DNA of 64,000 nucleotides. Source: Isoetes taiwanensis. Its lineage: Eukaryota; Streptophyta; Lycopodiopsida; Isoetales; Isoetaceae. Positions 1 to 64,000 of this stretch are shown piece after piece. The first letter of the stretch is position 1. Each line of letters starts with the position of its first letter. A program made the position numbers and the translations under genes. Location of the stretch: NCBI GenBank assembly GCA_021234155.1, contig JAJEKV010000020.1:10656346-10720345 (forward strand). The letters run 5' to 3'. Under the pieces are notes generated by a model. It was not told the origin of the DNA and ran no database searches. It saw only the letters and a list, made by a program, of their open reading frames with translations.

Positions 1-235
1 ATGGTGACGTGGCCCAAAATATACGTATACATACCGTATATTTTAGGGGAACGTCACAAGAACTGTCCGCCGGCTAAAATGAAAGTGGTTGCATCTAACA
101 TAGCAATTTTATGTGCAACTAACTCTAAAATGAGTAGCCGCTTAGTGGATCTTTATGGCAGGTAATAACCTGGTTGTAACCGAGCTGTATTTGTTGCTAT
201 TCCTTGTCTCTAATGTTAATCTTAATCTAATCCAG

Positions 236-1043
236 GTGCTTGTATGAGACATTGCCTTTCGAGTGGAAGAGCAAAATCTTTTTTATCCCCCCATACAACT
301 ATATAAGGTTTAGAGAAGCTACCAAAGAAAGAAAAGAAAGGGTGAATCAAATTTGAGGATCACCGAATGTCATTGAAATAGTGAAATCGTGGGATGAAGG
401 GGATTGTGGTAGCTAAATGCCATCATATCCTTGCACCTATCCTGAGAATGAACATTTTGTCTTGGTCGTTTTACGCCGCACCATCTCGATTCCAAGATCC
501 TACCCCGCACTGAATTCACGCCTTGAATCCTCTTATGGTGTTATCGACGAACCAGAAAGCAATCAAAGGGTATGTAATACTTTTAAGTTGTTGCTTTGCT
601 TTTCTTCGCTAATTGGCCCCAAGCTAAATTTCTCGGATATGTAGGCTGATACAAAAAATGTTAACCACATCGATCGGTCAAGTATCTAGAGGCGTCGATT
701 TCATGAAGAGAAATAATGTTAATCGGATTCAGCAAGTAGAGGTGCCACAGCAGCCCGATTTAACATCATGTGGGTTGTATGTGATGGGATTTATGCACAA
801 ATATGTTGAAGCTCTTGTCTCTGGTAGAGATATGGAAGTAAGTTGTATGCCTTCCCTTGTATGTACTGCATCTCATGTTCCTTTAAATATTTCTAACCTT
901 ATTTATGGATGTCACAGATTACATCTAAATGGTTCTCTCATGAATACGCCCTGTCACGACGACAATTTCTAATAGATGCTTTGGTCATGCATTGTGATGC
1001 CAATCCGAAAGAACGTATCAGCCAGCAGTCCTCTGATTTCTGA
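236..1043 (+). pseudogene. Ulp1-like (C48) SUMO protease C-terminal remnant
   Basis: Remnant of a Ulp1/SENP-type cysteine protease domain, a family that cleaves SUMO from proteins, often captured by plant transposons. Three exon-like blocks are visible. Block 1 (236-569) follows an AG acceptor, carries KIFFIP and then NEHFVLVVL, the usual place of the catalytic His, but has in-frame stops at 351 and 414. Block 2 (646-837) contains QQPDLTSCGLYVMGF, matching the oxyanion Gln and nucleophilic Cys region. A clean GTAAGT...CACAG intron (838-917) leads in phase to block 3 (918-1043), which ends in TGA. Blocks 1 and 2 do not join in frame. The catalytic Cys is present but the gene cannot make an intact enzyme. 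It could be a captured fragment in a transposon whose ends lie outside the window. Confidence 0.6.
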
Positions 1044-1320
1044 GCTGATCATGAGTCTGAGTATCTGATTTTGCAAGATGAACTATGTAACAGTCTTATA
1101 TATATCTTTTGTTCACATTTGTGTTCACATTTCCTATCATAAGGAATGTGTAAATGACACTATGTTGAATAGTATACTACTGATTGTATACTTTATGACT
1201 ATGTAAGTTTTTTTTTTTTTGAAGAAAAAAGATTTCTGATTTAAAGAAGCCTTGTACCCCTTATGGTCAATCAAAACAAAGTACTTGATTGTTTCGACTG
1301 ATATATTTTGTGACCTTGTA

Positions 1321-1855
1321 CCACACCAAGACCTCACAACACCACACCCACAATCACAACACCACACCACCACACCCCACCACACTCCACCACACCACAT
1401 CATACCACCACACACACTACACACACACCACCACACCCCCACCACCACACCCCACCACCACCACACCACCACACCACCACACCCCACCACCACACTCCAC
1501 CACCGCCCACACTCCACCATTTGGTGTATGGTGTATGGTGTGGTGAATGGGTGGTGTGTGGTGGGATGTGCTCGTTCCGTGAATATGATAGTTGGTGTAT
1601 GGTCTATGGTGTATGGTGTGTGGTGAATGGTGGTGTGTGGTGGGGTGTGGGTGAATGGTGTGGTGTGTGGTGGATGTGCTACGCTTCGTGAATATGATAG
1701 TTGGTGTATGGTCTATAGTGTATGGTGTGTGGTGAATGGTGTGGTGTGTGGTGGGGTGTGTGGTGAATGGTGTGGTGTGTGGTGGGATGTGCTGGATTAC
1801 GGTGAATATGATAGTGTGGGGCATGGTATGGTGCATGGTTTGGTGTGGTATACAC
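1321..1855. repeat. Inverted CA/GT minisatellite
   Basis: From 1321 to about 1513 the plus strand is almost only C and A (CACCACACC-type units). From about 1516 to 1855 it switches to the complementary G/T composition. The right half has three units of about 110 bp, each starting GATGTGCT (1565, 1673, 1786) and followed by GTGAATATGATAGT. The two halves are complementary enough to fold into a long hairpin. Open frames here are low-complexity artefacts. Confidence 0.85.
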
Positions 1856-1859
1856 ACCC

Positions 1860-2433
1860 CAAACAGCTTTAGTGTTCATTTCATGCGCATGGTATTGTTC
1901 AAGAGGTTTCGGACCAACATCCGTAAATTTTGGCGTAGATGCTTCCGGATGCTTCAAGATGCATTTAAAGAAAAATACCGAACATATTTTCTTATTGGTC
2001 GCTTGTTACCATATTTTGTTAGTGTGGGATCATAAAATTCTGCACCTTGAAATTCCTTGTTGGCTTTAATGTTTATTTTGGTATACTATTTCCCAAGAAT
2101 TGTACTTTGCATTTTATAATTAATGACAAAAACGTCATTAACTTGAGTTGCACCAAAACTTGAGTTGCAAACTAAGTACCAAACATGTTTCTTATATCTA
2201 TACTGAAAAAGGATAGAAATAGTTCGGGTTAACTAAAAAGAACAAAGGGAAACTCGTGAGAAACGTTAAAGCAAAAAAAATAGTCACAAAAACCGTAGAG
2301 AAGAGGAGTTCATCATTAATGAAAAAGCTTTACAAAAAATGGAGTCACAAGGACTATTGCAAAACAAGTTGAATTAAAAAGCTTTACAAAGAATAGTCAC
2401 AAGGACTATTACCAAAAAAATTGAAACTAGGGA
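1860..2433. other. Non-coding spacer
   Basis: AT-rich sequence with short internal repeats: TGAGTTGCACCAAAACT-like units near 2140, and AAAAAGCTTTACAAA with CACAAGGACTATT repeated at 2320-2420. No coding potential or RNA gene recognised. Confidence 0.5.
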
Positions 2434-2761
2434 TTACAAAAAACAAGGCTTGATCTTCAGGCCATCTTCAGCTCTATATGAAGGTCGCCCTCCATGGCAT
2501 ACATCTTCATTTCGAGGAGTCGCCCTCGCCGAGGTAAGCCTCATGCACCCACTTCGATCACCCGCAACGCTTGGCTTTGATGATCCATGATGAGCTTCTC
2601 CACCTCCGTGGAGTGAACCATACAGCCCGATCAGAATCGGGTGGCCTCCGGAGGAAGACACGGATTCTCCGGAGGAAGACACGGATCCTCCGGAGGAAGA
2701 GGAGGACCGTGCTGGTGGGGGAGGAGCAGGCACAATGGCCGGGATAGTGTTCTTGCGGAGT
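2434..2761 (-). pseudogene. 3' part of small Ser/Gly/Pro-rich ORF split by the CACTA element
   Basis: Minus-strand reading frame rich in Pro, Ser and Gly. It contains APPPPARSSSSSGG and a three-fold 24-bp repeat (about 2646-2702) encoding SSSGG-type units, and stops at 2434. Its start codon lies on the other side of the CACTA transposon at 11,807. Removing the transposon and one GTG target copy joins 20 nt of the right flank to 328 nt of the left flank: exactly 116 codons in one open frame. The product is unknown. Its first residues, MAKFKTTTLRKNT, loosely recall the histone H3 tail. It may itself be transposon-derived. Confidence 0.55.
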
Positions 2762-2779
2762 GTGCACTACAAGAGAATG

Positions 2780-3170
2780 CTAGTTTATCGTCAAAAAAAT
2801 CGTCAAAAATTTCCGCCGAAACCACATGATTTTCCGTATCAGAGTTCTAATGAATATTCGATATATATAATCAGCAAATTTTACGCCAAAATAATCGTCA
2901 AAATATCGTCCGGATTACGCCAAAACATGGCCGAATTTAAAATCGAGAAAATTGGCCTGCGCTTATCGTCGGTTAATCGTCAAAATTTTCATCAAGATTT
3001 TCGTCAGATCATTCGTCACAATATGCGTCAGATCATTCGTCACAATATGCGTCAGAGTTACATCAGGTTATTCGTCAGATTGTTCATCACAATATGCATC
3101 AAAATTACGTCAAGTTATTCATCAAAAGTTTCGTCAATTTATTCGTCAGAATTTTCATCAATTTTTTCAT
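2780..3170. repeat. Left subterminal CGTCA array of the CACTA element
   Basis: Many copies of TCGTCA or GCGTCA, spaced about 12-14 bp and mostly in one orientation, e.g. TTCGTCAGATCATTCGTCAC at 3000-3030, with a local tandem copy at 3026-3055. They match the array at the other end and probably bind the element's transposase. TGACG is also the core of plant bZIP (as-1) sites. Confidence 0.85.
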
Positions 3171-5178
3171 CGTATGCTTCATTACCTTCTGGTATATTTT
3201 TGACAATATTCTCGTTCTTTCTGGTATAATTTGTCATTATGCAAGACCATTTTTATTTCTGTCTAGATTATTTCTACATACTCTTGTATAACTTATAATG
3301 ATGCGTGGATTATAGATGAAGAAGAGATAACAGTATATATAAAATAAAAATTTCTTTATTTAAATCTAATCATAGTTACACAATCTTTCATGAGCCATGG
3401 CTCCATGAAACTACAGCCATTCATGAAATGGAAGAAATCCAAGACCTTCAAAGTACATCTTCAACTACAATCTTCAAGTAATAGCTTTCTCTCCTTCCCT
3501 CCATTGATGTCCTAAAAATCAAACAATCATCTCACCATTAGACTGAAACCAGAACCTTATCATTTTAAGTTAATGATCCATCTATAATTATATGCAATAT
3601 CATGTATAGAGAAGAATGTTTTTTAGACTCATGTAGTCCTATTGTATTTCTTCAAAATTACTGCCCATGTGATTGAGAATGGATGCTTAGATAATCATAT
3701 TCAAAAAGCGAGAATTACATGTTTATGTTGATTATAAACTTAACAAGAGTGCTTACCATCGTAATGGTGAGACAATTGCACAGTTCCAGTATATGTACAT
3801 TCCACTTTTGTATTTAAAACCAGAAGGTTTTATCATGTGCAAAGACATAAGATTTCTACCATAAATTGCAACCCGAAGTTTTGAGTTAACGCTTCAGAAC
3901 AAACAGAAAGACAATGAATTGAAAGTTGGTTAGGAAAGCTGACCTTGACTGCTTGTAATGCCAATTATAGCCAATTTCATTGCACTCCTCTGATAATGCT
4001 CCAACAATTCTTGGAAGATCACAGCTCAAGTGTACTATTGCATGAACCGCCACGATATTGCAATAGCCGCACATAACATTTAGCAAAAATCCAAGTTAGT
4101 GAAGATTTCTTATATAAACCTTCAAAGTGCTTAAATTTCCAGAAGAGACTTGCCTTTTGAAAGCAAATGTTGTTATCAAATGGGATTATTTTAACTTAAA
4201 TAGAATGCAGACTTGTGATTATAATCCTGCAGATAGGTAATAAGATGAGTGCCATAAGAGATTCAAGGTCTCTGCAGCCCCTTTTGTTGTGCAAACACAT
4301 AGCCCATGATGGAGAATAGCAAAGACTGAAGGGGTTCTTGACTTATCCGAAGGGTTTTTAACTCGGTCTTCAGCATGTGTAGGATAAGAAACTTGTGCTT
4401 GCTTGTCCGAATGACATGCACTCCAATGTGATACGCCTTCAACCATAGTAAATAAAAAATTGAGAGATTAAATAATGAAATCAAACAATTGCTTACCATT
4501 GGATAGCCTTTTGTGAATTGGCATGCAATGATGTACAACCAGCATGCCTGATGGTATATATCTTCAATCACCTGCTGCAACAAAAAATAAAATATTTACA
4601 CTTGCCTCATAAATAAATCTTTAGATAAAAATCATTACTCTTGCTTGGAGAGAAGCAACGGCAATCTACACATGTTAATATAGCAATCTAAGTAATCTAC
4701 ACATGTTAAAATAGCAGCCTAAGTATGTACATCGTTAAATACAGGACATATCCATTCACCACTTCACTTTCACCATACAGCCGCCTTCTATGCAAGGCAA
4801 TACAAAAAATCGTCTGATGTAATCCAACTCAATTATATGAGGTTTTTATGGCATAAATACTTTCCATCACCATTTCACTTCGAGCAAGCAAAGTAAAGCA
4901 AAATGCTAACAATCTGGCAAACAGTCAAGATAGACAAAACCATTTCGAACTCAATGTGTATCCAGAGTGCTCAGATTCATGTGTTTGCTTGCTAAAAGAT
5001 CTGGCCACATATGCTTGTGCACTAAAGTAAACTCTTACATAAACTAATGCAAGACTTTCCATGTCTTACACCTTAACACATATCAACATTTTAGAGCATA
5101 GTAATACTTATATTTAGACATTTAACATCTGAATAGGCTCATATGAGAACCAGGCATGTATCAACAGTCGTCACACTA
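3170..5178. other. CACTA interior with unidentified exon-like blocks
   Basis: Mostly AT-rich non-coding DNA. On the minus strand a block at about 4497-4575 (IYHQACWLYIIACQFTKGYP) ends at a GTAAGC donor. A further open block lies at 4219-4440 (contains HHGLCVCTTKGAAETLN) and another at 3886-4086 (contains LSEECNEIGYNWHYKQ) followed by GTCAGC. Together they look like exons of a captured or transposon gene. I do not recognise the family and could not join them in one frame. Confidence 0.3.
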
Positions 5179-5721
5179 AACAAAGTTTAAAATGAAACGC
5201 ACTAATTTGCTCAAAACGCACTTCAAAAGGAATCTTTGAAAGATTCCCTAAAATCCCCCCAAAAATGTCCCTTTTGTGGTATATTTGTGACAAGTGTGAC
5301 AATTTAAAAATTTTAGGCATCATTTTGGAGGGGGGTGTGAACTTAGCTTCCATTCAAAATTTTTTGACATCCCTTTTTGGCCCCCCTAGTTTGGGTTGCG
5401 AAATAGTAATATTTTCAAAAACTAAACAAAATAGACATTGGAAAAAACAGCAAGCACACTAAAGTGCCAAAAAGGTATTTTATTCAAAGTTTTCCAAATC
5501 AATACAAAACTATGAACAAAACTGTAAAAAATGCAACACATTTTGACATTGCCTCATTGAAGCAAACATTTTCACATGAAAGTATGCCTCATCACTTTGA
5601 AGCGCAAGTTGGAGTCGAAGACGCTCGCTCTTCGTCTTATATACTTGCTCTTATTTGCTCATCCGTCTTGCTATAGACTTATGTATACCACGATGAACGT
5701 CTTCAAACTAAATTTCTGGGT

Positions 5722-6060
5722 GGTATAGATTTATACCACAATAGGTAGTGCTGTGCGGATATGACATGCCAGAGAGTTCGCATGGTATAAATTTAGCGGT
5801 ATAAATTTATACCGCAAGAGGACTCGAGCGGTATAAATTTATACCGCGAGAGCTCTCGATTCATCGAGAGCTCTCAACGGTATAAATTTATACCGTGAGA
5901 GCTCCCTCGCTATACCACGAGAGCTCTCTCTGTATAAATTTATACCATGACAACTCTCTAGATAAATTTATACCGCCAGAAAAACCTTCGGACAACCAAT
6001 TTATACACATATATGTGTATATATATATAATATATACACATAATTACATATATATATCCG
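5722..6060. repeat. Cluster of TATA-containing palindromes
   Basis: The perfect 16-bp palindrome GGTATAAATTTATACC occurs at 5798-5813, 5830-5845 and 5879-5894. Near-copies lie at 5722-5737, 5931-5946 and 5961-5974, with a stray copy at 9389-9403. Between them sit other palindromes built on GAGAGCTCTC (about 5848-5876, 5891-5930). An AT-only tract (TATATA repeats) follows at 6003-6060. Each unit can form a cruciform and contains TATAAAT in both orientations. Confidence 0.85.
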
Positions 6061-7130
6061 ACAAGAAAAGAGAAACTCTTATGGTATAAATCTATATGGA
6101 GAAATCCAAGATAAAATTTATACCAATTGCATATATATATAAGACTTGTATATATATATGTAATATATATATGCAAAATCCGTAGATAAAGTATATATCG
6201 TGGTAAAATCTTTTGGGGTCTTTCTTGCTTTCGCCAAAGGGTTTGGTAACCGAAAACTACTAAAGTAACACACATAAGGGATAATTTTACACACTTTGTT
6301 CTTAGTTTTTTAGTCTAAAAAGTTCTAAAACGGTTCTAAATTTTCTGAGCTTGTAATGCAATGTTAGAGCATAAAGTAGTCGAATCATGTTGCTATTTCT
6401 ACTTTTTTTCTCTACATACATGCGAACTTCACTCCAGGCAGCTAAAAAATTGCTATTAAAGGCAAAGAACTCCAAAATATTATGGTGACACAGGTGTTTG
6501 ACTAGAAGGAAACCACATGGTTTATCCAGAGGAGAGCGAGGAGTAGCAACCCCTCAGAAGTTTACCTATTTATTTACAAAATATATAGGAAAGGGTAAGG
6601 CAGAGAAATGTGCATGGTGCCCACTGCTACAGATGATGTAATTGTGATGAATATCTAGCATAATAACAGGGGGTTTCCCTTGTATTTTTATACCTTTTTC
6701 CCTATGGTTTTCATATGATTGTTTGTCGTATTTCATGGGACATACTAATGCGTATATCTAGAGTGCGCATACGCTCTAATAAATTTTCATCATATTTTTC
6801 AATGGTTAACCCCTTAAACATGCAATATTTTGATATTTTAGGGTTCTCTACTTCTATATTCCTAATTCCTAAGAAACTATTATTTCTTTTACATGCATGG
6901 ATCGAGGACCATAAGGCTAGGGTTTTTCGTTGCTATCAGCTAAGAACTGGCCGCGTCCAGAAGCAACAATTCTTCATTCGACTTCCATAGTCTGGCGAAT
7001 CCTTCAATGCTCCAACACAAATGTTCGATACGAGCATGTTTGTTGCAGTTGAGCATGCCATCCCTTTAGGCTTTTACAGACCTTCCATTTAGTCTTAGGG
7101 TAATTGATCACGAGGTTACAATTTCGGAAA
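6061..7130. other. Interior of nested element, no recognised gene
   Basis: AT-rich, with another degenerate TATA-palindrome half at about 6080-6112 and short TATATA runs to 6175. Open frames are short and resemble no family I know. Confidence 0.4.
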
Positions 7131-7143
7131 ACTGTCACACTTA

Positions 7144-8763
7144 GAAGACCTCAAACGTAAAGACCCTCATTTGTATCCTGATGCAAAGTTGTCTTATTCT
7201 GTTATTTCTTTTGGTGATTTTTGTTGTGGGTCTTCCACAAATCATCGGTTTCATCCACCCGAGAACTATCTTCGGCTATTTAATCGCCTCTTTTCTCTAT
7301 TTTTGAGACCTTGAATTGTTTCTCGCAAATTTTTCCTTCTCCAGAGCAAAAATGTCTTCCCCGATCCGGATGACTAGTGGCGGGCCTGTGCTTACCCGCG
7401 ATGACAAGTATGCAAGAGCGAAGTTCGGGATTCGGCTCTTGGAGCATCGGAACTAGGCGGTTTCCGCCTTATCAAGGTATGAGCCTTTCAAGCTTCAACA
7501 AGAGTGTGGAAAACGCTCCATTCTTTATTTCGCCATATGCCACACATCTGCCTCCCTCCTCCCATTACATCTCAAAATGTGCCATGCCAGTCCCCACTCA
7601 ATCTACATTAAGGAAGTTATGCTAGGATCTAAGCTTGTTCTTCACAAGGTTCTAGATCATGATCAAACTTCGTTCTTGGGACCCCTCTTTAGAGCCCAAC
7701 ATTGAACCTCACCAACCCATACATTTGTCGCATGTGTTTATTGCTAATGGTAGCACAATTCTTCAGCCATATGAGCTTATTGATGGGCTAAACGCTGTAG
7801 AAGATGAGGAGACTCAGCAAATGCTCTTAGATGGTGTGTTTGGTCTGATTCTACGCCTACTCGTGTGGAATTTTTTTGTGGAATTTTTTTAAGAAGATTT
7901 GCAAACGTTTGTAGCTTCAATGTAGCTAGTTCAAGATTGCTAAATGTTGGTGCTTTTTTATCCAGGAAGCTATGATCTTGCCACCATGGGTGGCTCTTGC
8001 AGTTCATCCACGCCCAGGAGTGTGGGCGTATGTGCACTTTTAATGAAGCAGGGAATGGATGTGAGTTCTTATGGAACAGGGGCTTATGTAAAACTTCCCG
8101 GTCCTTCAATTCGAGAGCCAAATGTGTACTCTTTTGGCACTCCATATCAGTTGATCTTTGAAGACCTCAAACGTAAAGACCAGCATATTTACGTTTCTGC
8201 CCTAAAAGCATGCTCTTCAGCGTCATATCTTTGCCAGGGAAGACTTGTGCATAATCAGATCATTTGCAGTTCAAGCATCTTAAAAGCATGTGCCAGCATT
8301 AGGGCCATTGAAAGAGGCAGGTACATTCATGAGTATGTGATGGGATCCAAGTTTCAAGCTGCTGTTTTTAGTTTCAAGCTGTTGTTTTTGTGGCTAGCAC
8401 ATTGGTGGACATGTATGCAGCATGCAGAAGTCAGGGATAATGCCAGACACAGTAGTATTTGCCATTTTGAAAGCATTCAGCAGGACTGGGGCCATGGATA
8501 GAGCAAGGCATATTCATGAGAAAATTATGAAGAAGGGTTTCCAGTTTGATGCAGCAGTAGCAAATGCTCTTGTGGACATGTATGCAAAATGTGGTTGCTT
8601 GGAAGAGGCACATGAAGTCTTTCAGACATTGCCAATGCGGGATGTTGGATTGTGGAATACAATCATTTCTGGGTATGTCCAGCATGGTGACACCTTCCAT
8701 GCTTTAAAATGCTTTGGGGAAATGCAGGACGAAAGATTGAGGCTAGATGCAATGTCCCTTTAA
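7144..8763 (+). pseudogene. PPR protein debris (PLS type) with duplicated entry point
   Basis: Pentatricopeptide-repeat fragments; such proteins bind organellar RNA. The 22-bp stretch GAAGACCTCAAACGTAAAGA+CC occurs at 7144-7165 and again at 8160-8181, each continuing into PPR-like coding (EDLKRKD). From 8160 one frame gives YVSALKACSSASYLCQGRLV and SSILKACASIRAIERGRYIH. After a frameshift near 8420 another frame gives DTVVFAILKAFSRTGAMDRA, then ANALVDMYAKCGCLEEAHEV and GLWNTIISGYVQHGD, ending at TAA 8763. L, S and P motifs are plain, but frameshifts and missing ends make it a pseudogene. It lies inside the nested element, so it was probably captured or carried along. Confidence 0.8.
7352..7892 (+). 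pseudogene. Unidentified coding remnant between the PPR pieces
   Basis: From ATG 7352 the frame reads MSSPIRMTSGGPVLTRDDKY then ARAKFGIRLLEHRN. It meets TAG at 7454 and then continues in the same frame (AVSALSRYEPFKLQQECGKR) to about 7700. An overlapping second frame gives HVFIANGSTILQPYELIDGL and ends near 7892. The continuity across a single stop suggests a decayed gene, not chance. I do not recognise the family. It lies between the two copies of the 22-bp PPR repeat. Confidence 0.4.
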
Positions 8764-9904
8764 CTATTGAGTATAACTATTTGGCATATTTTAAAATACT
8801 CCCTATAACTTGAGTATGTGATTTGGCAAATTCTAAAATATTTTTTATAACTTCGATGCACGTGGTGCAAAAGACCTCCTCGCTTTTTCAATGCATGTAT
8901 CTTGTTTTTTTTGTCTGATTTTGTTAGGGCCCGAAGGGCCCAATTTTTTTTTTTTTTAACTACCAACATATAACTAACAGTAACATTATTAATACAAACC
9001 ATTGCATCCAACACCTTTAAATGAAAATCCCCCTGAAACCCCCTTTGGTTTGGGTGCATATTCACACGGGGGGTTACGCAGGGCAGCGAGAGCCCCTAAA
9101 AACTTACAATACATGTACAAAATTAACACCATTAAGTACATTCCCTCAAATCTTATAGTATTTTTCAAACCTCAATATACAGTATATAAAAACTTGTACA
9201 GGCATACCCCACAAATGAGGATCTCTATATACGGTCCAGATCAATATGCTCAACATTGCTAAGGAGGTTGACTATCTTTTGAGCATCACCATGTTGTAGA
9301 TTGGTATGTGCGTTCAGAAATACATCTCCGAGAATAAAAAGGAGGGCATGTAATCACATGGCTTCATTACTTCAACTTTTGTATCCTCGGTATAAATTTA
9401 TACTGCATCATCAACTAAAACTTCAGCTTAACTACAAGACATCGTGGATGTATTGGTATTTGTAATACTATGTGATGCAAAAACAATGGTTTGTCATTCA
9501 AGAAGTTTGTTCAACTGCCTCCCAATGTGTTTTAGGGTCCATTAGGATGTTCAGCCAAAATGGTTGTGAAATAACAAATTTCCTGTCTTCTAAAACAACT
9601 AATATAAAAACTTTCAGGGACAAGGTACAAAAGCATCTAATTTCTTCATACGAATTTGCCCCATAGTCAATCTTTGAATTTCATTGTAGTTCTTTCCCCC
9701 TCTACAATGGGATTTTTTTTTGTGTGTGTTTTTCCTTAATATTAAGTCTTCTTAAAATGTCTGTTTTCACGAGCAGTTTTATAAATCTTTGGACTAACGG
9801 TAATAAAAGGGCCCTTTTTAGAGGGATTTTAGAATTTTATAAATTTTCAGAAGGAATCTTCCAAACGCACTTCTTAAATAAGTGCGTTTCATTTTAAACC
9901 TTGT
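8764..9904. other. Right part of nested element, no gene
   Basis: Contains a T14 tract after the palindrome GGCCCGAAGGGCC (8929-8941) and a lone TATA palindrome at 9389. The last 90 bp mirror the left end of the nested element. No coding sequence supported. Confidence 0.4.
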
Positions 9905-9905
9905 T

Positions 9906-11400
9906 ACTAGCAAAACTAGTTCAAGATTAAATCATTCTATTTAGAGATTAATCCGCATGCCTTGGCATTTTAATAAACTATGGCAGCATAAAGAATCTTA
10001 TATAAACTCTTCTTAGAAAACATAGTTAAGGCATTCAAGTTCTAACCTGATTGAGTGCATTTTCCATGTTGCAATCCAAATTTTCTCCTTTTGAACTCCT
10101 TATGCCAGCAATGACTTATGCTCCCCTTGTGTTAAACACCTACAATCCCTGTTGCCAGCAACAGACCTAGAATGGATTACAAGAAAAAAAACAACAAGTT
10201 ACATCAAATCCGATAAACCTAATTCTGGCTATGGCACAGAATACTAAACCTGGAGCATAAATCCGGAACTGAAAAATGTCGGCCAGAGCTTTAAAGCCAG
10301 TTTAGGCAATAAAAAAAACCCTTCTCAATGCAAAAACATGGATTCACACCAGTTTTTGCCATACATGGCATCAATCTGCTCTATGGATCCAATTCTTGCA
10401 TTATACACATAGGCAAAAAGTTAACCTAAGTTTAAAAGCACAAAATCGGCAACAACCTGATTTGGACATCAATGTTTTATCAGAAGGTGTTGGATACAAG
10501 TTCCATTTCCAGTTTTGGCCGTAGAAAAACCTCCAAACTGGCAGTTAAACTCCATCCCATTTGGGAACCACGCAAATGCTGCTACCTGCTCTGTAACCGG
10601 CAGGAAAACATGTGCAAGGGCGATCCCTGTTGATGCAAGTGGCGATGTAGCCGCTTGGCTCCGGTCGTGCCCTAAATCGATTTTGAAAATGCCTAAATTG
10701 ATCTTCACAAATACACCTTAAAAAATATTTTTAAAGGTCTAACATCTACCATATATTTTTAATATATTTTTAATTTATGTGCCATAGTTGTCATTTGGAA
10801 GGCTAAACAAATAGCCTATAATTTAAATTTTTAATGTGAAATGACTTGGCAAAAGATCAACATACCTTAGAGAACTTGTAAGGCATGAGACTCACGTTCC
10901 ATAAAGCTCATGAGTCCTTTTGTGAGAACAATAAGCCATAGCAAAGGTGACATGCAAAAGTTGCATGTTACACCACCACATGTCTGACATGCATGTGGGA
11001 AAAATGCATGCATATGTTTTAACATAATATCCATAAGCCTAATCATTTTATTACATGTCAAAAAAAGTTATGACTAATCGGTTTCCCAAGCCATAGTCTA
11101 AATCATATTGTGCTCATGTTATAAAAGCGTAGCACCAAATGGTTCATGATAGCACATTTTCCTGTTACAATAGCACCAACTACCTTCATGGTTTTTTCCT
11201 GCTTTGTTTCTTCATAGAACGTGAGCCCAACCTATGTATCGCATCTTTGGTTTTGTACAATGGCACAAATTTGTTATCTTGAGCTGGAGAGCTTCCTATT
11301 ATTCTAGGCTATATGAAAAAACAGCCCTCATACTGTACATCACTAGACAATTCATAGAGAGAGCTTTCTAACACATCAAATTTCATCCAAAACTGACTAA
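9906..11400. other. CACTA interior right of nested element, non-coding
   Basis: AT-rich. The short open frames at 10,469-10,721 occur on both strands and look like chance. I see no gene, RNA or repeat of note. Confidence 0.4.
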
Positions 11401-11454
11401 TGGATCAAAAGTTATGATTAAAACTGTAGTAATAAAAAATCCAAACTTTCTGAT

Positions 11455-11765
11455 GAAATATCTGACGATTTTTCTGACGAATATGTTGACGATATGTCTG
11501 ACGAAATATCTGACGATACGTCTGACGAAAACTTCTGACGCAAAAACTGACGTTTCCTATGACGATACTTCTGATGAATTGTTTCTGACGATTATCCTGA
11601 CGATACATCTGACGCAACTCCTAACGTATAATCTGACGATTAATGTGACGATTTTTCTGATGCAAAATCGTCAGAAAATGCGTCAGAGAGTTATTCGTCA
11701 GTATTTTCGTCAGTATAAACGTCAGGTCAATTTTTTTTAGACACTCTGACGATTTTTCTGACGCT
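11455..11765. repeat. Right subterminal TGACG array of the CACTA element
   Basis: About twenty CTGACGA/CTGACGC units spaced about 12 bp (e.g. TCTGACGATTTTTCTGACGA), complementary to the left array. At about 11,665-11,735 the orientation switches to CGTCAG and back near the tip. Confidence 0.87.
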
Positions 11766-11787
11766 TAACAGTCATTCTCTTGTAGTG

Positions 11788-11807
11788 GTGGTCTTGAACT
11801 TGGCCAT
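11788..11807 (-). pseudogene. 5' end of the small ORF split by the CACTA element
   Basis: ATG (minus strand, 11,807-11,805) followed by GCCAAGTTCAAGACCACCAC (MAKFKTT...) runs straight into the transposon end. The remainder continues at 2761, in frame, on the other side of the element. Confidence 0.55.
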
Positions 11808-12450
11808 GGCGGAAGTGAAGGAGATGGACGGAATGAGGAAGAAGTGAAGGAGATGGCGGAATAGACGATGGGGACGGAATGAAGCTACAGGGCAGAATTT
11901 TGGGAATAAAAGGGATGTTTGCATGCATACGATTTTGTTTTGGGAATTAGGCAGAAGAGGAAAGGGATGTATCCATGCATACGATTTCATACCTCGGGAG
12001 CCGATCCACCCACCTCAATATTTTTGCAAATGTAAAATGTATAGGTTGAACCATATTATGAGACCAATTGCTTGGTATCACATAGAGTTAGCACAACCCT
12101 AACACAAAGTTAGCAATATCCCACATGCATATATCACAAAAATCGCGGGCGATATATAAATAGGGTTTTCTTTGCTTCATTGATAAGTGTGGATAGAGAT
12201 TAGATGTTGAAAAGTTATGGCTCACCGGGTTTGTAATCTTCGATTCATGAGGCCGTGTCATAATCTTGTCAAGATGTAATCCTAGTCCACCTTTTTTTAG
12301 TAATGAGCTCAAATATCCCACATGCATTCAATGTTCCACATGTTACCAAATCAACAATTGCCAAATCAACAAATGCCAAATGAATGGATTATGTTAAGGC
12401 ATATTGTGTACCTATGCATATAATTGTGTTTGGTAAAGCGTGAGTCAACA
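11808..12450. other. Non-coding spacer
   Basis: Purine-rich GAAGTGAAGGAGATGG repeat near 11,814-11,865, probably the 5' leader of the split ORF, then AT-rich sequence. CATGCATACGATTT occurs twice, about 50 bp apart (near 11,920 and 11,974). No gene seen. Confidence 0.4.
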
Positions 12451-12463
12451 ATATAGAGATAAC

Positions 12464-12760
12464 AAGGAATATTCCTTATTACCTTGAAAGGAATATTCCT
12501 TATTGCATTGAAAGAAATATTCCTTAGCCCTTAGTTATCGGGAATATTCCTTCCTTGTACCTTCAAAGGAATATTCTTTAGTTTGTTTAAGTGCACCCAT
12601 AGTTACAAGGAATATTCCTATTACCTTGAAAGGAATATTCCTTAGTGCCTAGTTATCAAGAATATTCCTTATTACCTTCAAAGGAATATTCTTTAGTTTG
12701 TTTAAGTGCACCCATAGTTACAAGGAATATTCCTTATTACATTGAAAGGAATATTCCACA
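12464..12760. repeat. GGAATATTCC palindrome array
   Basis: About ten copies of (A)AGGAATATTCCTT, a perfect short palindrome, separated by ATTACCTTGAA-type linkers. A larger 115-bp unit beginning CTTCAAAGGAATATTCTTTA is duplicated (starts 12,561 and 12,676). Confidence 0.85.
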
Positions 12761-13005
12761 TTGAGTATAGCCCTTTCATTTGAGCTAGGCTTGTGGGATA
12801 TATGCCAAAGATCAACCATTGGCCAATTGGGTGGGAAAAAAGAGGACAATGGGATAGATTTTGAGAAATGTTGAACAAATCATTGGCACAAATCATTGGT
12901 TAAGGAACAAATCATTGGCATGGTACGGCCATAATGTAAACTTGGGGAGAAGGGAATAGACAGGGATAAAAATTCCTTTTTACCCGTGGTGACCGGTTGA
13001 TTCCG

Positions 13006-14188
13006 ATGGCGGAGGAGATCGAACGACTAGATCACAATCCATATCCCCAATTCAAATGCAAACTCACCGGGCGACTGATTCTTGAGGAGATCAATGCCGA
13101 ATGGAAACCAATTGAACAAAATCAAACGGAGAGGCAAATACGAGTTCGGAGGTACTCCTATTCTTAAACATGTTTTTGTTCCTAATCTAACAATTGCTTA
13201 TGATGTTCTACACAGATGCACAGAGGAGACTTAACAATGTTGGAAGCATGGATCGAGCTATGGGAGTAGCAGCGGACAAGGGGGATGAGGAACATGGAAT
13301 AATTTAAGAGCTAAACTTAGCTATTTGGCGATCTTTTAGCACATTTTTCAAAAAAATTTGGCTAAAGTAAATGGAAAAAATTGGAAAAAAAATAATAATT
13401 TTAGCTTAACTTTTTTCGGGACTGCACCATCCCTGGAGCTCTTTAGCCAAATGCTAGAAAATAAGAGAACGAAATTTTGTATTGTTTAGCCAAACCATAT
13501 AAACTTTTAGAATGAATTTCGGGCTAGTTTAGCTAACATTATTCTAGTTTATATGAAATATATGATTACTGGTTTAGTTTCTAGCATTATGAATTAATTT
13601 GGGTCCTAGATTTGCTAATTAGCATTATTTTAGAATGTTTTCACAAAGAAAATGACTAAAATAAGTGGAAACAATTGAAAAAAAGTATGTAATTTGGCTT
13701 AATATTTTTCGTTGGCCACACCAAAGAAATTTTTGGGATGATGTTTGAGTTAGTTTAGCTTAAGGCTAGAAAGTATGAGAGGAAAAATGTGTAGTGTTTA
13801 GTTAAACCACAGAAAGTTTTGGAATTAATATCGAGCAAGTTTAGCTAAAGTCATTCTGGCTAATAAGAAATATGCGATTAGTAATTTATTCCCTGATGAG
13901 GAATCCCAATTATCTAAAGCAGAACTAGAGAGTATTCTCATTCAACTTAAACAGGAAGTTGTGCATGCAAAAGCAATCAACAAAGTGCTGAAAAGGGCTG
14001 AGGTTTGGAGGTTCAATAGCCTCAAACCATACTTTACCAATCTCTATCATAAATGGCAACAGAAGCGAGAAGCACATGTCTTGCTTCTGTTAGACTTCAT
14101 CAACTTCCAAACAGCTGTCCTGGACACTCTTCTCACAATTTTCGAAACGGGACCATTGCCGATCTCACACCGCAGACCTTACGGATGA
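13006..14188 (+). CDS. Possible small spliced gene, unknown
   Basis: ATG at 13,006 opens a 53-codon frame (MAEEIERLDHNPYPQFKCKL, later EEINAEWKPIEQNQTERQIR) with a possible GT donor at 13,152. A short block at about 13,217-13,310 reads RRLNNVGSMDRAMGVAADKG and is followed by an AT-rich intron-like stretch. A last open block, roughly 13,880-14,188, reads LFPDEESQLSKAELESILIQ then VWRFNSLKPYFTNLYHKWQQ and ends in TGA. The charged, helical composition looks like real protein rather than noise. The joins are guesses and I do not recognise a family. Confidence 0.33.
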
Positions 14189-16164
14189 ATCTTGAGTCTT
14201 GAATCTTGAATCTTGAGACCTTCTCACTTGTTGTTTTTACAACTTACACTAAGTATAACAGTCTTGGAACTATATAAACAATATATTAATGTTTGTGTTT
14301 TAATCGGTTCACATTCTCGATACATTCGGTTTGCAAGTCCATGCCTTCCGTGCATAGAAAAGTTACTTCAACAACAAGTTAACGACACGTAGATTCTACA
14401 ATCTCTCGGCAAATTTTCCAAAGAACATTTCATGCCAATAGTTAGTCAGTTCATATGCATAAGATGTACCTTTAATCTTATGTTTGACTGGCTCCAATGG
14501 AAATCTCACACCAATTACTGACTCGGGATGGACAAGAACTTTCTTTCCTTGAATAAGCCTGTACTTTTGATGGAAACCAGGAATCAATTCAAAGTAGTTA
14601 CCAGCTATAACTTCATTACCACAATAAAATTCATTTCCATAGTCATTCTTGGTGTCTTCTTCGAGGGCATGTTTCACTTCATTACCTTGGATGAGATAAT
14701 AAGGGACCCTTTCATAATTGTGCGGGGATGTGAATGATGCAAAATAATCTCCAACCTGCCTTTGTCTCATCCACATTGTCCACGCCATTTGCCCACAAGT
14801 CCTGCTTTGCATTCCATCTTCTTCAACATTGTCCCCGTTTGTAGGCTCTAGTTTTCTCAACTCCCACCTGCACAATGATCAATTCTCACAAGCGGGCCAA
14901 TCAAAATTGATGCATGCCTTACAAAACATGAAAGAGATCTACACATTAACTTTGTTGGATCATTTGGATCTATGGATAATACGCGTGAAGAGATTGCACC
15001 CCTTTCATTTGGGGAGCACATCAAATCTTTGGGAACGGTCAATGTCGGACACCTTCCAAAATACCTTTCCACATCAGAAAATTTTCTCTTCAAGAACCTC
15101 ACATGCAGTTTCTGCATTTTTTATCACTTTCCCATCCTTTTTTCTTTGTTCTGCATCGAGCCATAGTTTGGCTATGGCTCCTTCTCCGTCATGTGTGCCC
15201 TTCCCATGTCCTGAGCCAAAGAAATTCCAGTGCATTCTGATCTTATGCTCTTGATGATACCTAGTTACATGATAGAAAGCTCTTCTAAATTGAATTGGGT
15301 GCATACCCGTCGGACCAAACTAAGTGGTATTTCATATGACCATCACCATTTTCTTTCAATAATTGAGGTGCATCTTGAATGCTTTTTGTACAAAGTGAGT
15401 ATCATGTGTTTTGTCATCTGAAATAAACAAGTGCACACATTTCCTCATTTTACCCTATACCTTGAACATCGTGATGTGGACCAATATGCTGATTTGTTCA
15501 TTGTACCAATGTTGTGCTTGAATCTCGTTGAATGGCTTCAAAGTATAATTCTCCGAGAAATCAACAACTGATAATACGGTATCATCACGAAGACTCTTCA
15601 TGGATTCCTTGAATTGTTTGCTCTGCCAATGTGCCACAAAGTTATGATATACAAACTTCGACATATGATCAAACATGTTATCCAACATATTACTGGAGCT
15701 GCCTTTCTTGTCAATTAGCTTTAGTCTTCGTGAAGTTCCTTTCTTCGAGGGCTCATTAACATAACCATAGACTTGCCAATCAAGCGTTTGATCAATCTGC
15801 TCCTTGTATTCTCTTGGACACAACTCAATTAATTGTTTCCCACAATTTCCACAATCTGATTTGATACATTGTGTAGCTTATGCCACTTTTTCCTGCTGGC
15901 GCAGTCACATACCATAGCCCTCCAAAATGTGCTAACATTATCAAATGTCTTGTCCTTGGCTTGACATATTCCAGCATGAGCTTCAGATGCGCACACACCA
16001 CAATTGCACGAACAATTGTACAGATCTGATTGCTCATGTTTCACGCAACAACATGTGTTTCTTTCCTTTAGCTTTCTAATGCAAGAAGGTTTTAAGTATT
16101 CAAATTGCCTAAGCCCAATCCGAACCTCTGGATACTGATCCACAAAATTCTGGAATAATTCAGC

Positions 16165-16674
16165 CTGTAAAATTACAGTGAAATAAAATTAGTCACTTCA
16201 TTACATTACATTACATTACATTACATACAAATCTTTTACATATTCAAGACCCTAAACTCCCACACATACATGTACATTCTGACATGAATTTTATTTCATT
16301 TACTATGAAGTCACATAATTTTTTGACAATTAATACATCTCCACACTAATTTCTTCTTAGTTACTGCCTACATCTAATACATCCAGAATATACATGTAAA
16401 CAAATATACATCCAGAATATACATGTAAATAAATATACATGTACGTGTTGCCATGAAATAATTTGACATTTCCATGTAGAACAACTAGGGCATTTGCATC
16501 TACATTACATTCAAAAGTAAAGAAATGCGTACAAACTTTTACATCAAGGTGTTACAAAATAAAAGACATCTTTATTCTCACAAAAAAGTAAAGAAATCTA
16601 CAAAATTTACACCAAAGTGTTACAAAATAAAACATCTTTATTCTGAAAACAAGATGCAATTCTGACTAAATTAC
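16165..16674 (-). other. Intron of the decayed transposase, with ATTAC microsatellite
   Basis: On the minus strand ACA|GTAATT (exon end 16,675) and TTTTACAG|GCTGAA (exon start 16,164) join two blocks in phase. The 510-bp span is AT-rich, with (ATTAC)n at about 16,200-16,228 and a 29-bp tandem pair at 16,380-16,440. Confidence 0.55.
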
Positions 16675-16864
16675 TGTCGTTTTACTGTAAATGTCAATAT
16701 ATTGAATTGGTTGTGTCCTCTTCTTCATGATATCTCTAATTTTTGGTGAAACCTTTGAGTTATCTAACCAAAACTGAGCAACCATATCCTTCATAGCCTG
16801 ATCTATCGTATTTGTTCTTGGATTTCGACCTGCTAATGCCCACAGATTTGTTCCACCTAGTGAC

Positions 16865-18770
16865 AACCATCATTCATTTAAATTGGGATTATGTCTGTTC
16901 CAAAAGCACGCCACTTTTGCAAACCCCTTATTCAATATAATGATGTGGTGCTTGACATGTTGTTATGCAAAAGTACAATGTTTGAGTCATAATGAATAGG
17001 TGTTTTAATTATTATTTAAAATACGAGGAAGAAATTGATGTTTGATTAGCATTTACAGACACTAGCACATTCATACACGCAATATAATAATGGCAATTAT
17101 TATTGCTTTGATATTAAAATACATTGTCATTACCTTAAAAAAAAATCTCACTTAAAACCCTTGTGAGCTGTGTCAAATTGAAATTATTATAGAAAAACTA
17201 GAAAATTAAAGCCCAATAATACATTATTGAGACATTTACTTCTCAGATAAAATATACTATATTAGTCTTTTTTCCTTAAAGCATCAAACATGCTTGACTA
17301 GATTTATCAACATATATTCCATTGAAGAGAAATATAGCAGTGCTTTTTCTCTGTACTAAGCACATGATTTTGCAGTTATTAAGCAGATATGGAGCAGCAA
17401 TACACGCCAAGCGTGATTTGGGAAGGACCATTCAACAAAGTATCGGGCACAAAATCATGCCAAGCGTGATTTAGCCTGCCTTCATGATTTTTGAGCTGCT
17501 CTTTCCAAACCAGATAAACTCACAAAATTAGGCCAAGCAATCAATCAATTCCAAAAGCTGCTCAAAATATGATGCCCGCTTAACTAAAAAATACCGATTT
17601 GGGATTACCAAGCTTCTATTCGGTGATATAGAAGAATCGACTAATGGGCTTTGATTCAACTACGAGTAGCACTTTGCATGTGAAGCTCAAGGATTCTTTC
17701 TCGGAACTAAGGGCTTTTATTATTATTGTCCAATGCTTTAATACCAGTATTTGTGCAATGAAATTGATGCTGCCAAAGGGGAATAACAGCTTCATAAACT
17801 AGGTTTCAAGTTATACGAGAACAATTGGATCGTAACAATTGAATGATTGCTTTAACTTTATCCAATCAAAAGTAATCTAACATTAACAAAGCGATCCTTA
17901 CTCGATGAAGACCATATGCCCACAACAAAAACCGCTCTATCCGGTTCACAAATTCATAACAGAGCGGTCTTTTATAAACTGCATTCATAGTTTTAATTCA
18001 GCATATCACCAAAAAGGAACTCAGACAATCAATGCATGCCTAAATCAATGCACTACCGTTTTTCCGACACGATGCGGTTTCCAACACAAAAATCCCTCAG
18101 TGGATCTTCGTGCATAGCCAAGACTAGATTATACGTTGAGGCAATTAAGATTGCCATGAGCCCATATGCCATAGTAGCGGCCATTTTGAGAGAAGAGTGC
18201 TTCCTTGGTTTTGTAATTTGTTCTGCTTGTAGCCCATTGCATGTCCCTGCTTGGATTTTTAAAAAGACTCGAGACTTTTACCGAACTGCAAGCAGATAAG
18301 CACCAACGATTAAACACCAGCCTATCAGATTAAAAAAACTTTGAGAAGAAAGAAAATGATATTAGGAGCATCACCGGAGTTGGAGCATCACCGAAGTTGG
18401 AACATCGTTGCTGTCACCGGAGTTGGAGCATCACCGGGTTGCCATAACTGGAGTTGGAGGTGCTATGTCATCACCGAAAGAAAGGAAGGAGGCGTCGTTG
18501 TCATCACCGGAAGAAAGGAAGGAGAAGAGAAGAGGCGGTGGAGTGAAAACGCGGAAGAAGGGAAGATCAGCGAAAAAAAAATGGCGCAGAAGAAGAAAAT
18601 GGGAAAAAAAAAAAACGTCTTCGGGAGAGATTCGGGAGAGAGGGAAAAAATTTTGAATTGTTTTTAAGCGGGAGCCATTTTCACGGACGGGAAAAGCCAC
18701 ACGGGTAAAAGGGACGCTCTCTAAAATGCCCAATTTCCTGACATAAACCGAAAGTAAATGAATGATGGTT
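16865..18770. mobile_element. 1,906-bp non-autonomous TIR element in the transposase gene
   Basis: A perfect 16-bp inverted repeat, AACCATCATTCATTTA (16,865-16,880; complement 18,755-18,770), continues imperfectly to about 33 bp. TGAC flanks both ends (16,861-16,864 and 18,771-18,774), a 4-bp target duplication. Removing the element and one TGAC rejoins the host transposase exactly in frame (ERRKTM-SLGGTNLWAL). The interior is non-coding, with GGAGCATCACCG tandem units at 18,365-18,440 and purine-rich DNA to 18,660. Sola, Ginger, Chapaev and Academ elements make 4-bp duplications; I cannot choose among them. Confidence 0.88.
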
Positions 18771-19058
18771 TGACATTGTTTTCCTTCTCTCCACTGCTAG
18801 TTTCATATTTCTAGGATGTATTTTCAGCAATTTAGCTGCTAGTGAAGTCTTCTGTAATTCTCCTTCCTCTCCAACCACCACAGATAGTACAGAATGCTTT
18901 GCAGCAAGTCTGTCATTGCTATTTGCATTTTTGACGTCTTGGAGGCCATCCTTTAAATTCTTTACCAGATCTATTTTCACGATAGCCTCTTGAGGCCTTC
19001 CAATGACTTGGCTCAAATAGGAATTGCAATCTTTTTCCCTGCAATAATCTTCTTGCAA

Positions 19059-19578
19059 ATATACTTTGCTGTTTTTGGAGTCAAATTAGATACCTCATTC
19101 ATTATGAGATTTACGGAAGCATTCACCTTTCTTCTAATTGGCTTTGTCAATGCATATCCACCCCTACAAACCCTCTGTTTTGATTTTCTTTGCCTAATTG
19201 TTGTAATTTGCTTTCCAAAACTTCATCAACGGAGGATTGAAATCTGAACCCGATGCTGACCTCGGCAGCTTGCATGAGAGTCCAATCCTTCTTCCATAGT
19301 TTCTTCTTCAACTGGTGCTTTAAGACATCGATCCATTCTAGAAAGGGGATACAACATCCCGCACAAAAAAATCAGATTATTAACCGATTTGTATTATCGC
19401 TTGAAGGGATTTGTATTACTTGCTTGAAGGAAAGGGATTTCAATTTCTTCAAGATACATTTGTTTCTTGAAATGCATTCGATTTAGGAGCAGCTATAATC
19501 GATTCGGGCCAAGTTTTCGTTGAGGTAGAATCCGAGACCATGTTTGATCGATTGAGGAAAGTTCAAAATGTGCGTAAA
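19059..19578. other. Upstream of the decayed transposase, no clear gene
   Basis: May include further 5' sequence of the leftward transposase gene, but frames are broken and I see no motif. Confidence 0.3.
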
Positions 19579-19579
19579 G

Positions 19580-20705
19580 TTTTTTTTTTTTTTTTTTTAG
19601 CAGGCAAGATATTTAGATTTTATTGATAGAGAAGCTAGTACAAGATTTGGGAGGATTTGGTATAATTATGGAGAATATTGTACGTCCAACCTCACTTTAT
19701 TAATGATAGGCAACTCCATGTAAAATTCAAAATGTACATTACAAACACTTTAACCCAGTTCAAATTTTTACATCAATATACAAAAAAATTCAATCACCCT
19801 TTCATGCTTCTACCCCATTCTTGCATTACCAAGGTTGCACTGGCGTAAATGAATGATAGCAAGCCCTATCCTTACGTAGCTGTTCACGGGCCTCTTTAGG
19901 GATAGCTTGGAGGATATCTCTGAAAGCTCCCCAGTATTGGTAGACTTCTCTGGCACAGTAAAGGAAACTTTCTTCTCAGTCTTCTGATATCTAGTAGAGG
20001 CGGGAGGCCCTGGACTAGGTGAGCGCCCCCTGTATGGTGTATACCCCTTGCTCTGAGTGAATGAAGAGGGTCGTGGCGGCTGGTATTTCGGGGTGTCTTC
20101 TTCTAGGCTAAGTGCTTTAGCCTCTGCTTCTACAACGGTCTTAGGGTCTATTGCCCGAACTATTTTCTTTAAGGTAGGGGATAAGCCCTCTATATACCCT
20201 TTAACTGCCCTACACTCATTTATCCCTGGGACGTATAAGCGTAACCTCATGAACTCATCCGTATAAGACTGAACGATCATATTTTTCTATTCCAGGCGGT
20301 AGAAGGTTTGGATCTGTTCGCAACGATGGGCCCTGGGCATATAATGTGAGTTGAAAGCTTTGGCAAAGACCTTATAGCGGCACCTTCCCCTCGTGAGCCC
20401 ATGGGAGCGGGCATATCCTTTCCACCAGATGTGCACTGACCCTGTAAGATTGGTGGTGGTAACTTTGCCAATATCTTTCTCAGTCATTCCGTATGACTTA
20501 CCGAATTCCTGCATTTCATCCAACCATGATTCCGCATCAACTCTGGACCTACTTTTCCCTGAAAATTGTGCCAATTTCCGGTTCTTCCAAATGCTAGTGA
20601 TGGCCGAATCGCGGGTGGTGGCGGTTGCGGATTCTGTGGAGCAGGAATCTCTGGTCCATACTCGTGTGGCATTTGAGGTGGGTTAGCGCATAATATATCT
20701 GCCAA
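19580..20705 (-). pseudogene. Ty3-type gag remnant ending in AATAAA and a poly(A) tract
   Basis: Leftward gag-like sequence in broken frames. 20,705-20,484 has a Pro-rich NPQPPPPAIR region; 20,574-20,287 has WLDEMQEFGKSYGMTEKDIG and HIWWKGYARSHG, the gag core; 20,280-19,810 has SYTDEFMRLRLYVPGINECR, GYIEGLSPTLK and a Pro/Ser-rich tail. A shifted frame near 19,880 reads KEAREQLRKDRACYHSFT, perhaps a worn zinc-knuckle entry. About 190 nt after the last stop the minus strand has AATAAA (19,624-19,619), then 19 A residues (19,598-19,580). That looks like a retroposed mRNA end, not an LTR. No pol is present. A (TCT)n microsatellite lies at 20,849-20,878. Confidence 0.6.
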
Positions 20706-20709
20706 GGAT

Positions 20710-21290
20710 GATCATTACCATCGTCAAAAGCTTCCTGCTTAGTGCAGTCCCAATACGACCAAGTTCGACGAAGCGTAAGTTGTAAATGCTCAAACGTATG
20801 GTCGCGAAGGATGTTAACTATTGGAAGCCCTTGATGGGGTCGTACGGCTCTTCTTCTTCTTCTTCTTCTTCTTCTTCGAATATGTTCTTACAAAGACTAC
20901 GGTCAGTTAATGTTAAAAAACATTTAAAATCCTCGTTCAAAGTAAGGACATGTCTCCCAATATCCACCCTGGTGTTTTTTGCTAGGCCACATCAGGTACT
21001 CCTACTTCTATTATCCCTTAATATAGTCAACATTTCACAATATAGCTTAAATTTGGATCTTATTGTAATATGTATAATATGTACTTAAACTTTTACTTGA
21101 AATAGTAATCATCCTTTCATTTATTTATCATGAAAAATATAATCGGTTTACAATATCAATTTACCAATAGAAAGATCTCACCAAGTTCTTGCCATAAATC
21201 ATATTCCTTCACGTCTTCAATCTTTTTATAACTCTTAACTCCAGCAATTTTAATTCCAAATATTCCCATCTCTTTCAAGTTAACGACCAC
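20710..21290. other. Spacer with (TCT)n microsatellite and an exon-like block
   Basis: The minus strand has an open stretch at about 21,160-21,296 (LKEMGIFGIKIAGVKSYKKI) next to the duplicated block described next. Family not recognised. Confidence 0.3.
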
Positions 21291-21296
21291 CCTAGA

Positions 21297-21640
21297 AACA
21301 AAATAGAGACAATTGGAGGAGAGAACCCGTACCTGCAGCCAACCAATACACAATTAGCATGATAATGGTAAATGTGGAAGGGCCAAAAGGTACATTGGGT
21401 TTCTTTTTTTTTTTTCTTTTTTTTTGTTGAAGGCACATTGGGTTTCTCAGTTTATCACTGATCACCAATTGTATCTTTTTGCTCTGAGGTGACATTTAAC
21501 AAGAAAGAACATTGGAATATTAATGTTTTTAGCATTATAGAATTCCCATTTGATCTCACTCATAGCCATTAGACGAGAACTAATTTCTTAGTTCCAAATC
21601 TAGCTGGCTATGACGATCTCAAAAATATTATTTCAGCCAG
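21297..21640. repeat. Dispersed repeat, copy 1 (partner at 30,303)
   Basis: About 300 bp matches 30,303-30,600 in the same orientation, with indels. Shared stretches include GAGAACCCGTACCTGCAGCC, AAAAGGTACATTGGGT, TTTATCACTGATCACCAATT and TGAGAACTAATTTCTTAGT. The CTGCAG|GTACGG junction on the minus strand looks like a splice donor, so this may be an old duplicated gene piece. A T-rich insert is present here near 21,402-21,425. Confidence 0.75.
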
Positions 21641-23090
21641 GATATGAAGTTTTAGAGCATTAGTCATTGTTAAAATATAGAGAATAGTGTAATCAATTTC
21701 TTATCATAACATAACAAGCATTATACTAAAGCCTATATCTCATAGTAGGCCCAGCACACGATATTCATGGCAAGTATATACTGCCCTGTATTATGCAATG
21801 CAAACTGCAAGAGCAAACTCATCCACATTTCGTGCATAAGACAATTTAGTCCAGTAGATCTCAAGAATAGAGTCCTTCTATTTCAAGCTCAGAATGATAT
21901 CACATATGTTCTATAGCTTGATATGTTTAGAAAGATATCACATATGGTTACCCTGATACCTAGTTCTATAGCATCTATCATTTTTTAAAATTTAGATTAA
22001 TGCAACAACCAGGTAAGTTAGGTCATAAGCAAGTCTCAATAAATCAGCCAGTGGAAATCTTGCACAATCATACAGTTTTTTAAGAATCAATAGCCGCATA
22101 AAGAAAACTATGGAAGTAATGAAATCTGTTTTTTATACTGCCACATGTAACATGACAGTTTTAGATCAACTAGAGCATAAAAACTTGAGTTGTTTTCGCT
22201 CCTATCATCTACCGGTTGTCTTTGCAAAGCCACTTGATTTTTCGCAGACCGTAATTTGGGCTACATGAGAGCTCTCCAGCCCTATGGCCTATATTTAATC
22301 CATGTGAACGATGTTTCTTGTCCTAGCGCCAATGACAAAATATTACTAAGTCATGTATTATAATAAGATCAGCATGCAAAGCCAGCATATCTTACGTTGT
22401 ACCCATAACCATATAGCATTTTTGTCATAGTTATTTATGCATGTCTACCATTGGTATCTTCCATTAGAATTATTTTGCAATATATAAAAGAGATTAGAAG
22501 AATCTAAGAGAATATCCTCCTCCACGTCTGCAAAGCCTTCAAAGAATTCTTCAAGGAAGTGTTGCAGTCCAGGTAACTGAATTTGCTAATGTGGTTTTCT
22601 ATCTATTGTAAAGATTTCAATGCCAGCATTCTTTTTAATAGGTAAACTTATAGTAGCCTTGCTCGAATTTATGGCTGTATGCAAACGAGCAATTCGTGTC
22701 CATTCCAGACTGATAGGAGAGGAGGACCAAGACTTCCACTCACAATTAGTAAATGGGTTCCAGTCATTGACCGCAGAATTGTCCCACTATATTCCAGCCA
22801 TTCTTTCAGAACTCTGATGCTTAATCCATCTTGTACACAAGTATCTAGGAAGCGATTCATATTTTGTAGGAAAATTTGGATTCATTTCTTCAAATGTGTA
22901 TTATATGGTCATCCCAATTTTCCAGTGGTATGTATATTCTGTGTATTTCAGATTTATTGTAAAGTACTTGTAACATTGGGAATGGATGAAGCAATCATAT
23001 TGTGCATACATTTAATTCTGACCAGAGAATACCGAAGTGTGCTGAGTCCTGTTAGTTTCCTACTAAGAGGGATCCAAACACCACAATCCC
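21641..23090. other. Non-coding stretch
   Basis: AT-rich, with local repeats such as GATATCACATATG (about 21,896 and 21,942). Open frames around 22,620-23,122 are not convincing. Confidence 0.4.
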
Positions 23091-23168
23091 TCCCTCGGGG
23101 TGTAGGACACCTCTTTTTATAAGGAAAGTAGGACCCCCCTATAAAAAGAGGGGTCCTACTTCCTTACA
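23091..23168. repeat. Short hairpin-forming inverted repeat
   Basis: AGGAAAGTAGGACC and CCTCTTTTTATA pair with GGTCCTACTTCCTT and TATAAAAAGAGG within about 70 bp, giving a compact fold-back. Confidence 0.65.
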
Positions 23169-23199
23169 CCAGAAGAAAGTAACTTACTTTGTCTAGAAT

Positions 23200-23520
23200 C
23201 TTGAAACATAGAGTATTTTGTTCATTAGACCCAGAATCTCTAAGCCTTGGTGCAATGGACCATAGGTTGTATTTAAATTTGAGTTGTACTACAGACACAA
23301 TAGGCCCTAATTACATGCCTTAGCACAATGGGCCAAAGGCAATTTAAAAATATAGAGTATCTTGAAACATAGAGTATTCTGTTCAATAGACCCAGAATCT
23401 CTAAACCTTGGCACAATAGACCATAGGCAGCATTTAAAGTTTAAATGTACTAAAGGCACAATAGTCCTTAAGTACATGCCTTGGCATAATGGACCAAAGG
23501 CAATTTTTGAAGCTATAGAT
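23200..23520. repeat. Two-copy tandem repeat, 161 bp
   Basis: CTTGAAACATAGAGTATT begins at 23,200 and again at 23,361. The copies share TAGACCCAGAATCTCTAA, the GACCATAGG block and ACATGCCTTGGC-type sequence, with scattered substitutions. Confidence 0.8.
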
Positions 23521-23950
23521 GTATAAAAGCTTACAGTATATTTGTGGCCTTTCCGAAACATCCATCAAGCCGGAACATCATAATTATGGGGTTCTCCAAC
23601 CACCACATAACCTGCATCCAAGAGATGCAGTATCTAGATAGTCTATTTCTGTACATCAGAAATGAGAGACAGAATATTGTTAGTCCCAAATAAAAGATCT
23701 CATATGAACTTCAATATCATAGATATTGAAATCATTCTCAAATCCATCACCCCATCTATGTGAAGTTAGAAAGATGAACCAGAGAATCAACCAAATAGAG
23801 TGGAGCTGTGTTAGTTAGAAGACTCTAACTAATGGAAGTCACATTTTCTTCTTATTCACATATTTACATCTAGACTTACACCATATATGCATATAAATAC
23901 AAAAATATAGTTCCGTTCAAGATGTAAACGTTTCCCACATACATATCCAT
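23521..23950. other. Non-coding spacer
   Basis: AT-rich, no recognisable gene or repeat. Confidence 0.4.
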
Positions 23951-23952
23951 CA

Positions 23953-25179
23953 AGGAAGGAAGGAAGGAAGGAAGGAAGGAATGAAGGAAGAAATTTTTAA
24001 CGTCCGCAGAACCCAATCGGGTTATGGGACCCAATACAAAAGAGAGGGCAAAAGCCCAGACTGAAACTCGAGGACCAAGCCCCGTGACCAAACCAAGAAG
24101 GCCGAAGCCAAAATCAAACGTGGGGACTAGCCCCAGTACAGAGAACTCGGGGGACTATGCCCCGTAGCAAATCACAATGTTAGAATAAAACAAAACAAAA
24201 GGGCATAAGCCCAAGCAGATCTCGGAGTCAAATCAGCTACACAGACACTGCCTATGGATCAAGTGGCCAGTGATCCCGAATGACAGCCTGGCCGCCTCTA
24301 GCCTCTATACACAGCCCACTTTCGGTGCAAACGAGCCTCGCGGACTTGACATAATTCATCCTTCCGTCGGCAGAGCTGTACTGGGGTAAGGTCTTCCTGG
24401 ACGGAGAAGGAGGTCCCTTGCAAGTGATTGCCATGGCGGAGGATGTGCAGCCTGGATAAAGCATCCCCGAAACTAACCTTGCTGCTCCAACTTGACGAGC
24501 CGAGAGAATGCCATCTGCCTTTACGTGCATCACCTCTGCAAAGAAACGGGTCACCTCAGCTGCCCCAGGAGTGTCGCTTGCTTCCTCCAAACCCACAATG
24601 CGTAGGTTCAGGGCTAACGGGTGCGCTGTGGCCTGGTCAGGCTTCGAAAGCGGGACCTGTGCAGTGGGCAAACAACCCTCGGATGATAGTGTGGTATCAT
24701 CGGCCTGGGACGTAGCATCCACATGCTCAGACGCTAACCCTGTGGGAGGTACGGGTGTAGCACTGCCGTGCTGCACTGAATCAGCTCTTGCCGACTGTAT
24801 CAGCATCTCTAGAAGCTGGACCCAGCTTCCCAAGGGCAACTGAGCCGATGTTCCTGTGAGTGTGACTGTCGATTGGATCGTGCAGATCCCGACCAACAAA
24901 TCTGGAGGCAATCGTGCGGATCCCGACCAACAAATCTGGAGGCAAACAATGGATCAGAGCATCAATCCTGGTCAAGGCTGCACCCAAAGATGCATCTGGA
25001 GCGGATTGCATGTCTGGGGGTGTGTCTGGGTCTGCCAGTATAGGGCGCTGAGGCCCAAATGATGGGGCTGCCTGAAGATATAGCACAATCGCGGGGTCAT
25101 AGGGCCTATTCAAGACCGGCTCTGGCAGCCTAACGAGGTTCTTTTCTTTACGGGTCTCCATGGCCATGCGCTTGATCTG
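23953..25179 (-). mobile_element. LINE derivative, ORF1 plus 3' end, interrupted by an LTR element
   Basis: Read leftward. ORF1 starts at ATG 29,351-29,349 (MAR), is interrupted by an LTR retrotransposon, and resumes at 25,179 (QIKRMAMETRKEKNLVRLPE). It continues to a stop at 24,252. The core ALNLRIVGLEEASDTPGAAE resembles the RRM-like part of LINE ORF1 proteins, which bind element RNA. A 34-bp tandem duplication (24,878-24,911 / 24,912-24,945) shifts the frame; without it the two frames line up, giving about 300 codons. No endonuclease or RT follows: the 3' UTR begins at once and ends in (TTCC)n at 23,953-23,985. The same tail closes the GC-rich LINE at 35.88 kb. Confidence 0.7.
24878..24945. 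repeat. 34-bp tandem duplication in LINE ORF1
   Basis: TCGTGC(A/G)GATCCCGACCAAC...GGAGGCAA occurs twice back to back with one mismatch. 34 is not a multiple of three, so the duplication alone explains the frameshift. Confidence 0.93.
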
Positions 25180-25184
25180 ACGAG

Positions 25185-25799
25185 TGTTTGCCGGGTTTTC
25201 CCCACACTCCAGCAAACGTCAAAAGGAAAAAGGAAAGATATGGAAAGAAGATGGGCAAACTGAATTTCAAGGCAAATGGGTAGAAATCAAGAAGGAAAGG
25301 TGAGTAAAGATATGGATATGAAGGGGGCAAAATTGCAAAACGTGAATGGAATGGAGCAAGTAAAAATTGAAAGCAAATGTAGAAAGAATGGTGCACCACA
25401 CTTTATTTCAAATAAGGAAGATGGAAATACAAATGAAGCCCTTCAAGAGAGCGCTACTCATGTCCTCAACATGGGGAAAGAGGCCTCACACTCCTCATTT
25501 CCTCCATGTGATTCCGTGAGCCAAAGAGGAGGAGAGCAAGTCTCCTCAAGATATTTATAATTTTTTTAACAAATCTTGGCCATCCATGTGTCATCATCTT
25601 GACACTCTCTTTTTACACTCATTAATCCCTTCTTTTTGTCCTCTTCTTCTTTTTAACCAATTTTGTTTTTTTCAACAACTTAATATGGGCCCTTGGATTC
25701 TAACAACTAGCACAAATGAATCTTTGATCTTTTCCCCCTTCTTCAATGGTTTTACTTCTTTTTCTTCATGTTGACCGGGTGCCAAAAACCCGGTCAACA
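25185..25799 (-). repeat. 3' LTR (left copy)
   Basis: 615 bp. Its end has a small inverted repeat, GTTGACCGGG/CCCGGTCAAC (about 25,770-25,798). Compared with the right copy it has a 12-14 bp insertion near 25,714 and a handful of substitutions and 1-nt indels, so the insertion is fairly recent. Confidence 0.92.
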
Positions 25800-28713
25800 T
25801 CTCGCCCAAACAAAAAAAATGTGGCCGGTCCCCTCGGCCCTTAGATGTAGCACATACAATTCAATAACAATTAATGTAAATAACAAGGACGCTCCTTCCG
25901 GGGACACACCCACATCGCCCGGTGGGGCTACTCTTTGGCCCTGACTCCACGTGTGGGTAACCCATTAACCATCATTCAAAAAAATTGAGAATATGTCTTA
26001 ATTTTGGTACTTTTTTCCGTCCGCGTTTTTTTTGTTTTTTATTCCCCGTCCGCCATTTTTTTTGTTTTTTCTCTCCATCCGCCTTTTTGTTTTCGCTTTC
26101 AATTTTCAATTTTCAGATTCCCGCCTGTCCGTTTTTCCCCCCTTTTTTTTAGTCTCCTATTCTTTTGCTCCTCTCCTTATTTTTTCCCTCCTCTAAATTC
26201 CCCCGTCCCTTTTCTTTTACTCCCTCCTCGCTTTTAGTTGCTCCGCCTTCCGTTTTTTATTTTGTGTTTCTTCGTTTCTCAACAAAGAGGTCCACGCCTC
26301 TTTTATCATATCGGTAGGTTTTTCCACAAAGCTTTCCACATCGAGCTTTTTTCACATGGTTTTCCATCGAGCTTTTCCACATCGAACGTAATGTGGAGCG
26401 CTTGGAGCCGCGGATGGAACACCGGTGGATGAAGCACGGAGCACGGCCCAGACGCAACAATACAATACTCTGTTATCTCTTCGATAATTGCTAGGTATAT
26501 CTCATCTGTTATCTCTTCTAGATATTACTCTGTTATTGCTAGGTAGACTCGGCAGGATGGTAATAGTCCAGATTGCTGGAGAGAAGCCCTTGTAATTTTG
26601 ACTTGATTCACAGTTGCTTGCTGCAATACAAATTACGATGTTGAATCAGCCCAAAATGCTTAAAATACAATTATTGAAGGGGCTTTGGGGTTGGGCATGA
26701 TCTAATCAAATCCGACCTACTTTGAAGTGTTATATTGCTAATTTCAAGATCAAAGCAGAAATTTGCTCAATTTAAATGATGTTGCAGGATTAAAATTTTC
26801 TCAATTTCGTGATGTTGCAGGGTTTTGTGAAGAGCCACATAGTTGAAATCGCTACCGCGGCGATTTGAGGGAGTCACCGACTGAAAAAAAAAAAAAAAAA
26901 TAAAAAAAATAAAAAAAAAAAAAAAAAGTGAAAATGCCGTGGCGCCGATTTGAGGTTAGCCTATTCCTTATTTTTTGTCATTTTGGACATTTTATGACAT
27001 TTGAGAGTGATTGTCCTATTAAATCGCCGGTAGCGATTTTGTATTTACTTTTTCCATAAAAAGTTGTTCTTTAACTGCTTTTGTAGGATGTTTTTGTTAT
27101 TATTTTCTCTCTAAACCGGTTTTTTTTAACTATTTTGTAGGACATTTTAAGTATTTTGGGCAGGATAAAATCGCATCGAGCATTATAAAGACTCTTCCGC
27201 TTGTAAAATCGTCTGTTTTGACGATTTTGTAGGACATAAATTTTATTGTTTGTATAAATATTTGAGTTGAATCTGCATAAAGGCGCGATTTTCATTTCGA
27301 AAATAAGGACTTTCTTGCAGTTAGTTATTCAAATATACTTGTTATTTTACTCTACAAATTTCGCGGTTGCGGATAATTGTGTTTAAAATATGCAATTTTT
27401 TAGGTTTTTATGTTGTCAAAACATAAAATTTTTAGGTTAAATTCCATCATATTTTACAAGTTTCATCAAATTCAACACATGGTTATATAGCTAAAATGGC
27501 CTATAATAAGCCTATTCGGCGCGATTTTGGACCAGACATAATCCCAATTTAATTGAATGATGGTTCATTCTTGATAGGGCATAGAAACATTATAAGATGT
27601 GCAAAATATGGACCTTAGGAAGGGCTTAAAATCAATAGGGCAATGGTCATAAAAATATTGGAGGAGAGTAACAGAGTTGCGCCCAAACAAAAATGTGCAT
27701 CAGGATATATGGATGAGCTATAAGGGCTAAGGATATCGATATAACGGCCCAGAAATTAAAGACAATGGTCGAATTTCAAAAAAAAAGCGGTGTTTGGAAG
27801 ATAGAATAAGAATTATTCTAGGGTAAAAATAGGGCCACGAAGTTTTTGGAGCTCGCAGGCTATGGCGATGACACAGATCGGGCAACATACAGGGTTTTCG
27901 GCTGTTTGGATGCAGTCCAGAGGAGATTTCGGACTCAACAGCAAAAGAAGGAAATCGCAGCGAAGGTTAAGCTCAATGTTTGTGGAAACTATGACATTCT
28001 TGCTTCTTTTCTCCTTCTTTCCCATTTCGTCCCTTCTTTTTCTTACGGAGTTCAGAACAGAGGCGACAAAGATTCGCCGGAAGAAATGGCAAATATTTGA
28101 CTTCGCTATGGCAAAATCCTTCATTTCTCCCCACCCTTTTTTTCCCACAGTCTATGGCCAGCCGAGAGATGGAATAACATATCTCGAGCACCGGATGGAA
28201 CAAGAACAAGCATTTCAACTTTTAAGAGCTAGCGAAGGTAAGGTTCGTGGACAGAAATGGAGTAGAAGTTTTCTACGGTCATGGCGTAAAAGAAAACAAG
28301 AGCAAAATTACAGCAGAAACAAGGCATGAGCAGAAGTCTTCATTCTTCAAAAGCAGAGATGGAACGGTCTCAACGAAAAGGCAAAGACATAAGGAAAGCT
28401 TTAAGAAAATGGCAAACGAAAAGCTTGAAATGTTGGACCAGAAGAAAGGGCCCCGTGACCGGGGCAAGAAATCTCAAAATAGAATGGTACTATGCTTCTT
28501 GTCTTCTTTATCGCACTCAAGTATTCTGCCGCAAACGAAACCAATGGGATCCGTTTCACGAGAAGAAAGAAACGAAATTGCTCAATTCTTTTTTCGAAAA
28601 GAAACTCTGATATTAGAACACCTTCTTCCAACTTCCAAGAGCCAAACACCATCATAGGATTATAAAACCAGCCCAAGCTTTTTTGGGGAACAGATCTGGT
28701 GCAGGCAAAAACC

Positions 28714-28733
28714 AGATCTCGGTAGGACCTCCA
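28714..28733 (-). other. Primer-binding site (tRNA-Gln-like)
   Basis: The minus strand reads TGGAGGTCCTACCGAGATCT starting 3 nt from the LTR. TGG is the usual start of a PBS (complement of tRNA CCA). The plus-strand sequence ending GGTAGGACCTCCA resembles the acceptor end of plant tRNA-Gln. Confidence 0.75.
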
Positions 28734-28736
28734 TTC

Positions 28737-29342
28737 TGTTTGCCGGGTTTTCCCCACACTCCAGCAAACGTCAAAAGGAAAAAGGAAAGATATGGAAAGA
28801 AGATGGGCAAACTGAATTTCAAGGCAAATGGGTAGAAATCAAGAAGGAAAGGTGAGTAAAGATATGGATATGAAGGGGGCAAAATTGCAAAACGTGAATG
28901 GAATGGAGCAAGTAAAAATTGAAAGCAAATGTAGAAAGAATGGTGCACCATACTCTATTTCAAATAAGGAAGATGGAAATACAAATGAAGCCCTTCAAGA
29001 GAGCGCTACTCATGTCCTCAACATGGGGAAAGAGGCCTCACACTCCTCATTTCCTCCATGTGATTCCGTGAGCCAAAGAGGAGGAGAGCAAGTCTCCTCA
29101 AGATATTTATAATTTTTTTAACAAATCTTGGCCATCCATGTGTCATCATCTTGACACTCTCTTTTTACACCTCATTAATCCCTTCTTTTTTGTCCTCTTC
29201 TTCTTTTTAACCAATTTTGTTTTTTTCTCAACAACTTAATATGGGCCCTTGGATTCTAACAACTAGCGATCTTTTTCCCCCTTCTTCAATGGTTTTACTT
29301 CTTTTTCTTCATGTTGACCGGGTGCCAAAAACCCGGTCAACA
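28737..29342 (-). repeat. 5' LTR (right copy)
   Basis: 606 bp, same ends as the left copy (TG...CA on the plus strand), followed directly by the ACGAG target copy. Confidence 0.92.
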
Positions 29343-29990
29343 ACGAGCCATTCAGAGCGACAAGAGGATGGGCGAGCAGAACTGCTTATAAGAAAAGAAG
29401 GGAGCTCCAAACCTGGTGTGAAGCTCCACCGGATTCAAGGTAGGTTGTGAGTGACAAAGGGGGTCAGAGGTGATCAAGAAATCAAAACTGTAGGATACTA
29501 GACACCAAGTTAGCGCAGGCATCAAAAGCAGAAGCAAAGTAAGGGACTCTGGCGAACTGTCGTGATCTGCTTGTGTCGTGTTTCCCTGAAGCCGAGGCCA
29601 GAATCCGCTGCTACTGTCAATTCCAAAGCCAAAAGGGGCCGCCTAGTTTTGTTGTACTGGGCCAAAAACCCCGGCCTCTAGAGCCGTGCTTGAAGAAGAA
29701 CCGGGCAGGTGTAACACATCCGTCAACCAGGCTTTAAACCGACACCAAACTAAACAAAAGGTAACCCTGGTATGGTCGAATCTGGATTTGGATAGAACCA
29801 CGACTTCTGGAAACTAGCCTACTCGCATGAGCTTGAACAGACCCGGCTGTTGATGCTGTTGATGCTGGTGATGCCAGGCTATGGCATAACCGTGTTTGTT
29901 GCTTGATGATTGCCCCTGCAGCCTCACATGAGCTTGATCGGGCCTGGGCGCTCAGGCGGTAGGGCAAGTAAAACCCAAGCCACAACACGA
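29343..29990 (-). mobile_element. 5' portion of the minus-strand LINE (leader and first three codons)
   Basis: The start codon and codons 2-3 of LINE ORF1 (29,351-29,343) abut the LTR element. Sequence to about 29,990 is moderately GC-rich, non-coding and probably the LINE 5' UTR; its outer end was not located. Confidence 0.5.
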
Positions 29991-30302
29991 GGTAACCTTT
30001 ATTTGGTTGGAATTATGATCACATATAGCAAAATAGATGTATAAAGATTATTTCACAATAAGTATTTTTCAGTCTAGTCAATTTCAAGATGTAAGAAATC
30101 AGATAGCAATCTTAAGAATGTATAAAGTTTTCCATTTGATTTTCAAGTAGTAATCAGTACAAAATATAGAGTATAAAGGACGAGAGTATACTTGCCATCT
30201 TGTATAAAACACATTTGTATACATATCTTATCGGTATCACTGTCAAAATGCAGCTTGTTACAGATCCAGCTATTCCAATTCCAAGTCAACGCCAACTCTA
30301 AC

Positions 30303-30600
30303 AGCAAAATGGAGACAATTAGAGGAGAGAACCCGTACCTGCAGCCAATCATGCAAACGTTAGCAATAATCCCAGTAACGATGCCAAAAGGTACATTGGG
30401 TCTCTCAGTTTATCACTGATCACCAATTGTATCCTTTTGCCCTGAGGTGACATTAACAATAAAGGAAACTGGAATATTAATATTATAAACATTATAACGT
30501 TCACAATTGATCTCAAGCATAACCAATAGATGAGAACTAATTTCTTAGTCCCAAATCTAGCTGGTTATTTTGATCTCAAAATTATGATTTCAGCATATAA
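30303..30600. repeat. Dispersed repeat, copy 2 (partner at 21,297)
   Basis: Direct copy of the 21.3-kb block; CTGCAG|GTACGG again lies on the minus strand. Downstream on the minus strand there is a GATGGCAAG|GTATAC donor-like site (about 30,192), again suggesting a decayed exon. Nothing else seen at 30,000-30,300. Confidence 0.7.
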
Positions 30601-32370
30601 ATCCATATACAACACCAAAATATTTTTGTTAGTTCACTTTAGAAAAATATTTCATCATCTATTACAATGTAAAACCCCCAAACCCCCAAAAGGTGCTCTG
30701 CCCGCCTTTCTGAGTCCCCAAATTGGATTCTAAGCACCCTTTAGGCAACCAGAGACCCCTCAAACTTTGGAACCCCAGCCAGAGACCCCTCAAACTTTGA
30801 AAGTCATGGCCATAGAAGATGGGCCAGCCTGGGAAACCCAAGGCGAGGGGCCGCCGCGCAAACGGTCCCGATCAGCCATCATGGACAGGGGAGAGTCATC
30901 CTCCATGAAGAAGGAGGCTCGGGCTAAGGCTAAGGCCCCCTCAGCGAGGCCAGCCCGGTCGGAAGGGATTGATTGCTCAGACCACATAGGAACTCACCCT
31001 CGGCGGAATTGGAGCCATGTCAAAGCGGGGAGTGGAGGCTACTGCCAGCTCGTATTGAGGCTGCACGGTGCACCACGGCTAGCATGACAATGGAGATGGA
31101 GTCCTGCGGCATCCCATGTGCTCAAAAGGCAAATGGTGGTCGAGAAGAACCGCATCACAAATCGGAGACCCGCCGCGGCGCATGTGGAAGATGGCCTTGG
31201 CCTGGCACACCGGCGGCAACAGGCCGAGGCGGGGAGGTTGCCGACATGCGGCCGCCTGGACTCGTGTTCATCACTCGACACCATGACCACGAGGAAGGGA
31301 GCGTGCAATGCAAGAGACGATGGTCCGCGGTGTGTCGGCCGGCAGAGTGGAGGCAGCCACCACCATGGCACGCGAAGCGCAGACGCTTTTGCGAACAGCG
31401 AACCTTCGCCGGGATCTTGAGTAAGATCGAACGTAAGCCCGCCCTCGGCGCCCGTCTGGCTAGAGGCTCCTGAAACACGCTCGCTACTCGGGGCACAGAG
31501 CTCCGGGGTTGCGGGCAACCATCCATAAACGAGCCGGGGTCTCCCTACCGAGGTTCATAGTCAGTGGCCGGTGCGGCGGGGAGATGGCTAGGCGGCCCGG
31601 CCACTGCGAAGAGCTGTGCTCCGCCTTCCTGCCGGGGCGAGAGCTGGCTCGAACCGCTACCCGCCACGCCTCCCACGCCCGGCCAGCCAAGCCCCGCGTG
31701 CTGGCGACCCACCACCACCACCCCCCCCAAGACAGGACCCGGTCCCAGCCCCACCTTTGACCCAGCGGGCCGAGGAACTCCGTGGCGCAGCGGAGAGCCC
31801 ACACCGGTAGTTCGAGGCATGCCGTAAAAGCAGGGGAGAATCTGCACCATCCGGGTCCGAACATTTCGATCGGATGACATTCCGGGGCAATTCACATTTC
31901 TCGAAAGGCCCGTCATGGGGCTCGGGCCCCGTCGCGTGACCGCATTGTCATATTCACGGTTGCGGATGCACAGTGCGTGATGCCATATTGCGCCCGAGCC
32001 CGGATCTTTGAAGGGGACATCCCTATACGTGGACCGGGACCTCACACCCGTGCAGCGGGAGAATGCCAGGTACGAGGAGCTTGTCGGGTCGAGGGCATTC
32101 GCCAACAGGGGGCGCCCGATTGGTTCGGCCGGGGATGCACATTTTCCGGCGACAAACTGCTTTCGCGGAACCCGCAGCCCCAACCCGCGGTATGTGGCCC
32201 CGCCGGCTTCCCATACCGGCCCCCTTCTCCTGCTCCTACTCCTCCTCCTCCCGACCCGTGCCCTCTCCGACCACATCTTTGCCTCTTCCATCTACTTCTC
32301 CTCACTCGGCCTGCTTTCCTCCTCCCCGTGACTTCAAAGTTGCATACCATCCCTCGCCGACAAATAGGAA

Positions 32371-32900
32371 TTGTGCCTCCGGGTGGTCTCATGGAATTGT
32401 CGAGGCTTCCCTTGGCGAAGGGGCGGTCCCGAACTTCAGTGGCGGCCGATATGGATCTCATCTTTCTCATGGAGACATGGGAGCATCTTTGGCACAAAGC
32501 TACGATCTGCGGGTTACCAACATTTCTTGGTCTTCAATGCACATGCAGGGACGGAGGGTCATGGTGGAGTGGCTTGCTACTCTGGGACAACCTTGGCACA
32601 TTCGGTTACCCTCCGGAAGACAAACAGGACACAACCGATACTTGTGGGTTCGTGTGCATAATACCGGTGGCAACCCTCTTTTTACGGCGCTGTTATTTCC
32701 CTCACTTGCGAGAGCACCTTCTATCGCCAGCCACCCGATCGCGGATAGGATGGACCTTTATGTCGATCTATATGATGACATCTGACAACACCGGCGATTG
32801 GGTAGGGTCGTCCTTCTTGGAGATTTCAATGCAGGGCGAGTAGAGCAGCCCATGCGACTTGACCCCCTGGCGGCGATGTCCTGCGGCTTCGCCCCTTGAA
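32371..32900 (+). pseudogene. LINE endonuclease (EEP/AP type) remnant
   Basis: Frame 32,371 reads LRVVSWNCRGF, the first conserved motif of the exonuclease-endonuclease-phosphatase fold that nicks target DNA for LINE insertion. Later motifs are spread over shifted frames: ISSFSWRHG, GVACYSG, and around 32,800 a VLLGDFNAGR-like string near GGTAGGGTCGTCCTTCTTGG. Confidence 0.65.
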
Positions 32901-33839
32901 GCGGCCTGGCCACGAGGGATCGGATGGCAGCCGGGTCACTTTCGCTTTAGACGATTGCTCCTGCTATGTGTGGTATTTTTGACTTGATAATTTGCAATGG
33001 CCTGTCCACGGTGGCCGATTCGCAAGTGCACATGCGAGGCAGGACAATCGGGGAGGCCCGGTGTGGTGGACTATCTGCTTCGTAGTTGCGCCAAGATATG
33101 CATCTCATCGATCGTTTACGGGTGGGCGCGAGCGGTCGGGGATGAGGAAGGTTGACTCGAGATCACCTTCCACTTTATTTGGACCTGGTTTGGCAAGCCG
33201 CCAGAAACCCCCACTATGCCAGCCCCTCGCCGTCCCTCGGTTGAGACTAGGCTTGGGAGGACTATCTTAGAGGTGCTCATGGGCGCCTCCCGGGAATTCT
33301 CGCGGACCTCCACACTAGAAGCGGCGTGAGCAGGACCAGTTGACCCGCTATTACGGGATCACGGCGGACCAGGTGCTGGCGGACCTCCCAGCGTGCCGCT
33401 TCGGGTCAGCAACATTCCAGCAGAACCGATGGTTTGATGCGGAGTGTAAAGAATGCAAGCGGCAGCTCCGTCACGATACGGATCCGGTGCCCTTGCGGGG
33501 CCACCACCGCGATCAGCGCCCATCCGGAAGGAGACAAAGGCGGTACTTTTCCGTGCATCGAGAGGAGATGTTGGCTGCTGGACACTCATCCTCGAACCTT
33601 TGGCGCAAAGTGCTTGAAGGCCAGCCCGACCCTACAGGGGACATCACACCCAGGCGTGGGAGCGATACTTGCGGCAGCTCTATGACCCGGCCGGGGACGC
33701 GTGCGCCCATACCCCCACGGGATGGCCCCCCATTAGTTCTCGTGGAGGAGGATGTTGAGGAGGGCCCGCGAACGGGTGGCTAATGGGAAGGCGGTGACCT
33801 CTCGATGGTATCGCGGTAGAGTTACTCAAATGGGCGGGG

Positions 33840-34450
33840 CAGCTTGTGCCGGTCCTCACTACCTTGTTCAACGAGCATTGCATGAAGGTCTCCCCCACAA
33901 TGGACCACAAGCGGGGTTGTTCCCATTCACAAGGCGGGCGACCCACCTTTGTCCCACCAATTCTGGGGCGATCATGGTCGGTTCGATTATTTGCCAAACT
34001 CTTGGCTAGCATTCTCGGCGGCAGTTGACCCACGGGCGGAGGCCGCCAATGCGGGCTCTCACACGAAGTGAGCTTTAGACCCCCGCCACTCAACGATTGA
34101 CCATATCTTTACACCGCGGGCACTCGATTGAAGACAAACCGGAATCATCGGCGGGACTTGTATTGCTGCTTTGTGGACTTCGCGAAGGCTTTTGATACGG
34201 TTCCCGGAAAAGGCATGGGCTAAACTGCGTCAATCTGGGGCTCCCCGCTGCTGTGCGAGAATGCCATATACAAAGTTGTATGAGAGTTGTTTTGGCGGGG
34301 ATGCACCGGCCAGGGGCGGCATTCACCATAGTATCGGGGGTCCGGCGGGGTTGCCCTCTCTCGCCAACACTTTTTTTGCCTCTACATTGATCGATTAGAG
34401 CCACGGCTTCTTGAGCATGGGGGATGACATCACGACTTTTTGCACGGGTC
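33840..34450 (+). pseudogene. LINE reverse transcriptase remnant
   Basis: Across several frames the order is LTTLFNEHCMK; then PFTRRATHLCPTNSGAIMVG, the usual ...KAGDP..P.NYR.I.. block; then at about 34,140-34,205 DLYCCFVDFAKAFDTVP, the RT A motif with its catalytic Asp region; then a worn GGIHHSIGG / LPS block where RQGCPLSP is expected. No single frame spans it. Confidence 0.7.
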
Positions 34451-35881
34451 ATCCGCCCGGCTCATCTATCTTGCGGGCGATGTTGGCTTTTGCTGGCCCA
34501 CACCCGAAGCTATGTAGTCTCACTTGGATGCCCTAGACACATTTTGTCGGAGCTCTGAGACATCTTGGCGTGAATTTGGCCAAGACGGGGTGGTTCTCAT
34601 ATCCTCTTCCGTCACCCCATGCCTCCTGCACTCACATATCGGGGCAGCCTGTGGGCGCCACGCCCACCTACAAGTGCCCTGGGGTGGAGTTCCCCTCCTC
34701 CTTCTGGCGGGAGGTGTCTATCCGCTTGGGGTGACAGCAGGCTGGAGCGCTTTATGCCATCTTGGAACAAGCGATCCGGCAGAGGCTCTATGATTGGGGC
34801 CATCAGGTCACATCTGATTCAGAACGGTGTTAGGCACTGTCATACATGCGGGGTCGAGGTTTGGGGCCTTGTCGTCTCTTTGGCGACTGGAATGACTTAG
34901 GCAGTCACGAAGGCATTTTTGCCGCGGGCACAGGGTTAAACCAGTCCCCTATCGGTTACAACTGCGGGGAAACCCGGATTCTTGCGCCGGTACGGCCCCT
35001 GATAGACACATCGTCTATTTTGAAGTAGTTACTATGGGTGATGCTCGGCTCCCTTTTGGCTTCTACTTGTGGCAATGGGTCCTCGGCTTAGGGCTGTTGG
35101 AGGGTAAGAAGACATCGGTGGTTAGCTAGATGGAGCGTCGCGAGAACACCGTGTCGATGCGTCTTGGTGGACCTGGCGCGCAGTGACGATCGTGGCGACT
35201 GCGGGAGTACCTAGGCAGCTTGTTTCCTTGGCAAGCTCACGGGACCCGGCGCTCTAGAAGCAGAGTTAAAAGCGGCCCATTACAAGGAGCACATCAACCC
35301 GTGTTAGCGGGGTCCGCGGCTCTACCCCGTTCCCGGTGCCCCACGAAAAAGCGCGACTCATTGCCTCCGATTCGCCACAGTGCCCACCATCTTCGCGCTC
35401 GAGGCAGGCGGGTGGATTGGGAGCCCGCCGGGGCGGGCTCTGTCAGTCTTTGTCAAGCGGGTGCCATTGAGGATGAGTCTCACACTTTCGAGTTGTCAGC
35501 GTTGATCACATCCGGGCGGAATCGCTCCCTTAGAATGCGGCGGGACTTGCCCTTACATTTGCCGATGAACACACGTCGATGCGTGCCGCAAGGTGCCCTT
35601 ACATTGAGGGCGTTGGACTGCCTGGTCACCTTTGCCCCTTTGGCTGTCGGCGATTGGGCACCTCGGGTGCGGTGCATGGCCCGTATATATTTGGGTGTTT
35701 ACGCATTGTATATGTTAGGGCGGTTTGTCAGCGGCCGTGATTGTTTACACGGTTTTCCCTCGAAAACCCTTCGTGAGGGTTTTTAATCCGCGATGAATCC
35801 GGGCTTCTTGCGTTTTTGTATTGGGTCCCATAGACCGATTGGTCTCCGTGGACGATAAAAGTACCTTCCTTCCTTCCTTCC

Positions 35882-37200
35882 TTTCATGCTATAGAAATTC
35901 GGATTTCAAACTACTATCCTTATTGCTTCATATAAGATATTAAATTCATTCCCTTATTGCTTCACATCACAAAGCTATAGCAGCATAGAAACACATTGTT
36001 TTATTGCTAATATATTATAGAAACTTGCAGAAGCTCCATATCTAAAATCATCCATCATTCTCAAATGTAAAAATGGAAAATATAACGTACCGTGGCATTT
36101 TAAAGCGCAGTGGCAGCCTAAAGCATTTGCATATTCATATTATAGAACAAAGCATAAAGCATATGCTTATGTAAAGCATAATGCATATGTCCGTTTAAAG
36201 CATAGTGGCATCATAACGCATGCCATGGAAGTAGGCAATTAAAGAACAATGAAAGCATAAACTAAGTGTAGCATCAATCACAACACAACCGTTCTTATCC
36301 ATCTAGAATTTTAAGTAATAAGTCAGACCTTATAATGCACGTCCATCATGTTCTGAAGCTGCAAGTCTAAAACATGCATTTGAATCATTGTGTAACGTTC
36401 CTGAAACCATCACCAAAAAGAAACACGTCCTGCTACAACATCAGCATTCAGTTCTTTAAAATAATCAGCATTACCTTGAATGCACAAGCAAAAATCCCAG
36501 GTTCAATGGCATAACCAACTTAATGGTTTCATTAAAAAGCCAAAACTTACCCTGGTAAATGCACAAGGTTGCAGTGAAGCTGTTACACCATAATCTAAAC
36601 CAGCAGGAATAAGCATAGAAGGGTACATTCTAATTTGCATCATCACCAAAAAGTACCAAAAAGTAAAAGATCATTTCAATAGAAAATGCCCCTAAACTTG
36701 GGACATTTTGGGCAATTTTAGTAAAACATAAGTGTATTTTGGAGTTTTTTCCTTAAAAAGTTAGGGCAAATTGGATGAAGTTCAAATTCAAACAAAGGTA
36801 CTAAATTACGCATCACTTCTATGGTGATGATATAGTTTGTATAGTTCTTATTCAACATTTGGATGCTTCTACTTTCAAAGATCATGCAGTTACTTTAATT
36901 CCATTTCATTTCAAAATGCACTGAATAATATATAACCTAGGATAAGAGGCTTTTGTGGTCTTGGCACATGATATTGAAAATTTTTATCTCCACTGGATGT
37001 GTACATATTTAACCATGAACAGAAGATCCTTACAATATTGGTAAGGATGGATATTATCGTAAACTCTTAAAAGAATTGGAACTGTACATAATTTGATGTC
37101 CAGTAGATATTATACGCGTCAAAATGTGATTCAGAAACTTCAAAATTCTTTGCTGCTACTTGTCAAGATAGTGCAACTCAAGTTGTTTAGTTGTGATATC
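35882..37200. other. Non-coding spacer
   Basis: AT-rich, with a loose repeat of AAAGCATA(A/G)TG-type units at about 36,100-36,215 (AAGCATATGCTTATGTAAAGCA). No gene seen. Confidence 0.45.
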
Positions 37201-39409
37201 TCATGCTGGAGCAAGAAGTTCTGTCTCTGACTCATGAGACTTTGTTACAGACCAGTCTTCAGCAGGCTCTGTAGACAAGATAATACCAGTTAGAAATTTA
37301 AGGAAAAAAAACCATCTGCATAATGAAACAGTCAAGGGCTTTACTAGTTTTATGCTTGTCTGAGACAATCATGAGTCGCCTCTGCAGAATAGCAGCAATA
37401 ACCAGGAATATTGCGCACATTCCAAACATCACAGTGATTGGAAACGCCTCCACCTGAATTTGTAACAACATCAGTTGCATTGTCAGCCAACTGTTTGAAA
37501 CGAACCATGCAACGAATGAACCAGGGCAGATATTTACATTATATAGAACCACACAGACGAATATGTTCAGTGGAATTCGGAAGAAGTTCATAATTGTGCT
37601 TCTTGACTCCTCTGGTATGTATTGAGACCGCATTTTCATGATAGATGGCCAGAATATGCCAACACAAGCTTCAAACACACAAAATCCTAACAGTAAAAGC
37701 TGACCAGCAGCAGTGATTGGTCCCCCACGTTCTTGCGAGACTGGTAAAAAGACCTGCAGAAGTTCTATAATTTTAGTTGTGTAGAAACAATGCTATTTAC
37801 CAGCATCTTAGCAGCATACTTACATTAATAAGCACAGGAAGGAGGAGCGACCCTGCAGACACAGCAAAGACAATTTGCATATATGATTCTACCCGTGCTA
37901 CTGCGTGCCATCAAGCGAGAAGTGAAACTCCTACATAGATGCTACCATGAATGTAGCAAATATAAAACCATGTGGAATGTCTTGGTCACCTGGACTTAGT
38001 GCAGGAGTCCATAGAAAAACAAAAGTGTACATGGAACCTTCAAATAAGGACTGTATTGCGCCAAGCAAGGCAATCTTTTCATCTATTAAGATCAGAAAAA
38101 ATTAGTCAAACATCCAGGGTAGAAAGAAGGAAGTACTTTATAATACCTGAAGCAATAGCACTAGCAGCAGCTTGAAATTGGGACATGAGTGTTTTCCCTT
38201 CAGATGGGTCACCATAGTTTTCTGGCCAGGTATATATAATGATGGACATTCCCACTGCTAAAACACAAGCTGCAGCATCGAAAGGTGAAACAGGACCAAG
38301 ACCTAATGATCCTGCAAGAGTGTTTGCAAGAAGACCAGAAATTATAGCCACTAGCCCATTCCCCAAAAAATATAGCTTTGAAAATGTCATTGACAACCAG
38401 TGTGCTTCAAACCCTCTCTGCAAAACGAACGAACTTAGTGAAACCCTATAAAGGGAATGGTAATAGAGAAATCTGAGGTGTTTCTATTACAGACCTTAAA
38501 ATGCTCGGCAACTAGCCAAGATTCAAAAGCAGAAAACAGAAGAGATGTAGCAATTCCACCAAGAATACGGCCCAGCATTAATACTTTAAACTGGGAAGAA
38601 TGTTTGGTGAAACAACTCAGTATATATGTAATGCAATACGTAATGCTGGCTCTTTTGCGACCACTGCAGCAATCACCAAATGCATCAGCCTCTGAGGGTG
38701 TTTATGATTAGAGATTATAAGGATTAAGTTGCTTACTGTTTGTCGGCAAGCGATCCAACAATTGTCCCAAACAGCATGGAAGATCCAAAGCCAGCAATAA
38801 ACAGCCGGCCAATGTCTCCCTTACTATAACCATAGTGACTATAGAGATAATACACATATGGTCCCTGTAACCAGTCTCCAGCTGTAAATTATTCAAGCAA
38901 CCGTCAAACATCTTCAAGCAGAAGAAGGCCCAACTTCAACAGACAAATCTCATATACACAAGATCTCGTATTATATGCAAAACATGGACATCTCCTCGTC
39001 CGATTTACCAATGTAGCAAATAGATGTGCATTTTTAAAACTAGGAATGACAATTCTTCCGTATCCATGGTATCACAGATCTTCAGAGCATAAAATACGCT
39101 AGATCTACATAATGCGACTAAAAGTATTCGTATAATTTGAACAAACGAGCAGATCTTGTAAAAATTTTCGCAAAATCTTGCAAACAAGGGCTCGTTGCAT
39201 ACATTAAGAAATCACGGAATGCAAATGGAGATCTGACAAAATGCGAGCTAATACGTACCCATCATAAGAGAATAAACAATGAGATAGTTGTTCTTGAAGG
39301 CATTGAAGGCCGCCGTAGCAACAATGCGGTCCTTGCCAGTTTTGCTCAGTTCTAGAGCGGCCACAACGGCAAGAAGGACTCCAAAAACGACGAAATAGAA
39401 TGCCTCCAT
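37201..39409 (-). pseudogene. Molybdate-anion-transporter-like MFS gene (MFSD5/DUF791 family), broken in exon 5
   Basis: Leftward gene for a multi-pass MFS membrane protein; relatives are named molybdate-anion transporters. Exons with GT-AG borders in matching phase: 39,409-39,259 (MEAFYFVVFGVLLAVVAALE); 38,881-38,737 (AGDWLQGPYVYYLY); 38,663-38,495 (GRKRASITYCITYI); 38,417-38,147 (RGFEAHWLSMTFSKLYFLGN); 38,092-37,824 (DEKIALLGAIQSLFEGSMYT); 37,753-37,538 (FEACVGIFWPSIMKMRSQYI); 37,453-37,345 (VEAFPITVMFGMCAIFL); 37,268-37,201 (PAEDWSVTKSHESE, then TGA). The rest is well conserved, but at about 37,895-37,945 exon 5 has an in-frame TAG and net indels before reading resumes at VESYMQIVF. It is a recent pseudogene, or this spot is a sequence error. 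Confidence 0.85.
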
Positions 39410-39844
39410 AGTCGCAACTAGGGAAAAAAACTAGCTCCAATTTTCGAAGCCGAACTGCCGGACCTGCGGCTTGCCCTCCTTGCCGGAGTTGAGAAGCAAG
39501 CTCGGCTTAAGTCCAGTGTAGAAAATATATTTGTTTATTAAAGTAAAACGGAACTTCTTTTAATAATTTTGTTAATTAAGAAACAATTGGGTTTGACGTT
39601 TTGGCCATCATCTGAGTAAAAAAATAAAAATGTAGATCTACCCTACCTTCATGTGGCATGTACCCATTTGTAAATATGACCTTTGAAATCTATGCCCTAA
39701 GTTAAATAACGAAAATAAACGGTGCTGCTCGCAAGGTATTGGATTTAATGATAGTGCCCCATGGTGGTTTAGATGTCGGTGTCGCCGTCATGTTTGTTGC
39801 GAGACGGCACTTTCGTTTGGTCATGTCTCTGGCGTTGATCTCTG
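39410..39844. other. Upstream region of the MFS gene
   Basis: Probable 5' UTR and promoter of the leftward MFS gene. No TATA box or motif assigned with confidence. Confidence 0.35.
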
Positions 39845-39847
39845 TTA

Positions 39848-39989
39848 GGGCCGGTTCACATGCAACCATCTTTGGAGAGGGGGCCTGTTTTGCCCAATGC
39901 AAATTGGCAATGGTGGGCGATGGTGGGCGTAAAATAGTGAGCCTTTTTACGTGATGGTGAGGGTCGTGAAGGTGCATGTGAACCCAGCC
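39848..39989. mobile_element. Harbinger/Tourist-like MITE, about 142 bp
   Basis: GGGCCGGTTCACATGCA at the left pairs with TGCATGTGAACCCAGCC at the right (one gap, one mismatch). TTA(G) flanks both ends (39,845-39,848; 39,990-39,993). TTA target duplications and GGGCC-type ends are typical of Harbinger MITEs. Confidence 0.7.
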
Positions 39990-41635
39990 TTAGCCATGTA
40001 GCTTGGAGGGCATTTTTGGCTCTTTAATAAGCATTACAATTAAACATTTTGCACTACTAAAAAATATTTGAGGTATAGATTCCTTCCATTGCCACTGCAT
40101 AACATATTCTCCAGTTATAATCCTTTTGCAATTGATGACAAGGTGACTTGGAGTGTAATGGGGATTTTCTTACTAGTATTGCTGTTGCATGTTTGCATAA
40201 TATATTAGTCATGACAACGTTTTTATCAACGTCCAATTTATATGCACTTATCGATTTTCCATCTTTTGGCATTTTTTCACCGTTTTTCCATTCTAACATG
40301 ACATGCAATGGATTTTCCTCTATCTTTCATAATTGTCAACTATAAATCTCAAAACTACGGAATTTCCATGATGCCCCTATATTATCTATTAACATTACAA
40401 AAATTATCGTAGCGGCAAGTCACCACAAGTGTAGTTTGTGTCACTTCAGAACATTGTGAAAGATGCCTGGTGAAACGTATGATCAGGCCATTGCAAAATG
40501 CACAATCAAACTATTGTGAAACCTAGTAAGCCTAGACGGCATTTGATGTGAAGAAAATACTAAGATTCCTCTAAGATTCTCTCAAAGTTTGAATGTGGCC
40601 AGTGCAAAGGGCATCTATTGTGAAAGACGTCCCCACTCTTTTAGTTTCCATATCTTCTTTTTTAAAGAGGGATGGTTTTGGTACTTGTGCCAAGGAATGC
40701 CGCATGTAACTTGGTTGGCCTCTATTAAACATCCAGAAGAAGCAAAGATGCGGATAAAATTGTCATTTAAAGTGGAGTTCCTACATTAGAAAGGGCAGCC
40801 AGAACAATGAGATACTATAAACGTGTGCCCGGTGATGCCGTGCATTAGTCATGGACACGTGGAATGGGTATATGTGTGGAGTTTGTAGGTGAAATAAAGA
40901 GTTATAAATGTAATCACGTCCATAGATGTAATAATTTGTCAAATAATGTCCATAGACATAATGGAGTAATATATGTAATAGGACTTGGAAGGCCAGGCAT
41001 TAATCATGGACACATGGAATAGGCAAACATAATAGAATACCAAAAACCCTAAACCAAAACCTTTGAAATTGTCTCTGTCTACAAAAGATGTAAAAACAGT
41101 CACCAATCCTACATTTCTAGCCCTAAAATCTAAACACACAAATCCTACATTCCTAGCCCTAAAACTTAAACCCTAAGTTTGTGGTATGGTGACATGGTTG
41201 ATAGCATTGCCTACTCCATCTAGGAGTTGCATATTAGGTTCTATTTTTTTAGAATTCAGAATATGATAAAGTTGTAACCCTAAAGCCTAAATTGAACCTT
41301 TTGGAATGGCCATGTTTAGCCATCTAACTAAACACACTCTAAATCATGGTGCAGTGACATAGTTGATAGGATTACACATTCCATCCATGAGGTAGAATTC
41401 GTATTATGATAAGACCATTGCCACTAAACCCTAAAACAATGTCGAGCAATAAAGCTTAAATATGGCACTGGTGTGTGCCAAGAGAGAGAGCCCCCTACCT
41501 TATTATAATATGTCTTCTTCTATTCTTGGATTTGGACAAAAGTGCTATGTATTAGGAATGTCAGAATATGAAATGTCAGACATTATTCTGTCATAAATTG
41601 ATGCCATGCCCTTTGAATTTCAAGATAATTAAGGT
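39990..41635. other. Non-coding spacer with two faint duplications
   Basis: GCATTAGTCATGGACACGTG near 40,843 recurs as GCATTAATCATGGACACATG near 41,000, and a TGGTTGATAGCATT block near 41,195 recurs near 41,352. CACTACTAAAAAA at 40,052 resembles a CACTA tip but no partner was found. No gene seen. Confidence 0.4.
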
Positions 41636-41639
41636 GTCG

Positions 41640-44600
41640 TCTATCGTTTTTGTGCATATCTCTCTCCTAAGGGTGTCGGATTTGGATGATTTTTGATGCG
41701 TTGGAAAGCTTGGATTGCAAGCTTTTCGGGGTGTATGGCATCAGATAGTTCAACATTGGAATCATTGCCGGATTTGAGGTTTACCATTTCGGCCACTATC
41801 TCCTCTGATGTTACTTCTTCTGTCAATTCTACTTCCAAGGCACTTGATATTCTTTTGTTGCCATTTCTACTGTGGAATCTGCCCCTTTAGTGCAATCTAA
41901 TGCTTTTGTAATTCCTCTTGCTTTGATGTCTAACTCTTGTCTTAATCCTCTTGCTTTTGCACATCCATCTGCTACTGCATTCATTCATTTGCAACAATTT
42001 CCACCTCTTGGTGCTCCATCGTCTACTGCAACTATAGGTCCTTGTCCTCTTGTAAATTCTAGTCCTCGTGCTATCCATCCACCTGCTACCTCTGTTGGAA
42101 TTCTGCCTCCTCCTTCTTCCTCTTTCGTGGGTCTTCTGCCTGTTCCCGCTCCTGCTTCTTGGACCTCTAGTGATATAGTTGCTCATGTGTCATGATGATC
42201 TAGTGACTGGATAAAGCGTGATATGACATCTGGCGTGTGCTCTGCTCATGTCATTGCTGATGTGAATATTACGATGGAGAATAATAAGAAGGAGGTATCT
42301 GCATATTTGAAGGAGTTACAGGCTGTAGAGGATAAGATGGACATTCAACTTTCTTCTATAAACTCATGAATGTTCTAACGTCTTCACCCAAGTAGGACTC
42401 CCTGTTGTTGAGATTAATCATGATACGCACCTAGAGTATATTCAAAATCTTGTTTCTCATGCTATTGTATGTCACTTTACTGGTCAGATTGTCGATCTTA
42501 GAAGGATGGGCTTTTGGTCAAAGCAACATTTACAGAGTTGGATGTACCCCAGCATGAGTCTTTGAAGATCCTTGACAAGCAAAACAATCACTTTCTCATC
42601 ATGTTTGTGTTCCCCATAGCAGTTGATAAGCTGATGGAGCATGTGATAGATCCTTTATGGGGACATTATATTTTATATCAGGCATACACTCCTAGCTTTC
42701 TGCCGAGCAAAACTAGTACACTTCGGATGCCATGTTGGTTTGCCCTAGAAGACTTTCCTATTGAGTTGCCAGTACCAGAATTCATGATAGCCATTCATAG
42801 TGGCTTGGGCCTCCATCTTGCTCATTCTACCATCAATGATCCTCGTATTTATATCTCTTTTTCAGGTGATGCATCATTTCCAAAATCTGTTGTTGTCAAA
42901 AGTGGTCCACTATTCTTCAAATACAATTTGTTTTTGCTAAATGGACCTGAGCTTGCAGACATGTTTCCAAATGCTGCGGCCATCTCTAGTTTTTGTGTTA
43001 GAAGGACACCTCCCTCTGCCCATGCAATATCTTCAACCCCTGGGCAGATGTCTCCATCTCCCTCTGCTCCTGCTCTAGTCTTGATAGCTTTTGATTCTAG
43101 CCATCCTGCCCATGCTCCTGTTTCCATTCCTGCTCCTTTACCTCTTCCTTCCCCTGAATCCCTTGCCACTTTATCTGATGAGCACCATTGAGTGCTTGCA
43201 AACAGGAACGATTTGAAGCATCTCCTGGTGAGTGATCCATCCCTCATATGAAAAGCCAGTCGGAGAAACACTTTTGCACCACAACCTCTTCTTGATAAGT
43301 ATGTTTCCCCAGATGTTCCAGTAGCAGCTACCATTGTTATAACACTTCATGTAATGTCTAGATTGCCCTGGACTGATCAAGTGGAAGGATCGTGTGCTAA
43401 TGGTGACTCTTGGATTTGGAACAGCGGCCACCAGACCCTTTTGCACCATGAAGTTAGTGTCTTGGAATGTTCGGGGTGTTGCTTCTTGCTCAACCAAACG
43501 GAGCAGACTTTCCATGGCTCTTGCTAGGTTGAAGTCAGATTTTTTGTTGTTTACAAGAGCATAAGTTCAAAAAAGAGAGGGTGTAAAAGGTTATAGTTGG
43601 TAGGCAATATAACGTGCTGGTGGCTCCAGCATACTCGACAGAAATAGGAGTTCTTATAGCATGGAGGCACGATATTGTAGTCACATTTACTCACACAGAC
43701 AAATTTGGTGGCTGGATCATTATCAAGTGGTTTGATAAGGGACAAGAGTGGGGACTAGTGAGTGTGTATGCGCACAATAGACCTCGTCAGAGAGGTACAC
43801 TCTAAGCTGCTTTAAGGTCCAAGCTAGTTTAATTGGGCTCTCATGTTGCGTGGTTGTTGGTGGGTGACTTCAACATGGATGAGTTGGAAGCTGATCGATG
43901 TGGGAGAGGATCAGAAATTATCCAAGGCTTTGAACGTGAACAATGGCATCACTTTATGCATGATTGTGGTTTTGTAGAGATGGATGGTGATCGTAGCTAC
44001 ACCTGGTGCAATGGTTGGCTTGGAGAGGGTAGAGATATGCACGTCATAATAGAAAAACATGCTATTTTGGATCACAATCCACATTTTTTCTCTTGTTTTC
44101 AGGACATGATGCATAGCAAGACCAAGACTTACTTCAAATTGAATATTTTATTCTTGAAGGATGAGGAGTTTAAGAATGGATGGAATGGAGACAAGCTTGG
44201 ACCTCTGTCGTTGTGAGAAGGAAAGGAATGGCTAGGATTGTTGATGCCTTGGCTGCTGTGAAGTCCTTTGCTAAGAATTGGGGCTGTCAACAAGTCACTG
44301 TTAATCGAGGAATTCTGATTGGTTTGTACCAGCTGTTAGTGGCTTGTAGATCATTTGTACCGTCAAATGCCTAGGAGAAAAAGCAGGTTTTTGCTAGCAT
44401 TAGATGGATGGAAGCCGGATAAATTCATCACTCTCGAGTCAAAGCGGGCCTGCAATGGTTCAAAGAGGGGATCGCTGCACAAGCTTCCTTTTCAAAACTG
44501 CAAAAATTTGAAGACAAGCTTCTGTAATAGTGTCTCTCCAAGTTCAAGATAGGCCTTTTATTTCTGATCCTGAGCAACTTAAGCTCTTTCTGCATAGTCA

Positions 44601-45000
44601 TTAATCTTCTTTCTTTGCTTCTCGGTGCCTTTCCTTCCAACAAGACTTTCAAGAGGCATTACTTCCTAAGGTACATCCTATTGTATCTGAGAAGCAAAGG
44701 GCTTGTTTAGTAGCAGAGATTATGGTGAATGATCTAGCAGATGCTACCTTTCTTTTGAAGAGAGGAAAGTGTCCTGGAATTGACGGTATTCTTATGGAGT
44801 TCTTTCAGGAGTTCTGGGATTGGGTTCGTGTTGATGTGTACGATGCCTTTCTAGATTTCAAGCAGCGGAGGCGTCTAGACAAAATTATCAACTTGGGATG
44901 CATTTTTCTTATTCCCAAGTGCAAGGAGCCTTTATCAATTTCAGATTGGTGCCCAATTACCTTGCTATCTTCTGTGTATGTCTTCATGTTCAGGACCATC
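41640..45000 (+). mobile_element. L1-like LINE fragment (ORF1, endonuclease, start of RT)
   Basis: Three parts in LINE order. ORF1-like: Ser/Pro-rich frames from 41,693 and a 225-aa frame at 42,514-43,191 (WGHYILYQAYTPSFLPS, FALEDFPIELPVPEF), resembling plant L1 ORF1. Endonuclease: from ATG 43,448 (MKLVSWNVRGVASCSTKRSR), with a stop near 43,561, then VLVAPAYSTEIGVLIAWRHD, then VAWLLVGDFNMDELEADRCG to about 44,110. RT start at 44,722 (KRGKCPGIDGILMEFFQEFW, IFLIPKCKEPLSISDW). The RT stops abruptly near 45,000 where a hAT gene begins on the other strand, so the 3' half is missing. Confidence 0.78.
42514..43191 (+). CDS. L1-like ORF1 protein (partial)
   Basis: 225 codons, open, ending in TGA. 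The N-terminal half resembles the nucleic-acid-binding region of plant LINE ORF1 proteins. The C-terminal part (from about residue 160) is rich in Pro, Ser and Ala. The true start may be upstream, at the remnants near 42,200 (MENNKKEVSAYLKELQAVED). Unlikely to be functional, since the endonuclease and RT that follow are broken. Confidence 0.5.
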   Translation: MVKATFTELDVPQHESLKILDKQNNHFLIMFVFPIAVDKLMEHVIDPLWGHYILYQAYTPSFLPSKTSTLRMPCWFALEDFPIELPVPEFMIAIHSGLGLHLAHSTINDPRIYISFSGDASFPKSVVVKSGPLFFKYNLFLLNGPELADMFPNAAAISSFCVRRTPPSAHAISSTPGQMSPSPSAPALVLIAFDSSHPAHAPVSIPAPLPLPSPESLATLSDEHH

Positions 45001-46542
45001 TCTAAAGAGAGGGTTTAGGAAATACCCGACTCTATGTAAAGGTGAGTGAAGCATTGTCGACCTTGCTTGCAATCCCTCGTGCTCATCTTGTATACGATTT
45101 ATGATGGACTGAATTCTAGAATAAGGCACCTTATCTTTTATACCATTGAGAACCTCAATCAAGTGACGCATGCACTCATAGATCAAACCCATAGTTGAGC
45201 TTTCCCTATCCGCTAGTCTCAAAACTTTCAACAAAGGGGTGAGCACATAAACAATCTCCTTGACTTGGATAAAGAAATCAATGCTTCTAATCAATGCATA
45301 AACTTCCTTACCATTGGGTCTTTTTGAGTGCTTCCAAACACTCCACTCGTCGTTCATGATCATGCTCACTAATGCTTTCTCAATTTCCTCACTTGCCAAT
45401 TTCTCCAAAACTATGAACAAGTATGAGAATCTAGTAGCTACTAGTTTCAACAAGGATCTCTTGCGGAACTTATGCCATAAAGAAATGTCGCTCTCCTTGC
45501 ACATGAGAAATGTCACAATCTTCTTTGCACCATTCACCACAGGAAGAACCCAATCCAATCGGCCTATATCTTCAAAGCGAAGATCTAAGCAATGGTATGC
45601 ACAACGTGTATAAAAGATAGATGGAAACTCCAATTCTAGCATCTCACCGGCTCTTACACAATTTGAACTATTATCAATAACCTGCACAATGTTCTCTTTC
45701 CTAACTATGTCAATATTAACCTTTTTGAACTCATCAAACAAAAAGATAGCATCTTTTTTCTTGCCGCTTGCATCAATAGATTTCAAAAACATGGAATCAA
45801 AACAATTCGAGGCCACAAAATTAATAATGGGTCTCTTCCTTACATCAGACCACCCATCTGAATAAATTGAAACTCCATACCTCTTCCATGTATTCTTCAC
45901 AGGCTGCAATCTTTGTTCCACAGAATTGTATTCTGCTTGTAAGTGTTTTTCCTTCAAATCACCGAAGCTTAATGGTTTGTATCCTGGACCAGCTTTAGCC
46001 ACCGCAGTACAGTACTTCTTGAAGAGTTTACTTTGTGCAATATTGTAAGCAATTCCACAGCCATAGAACAACCTGCGTTGTGCTTCATCTGTGTGTGCCT
46101 AAAAAGTTTTTGGATGGAGGATCCACTCCCAACATTATCCTCTTGGCGCTCTTGCGTGAAATATTGTTATCATAAACTGAAGATAAAGAGAGTCCACCTA
46201 TAGGAAGAGAAAGACAATTACAAAAAGAATAATTAACAAACATTAATTATGAAAGGGAAAAGTTATCTTACCGGCACTTTCTATAGAAGCAATACCCCCT
46301 AAGGCTAAGGATTCTTGCAGGAGTTCTTGTATGCAAATCCTAGCATCATCTGGATTGAATTGGGGATCAATCTCCTTGGCCTTTTTTACGGCCCTTGCCT
46401 CTTCCTTCTTTTCAATATCATTAAAGACATGGCTAGGTGCTCTTGGACACTTTTCTACACCAACTCCTTTCTTACCAATAATATGAGCACGAATCATATC
46501 AGCTCCACCAGTCCATGAATGGCCACAATACTTGCATTTCAC
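44990..46542 (-). pseudogene. hAT transposase (BED finger plus DUF659), 3'-truncated
   Basis: Leftward hAT-family transposase. Exon 1 (46,542-46,274) starts MKCKYCGHSWTGGADMIRAH, a BED-type zinc finger that binds the element ends, and closes at a GTAAGA donor. An exon starting near 46,176 reads YDNNISRKSAKRIMLGVDPP and has a single frameshift near 46,100. The main frame from 46,071 then has GYKPLSFGDLKEKHL, SIYSDGWSDVRKRPIINFVA (DUF659) and IVQVIDNSSNCVRAGEMLE. It ends near RVGYFLNPLFRDG where LINE sequence begins, so the C-terminal dimerisation region is missing. No TIRs or 8-bp target duplication found. Confidence 0.82.
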
Positions 46543-46640
46543 TCATGCTTGTCCAGAAAAATTTGATTCCTTAATAATTATGACATGTTGCCATTCTAGT
46601 CCCTTCAACATTCTAAAAGTTGATAGGAAATTCAAGATTA

Positions 46641-47300
46641 GCAATTGAAATACAATACTTGGCTGGAAAAAGAAAACATTTCCTTGATACAATCTGAAAT
46701 TTGTGTTTAGGAATACAATGCCTTTTGATATTTTCTGATATGCTTTTAAAATTTGATCAACATCTATAGAACATGGAGAAAGGATCCATGAATCGAACTT
46801 ACCTTTGGTTTGCTATGGCTCCAAAAAAGTATCAGAAGCAATTGAAATACAATACTTGGCTGAAAAAAGAAAGCATTTCCTTCATACAATCTGAAATTTG
46901 AATATTTCCTTGATATGTTCTGAAATTCAATGCTTTCTAATATTTTCTGATATGCTTTTAAAATTTGATCAACATCTTTCTGCAACCCATTTCTGAAATA
47001 TCTTTTAAAATTCGATTCAGAAATCCATCTCTGATACATCTTCAATAAAATTCGATCCCCAACCCATTTCTGATACATCTTCAATAAAATTATGCTTGAT
47101 TACCTTGCCTCTAATTCGTTTGACCTCTAATTCGTTTCATAAGCCCGAGCTATTCTGTCTGAACTGAAACAAAAAGTATAGAACACCGGAGAAGGGATCC
47201 AAGAATCGATCTTAACTCTGGCTTGATGTGGCTCCAAAAAAGTATCAGCCTGGATGTGGCTCCAGCATACACCAGAAGGATGTGGCTCCAGAACCGATTT
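46641..47300. repeat. Local duplications next to the hAT gene
   Basis: AGCAATTGAAATACAATACT begins near 46,640 and again near 46,837 (offset about 197 bp), each followed by TTTCCTT...CAATCTGAAATTTG and later CTTTTAAAATTTGATCAACA. GGAT(C)CA(T/A)GAATCGA...GGCTCCAAAAAAGTATCAG recurs at about 46,780 and 47,195. GATGTGGCTCCA occurs three times at 47,224-47,290. Confidence 0.7.
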
Positions 47301-49640
47301 GGATCAAAAGGAGGTGACTACAGAACCGATAAATCTCGTGGCCTCCTTGTAGCTCTGGCACAAACCGAGAGCAAAATGTATCAGACGAAATTTGGCGGCA
47401 GATAATAGCTCTTTTAGGTTAGATCTTTGCATATCTTGATTCGTCTCCAAAAAATAAACAGAATGGTTTTTTTTTTTCAAAATTGACATCTGTCATATTC
47501 TGACCAAAAAATAACAGGTTAGTTTTTGTTAGTTATTTTGCTAATGCCTAACGCGTTACAAATTTGGGGATAATGCATTATCTGCTAACTATGGATGCAG
47601 TTGATGCATCTAGTGGCCAAGGGAAAGTCCGAGAATAGGTATCAACAGCCGAACAAGGGATAGAAAACCACATGGTATTGGAGCAAATAAACAAACAGAA
47701 GCCAAGCAATCATAAACCAAGGAGTAAGAAACAGAGGTGAAGGATCGAAGGGCCTAAGAAGACGAAGAAAAAGAAGCAGATTGGAGACAAATTAAAGGCT
47801 GGATCCAGAAATTACAGAAAAAGAAGCGGATTGGAGCAAAATAGAGGCAAGAACCAGATTGTAAATGGCAGAGGGATAAAAGCGATCCAAAGGAAAGGAA
47901 CGAAGAATGGTTGATCTTGTAAAGGACTGTAAAAATGCAAAATTTCAGAATTCGACCCGTCAAAAAAGGCAAAGAAGGATCGAAGGCCTCAAGGACCACC
48001 GAACAAAGGAAGCAGAATGGAGAAAATTAGGATGATGGAACCAGATCGGAATGGGTAGAGGGGAAGAAACCAATCCAAAGAAGGAAAGAAGAATGATCAA
48101 ACTTGACAATCCATGGCAAGGGAAGGCAAAGAACATGGGTTTAAAGCCCACAAAAATTGGCAGGAAGACCTATGCTGTGTTCTATTGCTAATCGATGTGG
48201 CAAAAGCTAAAGAAGCTGATCTTAAGGGCAGATAGATGGCAAACTTCCGGAAACTAGGAAAAGGCAGAAAGCAGTTGTCCATGGCAAAACACTGATCTAT
48301 CAAACAAAAAACACTAATCCAGACACAAGCCGATTCATGCATTGGAAGGAAAAGAGCAGTAGTCCACTAACCAACCAACAACCACCCTCGAATCCATGCG
48401 ATACAACCCACGCAGTCGATGCAAATATGAACTGAAAAAAGCAAAGCAAATTAAATCGTCGGGAAGAGAAGACCCATATCTTGCTAGCTAGAGATAGCTC
48501 TCTTGTGGGTGTTGGACGGAGTAGGCGTGGATGGAGAGGCGTGGACCTAGGAGTCAGGCAAGCGACGATCAACAAAACTGGACCCTGGCTGTGGATAGGA
48601 AATCGAAGGGAGCTAGGTAGGGCCAATAGCGCCTAACAACAAAGCTCAAGAGAACTCTGATAGCAAATGAGGCAAAAAATGGGCTATATATACGATGATG
48701 CGATGATGGAGTATCCCCATCCAAGAAATGTCGGTTCTATTCGTCATAGAACCGTGGCAATACAAAGATCTCTAATGGATCAGATGCAATTTAAGTAAAA
48801 AGGATCCCACTTGGATCTGAATCATCTCTGTAATTTATACATGAGCCTCTCTCAACCTCTTCTTCTGTCTAACCAGTACTATAGTATTAACATCTTTTCA
48901 ATTAAAAAGAATATTATAGGAGCCAAATGCTCATTTTCCAAAAGCTCTAGACAAATCTTGAATGCTCCAAAAAACCTCTTGCAAAACTAGAAATGCAGAG
49001 AAAAAAGATGAAGACTAATCTGAACAATTTTCTTGTACTGCCCAGAGAAGTCAAAATGCTACAAACTATGATCAAATTCTAGAGTTTTACTACTAAATGC
49101 AACTGTATTGTCGGGATATGCCAGTCAGCCAACCTGCAAAGCTAAACACACATCCTAGCCACCAAAACTTACCTCTAATTTTGGTTTATAGTATTTGGTC
49201 TTGATATGGAAGCATCTTCCTGGAAACAATTAGATCCCTAGCTCGGTAATCTCAAATAAACTGACGTCCTATTTTAAAACCGTAAAATTGAAATCAAGAA
49301 TGTACTCTGGCTCCTTAAAAGAAAACATCTCTAGATCTTTACACTAGCAAGAAAGAGCAAGAGGAAGGGGAAAAGGCCAACAATTCAGAAGATCCGCCAT
49401 TAATTAGACTGCCCAGAAAAGCATACATAAAAACTGCTCTCTTTATATTTCTGTTGATAATCTACTACCTTATGGGCTCTATGTCCTTTCGGATCCTGCT
49501 CTAAATAAGGAAATATAAATTCTAAGAAACTTACATGATCTTGCTCAAACCAGCTTGAGCAAATCAGGCCACGTTAGGTGGCATCTTGCAAAATCATAAA
49601 AAGCATGATTTAATTAATTGGAGAGAATAACGCAATTTTG
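47300..49640. other. Non-coding, purine-rich stretch
   Basis: 47,700-48,150 holds two diverged copies of a block with AAGAAG(C)GATTGGAG...ACCAGAT...GGCAGAGG...GATCCAAAG(G)AAAGGAA. The open frames on the minus strand at 48.0-48.6 kb are low-complexity. No gene recognised up to 49.64 kb. Confidence 0.4.
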
Positions 49641-49649
49641 AGAATTTCA

Positions 49650-50040
49650 AGCACAGCTAATTTGCTCAAGCACAAATAGTTTCACCTACTTCTTGAGCCC
49701 AAGATACATGAGGTCACATGATACATATATCCATACAAATTATGCATTATACTTGTACGTGTACATGATACTTGTACACGCTCAATAATGGCGCTACAAT
49801 GTACACCTCCTCGTCCAGAGCACATCCAAACCATCAAGTGCTCCATGAGCTACAATGATCTTTTGCGTGAGAAAGGGTGTCAAACTTGATCCCTATCTGC
49901 AATCCAAAGCTAATGGTCCTGAGATTCGTTGCCTCGGGCTAATTCGTGTTGTGATCCATCTTATTTGGATTCCTGAGCGCGAGATCTATGAGCTGAATGC
50001 CATTACCTCAGCAGGTGTTGATGATGAGTGAATCAGTTAT
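49650..50040 (+). pseudogene. Duplicated gene fragment, copy A
   Basis: Runs parallel to 50,190-50,676 with about 80% identity by eye (AATTTCAAGCACA, GATACATATRTCCATACAAA, CCTGCAATCCAAAGCTAATG, CTGAGCGC). The coding end reads in broken frames as LQSKANGPEIRC, IHLIWIPERE and TSAGVDDE before TGA. Less intact than copy B. Confidence 0.6.
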
Positions 50041-50056
50041 GATTTGTGCACCTGTT

Positions 50057-50180
50057 AAGGATATAATGATATAAACACTTCTGAAATATGTAAGGATGTA
50101 TAAGCATAGTGAATATTATTTGATGTATCGAACCTGAGTAATTTGTAAGGTTGTGCTCGTCGACCTCCACTTTTTCTGCA
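50057..50180 (+). repeat. Left copy of 124-bp inverted repeat
   Basis: AAGGATATAATGATATAA...TTTTTCTGCA matches the reverse complement of 63,877-64,000 with 5 mismatches in 124. Its inner end, read on the minus strand, gives LQKKWRS, similar to CWHKRWRP in the nearby transposase C-terminus, so the repeat may include worn coding sequence. Confidence 0.9.
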
Positions 50181-50376
50181 AGCAGTCCCTAATTTCAAGC
50201 ACACCTAATTTACTCAAGCACAAAGACTTTTACCTACTCAAGTCCAAGATATATGATTACGCATGATACATATGTCCATACAAATTATGCGTTGTACTTA
50301 TAAGTGTACATGATACTTGTACGTGCTCAATAATGGTGGCACAATGCACATCAATAATTCACATCAATAATTTTAC

Positions 50377-50667
50377 TTGACTATAAAAGCAGCTCCATTC
50401 GTTAGTAGAGATCATTCATCTCCAATGGATTATTCGCCTACTCTTGTGCACCACATCGAGGCGATCAAGTGCTCAATGAGCTACAATGATCTTGTCGGTT
50501 GCCAAATAAGGGATATTCTTCTAGATCCCTACCTGCAATCCAAAGCTAATGGTGCAAAGATTCGTTGCCCCAGGCCAACTCGTGTTATGATCCATCTTAT
50601 TTGGCTTCCTGAGCGCAATAGCTATGAGATATCAGGGATCACCTTAGCAGGTGTTGAGGATGAGTGA
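50377..50667 (+). CDS. Small ORF of unknown function, copy B
   Basis: 96 codons ending in TGA. Contains VHHIEAIKCSMSYNDLVG, LLDPYLQSKANGAKIRCPRP and RVMIHLIWLPERNSYEISG. Its decayed duplicate lies 0.6 kb upstream. Conservation of the peptide between the copies (LDPYLQSKANG, IHLIW.PER, AGV.DE) suggests a once-real gene. Family not recognised; it may belong to the surrounding mobile element. Confidence 0.4.
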   Translation: MTIKAAPFVSRDHSSPMDYSPTLVHHIEAIKCSMSYNDLVGCQIRDILLDPYLQSKANGAKIRCPRPTRVMIHLIWLPERNSYEISGITLAGVEDE

Positions 50668-50697
50668 ATCAGAATTTCAGCAATATATAATGTAGCA

Positions 50698-51318
50698 GGG
50701 ATAGGTTCTGTACGTATGAAATCTAAATTCCTGACGTATAAAGTTAAAAAATGCGTATTTTTTTGGAAAAAAAGCGTATTTTTTTTAGTCGGCGGCGTAT
50801 TTTTCGCGTCGCCGATACCTTGTTTAGTCGGTAGAGGTTTCAGCGTCGCAAAAAAGTAAAACTAACGTCTGGGGGGAGGGGACCTTATAGTAATGCAGCC
50901 AAACTATCAGACGAGAAAAACCGATATCTCCAGCGTCACATGGGTTTCATACGCCAAAACAAATTCAAAAAAAAAAAAAAATTTTGTGCCCACTTTATCA
51001 CAGGTTTAAGAGGTTTATAAGATTTCGCGTACCACCGAAATTCAAATTTCAAATTTATGCACGGATTTTTTTTTTCCGCGCGAAAAACCTTTTGTTTCGC
51101 GAAACTATCCATAGACGAAAACATGGTCCGTTTCGATACTGTACGGTTTTCGCGTGAAAAAACCTTTCAGCGTCTGTAAAATGTTTTCAGCGTCGCCTGG
51201 AAAAATCTTCCGATGCCAGAATTTTTTTCTTGGTATTTTATACATCAAATATGTCTTGGTATCATACAATTTATACATTATTCCATATAAAACCGTCTAA
51301 ATAAATTAAACCTATCCA
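50698..51318. mobile_element. Possible MULE-like MITE with GCGTCGC repeats
   Basis: GGGATAGGTT at 50,698 pairs with AACCTATCCA at 51,309-51,318 (9/10). The flanks AATGTAGCA (50,689-50,697) and AATGTAGTG (51,319-51,327) match at 7 of 9 positions, as an old 9-bp duplication would. The inside repeats AGCGTCGC/GCGTCGC about four times plus GCGTATTTTT units. TIRs are short, so this is tentative. Confidence 0.4.
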
Positions 51319-51327
51319 AATGTAGTG

Positions 51328-51806
51328 ATGTCCCTGGATTTTTTTGCTACATATTCTAAGCGAGGTGCACCTTTTGTTTACGGTCGCCGGATCTGTCAAT
51401 CCGACGGCCCCGCATCAGATGTTGGAGCCTCACGAACACCTCTCGTTCGACAGATGCTCAATTATGATTGGGGACGCCTATGATTTTAAGATGTCGAATC
51501 TGAGTTTGCCTAAGGTTTTTGATGGTATATCAAGAAATTCTATGTTTTTCACAAGCTTTTAGAATATGAAATCTTGATTTGAACCTCTACCAAAATAACT
51601 TTCCTAATAAGACTACTTTAACCAATCTAACCATAGCTAATGTGACTATTTTTTATCTTAAATCTATGTTTTTTTTTATAATAACCCATTGAATTGTTTT
51701 AGGGATATGGTCTATGGTTTCAAGAATTATATCTATATCAAATCCCCCTGGAACCCCCTGTTATTTTGCTACATATAAGATATAGTAATGCATAAGAGCA
51801 CTTGTA
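51328..51806. other. Non-coding spacer downstream of the transposase
   Basis: AT-rich. The open frame at 51,344-51,562 shows no motif. Probable 3' flank of the leftward DUF7869 gene. Confidence 0.4.
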
Positions 51807-54800
51807 TTAATCTGAAAAATGCAGAGAGTAATAAAAAATAACTATTTTAATGTACCTTGAAGACTCAAGTTTCATCTTCGTCCTCTGAGGCCTCTTTGGC
51901 AAGTAACTTTGTAATTGAGCCGCTACACTCGCAGGTATCACTACCATCTGAGGCTTGTCCTTGACTGACCAACCATAATCTATGGTTTTGAGATGTTGAT
52001 AACGCGGCCTGTCGTTCAGATTTGGCCTCCACCTTTTATGCCAGCAGTCCCTATACTGTTGTTCATAAGAGGTACCTTTTCTTGCTATCGGCTTCCACCA
52101 AGACACGAACAACACCTCTTAAGTGTGGGGAAGAGTTGGGTCTTTGCCTGAGGCTCCTCTTCAGCAAAAGGCCATCCATCACGAAGATGAGTCTCCTGGT
52201 CTAATGAGCAAGAGCATACCCTTCTTGACATCTTGGTAGGGATCGAATGTTTCAACTGGGTTTTGTGGTTTATCCTTTGCAGGGCCGACATAGTGCGGAC
52301 GTGTTATGTACTCGTCGAGCATTACTGACTCAGGCTCCATTAGCACGGACTGTGTAGTGAGAGGCCAGAAGTCTTTAATTTCCTGGGTTCCAGGTGGGAC
52401 CTGTCCAAGTGCATGCATCAGAGTCGACCAGTAGTCAATAACCTCATTCATGTAGGCATTAGACCATGAGTTTACACCACCATGAGATATGTTTGCCCAA
52501 TGCATCATGTACTTTGCAATGGACGAGCGTAAGGCACCCATATCTTTGAGGCTATCATATGGCTTCACAGCCTTAGGTGTTATTGGCATACCATCTGCAT
52601 CTGCCTTCCACATTCTTATTCCATTCTCAGGGAGCCATTCTCGATGCCCTGGCCTCATCTTGTAATATATAAGTGGCCATCCATCTTTCATGACAAATTT
52701 GAAGAGCAGGGGCTCCAGGTGCCCAACCAAGCAATCCTTCTTGTCTGGAATCTATCCTTTCACAAATGACTTCCAATCAGAAACTTCAGTGACTAGGTAC
52801 GGCGTCGGTGCTTTGGTACTACACTCTCGAAATAACTGCATGAGTTCAGGAATGGTGAGTGCATCTGACCTGCGCAATAATGTTGAGTAATTCCCGAACA
52901 ATGCATCAATGTCATCATGGGTATGGCCGACCATCATAAATCCAAGCTGTATCTGATAAAAAACCCCCAGCCATACAAGATAAGAAAGGTAGGAAAAGAG
53001 ATATCTGTTCTTGTTCTGGCCAAAGCAATTGTCCAGTTGTAAATATAGCCTTCTAGATAGATGTTTGGGGTGAACTGGAGCACTAGGAGGGGCCATAAAT
53101 TCTTGTCCAGTGCTACTGACCTTTTTAGTCCTAAATGCCATAGTGTTGAGGACTGCTGCTCCCCATGCACAATCAGGGCGCTCAACTTCTCTTAAATGGC
53201 CCCAGTTGTCTCTCGAAGCATCCTCCAGGGTTTTAAGCGTGTGGTTCAAGGACCCAATATGAAAATTAAAATCATCCTTCCACAAATCTAGTGAAAAATG
53301 GCCCAGAGCCCCAATACCATGGCCATGCATCAATGCACCTGTCACACTTACTTTCAAGTGTTCTCCTCTACACACTCATTTGGCTAACTTCTCAAATCTA
53401 GGTACCATTGTCTTGTTCTGATCCATCTTGTCATGAATGATTGTCAGAGCTTGCTCAGGAGCACGATGTGATAAAGCTCTCCACGACCAATACAGGCTCC
53501 TACAAGAAATCTGTGTTGTCATGTGTGCCTTCCTTTCGATCTGCAATTCTCTTCTCTCTATTGGATCTCTTGTCTTAGCCATTTTCTCTTTTATTACAAT
53601 ACAGCTATTGCACTTGGAGAAAGCTATCCTCTTCGCAATTGCAACCTCTGGGTGATGTAACTTCCATCCCCCTAAGAATGATGATTGGGAGATGTGCTTG
53701 CATGTCATCTCCACTACACTGGCATCCACCTCGTGGAGAATGTTCTTCTTTGTTAGGACAGAAGGGAGCCTCTTCACATTCGCTCTCACACCTTCATTAG
53801 AGATTTTTGACCTATGGGGCATCGTCTTTGCATTCTCATCTATGTACATAGACAGTAGGGCATTTCATGCTAGAGTGTGCGACCTTGGTTTCTTTGAGCC
53901 CGTATTACCATGTTCAAACCCTATGACCAGCAAGGAAAAGTTTACGCCACTTATAGAAAGTTGACATTGGAATGCTGCAAGCTTTGTGCCATGCTTTCAA
54001 GCATACTTGCTTGTTATTCAGCATCACCTTCCGGACTTGCCCATTTTCTGAGCAAAGGTCAAGCATGTTATAAGCAAAGGTGGTCCTGCCCGATGCACTT
54101 ATGTTCCAAAAGAAACTTCGCATGCATTTGATCTCACAGATGGAGAAAAGGGCACAGCATCTGCGAATGCAGCAAATCGTGGACTTGAAGTCTAGAATAG
54201 AGGCCGCAGTGATTTTCTTATCAACCTTGCATGGGGTAGCAGGTGTTCGTGGTGTTCGATTTACCATTCTATAAGACCTCTTTCGAGTCTTAGGAACTTC
54301 CGCTTGCATTGCATATGGTTCTGCTTCGATATTCTGTTCTTTCACAGCCTTTATGAAAGTCGATACTGGGATATTGTCAACTAGCACGAAGGCATTGGAC
54401 CACCTCACCAGATCGTGCAGTTGCGGCATTTCAGCACAAGCTTGGCATCTCATAGACGACTTCTCTGGCATGGGGCATATCTTCATCACGGTGGCAGCCA
54501 GGAAGTCTTCCCCTAACCTTATGTCGCCAACTACCTGGTTAGGATAAGTGAAAATGATCATCCCGTGTGCATATGGCATGTAGTAGCAGTCATGCATCAG
54601 CATGCAGTTCCTCTTCACCAACTCATCTCTTGAAATGCCTCTATTAGAACAGGTTTGCTTGACGGAACTTTCCTCGTCTTCGACTACCTGCCAGTTAATT
54701 TTTTTTAATTGCGCTGGCGGAGTCAATATGTCACCTTCTGATGCGAGGGACGCTATAGAATTAACAGGCCATACAATGAAACTCCCGAGAGAATCTCCGA

Positions 54801-54975
54801 GTTTTGAAATCTCCACTTCTGGATATGGCAAGGGTATGTTGCCATCCAAAATCTTATCCATAGACACTACCATGGTGTCCCCCCGCAAGGGCAAGTTGTG
54901 ATGTTTGTTGAAGTCATGTACTTTGCCCTCGCCAACTTTGACACCGTTGGATAATATAGATCTTGCCTCAGTCAT
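51807..54975 (-). pseudogene. DUF7869-type transposase-like gene, lightly broken
   Basis: Leftward gene of about 1,000 codons. The N-terminal segment (54,975 on) resembles the DUF8039-like region of plant transposases (LPLRGDTMVVSMDKIL, KLGDSLGSFIVWPVNSI). Next come CCIRRCCALF and a helix-turn-helix-like CLKAWHKACSIPMSTFYKWR (ending near 53,930). The DUF7869 core is at 53,100-52,860: YLQLDNCFGQNKNRYLFSYL and FMMVGHTHDDIDALFGNYS, with Asp residues fitting an RNase-H-like fold. The tail (52,115-51,807) has YRDCWHKRWRPNLNDR. Damage is one frameshift near 53,880 and three single in-frame stops near 53,377, 52,753 and 52,180. The first and third are TGA where CGA would fit. Function as transposase is inferred. 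Confidence 0.8.
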
Positions 54976-55520
54976 CTTGAACTGACAGGGCCGACATTGC
55001 TACTAGAAATTGCGGTGGCGATAATGCGTAGTACTAAATGCTTTTATGAGGGAGGATGTTGAATAGCAAGAAAAACCAGAGCTGTTGAAGATCGCGCCCG
55101 CGATCTAGCTGAGGACTCCCGGGCTTTTACAAGTAGGGTCCAATGCTGAGACACGATTGCTCGAATGCCAAAGCACGTTTGCTAGAATGCTGAGATATGC
55201 CTGTTTTTAGCTGATGAAGATCGCTGTCGCGATCTAATTAAGGACCTACAGATTTGTCCACACAACGGACATTAAATTAGTTAGTTTGCTACGACGTGTG
55301 AATAAAGACATGTGAAGCAATTTCTGTAGAATTATGGTTTTTGGAAGCAATTGATGATTTGATTGGTACACCAGGTTGATGTTTATGTTCTGAAATTCAT
55401 TTCAGACTCACTCAAGAAGTATTTAGTATAAAAACGTGTAACTACTACTGCTCTCTAACTTGTTCATTAGATATAATGATGTTAAAATGATATAAAGAAG
55501 TTATATAGATGTTTTAGTAG
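54976..55520. other. Divergent intergenic region, left part
   Basis: 5' side of the leftward transposase gene. Contains the first two GATCGCG palindromes and AT-rich DNA. Probable promoter area; no box assigned. Confidence 0.4.
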
Positions 55521-56488
55521 TATGACTTGCCTGTTTACACTCTTCACATTGTCGAAAACTTTCGCAGATGTCGCAGCAGTCGAAACTCAAGTAAAATCTT
55601 TATAAATATTCTAGATCGCCTTCCCTGTGCGGTTGAGCGCCTCAAATCCCAGCAATTTAAAACGATCGGCTTCGAAGAAATATTCAGCGCCTCAACAGCC
55701 TCCTCCTCGAGTCCAATTCAAATGAATGGCTAATGTGCCTGTGTAGCTGGGTCAAATGTTTTTGAATTTCAAATGCAGGTAGTTTCGGCAGGGCATTTCA
55801 GTTCCGTATTGTTACTCTGATATTCCTAATTAAACTCGCGTGCCATGAGTATTATGTTTTCCTGCAAAATGTCCGATGCCGTATTGTGAGTGTCACTATC
55901 TCATTTAAAATGGCATGCCTCAACTAGTCAGATCTCCCTCCCCTGTCACATGGTATAGAATTTTGAACTCGGTGCGTGGACGTTCGTATACAGAATAAAA
56001 GTTTGAAATACGGCCTTTTTAAGAATATTCTTGAACCGCTGCCAGAATTTATTTCACCAGCTTTATTTAATTCGCCCGCGAAAATTACTGCGACCGTCGA
56101 AAATCAATTTTATGGCAGTCATTATGGCGGGCTATTAATGACCCCCATTCCATAAATTAAGGAAAATTCCAGATTACGGCCACTTCGCGAACCTTTTCAA
56201 GAGCGCCATAAAAAAATTTCGAGCGCCTTCGACCACCGCCATGTCTCGATCAGCCGCCCTAAAAGAAGGTATTTTCCGCGCTTTTCAAGACCACTGCTAT
56301 CGTTCTAGCATTACTTGTCCTGTTTTTAGCATTGTATATGCTCGAAAGGATCGCGACCGCGATCTTCACGAGCAATATTTCTATATTTTCACAGTCTTAA
56401 TGCCCGTGAGAATCGCGATCGCGATTCCTTTCACCAGTATGTATAGTATAGTCTGGTTGGATTGCTCAAAACTATCGCGGGCGCGATC
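55090..56488. repeat. Five GATCGCG..CGCGATC palindromes
   Basis: GATCGCGCCCGCGATC (55,090-55,105), GATCGCTGTCGCGATC (55,219-55,234), GATCGCGACCGCGATC (56,349-56,364), the perfect 18-bp GAATCGCGATCGCGATTC (56,410-56,427) and TATCGCGGGCGCGATC (about 56,473-56,488). All lie in AT-rich DNA between the two divergent genes. Arms are conserved while the 2-bp centre varies. Confidence 0.88.
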
Positions 56489-56489
56489 C

Positions 56490-59400
56490 TATTGAGCACT
56501 TTTTCTTTTTATCATATCTTTGGTCGCTCATAAGGATGTGATCCGCGTTCCTTGTGACCTCTGGCTGTTAGCAATGTTTTTAGAAGCTTGGCAAAGATTT
56601 TCGGCATGTTCCAACGAGTTATTTTCAAAGTCGACTTCTCATCACTTTCATTTTGCTAGCATCAGGTCCTCGAGGCATTCGAATGCCCAACGCCGAACCC
56701 CATTTTTGTAACTCCGATAGAAGTCGAAAGTGGTGCATGGAAATAGATCAAACCAAACCACATGTTGCAGGAGATCGACGAAAGGACTTATGTCTGTTCT
56801 TGAGGAACAGAAAGGGGCCAGAAGACTTTGAACAGATGGGCATAATAATTACTATGTGCGAAGGCACCAAAAATAACGTTCAGGATGCAATCATATGCAC
56901 GGCGTGAAGGATACACAAACAACATCCTACGGTTTGTGGAATATGTTTTGCGTTGGCAAAACTATGATCCATCTATCATGACCGTAAGCAAAGCGAATAA
57001 GCCTGCTAGTGGGAAGGGGGTACCTACTAGTGCCAAAGGATATGGCTAGAACTTGCTATCTTATGATTCTTTGAGCCTTATCTTGTGGATAAAGTGCAAT
57101 AGTGATATACTTGTTGGCTTCAAAGATGTGTAGGAAGGGCCTTTATAGGCGATAAAAACCTCCATCCATTGCATTGAAGGCTAAAAAGGACAACAAGATG
57201 CCTTTCGGGATGGACCGCATGCCGTTGCGGGCAAGGTTGCCAAGAAAGGCCTTGATCCCTTCCTCCACACAGCCATCGACTCCAAAAGAATCCTTAAGGT
57301 CATCTCCGTACGGAGCACAACTCCTACAAATCCGTTCATTTCAGGAAGTTGTCAACCACACAAAAGTTTTGTTACGTTACAAAATATGCTTATGCCACTG
57401 AGTAAGGGATTCCCATACACATAGGGGACCTCTTCCCAAGAAGATAAGTACCTTCAAAATTAAACTTGAAATTTAAACGAAGAGACAAGGCTTGGATTTA
57501 CCTCATCTACTCCCACCTCCTCTACCAATCCTATAGCTGTATACTTCCTTGTTAACTTGGCCATCCCTTATCAATTATGCCATATGAATTAAAATTCAAT
57601 CCGGATGAAGAAAAAGAAGTTAAAGGGGGAGCAGGGCACGGAAGGTCAAGCTAGAGGAATTTAAAAGATTTTATCCTATGGGAGTGAATTGGTTTCAAAA
57701 GATCGGCATTTTTTATTGTGAGACAACCCTGCTAATCTAACTCATAGGGTTCGATCTACAATTGACCATGTTATGTAAACATTCAATCGGGGAGTTTCAA
57801 GAGATGCCCAACAAAGGTTCTCCGCGCTTTGCCGATGTTATGCCATTTGACCCGGTGTCAAGGTAAGGTTCATTGCATTTTTTCCTCTCATTAAGTGCCG
57901 CCCAATTTACAATGCCTATTGATTGATGGGACATTAATGGGGAAATTGATCACTTGGTCTCCGTCTGGGGAGACTCTTGAACAAAAATTCTATATTATTT
58001 CGTTTTGAAATCATAGTATTTTTTCCTTGACAAATTCTATGCTCTATGATGGGAAAAACAAGCAACGGCTTGAATTTGCCAAAGCTTATACAAAACGGAG
58101 AAGTCGGGTTTTAAATGGAAACCTATCCAATAAAAAGCATAATTTCATTAATTATGGACAATACACGAATTTATGGACCATTTTTAATACACTTGTATGA
58201 ATGACTCTTTTTTCATACACTAATTGACATCCTCGGAAGTCTTGCATATGCCTCCAATTACCACCCGTTCTTCTTAATTACCATTAGGTAATGTTTTTCT
58301 TGTTTTATGTCCCAAGGCATGATTCGATAGTCTCTAGTTCTATGAAGTCACTTGCGGTCGTTGGCCTCCATCTCTTGTCCGACCAATTGGCATAATTATC
58401 CTTTCAGACTTCATGGCAATTAGACATCGAGATTGGCTCCCACCAAGTCACCGAGAATAAACCTTTGGAGTTCTCCTTCTTGATTATCCATTTGAAGATG
58501 GTTTCGGTCGAAGATAACAACCTAGCCAAGAACCTCTTGCTAGAAAATCATGAAGGTTTGATAAACATTTAAAACCCAAATTCCTCCGTTCTTTGAATGT
58601 AATTTTTTTCCCCTATTTTCAAAGTTAAATGTAAGCCCCTCATTTCAAAGGAAAATGTCAGCCCCAACTTTTTAAACATATATTCCCTTCATGGTGCCGC
58701 ATGATTAAAATTAAAATTCCATGGGCCTTAAAGGAATTGGGCCTTCCAACTCTCGGATATTAATACTTTGAGATCCCGGAGACCAAGGTACCACCCTCTG
58801 CAAACCCTAGATTCCCTTTTAACACTAGTCGTGCCACTCTTATAGGCCTTTCATGTTGTTGCCGAACATGTCATAAACAAAAAGTAACCCTATCACTAGA
58901 TTTCATGGCAAGGAATTCCTTTTAGCATGTTAACAACTTGATTGGTGAGAACTTGGCTTAACACCTATTTTTGCATCCACAAGGTCCTCCCCTATCATCG
59001 AGGATAGCATTCCCAATGGTGAGACGAACAAGTTTTGGTGGCCTTACAACCTTCCCGGGCTATCTGAAAAGTGTATGTCGTTTCTCATAATTTGGGTGCT
59101 TCTAATGCTATAAGAACTGAACCCTGCGGACACTATATCTTTCTGTTGTGGTGTCTGCGCCCAATATCTCTCGAGACCTTCATTCCGCCAACACTTAAGG
59201 GTCATTGTTCCATCTCTCACGAAGTCCCCGTTTGGCCATATCAAAACATCCCCGGCAACCCATGTTCACTTTGAGGACCCGGTTGTGGCTACTCCCACAA
59301 ACTTAAAACCCCCACCGGTCACCTCTTTCCATCATCAAGGCCGCTGAATGATATGAATCCTTTTTCCGCAATAATGGAGTGCACAAGAGTGCCATATGTC

Positions 59401-59860
59401 ACAATCCATTTCAAATAAGGGGTATATCTTGTCGGGGTTGTGCCTCCTTTCCCACCTCATGGGCCATTGTCAAATTCTGGGGACGTCATTTTGCTAGGAC
59501 GACTCACGAGCATCTTCACTTTTCAGAACAAAATGAGCCCCGGCTTAATTTATTGTGTTTGCATCTGAGTTCGGCCAAGGAAGGGGTATGGTGGCCTTCG
59601 ATCCTTCCCAATATACCAACGCTCACTACTCCATGTTGATTCCTTGAAGTGGCATTGTGTCAAATTTGCCCCACAACTCCTTTTGCATCCATCCATTTCA
59701 TTAAGGAAGAGATACACAACTAGAATAAGGGTTTTAATAGTTTTAAACCATGGCCGAGGAAGACGAGAAAGCAATGCAAAAAACATAGGGGGATGCTAGA
59801 ATGCACTGGGAAATTTTGCTGGGGCCGTGTTCTAACACTTCTTTCCATTGTGTAGGAATT
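56490..59860. other. Degenerate stretch upstream of the rightward gene
   Basis: No convincing coding sequence. Short open frames (56,653-56,907; 57,174-57,401; 59,379-59,639) lack motifs. CGA/TGA-rich text and occasional peptide-like runs suggest heavily decayed coding DNA, perhaps older element genes, but I cannot assign it. Confidence 0.35.
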
Positions 59861-61380
59861 ATGGCGCAAACAAAGCAGACTGCTCAAGTTTGTGGGCCCG
59901 CACCGAGATTTGCAGAAGCTATAGCCGAAGCAAGAACGGAAGAAGACAAAGAACTGTTTGCTGGCATCACTGCAGTGCCCCATGAAGTTTTGACGGTTGC
60001 TGCAGCATGGACCTGGTGCATGGAGATAGGGAACATTCACCCTGGGTCCCAGACGAACCACCTCAAGGACCTTTTGCTTTATTTTGGCGAGAAAGGGACA
60101 CGGAAAATGCACTCAGCGGGTATCCTCATCGACATGGAGGTCTCACCTGATAACAATGATGAATTCCAGATCGATGTCGAACACACCATAGATCGGGCTT
60201 TCGTCCGTTATAAGCTTCCCCTTTCTGGCTACGAGCCCTGTATGATGCAGGCAAGCATAACTGAAAGCCCACAATCTTGCGCTCATAGAGGATGGGTGCT
60301 AGACTCATATGAAAGTTTAGAGCGCTCGGGCATCAAATCAAGAACTGATATCATGGATGGCTTCTACGCTGTCCGGCAGTGGATATTTGAACACAAACAG
60401 AATAGGTCTAAAGCATTGTATATGGAGTATCAAGGCAAAAACCAACCCAAAATCTACGATACTAAGTGGCTTAGGTCTAGATATGGAGTTCCAAAGAAGA
60501 GCGAGATAGCACAAGCGCCCGTGGAGACGCCGACAATTGCAAAGAAGGCTAGGACACCTGCCACGGCTATTCCCAGTAAAGCTGCCCCTAAACTTTTATT
60601 GGGTGGAATGTCGAGGACATGAAGGTCGCCTGAGGTCAGTGCAGAAGAGAAACAATCGTCTGAAGAGGAAGCCGGTAAGCGCAGAGGACAACTTGTAGCT
60701 GGTCCGTCCTCCAAGAGACACAAGCGGGACATCTCACTTGGGAGCCCACATGCTTCGGAGAGGGAGTCTTTGTCTGCTTCTTCAACTGAAGAACGGGAGA
60801 CTAGCCGGCAGATCGTAAAAGTCACTCCATCTAGTGGCGACGTCACATAGGAGAGCAGACATGAGTTGTCCTAGAGTGCCATTGTCAACATCAAGCACAG
60901 GGAGAGAATTTACCCTCTGGGGGTGGGCTTCGAGATTGAAATCGATATGTTCAAGATGCACAAAGCCCCTGCAAATATGACATGTAGGGTCATAAGTCCA
61001 GAGCACTTGGATACTCTGTATGAATCATTTATCAGCCATCAGATGCACCCTCCCTGTGCTGATGTCATACCATTTGATCCACAGACAAGACGAGCAATTA
61101 AGTGGAAGAAGGCACGGCCCTGCAAAATGCAGAATTTTGGATTGTCAATGGCAACCATACGATGACGGTTGCTCAACTGCTTGTCACACAAGCTTTGGCA
61201 TGGCCTCCTGAAAGAAGACTATACACGAAGAAGTATTCTTTGAAGAAATTCAGCAGTTCAAAACCAGTGGGCATTCTACGGGAAGCCTCAGAAGGGAAAA
61301 CACGGCCAGTCCCTGGGTGGAGATTATTCTGTGAGTGCTCTCAACCATTTTTTTTGATACTTCGTGCTATCTTGTAGTGC

Positions 61381-61549
61381 CAAATTGGGCACCCGCCCAA
61401 TTTGAGACATTGAGACACTGAACTCAAATTGGGCGGGTGCCCAATTTGCCTGAATGAGTGCCAAATTGGGCGGGCGCCCAGTTTGCCTCAAAGAGTTACA
61501 AAATTGGGCGCCCGCCGAATTTGGCAAATTGAGCGCCCGCCGAATTTGG
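61381..61549. repeat. Five TTGGGCGSGCGCCCAA palindromes in an intron
   Basis: Copies of CAAATTGGGCG(G/C)(G/C)(T/C)GCCCAATTTG at 61,381-61,404, 61,425-61,448, 61,461-61,485, 61,500-61,524 and 61,525-61,549; the last two are directly adjacent with a G change in the right arm (CCGAATTT). Three more copies follow further right. All five lie within the predicted first intron. Confidence 0.9.
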
Positions 61550-61619
61550 CTAATGTGTATGGGCCTTATCTAATGCATTCTGTGTACTGTAGGATTGGGT
61601 GACTGTGGCGCTGTAGACA

Positions 61620-62655
61620 TTGAAAAAGACAATTATGCGGGACTACGACTACTTTGTTTATCTGGATGACGAAACGTGGTCCATGTGCAGTGAAGTCGCC
61701 CAGTTATTTTACGAAGATCATTTGAAGGATGAGAAGGGAGAAAAAATTGAAGTGAAAGATAGACTGAGACTTTTCACCAACAATTCCTGTCGCCCATTGA
61801 AGTCCATGCATCCTCTAGATCTGCAAAGGCTGATGAAGGAGATCAAGAATGGCTCCACATTCCTCAAAGGAAGCAAAGATTATGGAAGACGTACCATGAA
61901 AGTCAGGGCCCTTGAGCTGAAGAAGATTGGAACAATGGAGCGGGCGCTTGTCAGATACCTGAAGGAAGTGAAAAAACTACCATTTCAAGACATGGCTGCC
62001 TTGAGGCAAGCTCACCCCATATTCACAGAGAATTTAATGCTTATGTTCGCCAGCAGTATTAGTGGATGGGCAGAAGGCCGCAAAGAGATCGAGAAGGAAA
62101 GCTTTTCGGAGTCCCTCTACGGCAAAGTAGACGAATATCTTCTTGGGCAAGTTGAGGAGGGGGGCAAACCGTTCAAGTGTTTCCACGTGAGTCCATTAGG
62201 TTTGTGCGTAGACGTGGTGAACACTTCTGCCCGCTTCGTTGGTTGCGACTTCAGATATACAAAGAAATGGGCAATGGAAGATTATCAAAAATTCCTTGAC
62301 CAGCTTAGCACGATGACGGACCAACAGCTTTACTGGATAGCTATATTTATTACGCCGAACCGCCTCAATGAGTGCCTATCCGCCATGAAGACAATAGACA
62401 GTGGCAGCCGTGTTTGGGTTGGTTCCTACCAGGACCCCCCTGCCAAAAGTGCTTCTACCTCTAAAGTGCGAGAGTTGCAAAGTCTTGTCTTGCTAATGTA
62501 TGTTGCCAGAGATGCTGCGGCTCTGCCATCTCTAGATGAATTAAATATTTGCTTTGCCAATTCCGACCATCCTAAGCAATATGCTAAATTTTCCAAGCAT
62601 TTGCGAGAAAAACAGGACATCGAAAAGAATTTGCCTGATCATGAGTGTGCAGCAG
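61620..62655 (+). CDS. Novel alpha-rich domain of the multidomain gene (largest open exon)
   Basis: The longest open stretch of the rightward gene: RDYDYFVYLDDETWSMCSEV, LQRLMKEIKNGSTFLKGSKD, ISGWAEGRKEIEKESFSESL, RFVGCDFRYTKKWAMEDYQK, and near the end LDELNICFANSDHPKQYAKF. A TAG lies two codons before the TTG that opens this block (61,614), in the same frame as upstream VTVAL, so the exon probably begins at 61,593 after a CTGTAG acceptor. FANS...K.. recalls a segment of fern transposon proteins next to methylase motifs. No database family known to me. Confidence 0.5.
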
Positions 62656-62665
62656 GTATGCATTT

Positions 62666-62690
62666 CAAATTGGGCGCCCGCCGAATTTCG
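62666..62690. repeat. Palindrome copy inside the second intron
   Basis: CAAATTGGGCGCCCGCCGAA+TTTCG, 10 nt after the GTATGC donor. It carries the same CCGAATTT variant as the 61.5-kb copies. Confidence 0.85.
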
Positions 62691-63696
62691 TTGTAGACTG
62701 TGAATGTTTCTAACATTTGTTTTCCCTGCAGCTTATTGGCTATATCGTCCCTGGTGCGATAAGGGTGCAGCAGGTGGGGGAGGAGTTCTCGTCCAGAATC
62801 AGTTGGATTGTAGGACGTGCACATCTAATACAGAAGTTGATATTAGAAGGTTGCACTATTCTCGACTTCTTTTCTGGTGGTGCTTTTAGCCGGGCTGCAT
62901 TGTGTAAGGGCTATAAATCATTGTCGTTTGAGACAGAAGAGAAGCTGGAAACTAAGCTTGTAGATATTCGAGCAACTCGACGTCATGTTAGACGAGAAAA
63001 AATCAAGAGCTCGAGCATTACAAAAGATCAAAGAAGGAAAGAAGAAGGCCTCCACTTCCAAAAATATTCCTTAGCCTCAGCTTCCTGTTCCTGAGACACC
63101 TTGTCCGTTCTCCTCTACAACCATAAATGAAGTGCAATCCATTTTGAGATAGGACAAGAGCTCGATTCAAGAAGAGCTCAAAAAAGCAGCGGCCCTTGGC
63201 TCTCAGGATTTGCAAGTTTTTAGGAGAAGAAAAGATACCATCAACGCATTGGCAGGGACCGCACTGGTGAATACTCAGGACATGATTGAGGGGACCACAA
63301 GGTTCGAAAAACAGGTTGCTAGGGATCCTGAGTCTGTGATCGTCATGGAAACTCAGGAAGGGGCTGAAAAGGTCCCCAACACATTGGACAATCAAGATGG
63401 AGAGGAAGAGGTCCAGAACACATTAGACAATCAGGCTGCAGATGAGGAGAATGAGGAACTGGGGTCTGAAGATTTCGTGCTGAGGATGGAAAAAATCAAG
63501 GAGGCAGCACAACAACCTCCGCCCCAGTCTGAAGAACTCAGAGAGGAGCATTCAGAAGAGGTGCCTCCAGACGCATGAGGGACTTGTGATTACAACCATG
63601 AACAGATTGGAAAACATTGTAATTATTTTTTTTCTAATGAATGATAATTTTTCCTTCAGTTCCTTGTCTTAAAGTTTTCTAGTTTCCTTTGCTACC

Positions 63697-63833
63697 CAAA
63701 TTGGGCGGACGCCCAATTATGGTTACCGTAGAAGATAGAACCTATAATTAAATTTATTTAACACCCAATCTACTTGCTGTGAACTTGAGACCTTCATTGT
63801 CCTCTGGCGGAAATTGGGCGGGCGCCCAATTTA
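63697..63833. repeat. Two palindrome copies in the 3' flank
   Basis: CAAATTGGGCGGACGCCCAA (63,697-63,716, continuing TTA) and AAATTGGGCGGGCGCCCAAT (63,811-63,830, continuing TTA), just downstream of the multidomain gene and before the inverted repeat. Confidence 0.88.
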
Positions 63834-63876
63834 GTAGCTATCAGTGTCCGCAGTTGAACGTGAGGTGAAGTGGAAG

Positions 63877-64000
63877 TGCAGAAAAAGTGGAGGTCGAAGA
63901 GCACAACGTTACAAATTACTCAGGTTCGATACATCAAATAATATTCACTATGCGTATACATCCTTACATATTTCAGAAATGCTTATATCATTATATCCTT
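63877..64000 (-). repeat. Right copy of 124-bp inverted repeat
   Basis: Reverse complement of 50,057-50,180, 119 of 124 positions identical. The match is still running when the window ends, so the repeat may be longer. Confidence 0.9.

Follow-up and report, generated by a model that had tools for sequence, protein, structure and literature searches.

The window analysed here is a 64,000-nucleotide stretch of the Isoetes taiwanensis genome, and its right-hand part holds the remains of two kinds of gene (Table 1). The L type, on the minus strand, is represented by a broken DUF7869 gene, L1, and a possible relic, L2; the R type, on the plus strand, comprises a broken orphan gene, R2, and a strongly decayed copy, R1. 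The order L1 R1 L2 R2 amounts to two head-to-head pairs. Two inverted arms, a small tandem gene around the left arm (copies A and A') and two families of palindromes complete the locus. The original prediction had named a DUF7869 gene running left, a second gene running right, the inverted arms, and palindromes in the gap, introns and 3' flank, and all four were recovered. It mentioned neither the disabling mutations in L1 and R2 nor the relics R1 and L2.

Table 1. Features of the locus (positions in the window).
Feature	Position	Strand	Basis or remark
Copy A, small gene	49643..50036	+	20 bp left of left arm; tandem partner 50191-50672
Left inverted arm	50057..50180	+	self-comparison of window
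Copy A', same small gene as A	50191..50672	+	10 bp right of left arm
L1, broken DUF7869 transposase-like gene	51918..54999	-	Pfam PF25273, relatives, frames
Five GATCGCGNNCGCGATC-like (GATCGCG-NN-CGCGATC-like) palindromes between L1 and R1	55090..56488	.	0.44 expected in window
R1, second, strongly decayed R copy (matches 56731-57121, 57645-57863)	56731..57863	+	tblastn
L2, possible relic of L-gene C-terminal end	58344..58484	-	tblastn, L-family HMM (weak)
R2, broken orphan gene, probably three exons	59861..63578	+	frames, stops, intron borders
R2 segment originally called ParB-like (IVNGNHT)	60875..61330	+	hhalign
Eight AATTGGGCGNNCGCCCAATT-like (AAATTGGGCG-NN-CGCCCAATTT-like) palindromes	61381..63835	.	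0.06 expected
R2 segment resembling methylase motif I (TILDFFSGG...FETE)	62822..62974	+	hhalign
Right inverted arm	63877..64000	-	cut by window end

L1 encodes a DUF7869 protein. The Pfam model PF25273 matched positions 52752-53375 with an E-value of 5e-40 (bit score 137.6, cut-off 26). Among 2814 candidates, 20 relatives, complete or partial and covering 48-99% of the L1 piece used as query, were found, every one at E 2.5e-12 or better. In an alignment of 15 rows (L1 and 14 of the 20 relatives), D198, D278, N279, K285 and H316 were invariant and D318 and D320 nearly so; L1 retains all seven. The upstream piece of L1 matched the same region of relative P0002 (pairwise E 2e-23), and an HMM of the L family covered L1 piecewise. 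The frame is broken by in-frame stops at 53865-53867, 53376-53378 and 52752-52754 and by a frame change near 53.91 kb. Between 52.19 and 52.11 kb there are, in addition, either three further stops or two changes of frame. Pfam describes DUF7869 solely as a domain of unknown function, and a search of 5.39 million open-access papers yielded no mention of the name.

R2 is likewise broken. Its open frame of 359 codons exceeds the longest frame among 500 base shuffles of that stretch (209 codons). Two likely GT-AG introns, at 61331-61592 and 62656-62731, were placed by eye and their borders checked. In-frame stops lie at 60620-60622, 60848-60850 and 60872-60874, and the frame changes near 61.11 kb, probably with further changes downstream; positions 63153-63578 are assigned to the gene provisionally. 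No relative of R2 was found in the collections searched, and no mobile-element domain was found in R. Several hundred residues beyond the methylase- and ParB-like stretches carry no known domain. Searches against solved structures made for the locus were uninformative: one gave no match up to E 10, and the best E-values of the other three were 0.41, 0.1 and 0.14. Both AlphaFold models made for the locus were of too low confidence for a fold search (mean pLDDT 37.2 and 34.1).

The domains first proposed for R2 fared less well than the gene itself. The "H3-like" part is the seven-residue stretch AQTKQTA at the N-terminus, which we take to resemble the histone H3 tail; Pfam returned 0 families and no histone match for 59789-60622, and this reading did not hold. 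Nor did the ParB reading gain significant support. A ParB_N profile placed its best alignment to R2 on the ParB G-H motif, with a score of 12.6 against 34.9 for the control YbdM and with 49 of 150 shuffles scoring as high; a ParB profile run with 100 shuffles aligned best elsewhere, with 71 scoring as high. The joined R2 segment had no ParB match in Pfam.

The methylase reading drew weak support, at a single motif. A profile built from 14 methylase sequences of phages and E. coli aligned with R2 at motif I over 51 columns (hhalign E 8.4e-4, 0 of 150 shuffles as high) with a score of 30.8 against 197.7 for the control YhdJ. With a smaller profile 1 of 100 shuffles scored as high as R2. R2 reads FSGGA where methylases have FxGxG. 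Set against this weak likeness, Pfam gave no methylase match in R2, and the catalytic DPPY-type motif is absent: no [DNS]PP[YFW] occurs in the three plus frames of 59789-63600, where a single DPPA lies at 62433. The idea that the element carries its own chromatin or DNA-modification protein thus goes back to the seven H3-like residues, a non-significant ParB motif and a weak methylase motif I.

Homology of R1 to R2 is well supported by translated similarity: two colinear tblastn pieces reached E 1.1e-5, matched by 0 of 300 shuffled queries. A third piece (E 0.018) was equalled by 7 of 300 shuffles when the entire masked window was searched and by 1 of 300 in 55.0-59.8 kb. L2 is a more tentative relic of an L gene. 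Its match spans 30-47 residues at tblastn E 0.007, a value equalled by 4 of 300 shuffles across the entire masked window and by none of 300 in 55.0-59.8 kb. In a scan of the 64 kb with the L-family HMM it ranked first outside L1, yet at E 0.63; tblastn with the 20 L relatives (E up to 0.5) gave four matches, none at L2 and the best (E 0.024) at 36063. Another L1-like match, at 58880-59272, was rejected: it was equalled by 50 of 300 shuffles across the entire masked window and by 3 of 300 within 55.0-59.8 kb.

Both palindrome families are confined to the L-R locus. Six GATCGCGNNCGCGATC-like sites were counted in the window; the one outside the cluster between L1 and R1, at 13005 with three mismatches, looks like chance. 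The eight AAATTGGGCG-NN-CGCCCAATTT-like sites are distributed over R2 intron 1 (five), intron 2 (one) and the 3' flank (two). The core GCG-NN-CGC, picked after both families had been seen, occurs 13 times in the window, and all seven cores with arms of at least 6 lie within 55.1-63.8 kb. Palindromes may be a general trait of this genome, since other families sit at 5.8 and 12.5 kb.

The inverted arms are 124 bp long and identical at 119 positions (five mismatches, 96%). Because the right arm stops exactly at base 64000, the last of the window, it is the window edge, rather than the repeat itself, that fixes the outer border of both arms. No tRNA match was found in the arms by Rfam or ARAGORN, and a SINE-like A/B box signal was weak: 21 of 2000 shuffles reached its best score, as did 25 of 1023 pieces from elsewhere in the window. 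The stretch EIRDCLQKKWR in the left arm, considered as a third relic of an L gene, was discarded (E 0.67; not among the L-family HMM matches listed). The left arm sits within the 154-bp gap separating A and A', whose DNA aligns in two pieces of 79.6% and 83.4% identity.

We consider it most probable, at about 0.5, that the locus consists of relics of two adjacent copies of one type of two-gene DNA transposon, with the arms being a short repeat. Each copy would have carried a DUF7869 transposase-like L gene and an orphan accessory R gene diverging from a shared central region. Copy one would be L1 with R1, now nearly gone, and copy two R2 with L2, likewise nearly gone. The L protein, probably a transposase, most likely did the cutting and joining at the element ends; the R protein, a putative DNA-binding protein, most likely served as an accessory or regulatory factor that attached to element DNA, with the palindromes that share the GCG-NN-CGC core as plausible sites. 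The relics R1 and, weakly, L2 suggest that the two genes moved together. The same gene order would also fit a convergent R1-L2 unit nested in L1-R2. For the L1-R1 and L2-R2 pairs, no 14-bp inverted ends (at most two mismatches) with a target duplication were found in the ranges tried. Should L and R prove to be paired in whole genomes, a two-gene type of transposon would be defined, and an orphan protein family would gain both a context and candidate binding sites.

L and R might instead be unrelated neighbours, L1 being a dead DUF7869 transposon, R1 and R2 a tandem host or other orphan gene, and L2 a chance match. That no mobile-element domain and, in the collections searched, no relative was found for R fits this account, as does the weakness of L2 against shuffles, the HMM and the 20 relatives. 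L2, however, is placed between R1 and R2 and oriented so as to yield a second head-to-head pair, and no other place off L1 in the 64 kb ranks above it in the L-family HMM; we regard mere neighbourhood as unlikely.

The original prediction saw a large mobile element bounded by the arms. A mobile-element relic with a DUF7869 gene and a divergent partner was supported; one element bounded by the arms was not. A single transposon, some 14 kb long, that carried L1 and R2, had the arms as its terminal inverted repeats and enclosed R1 and L2 as an older nested element would account for arms that are 96% identical and lie one on each outer side, each downstream of an outward-running gene. It would also roughly agree with the age of the arms, whose divergence predicts 2.4 and 2.5 nonsense changes where L1 and R2 show at least three each. 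However, the left arm as the border between element and host would put A' inside, 10 bp away, and A outside, 20 bp away, unless A' was captured as cargo beside its own duplicate. Because the arm lies between the tandem copies, this element was dropped as the leading reading and is judged improbable. The arms are more likely a short repeat, dispersed or duplicated, that stands here in two opposite orientations than the ends of a 14-kb element; this short-repeat reading has no third copy in the window behind it (blastn, E 1e-3).

A more elaborate scenario is very unlikely: plant DUF7869 transposons would form a lineage in which the second gene came from a phage-type ParB-methylase fusion, lost its catalysis, and would now bind the element's own GCG-NN-CGC palindromes, kept in its introns, its gap and its 3' flank, so that DNA is marked or handled in transposition. 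Least credible of all is an integrated virus or plasmid relic with R as its ParB-methylase fusion protein. In its favour, ParB_N + N6_N4_Mtase fusions are common in phages (L004 has both domains, and of 439 matching phage records 289 span 80% or more of it), and R2 has its motif I-like segment towards the C-terminal side as they do. Against it, no other viral or plasmid gene was seen among the frames scanned, the best match of R2 pieces in phage records was no better than E 7, none had a relative in IMG/VR, and R2 has introns and lacks the DPPY-type motif.

Three known systems bear comparison with the locus. Literature searches on ParB, methylases, giant transposons, and RNase H-like or CACTA transposases brought nothing further. 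The phage ParB_N + N6_N4_Mtase fusions align weakly with R2 at methylase motif I and have ParB upstream of the methylase, where the originally proposed ParB-like stretch of R2 also lies. R2 differs in its non-significant ParB part, in the missing catalytic motif and in several hundred extra residues. L1 resembles DUF7869 (PF25273) proteins by the Pfam model and its 20 relatives, and differs in being broken. Plant CACTA (En/Spm) elements follow a two-gene plan, in which a DNA-binding accessory protein is encoded alongside the transposase. For neither sub-element did the ranges tried contain CACTA-type ends with a target duplication; for the composite, 25 such pairs were counted, 24 inside the arms and one candidate pair at 51437/63867. 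A stretch near the L1 N-terminus, LGSFIVWP, presumably resembles one in plant CACTA proteins. The two-gene layout of the L-R locus is like that of these elements, with the difference that the genes here diverge.

The locus reads as the relics of a DUF7869 element with an orphan partner gene, probably left by two neighbouring copies of the element. The DUF7869 gene of the original prediction was borne out: the broken left gene L1 matched this family in Pfam (E 5e-40), and of 2814 candidates scored against its 561-residue read-through, 20 were relatives (threshold E 1), with E-values from 1.7e-106 to 2.5e-12. In an alignment of L1 with 14 of the 20 relatives, the invariant D198, D278, N279, K285 and H316 and the near-invariant D318 and D320 were all retained in L1. 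Its upstream piece (53914–54999) matched the sequence P0002 (pairwise E 2e-23). The family would presumably be a transposase. L1 is interrupted by at least three in-frame stops and shifts frame once near 53.91 kb; the stretch from 52.19 to 52.11 kb adds either two frame changes or three further stops. The single-sequence fold of L1 was uninformative (pLDDT 34.1).

Features of the locus, with strand and supporting match
Feature	Position	Strand	Basis
A, small gene	49643–50036		Tandem pair with A'
Left arm	50057–50180		Inverted repeat
A', small gene	50191–50672		Tandem pair with A
L1	51918–54999	-	Broken DUF7869 gene
R1 piece 1	56731–57121	+	tblastn of R2, E 1.1e-5; 0/300 shuffled queries
R1 piece 2	57645–57863	+	tblastn of R2, E 0.018
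L2	58362–58451	-	tblastn, C-terminal piece of L1, E 0.007
R2	59861–63578	+	Broken orphan gene
Right arm	63877–64000		Inverted repeat

The right gene R2 probably has three exons, and its intron borders are GT-AG. It has three in-frame stops upstream of 60.88 kb, shifts frame near 61.11 kb and probably does so again farther downstream. At E 1, no relative was found among the 7997 scored candidates that shared most words in a set of 5.8 billion proteins, nor among 2258 candidates in a second search of that set. R2 had no match below E 0.01 in Pfam, NCBIfam or PHROGs, below E 7 in phage records or below E 0.1 among solved structures, and no relative in IMG/VR; these missing relatives say little about plants, since the collections lean to microbes and may omit the window's own genome. 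A fold predicted for exon 2 was uninformative (pLDDT 37.2).

Relics were searched for by tblastn with L1 and R2 masked and 300 shuffled queries as control. The two R1 pieces are colinear with R2, and the second was equalled by 7/300 shuffles over the whole masked window and 1/300 in 55.0–59.8 kb; R1 is a second copy of the R gene. For L2, a possible relic of L, the corresponding counts were 4/300 and 0/300. Reversed sequence gave best E-values of 0.13, 0.68 and 0.27 for the three relic queries. An L-family profile ranked L2 (58344–58484) first off L1, yet at E 0.63, and tblastn with all 20 L relatives (E up to 0.5) returned four rows, none at L2 and the best (E 0.024) at 36063. An L1-like match at 58880–59272 was rejected as not significant (50/300 shuffles). 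If L2 is real, the gene order is L1(-) R1(+) L2(-) R2(+), which can be taken as two pairs placed head to head or as a divergent pair with a convergent one inside it.

The inverted arms are real (124 bp, five mismatches, 96% identical), with no third copy in the window; their predicted role as ends of one large element is less likely. The right arm stops only where the window does, at base 64000, and this edge fixes the outer limit of both arms. The left arm sits between A and A', taking up all of their 154-bp gap except 20 bp next to A and 10 bp next to A'; were it the left end of an element reaching 64000, A' would lie inside and A just outside. A and A' are 79.6% and 83.4% identical over aligned pieces, so their duplication likely predates the more similar arms. 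It is simpler to read the left arm as a short repeat placed between the two gene copies, and the arms are more likely such a repeat than element ends. The arm has a pair of tRNA-SINE-like boxes that is no more than suggestive, its score being equalled by 21/2000 shuffles and 25/1023 other window pieces. A' carries TATAAAAG and an 80-residue frame beginning MDYSPTLVHH; no Pfam family scored above its cut-off for the pair.

Eight AATTGGGCGNNCGCCCAATT-like sites (0.06 expected) occur in the R2 introns and 3' flank, one more half-site lies at 57899 just beyond R1, and the interval from L1 to R1 contains five GATCGCGNNCGCGATC-like sites. Both families (55090–63835) share a GCG-NN-CGC core with differing flanks. 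Of 13 such cores in the window, 11 fall in the locus, including all seven with arms of at least 6, the core having been picked only after both families were seen. Other repeated palindromes of different build, GCGGTATAAATTTATACCGC and AAGGAATATTCCTT, occur at 5795–5958 and 12460–12757 (no such families in five shuffles), which makes a special role of the locus palindromes less favoured.

The original prediction took the DNA to be from a plant, for which this analysis offers just eukaryotic traits, among them introns, a DUF659 gene and fragments of Ssu72 and, weakly, of a Ty3-type capsid. The open frame at 7944–8501 has an Ssu72-like part (residues 18–84, E 1.6e-21) and beyond it looks PPR-like by eye. 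The DUF659 frame lies at 44965–46098 (E 3e-41), a domain that often belongs to hAT-type transposases; the capsid fragment (19810–20286, E 4.8e-4) is under the cut-off. G+C reaches 52–59% at 30001–36000 versus 33–49% in the rest (2-kb steps).

R2 had also been predicted to be methyltransferase-like and ParB-like. The yardstick was the phage protein L004 with eight relatives, two of the nine being run against Pfam: in L004 both ParB_N and N6_N4_Mtase exceeded their cut-offs, and in L005 ParB_N fell just under. R2 was compared with the nine-protein profile and afterwards with two separate ones, built from 10 ParB parts and from 14 methylase parts. The methylase reading stands, though weakly: motif I aligned in its expected place with both profiles (E 0.0067, 1/100 shuffles; E 8.4e-4, 0/150). 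The three plus frames held a single DPPA and no DPPY-type motif. The ParB reading is unsupported, as 71/100 shuffles equalled or beat R2 on the nine-protein profile and 49/150 scored as high on the separate one, despite a best alignment on the expected G-H motif. As controls, YbdM scored 34.9 on the ParB profile against 12.6 for R2, and YhdJ 197.7 on the methylase profile against 30.8.
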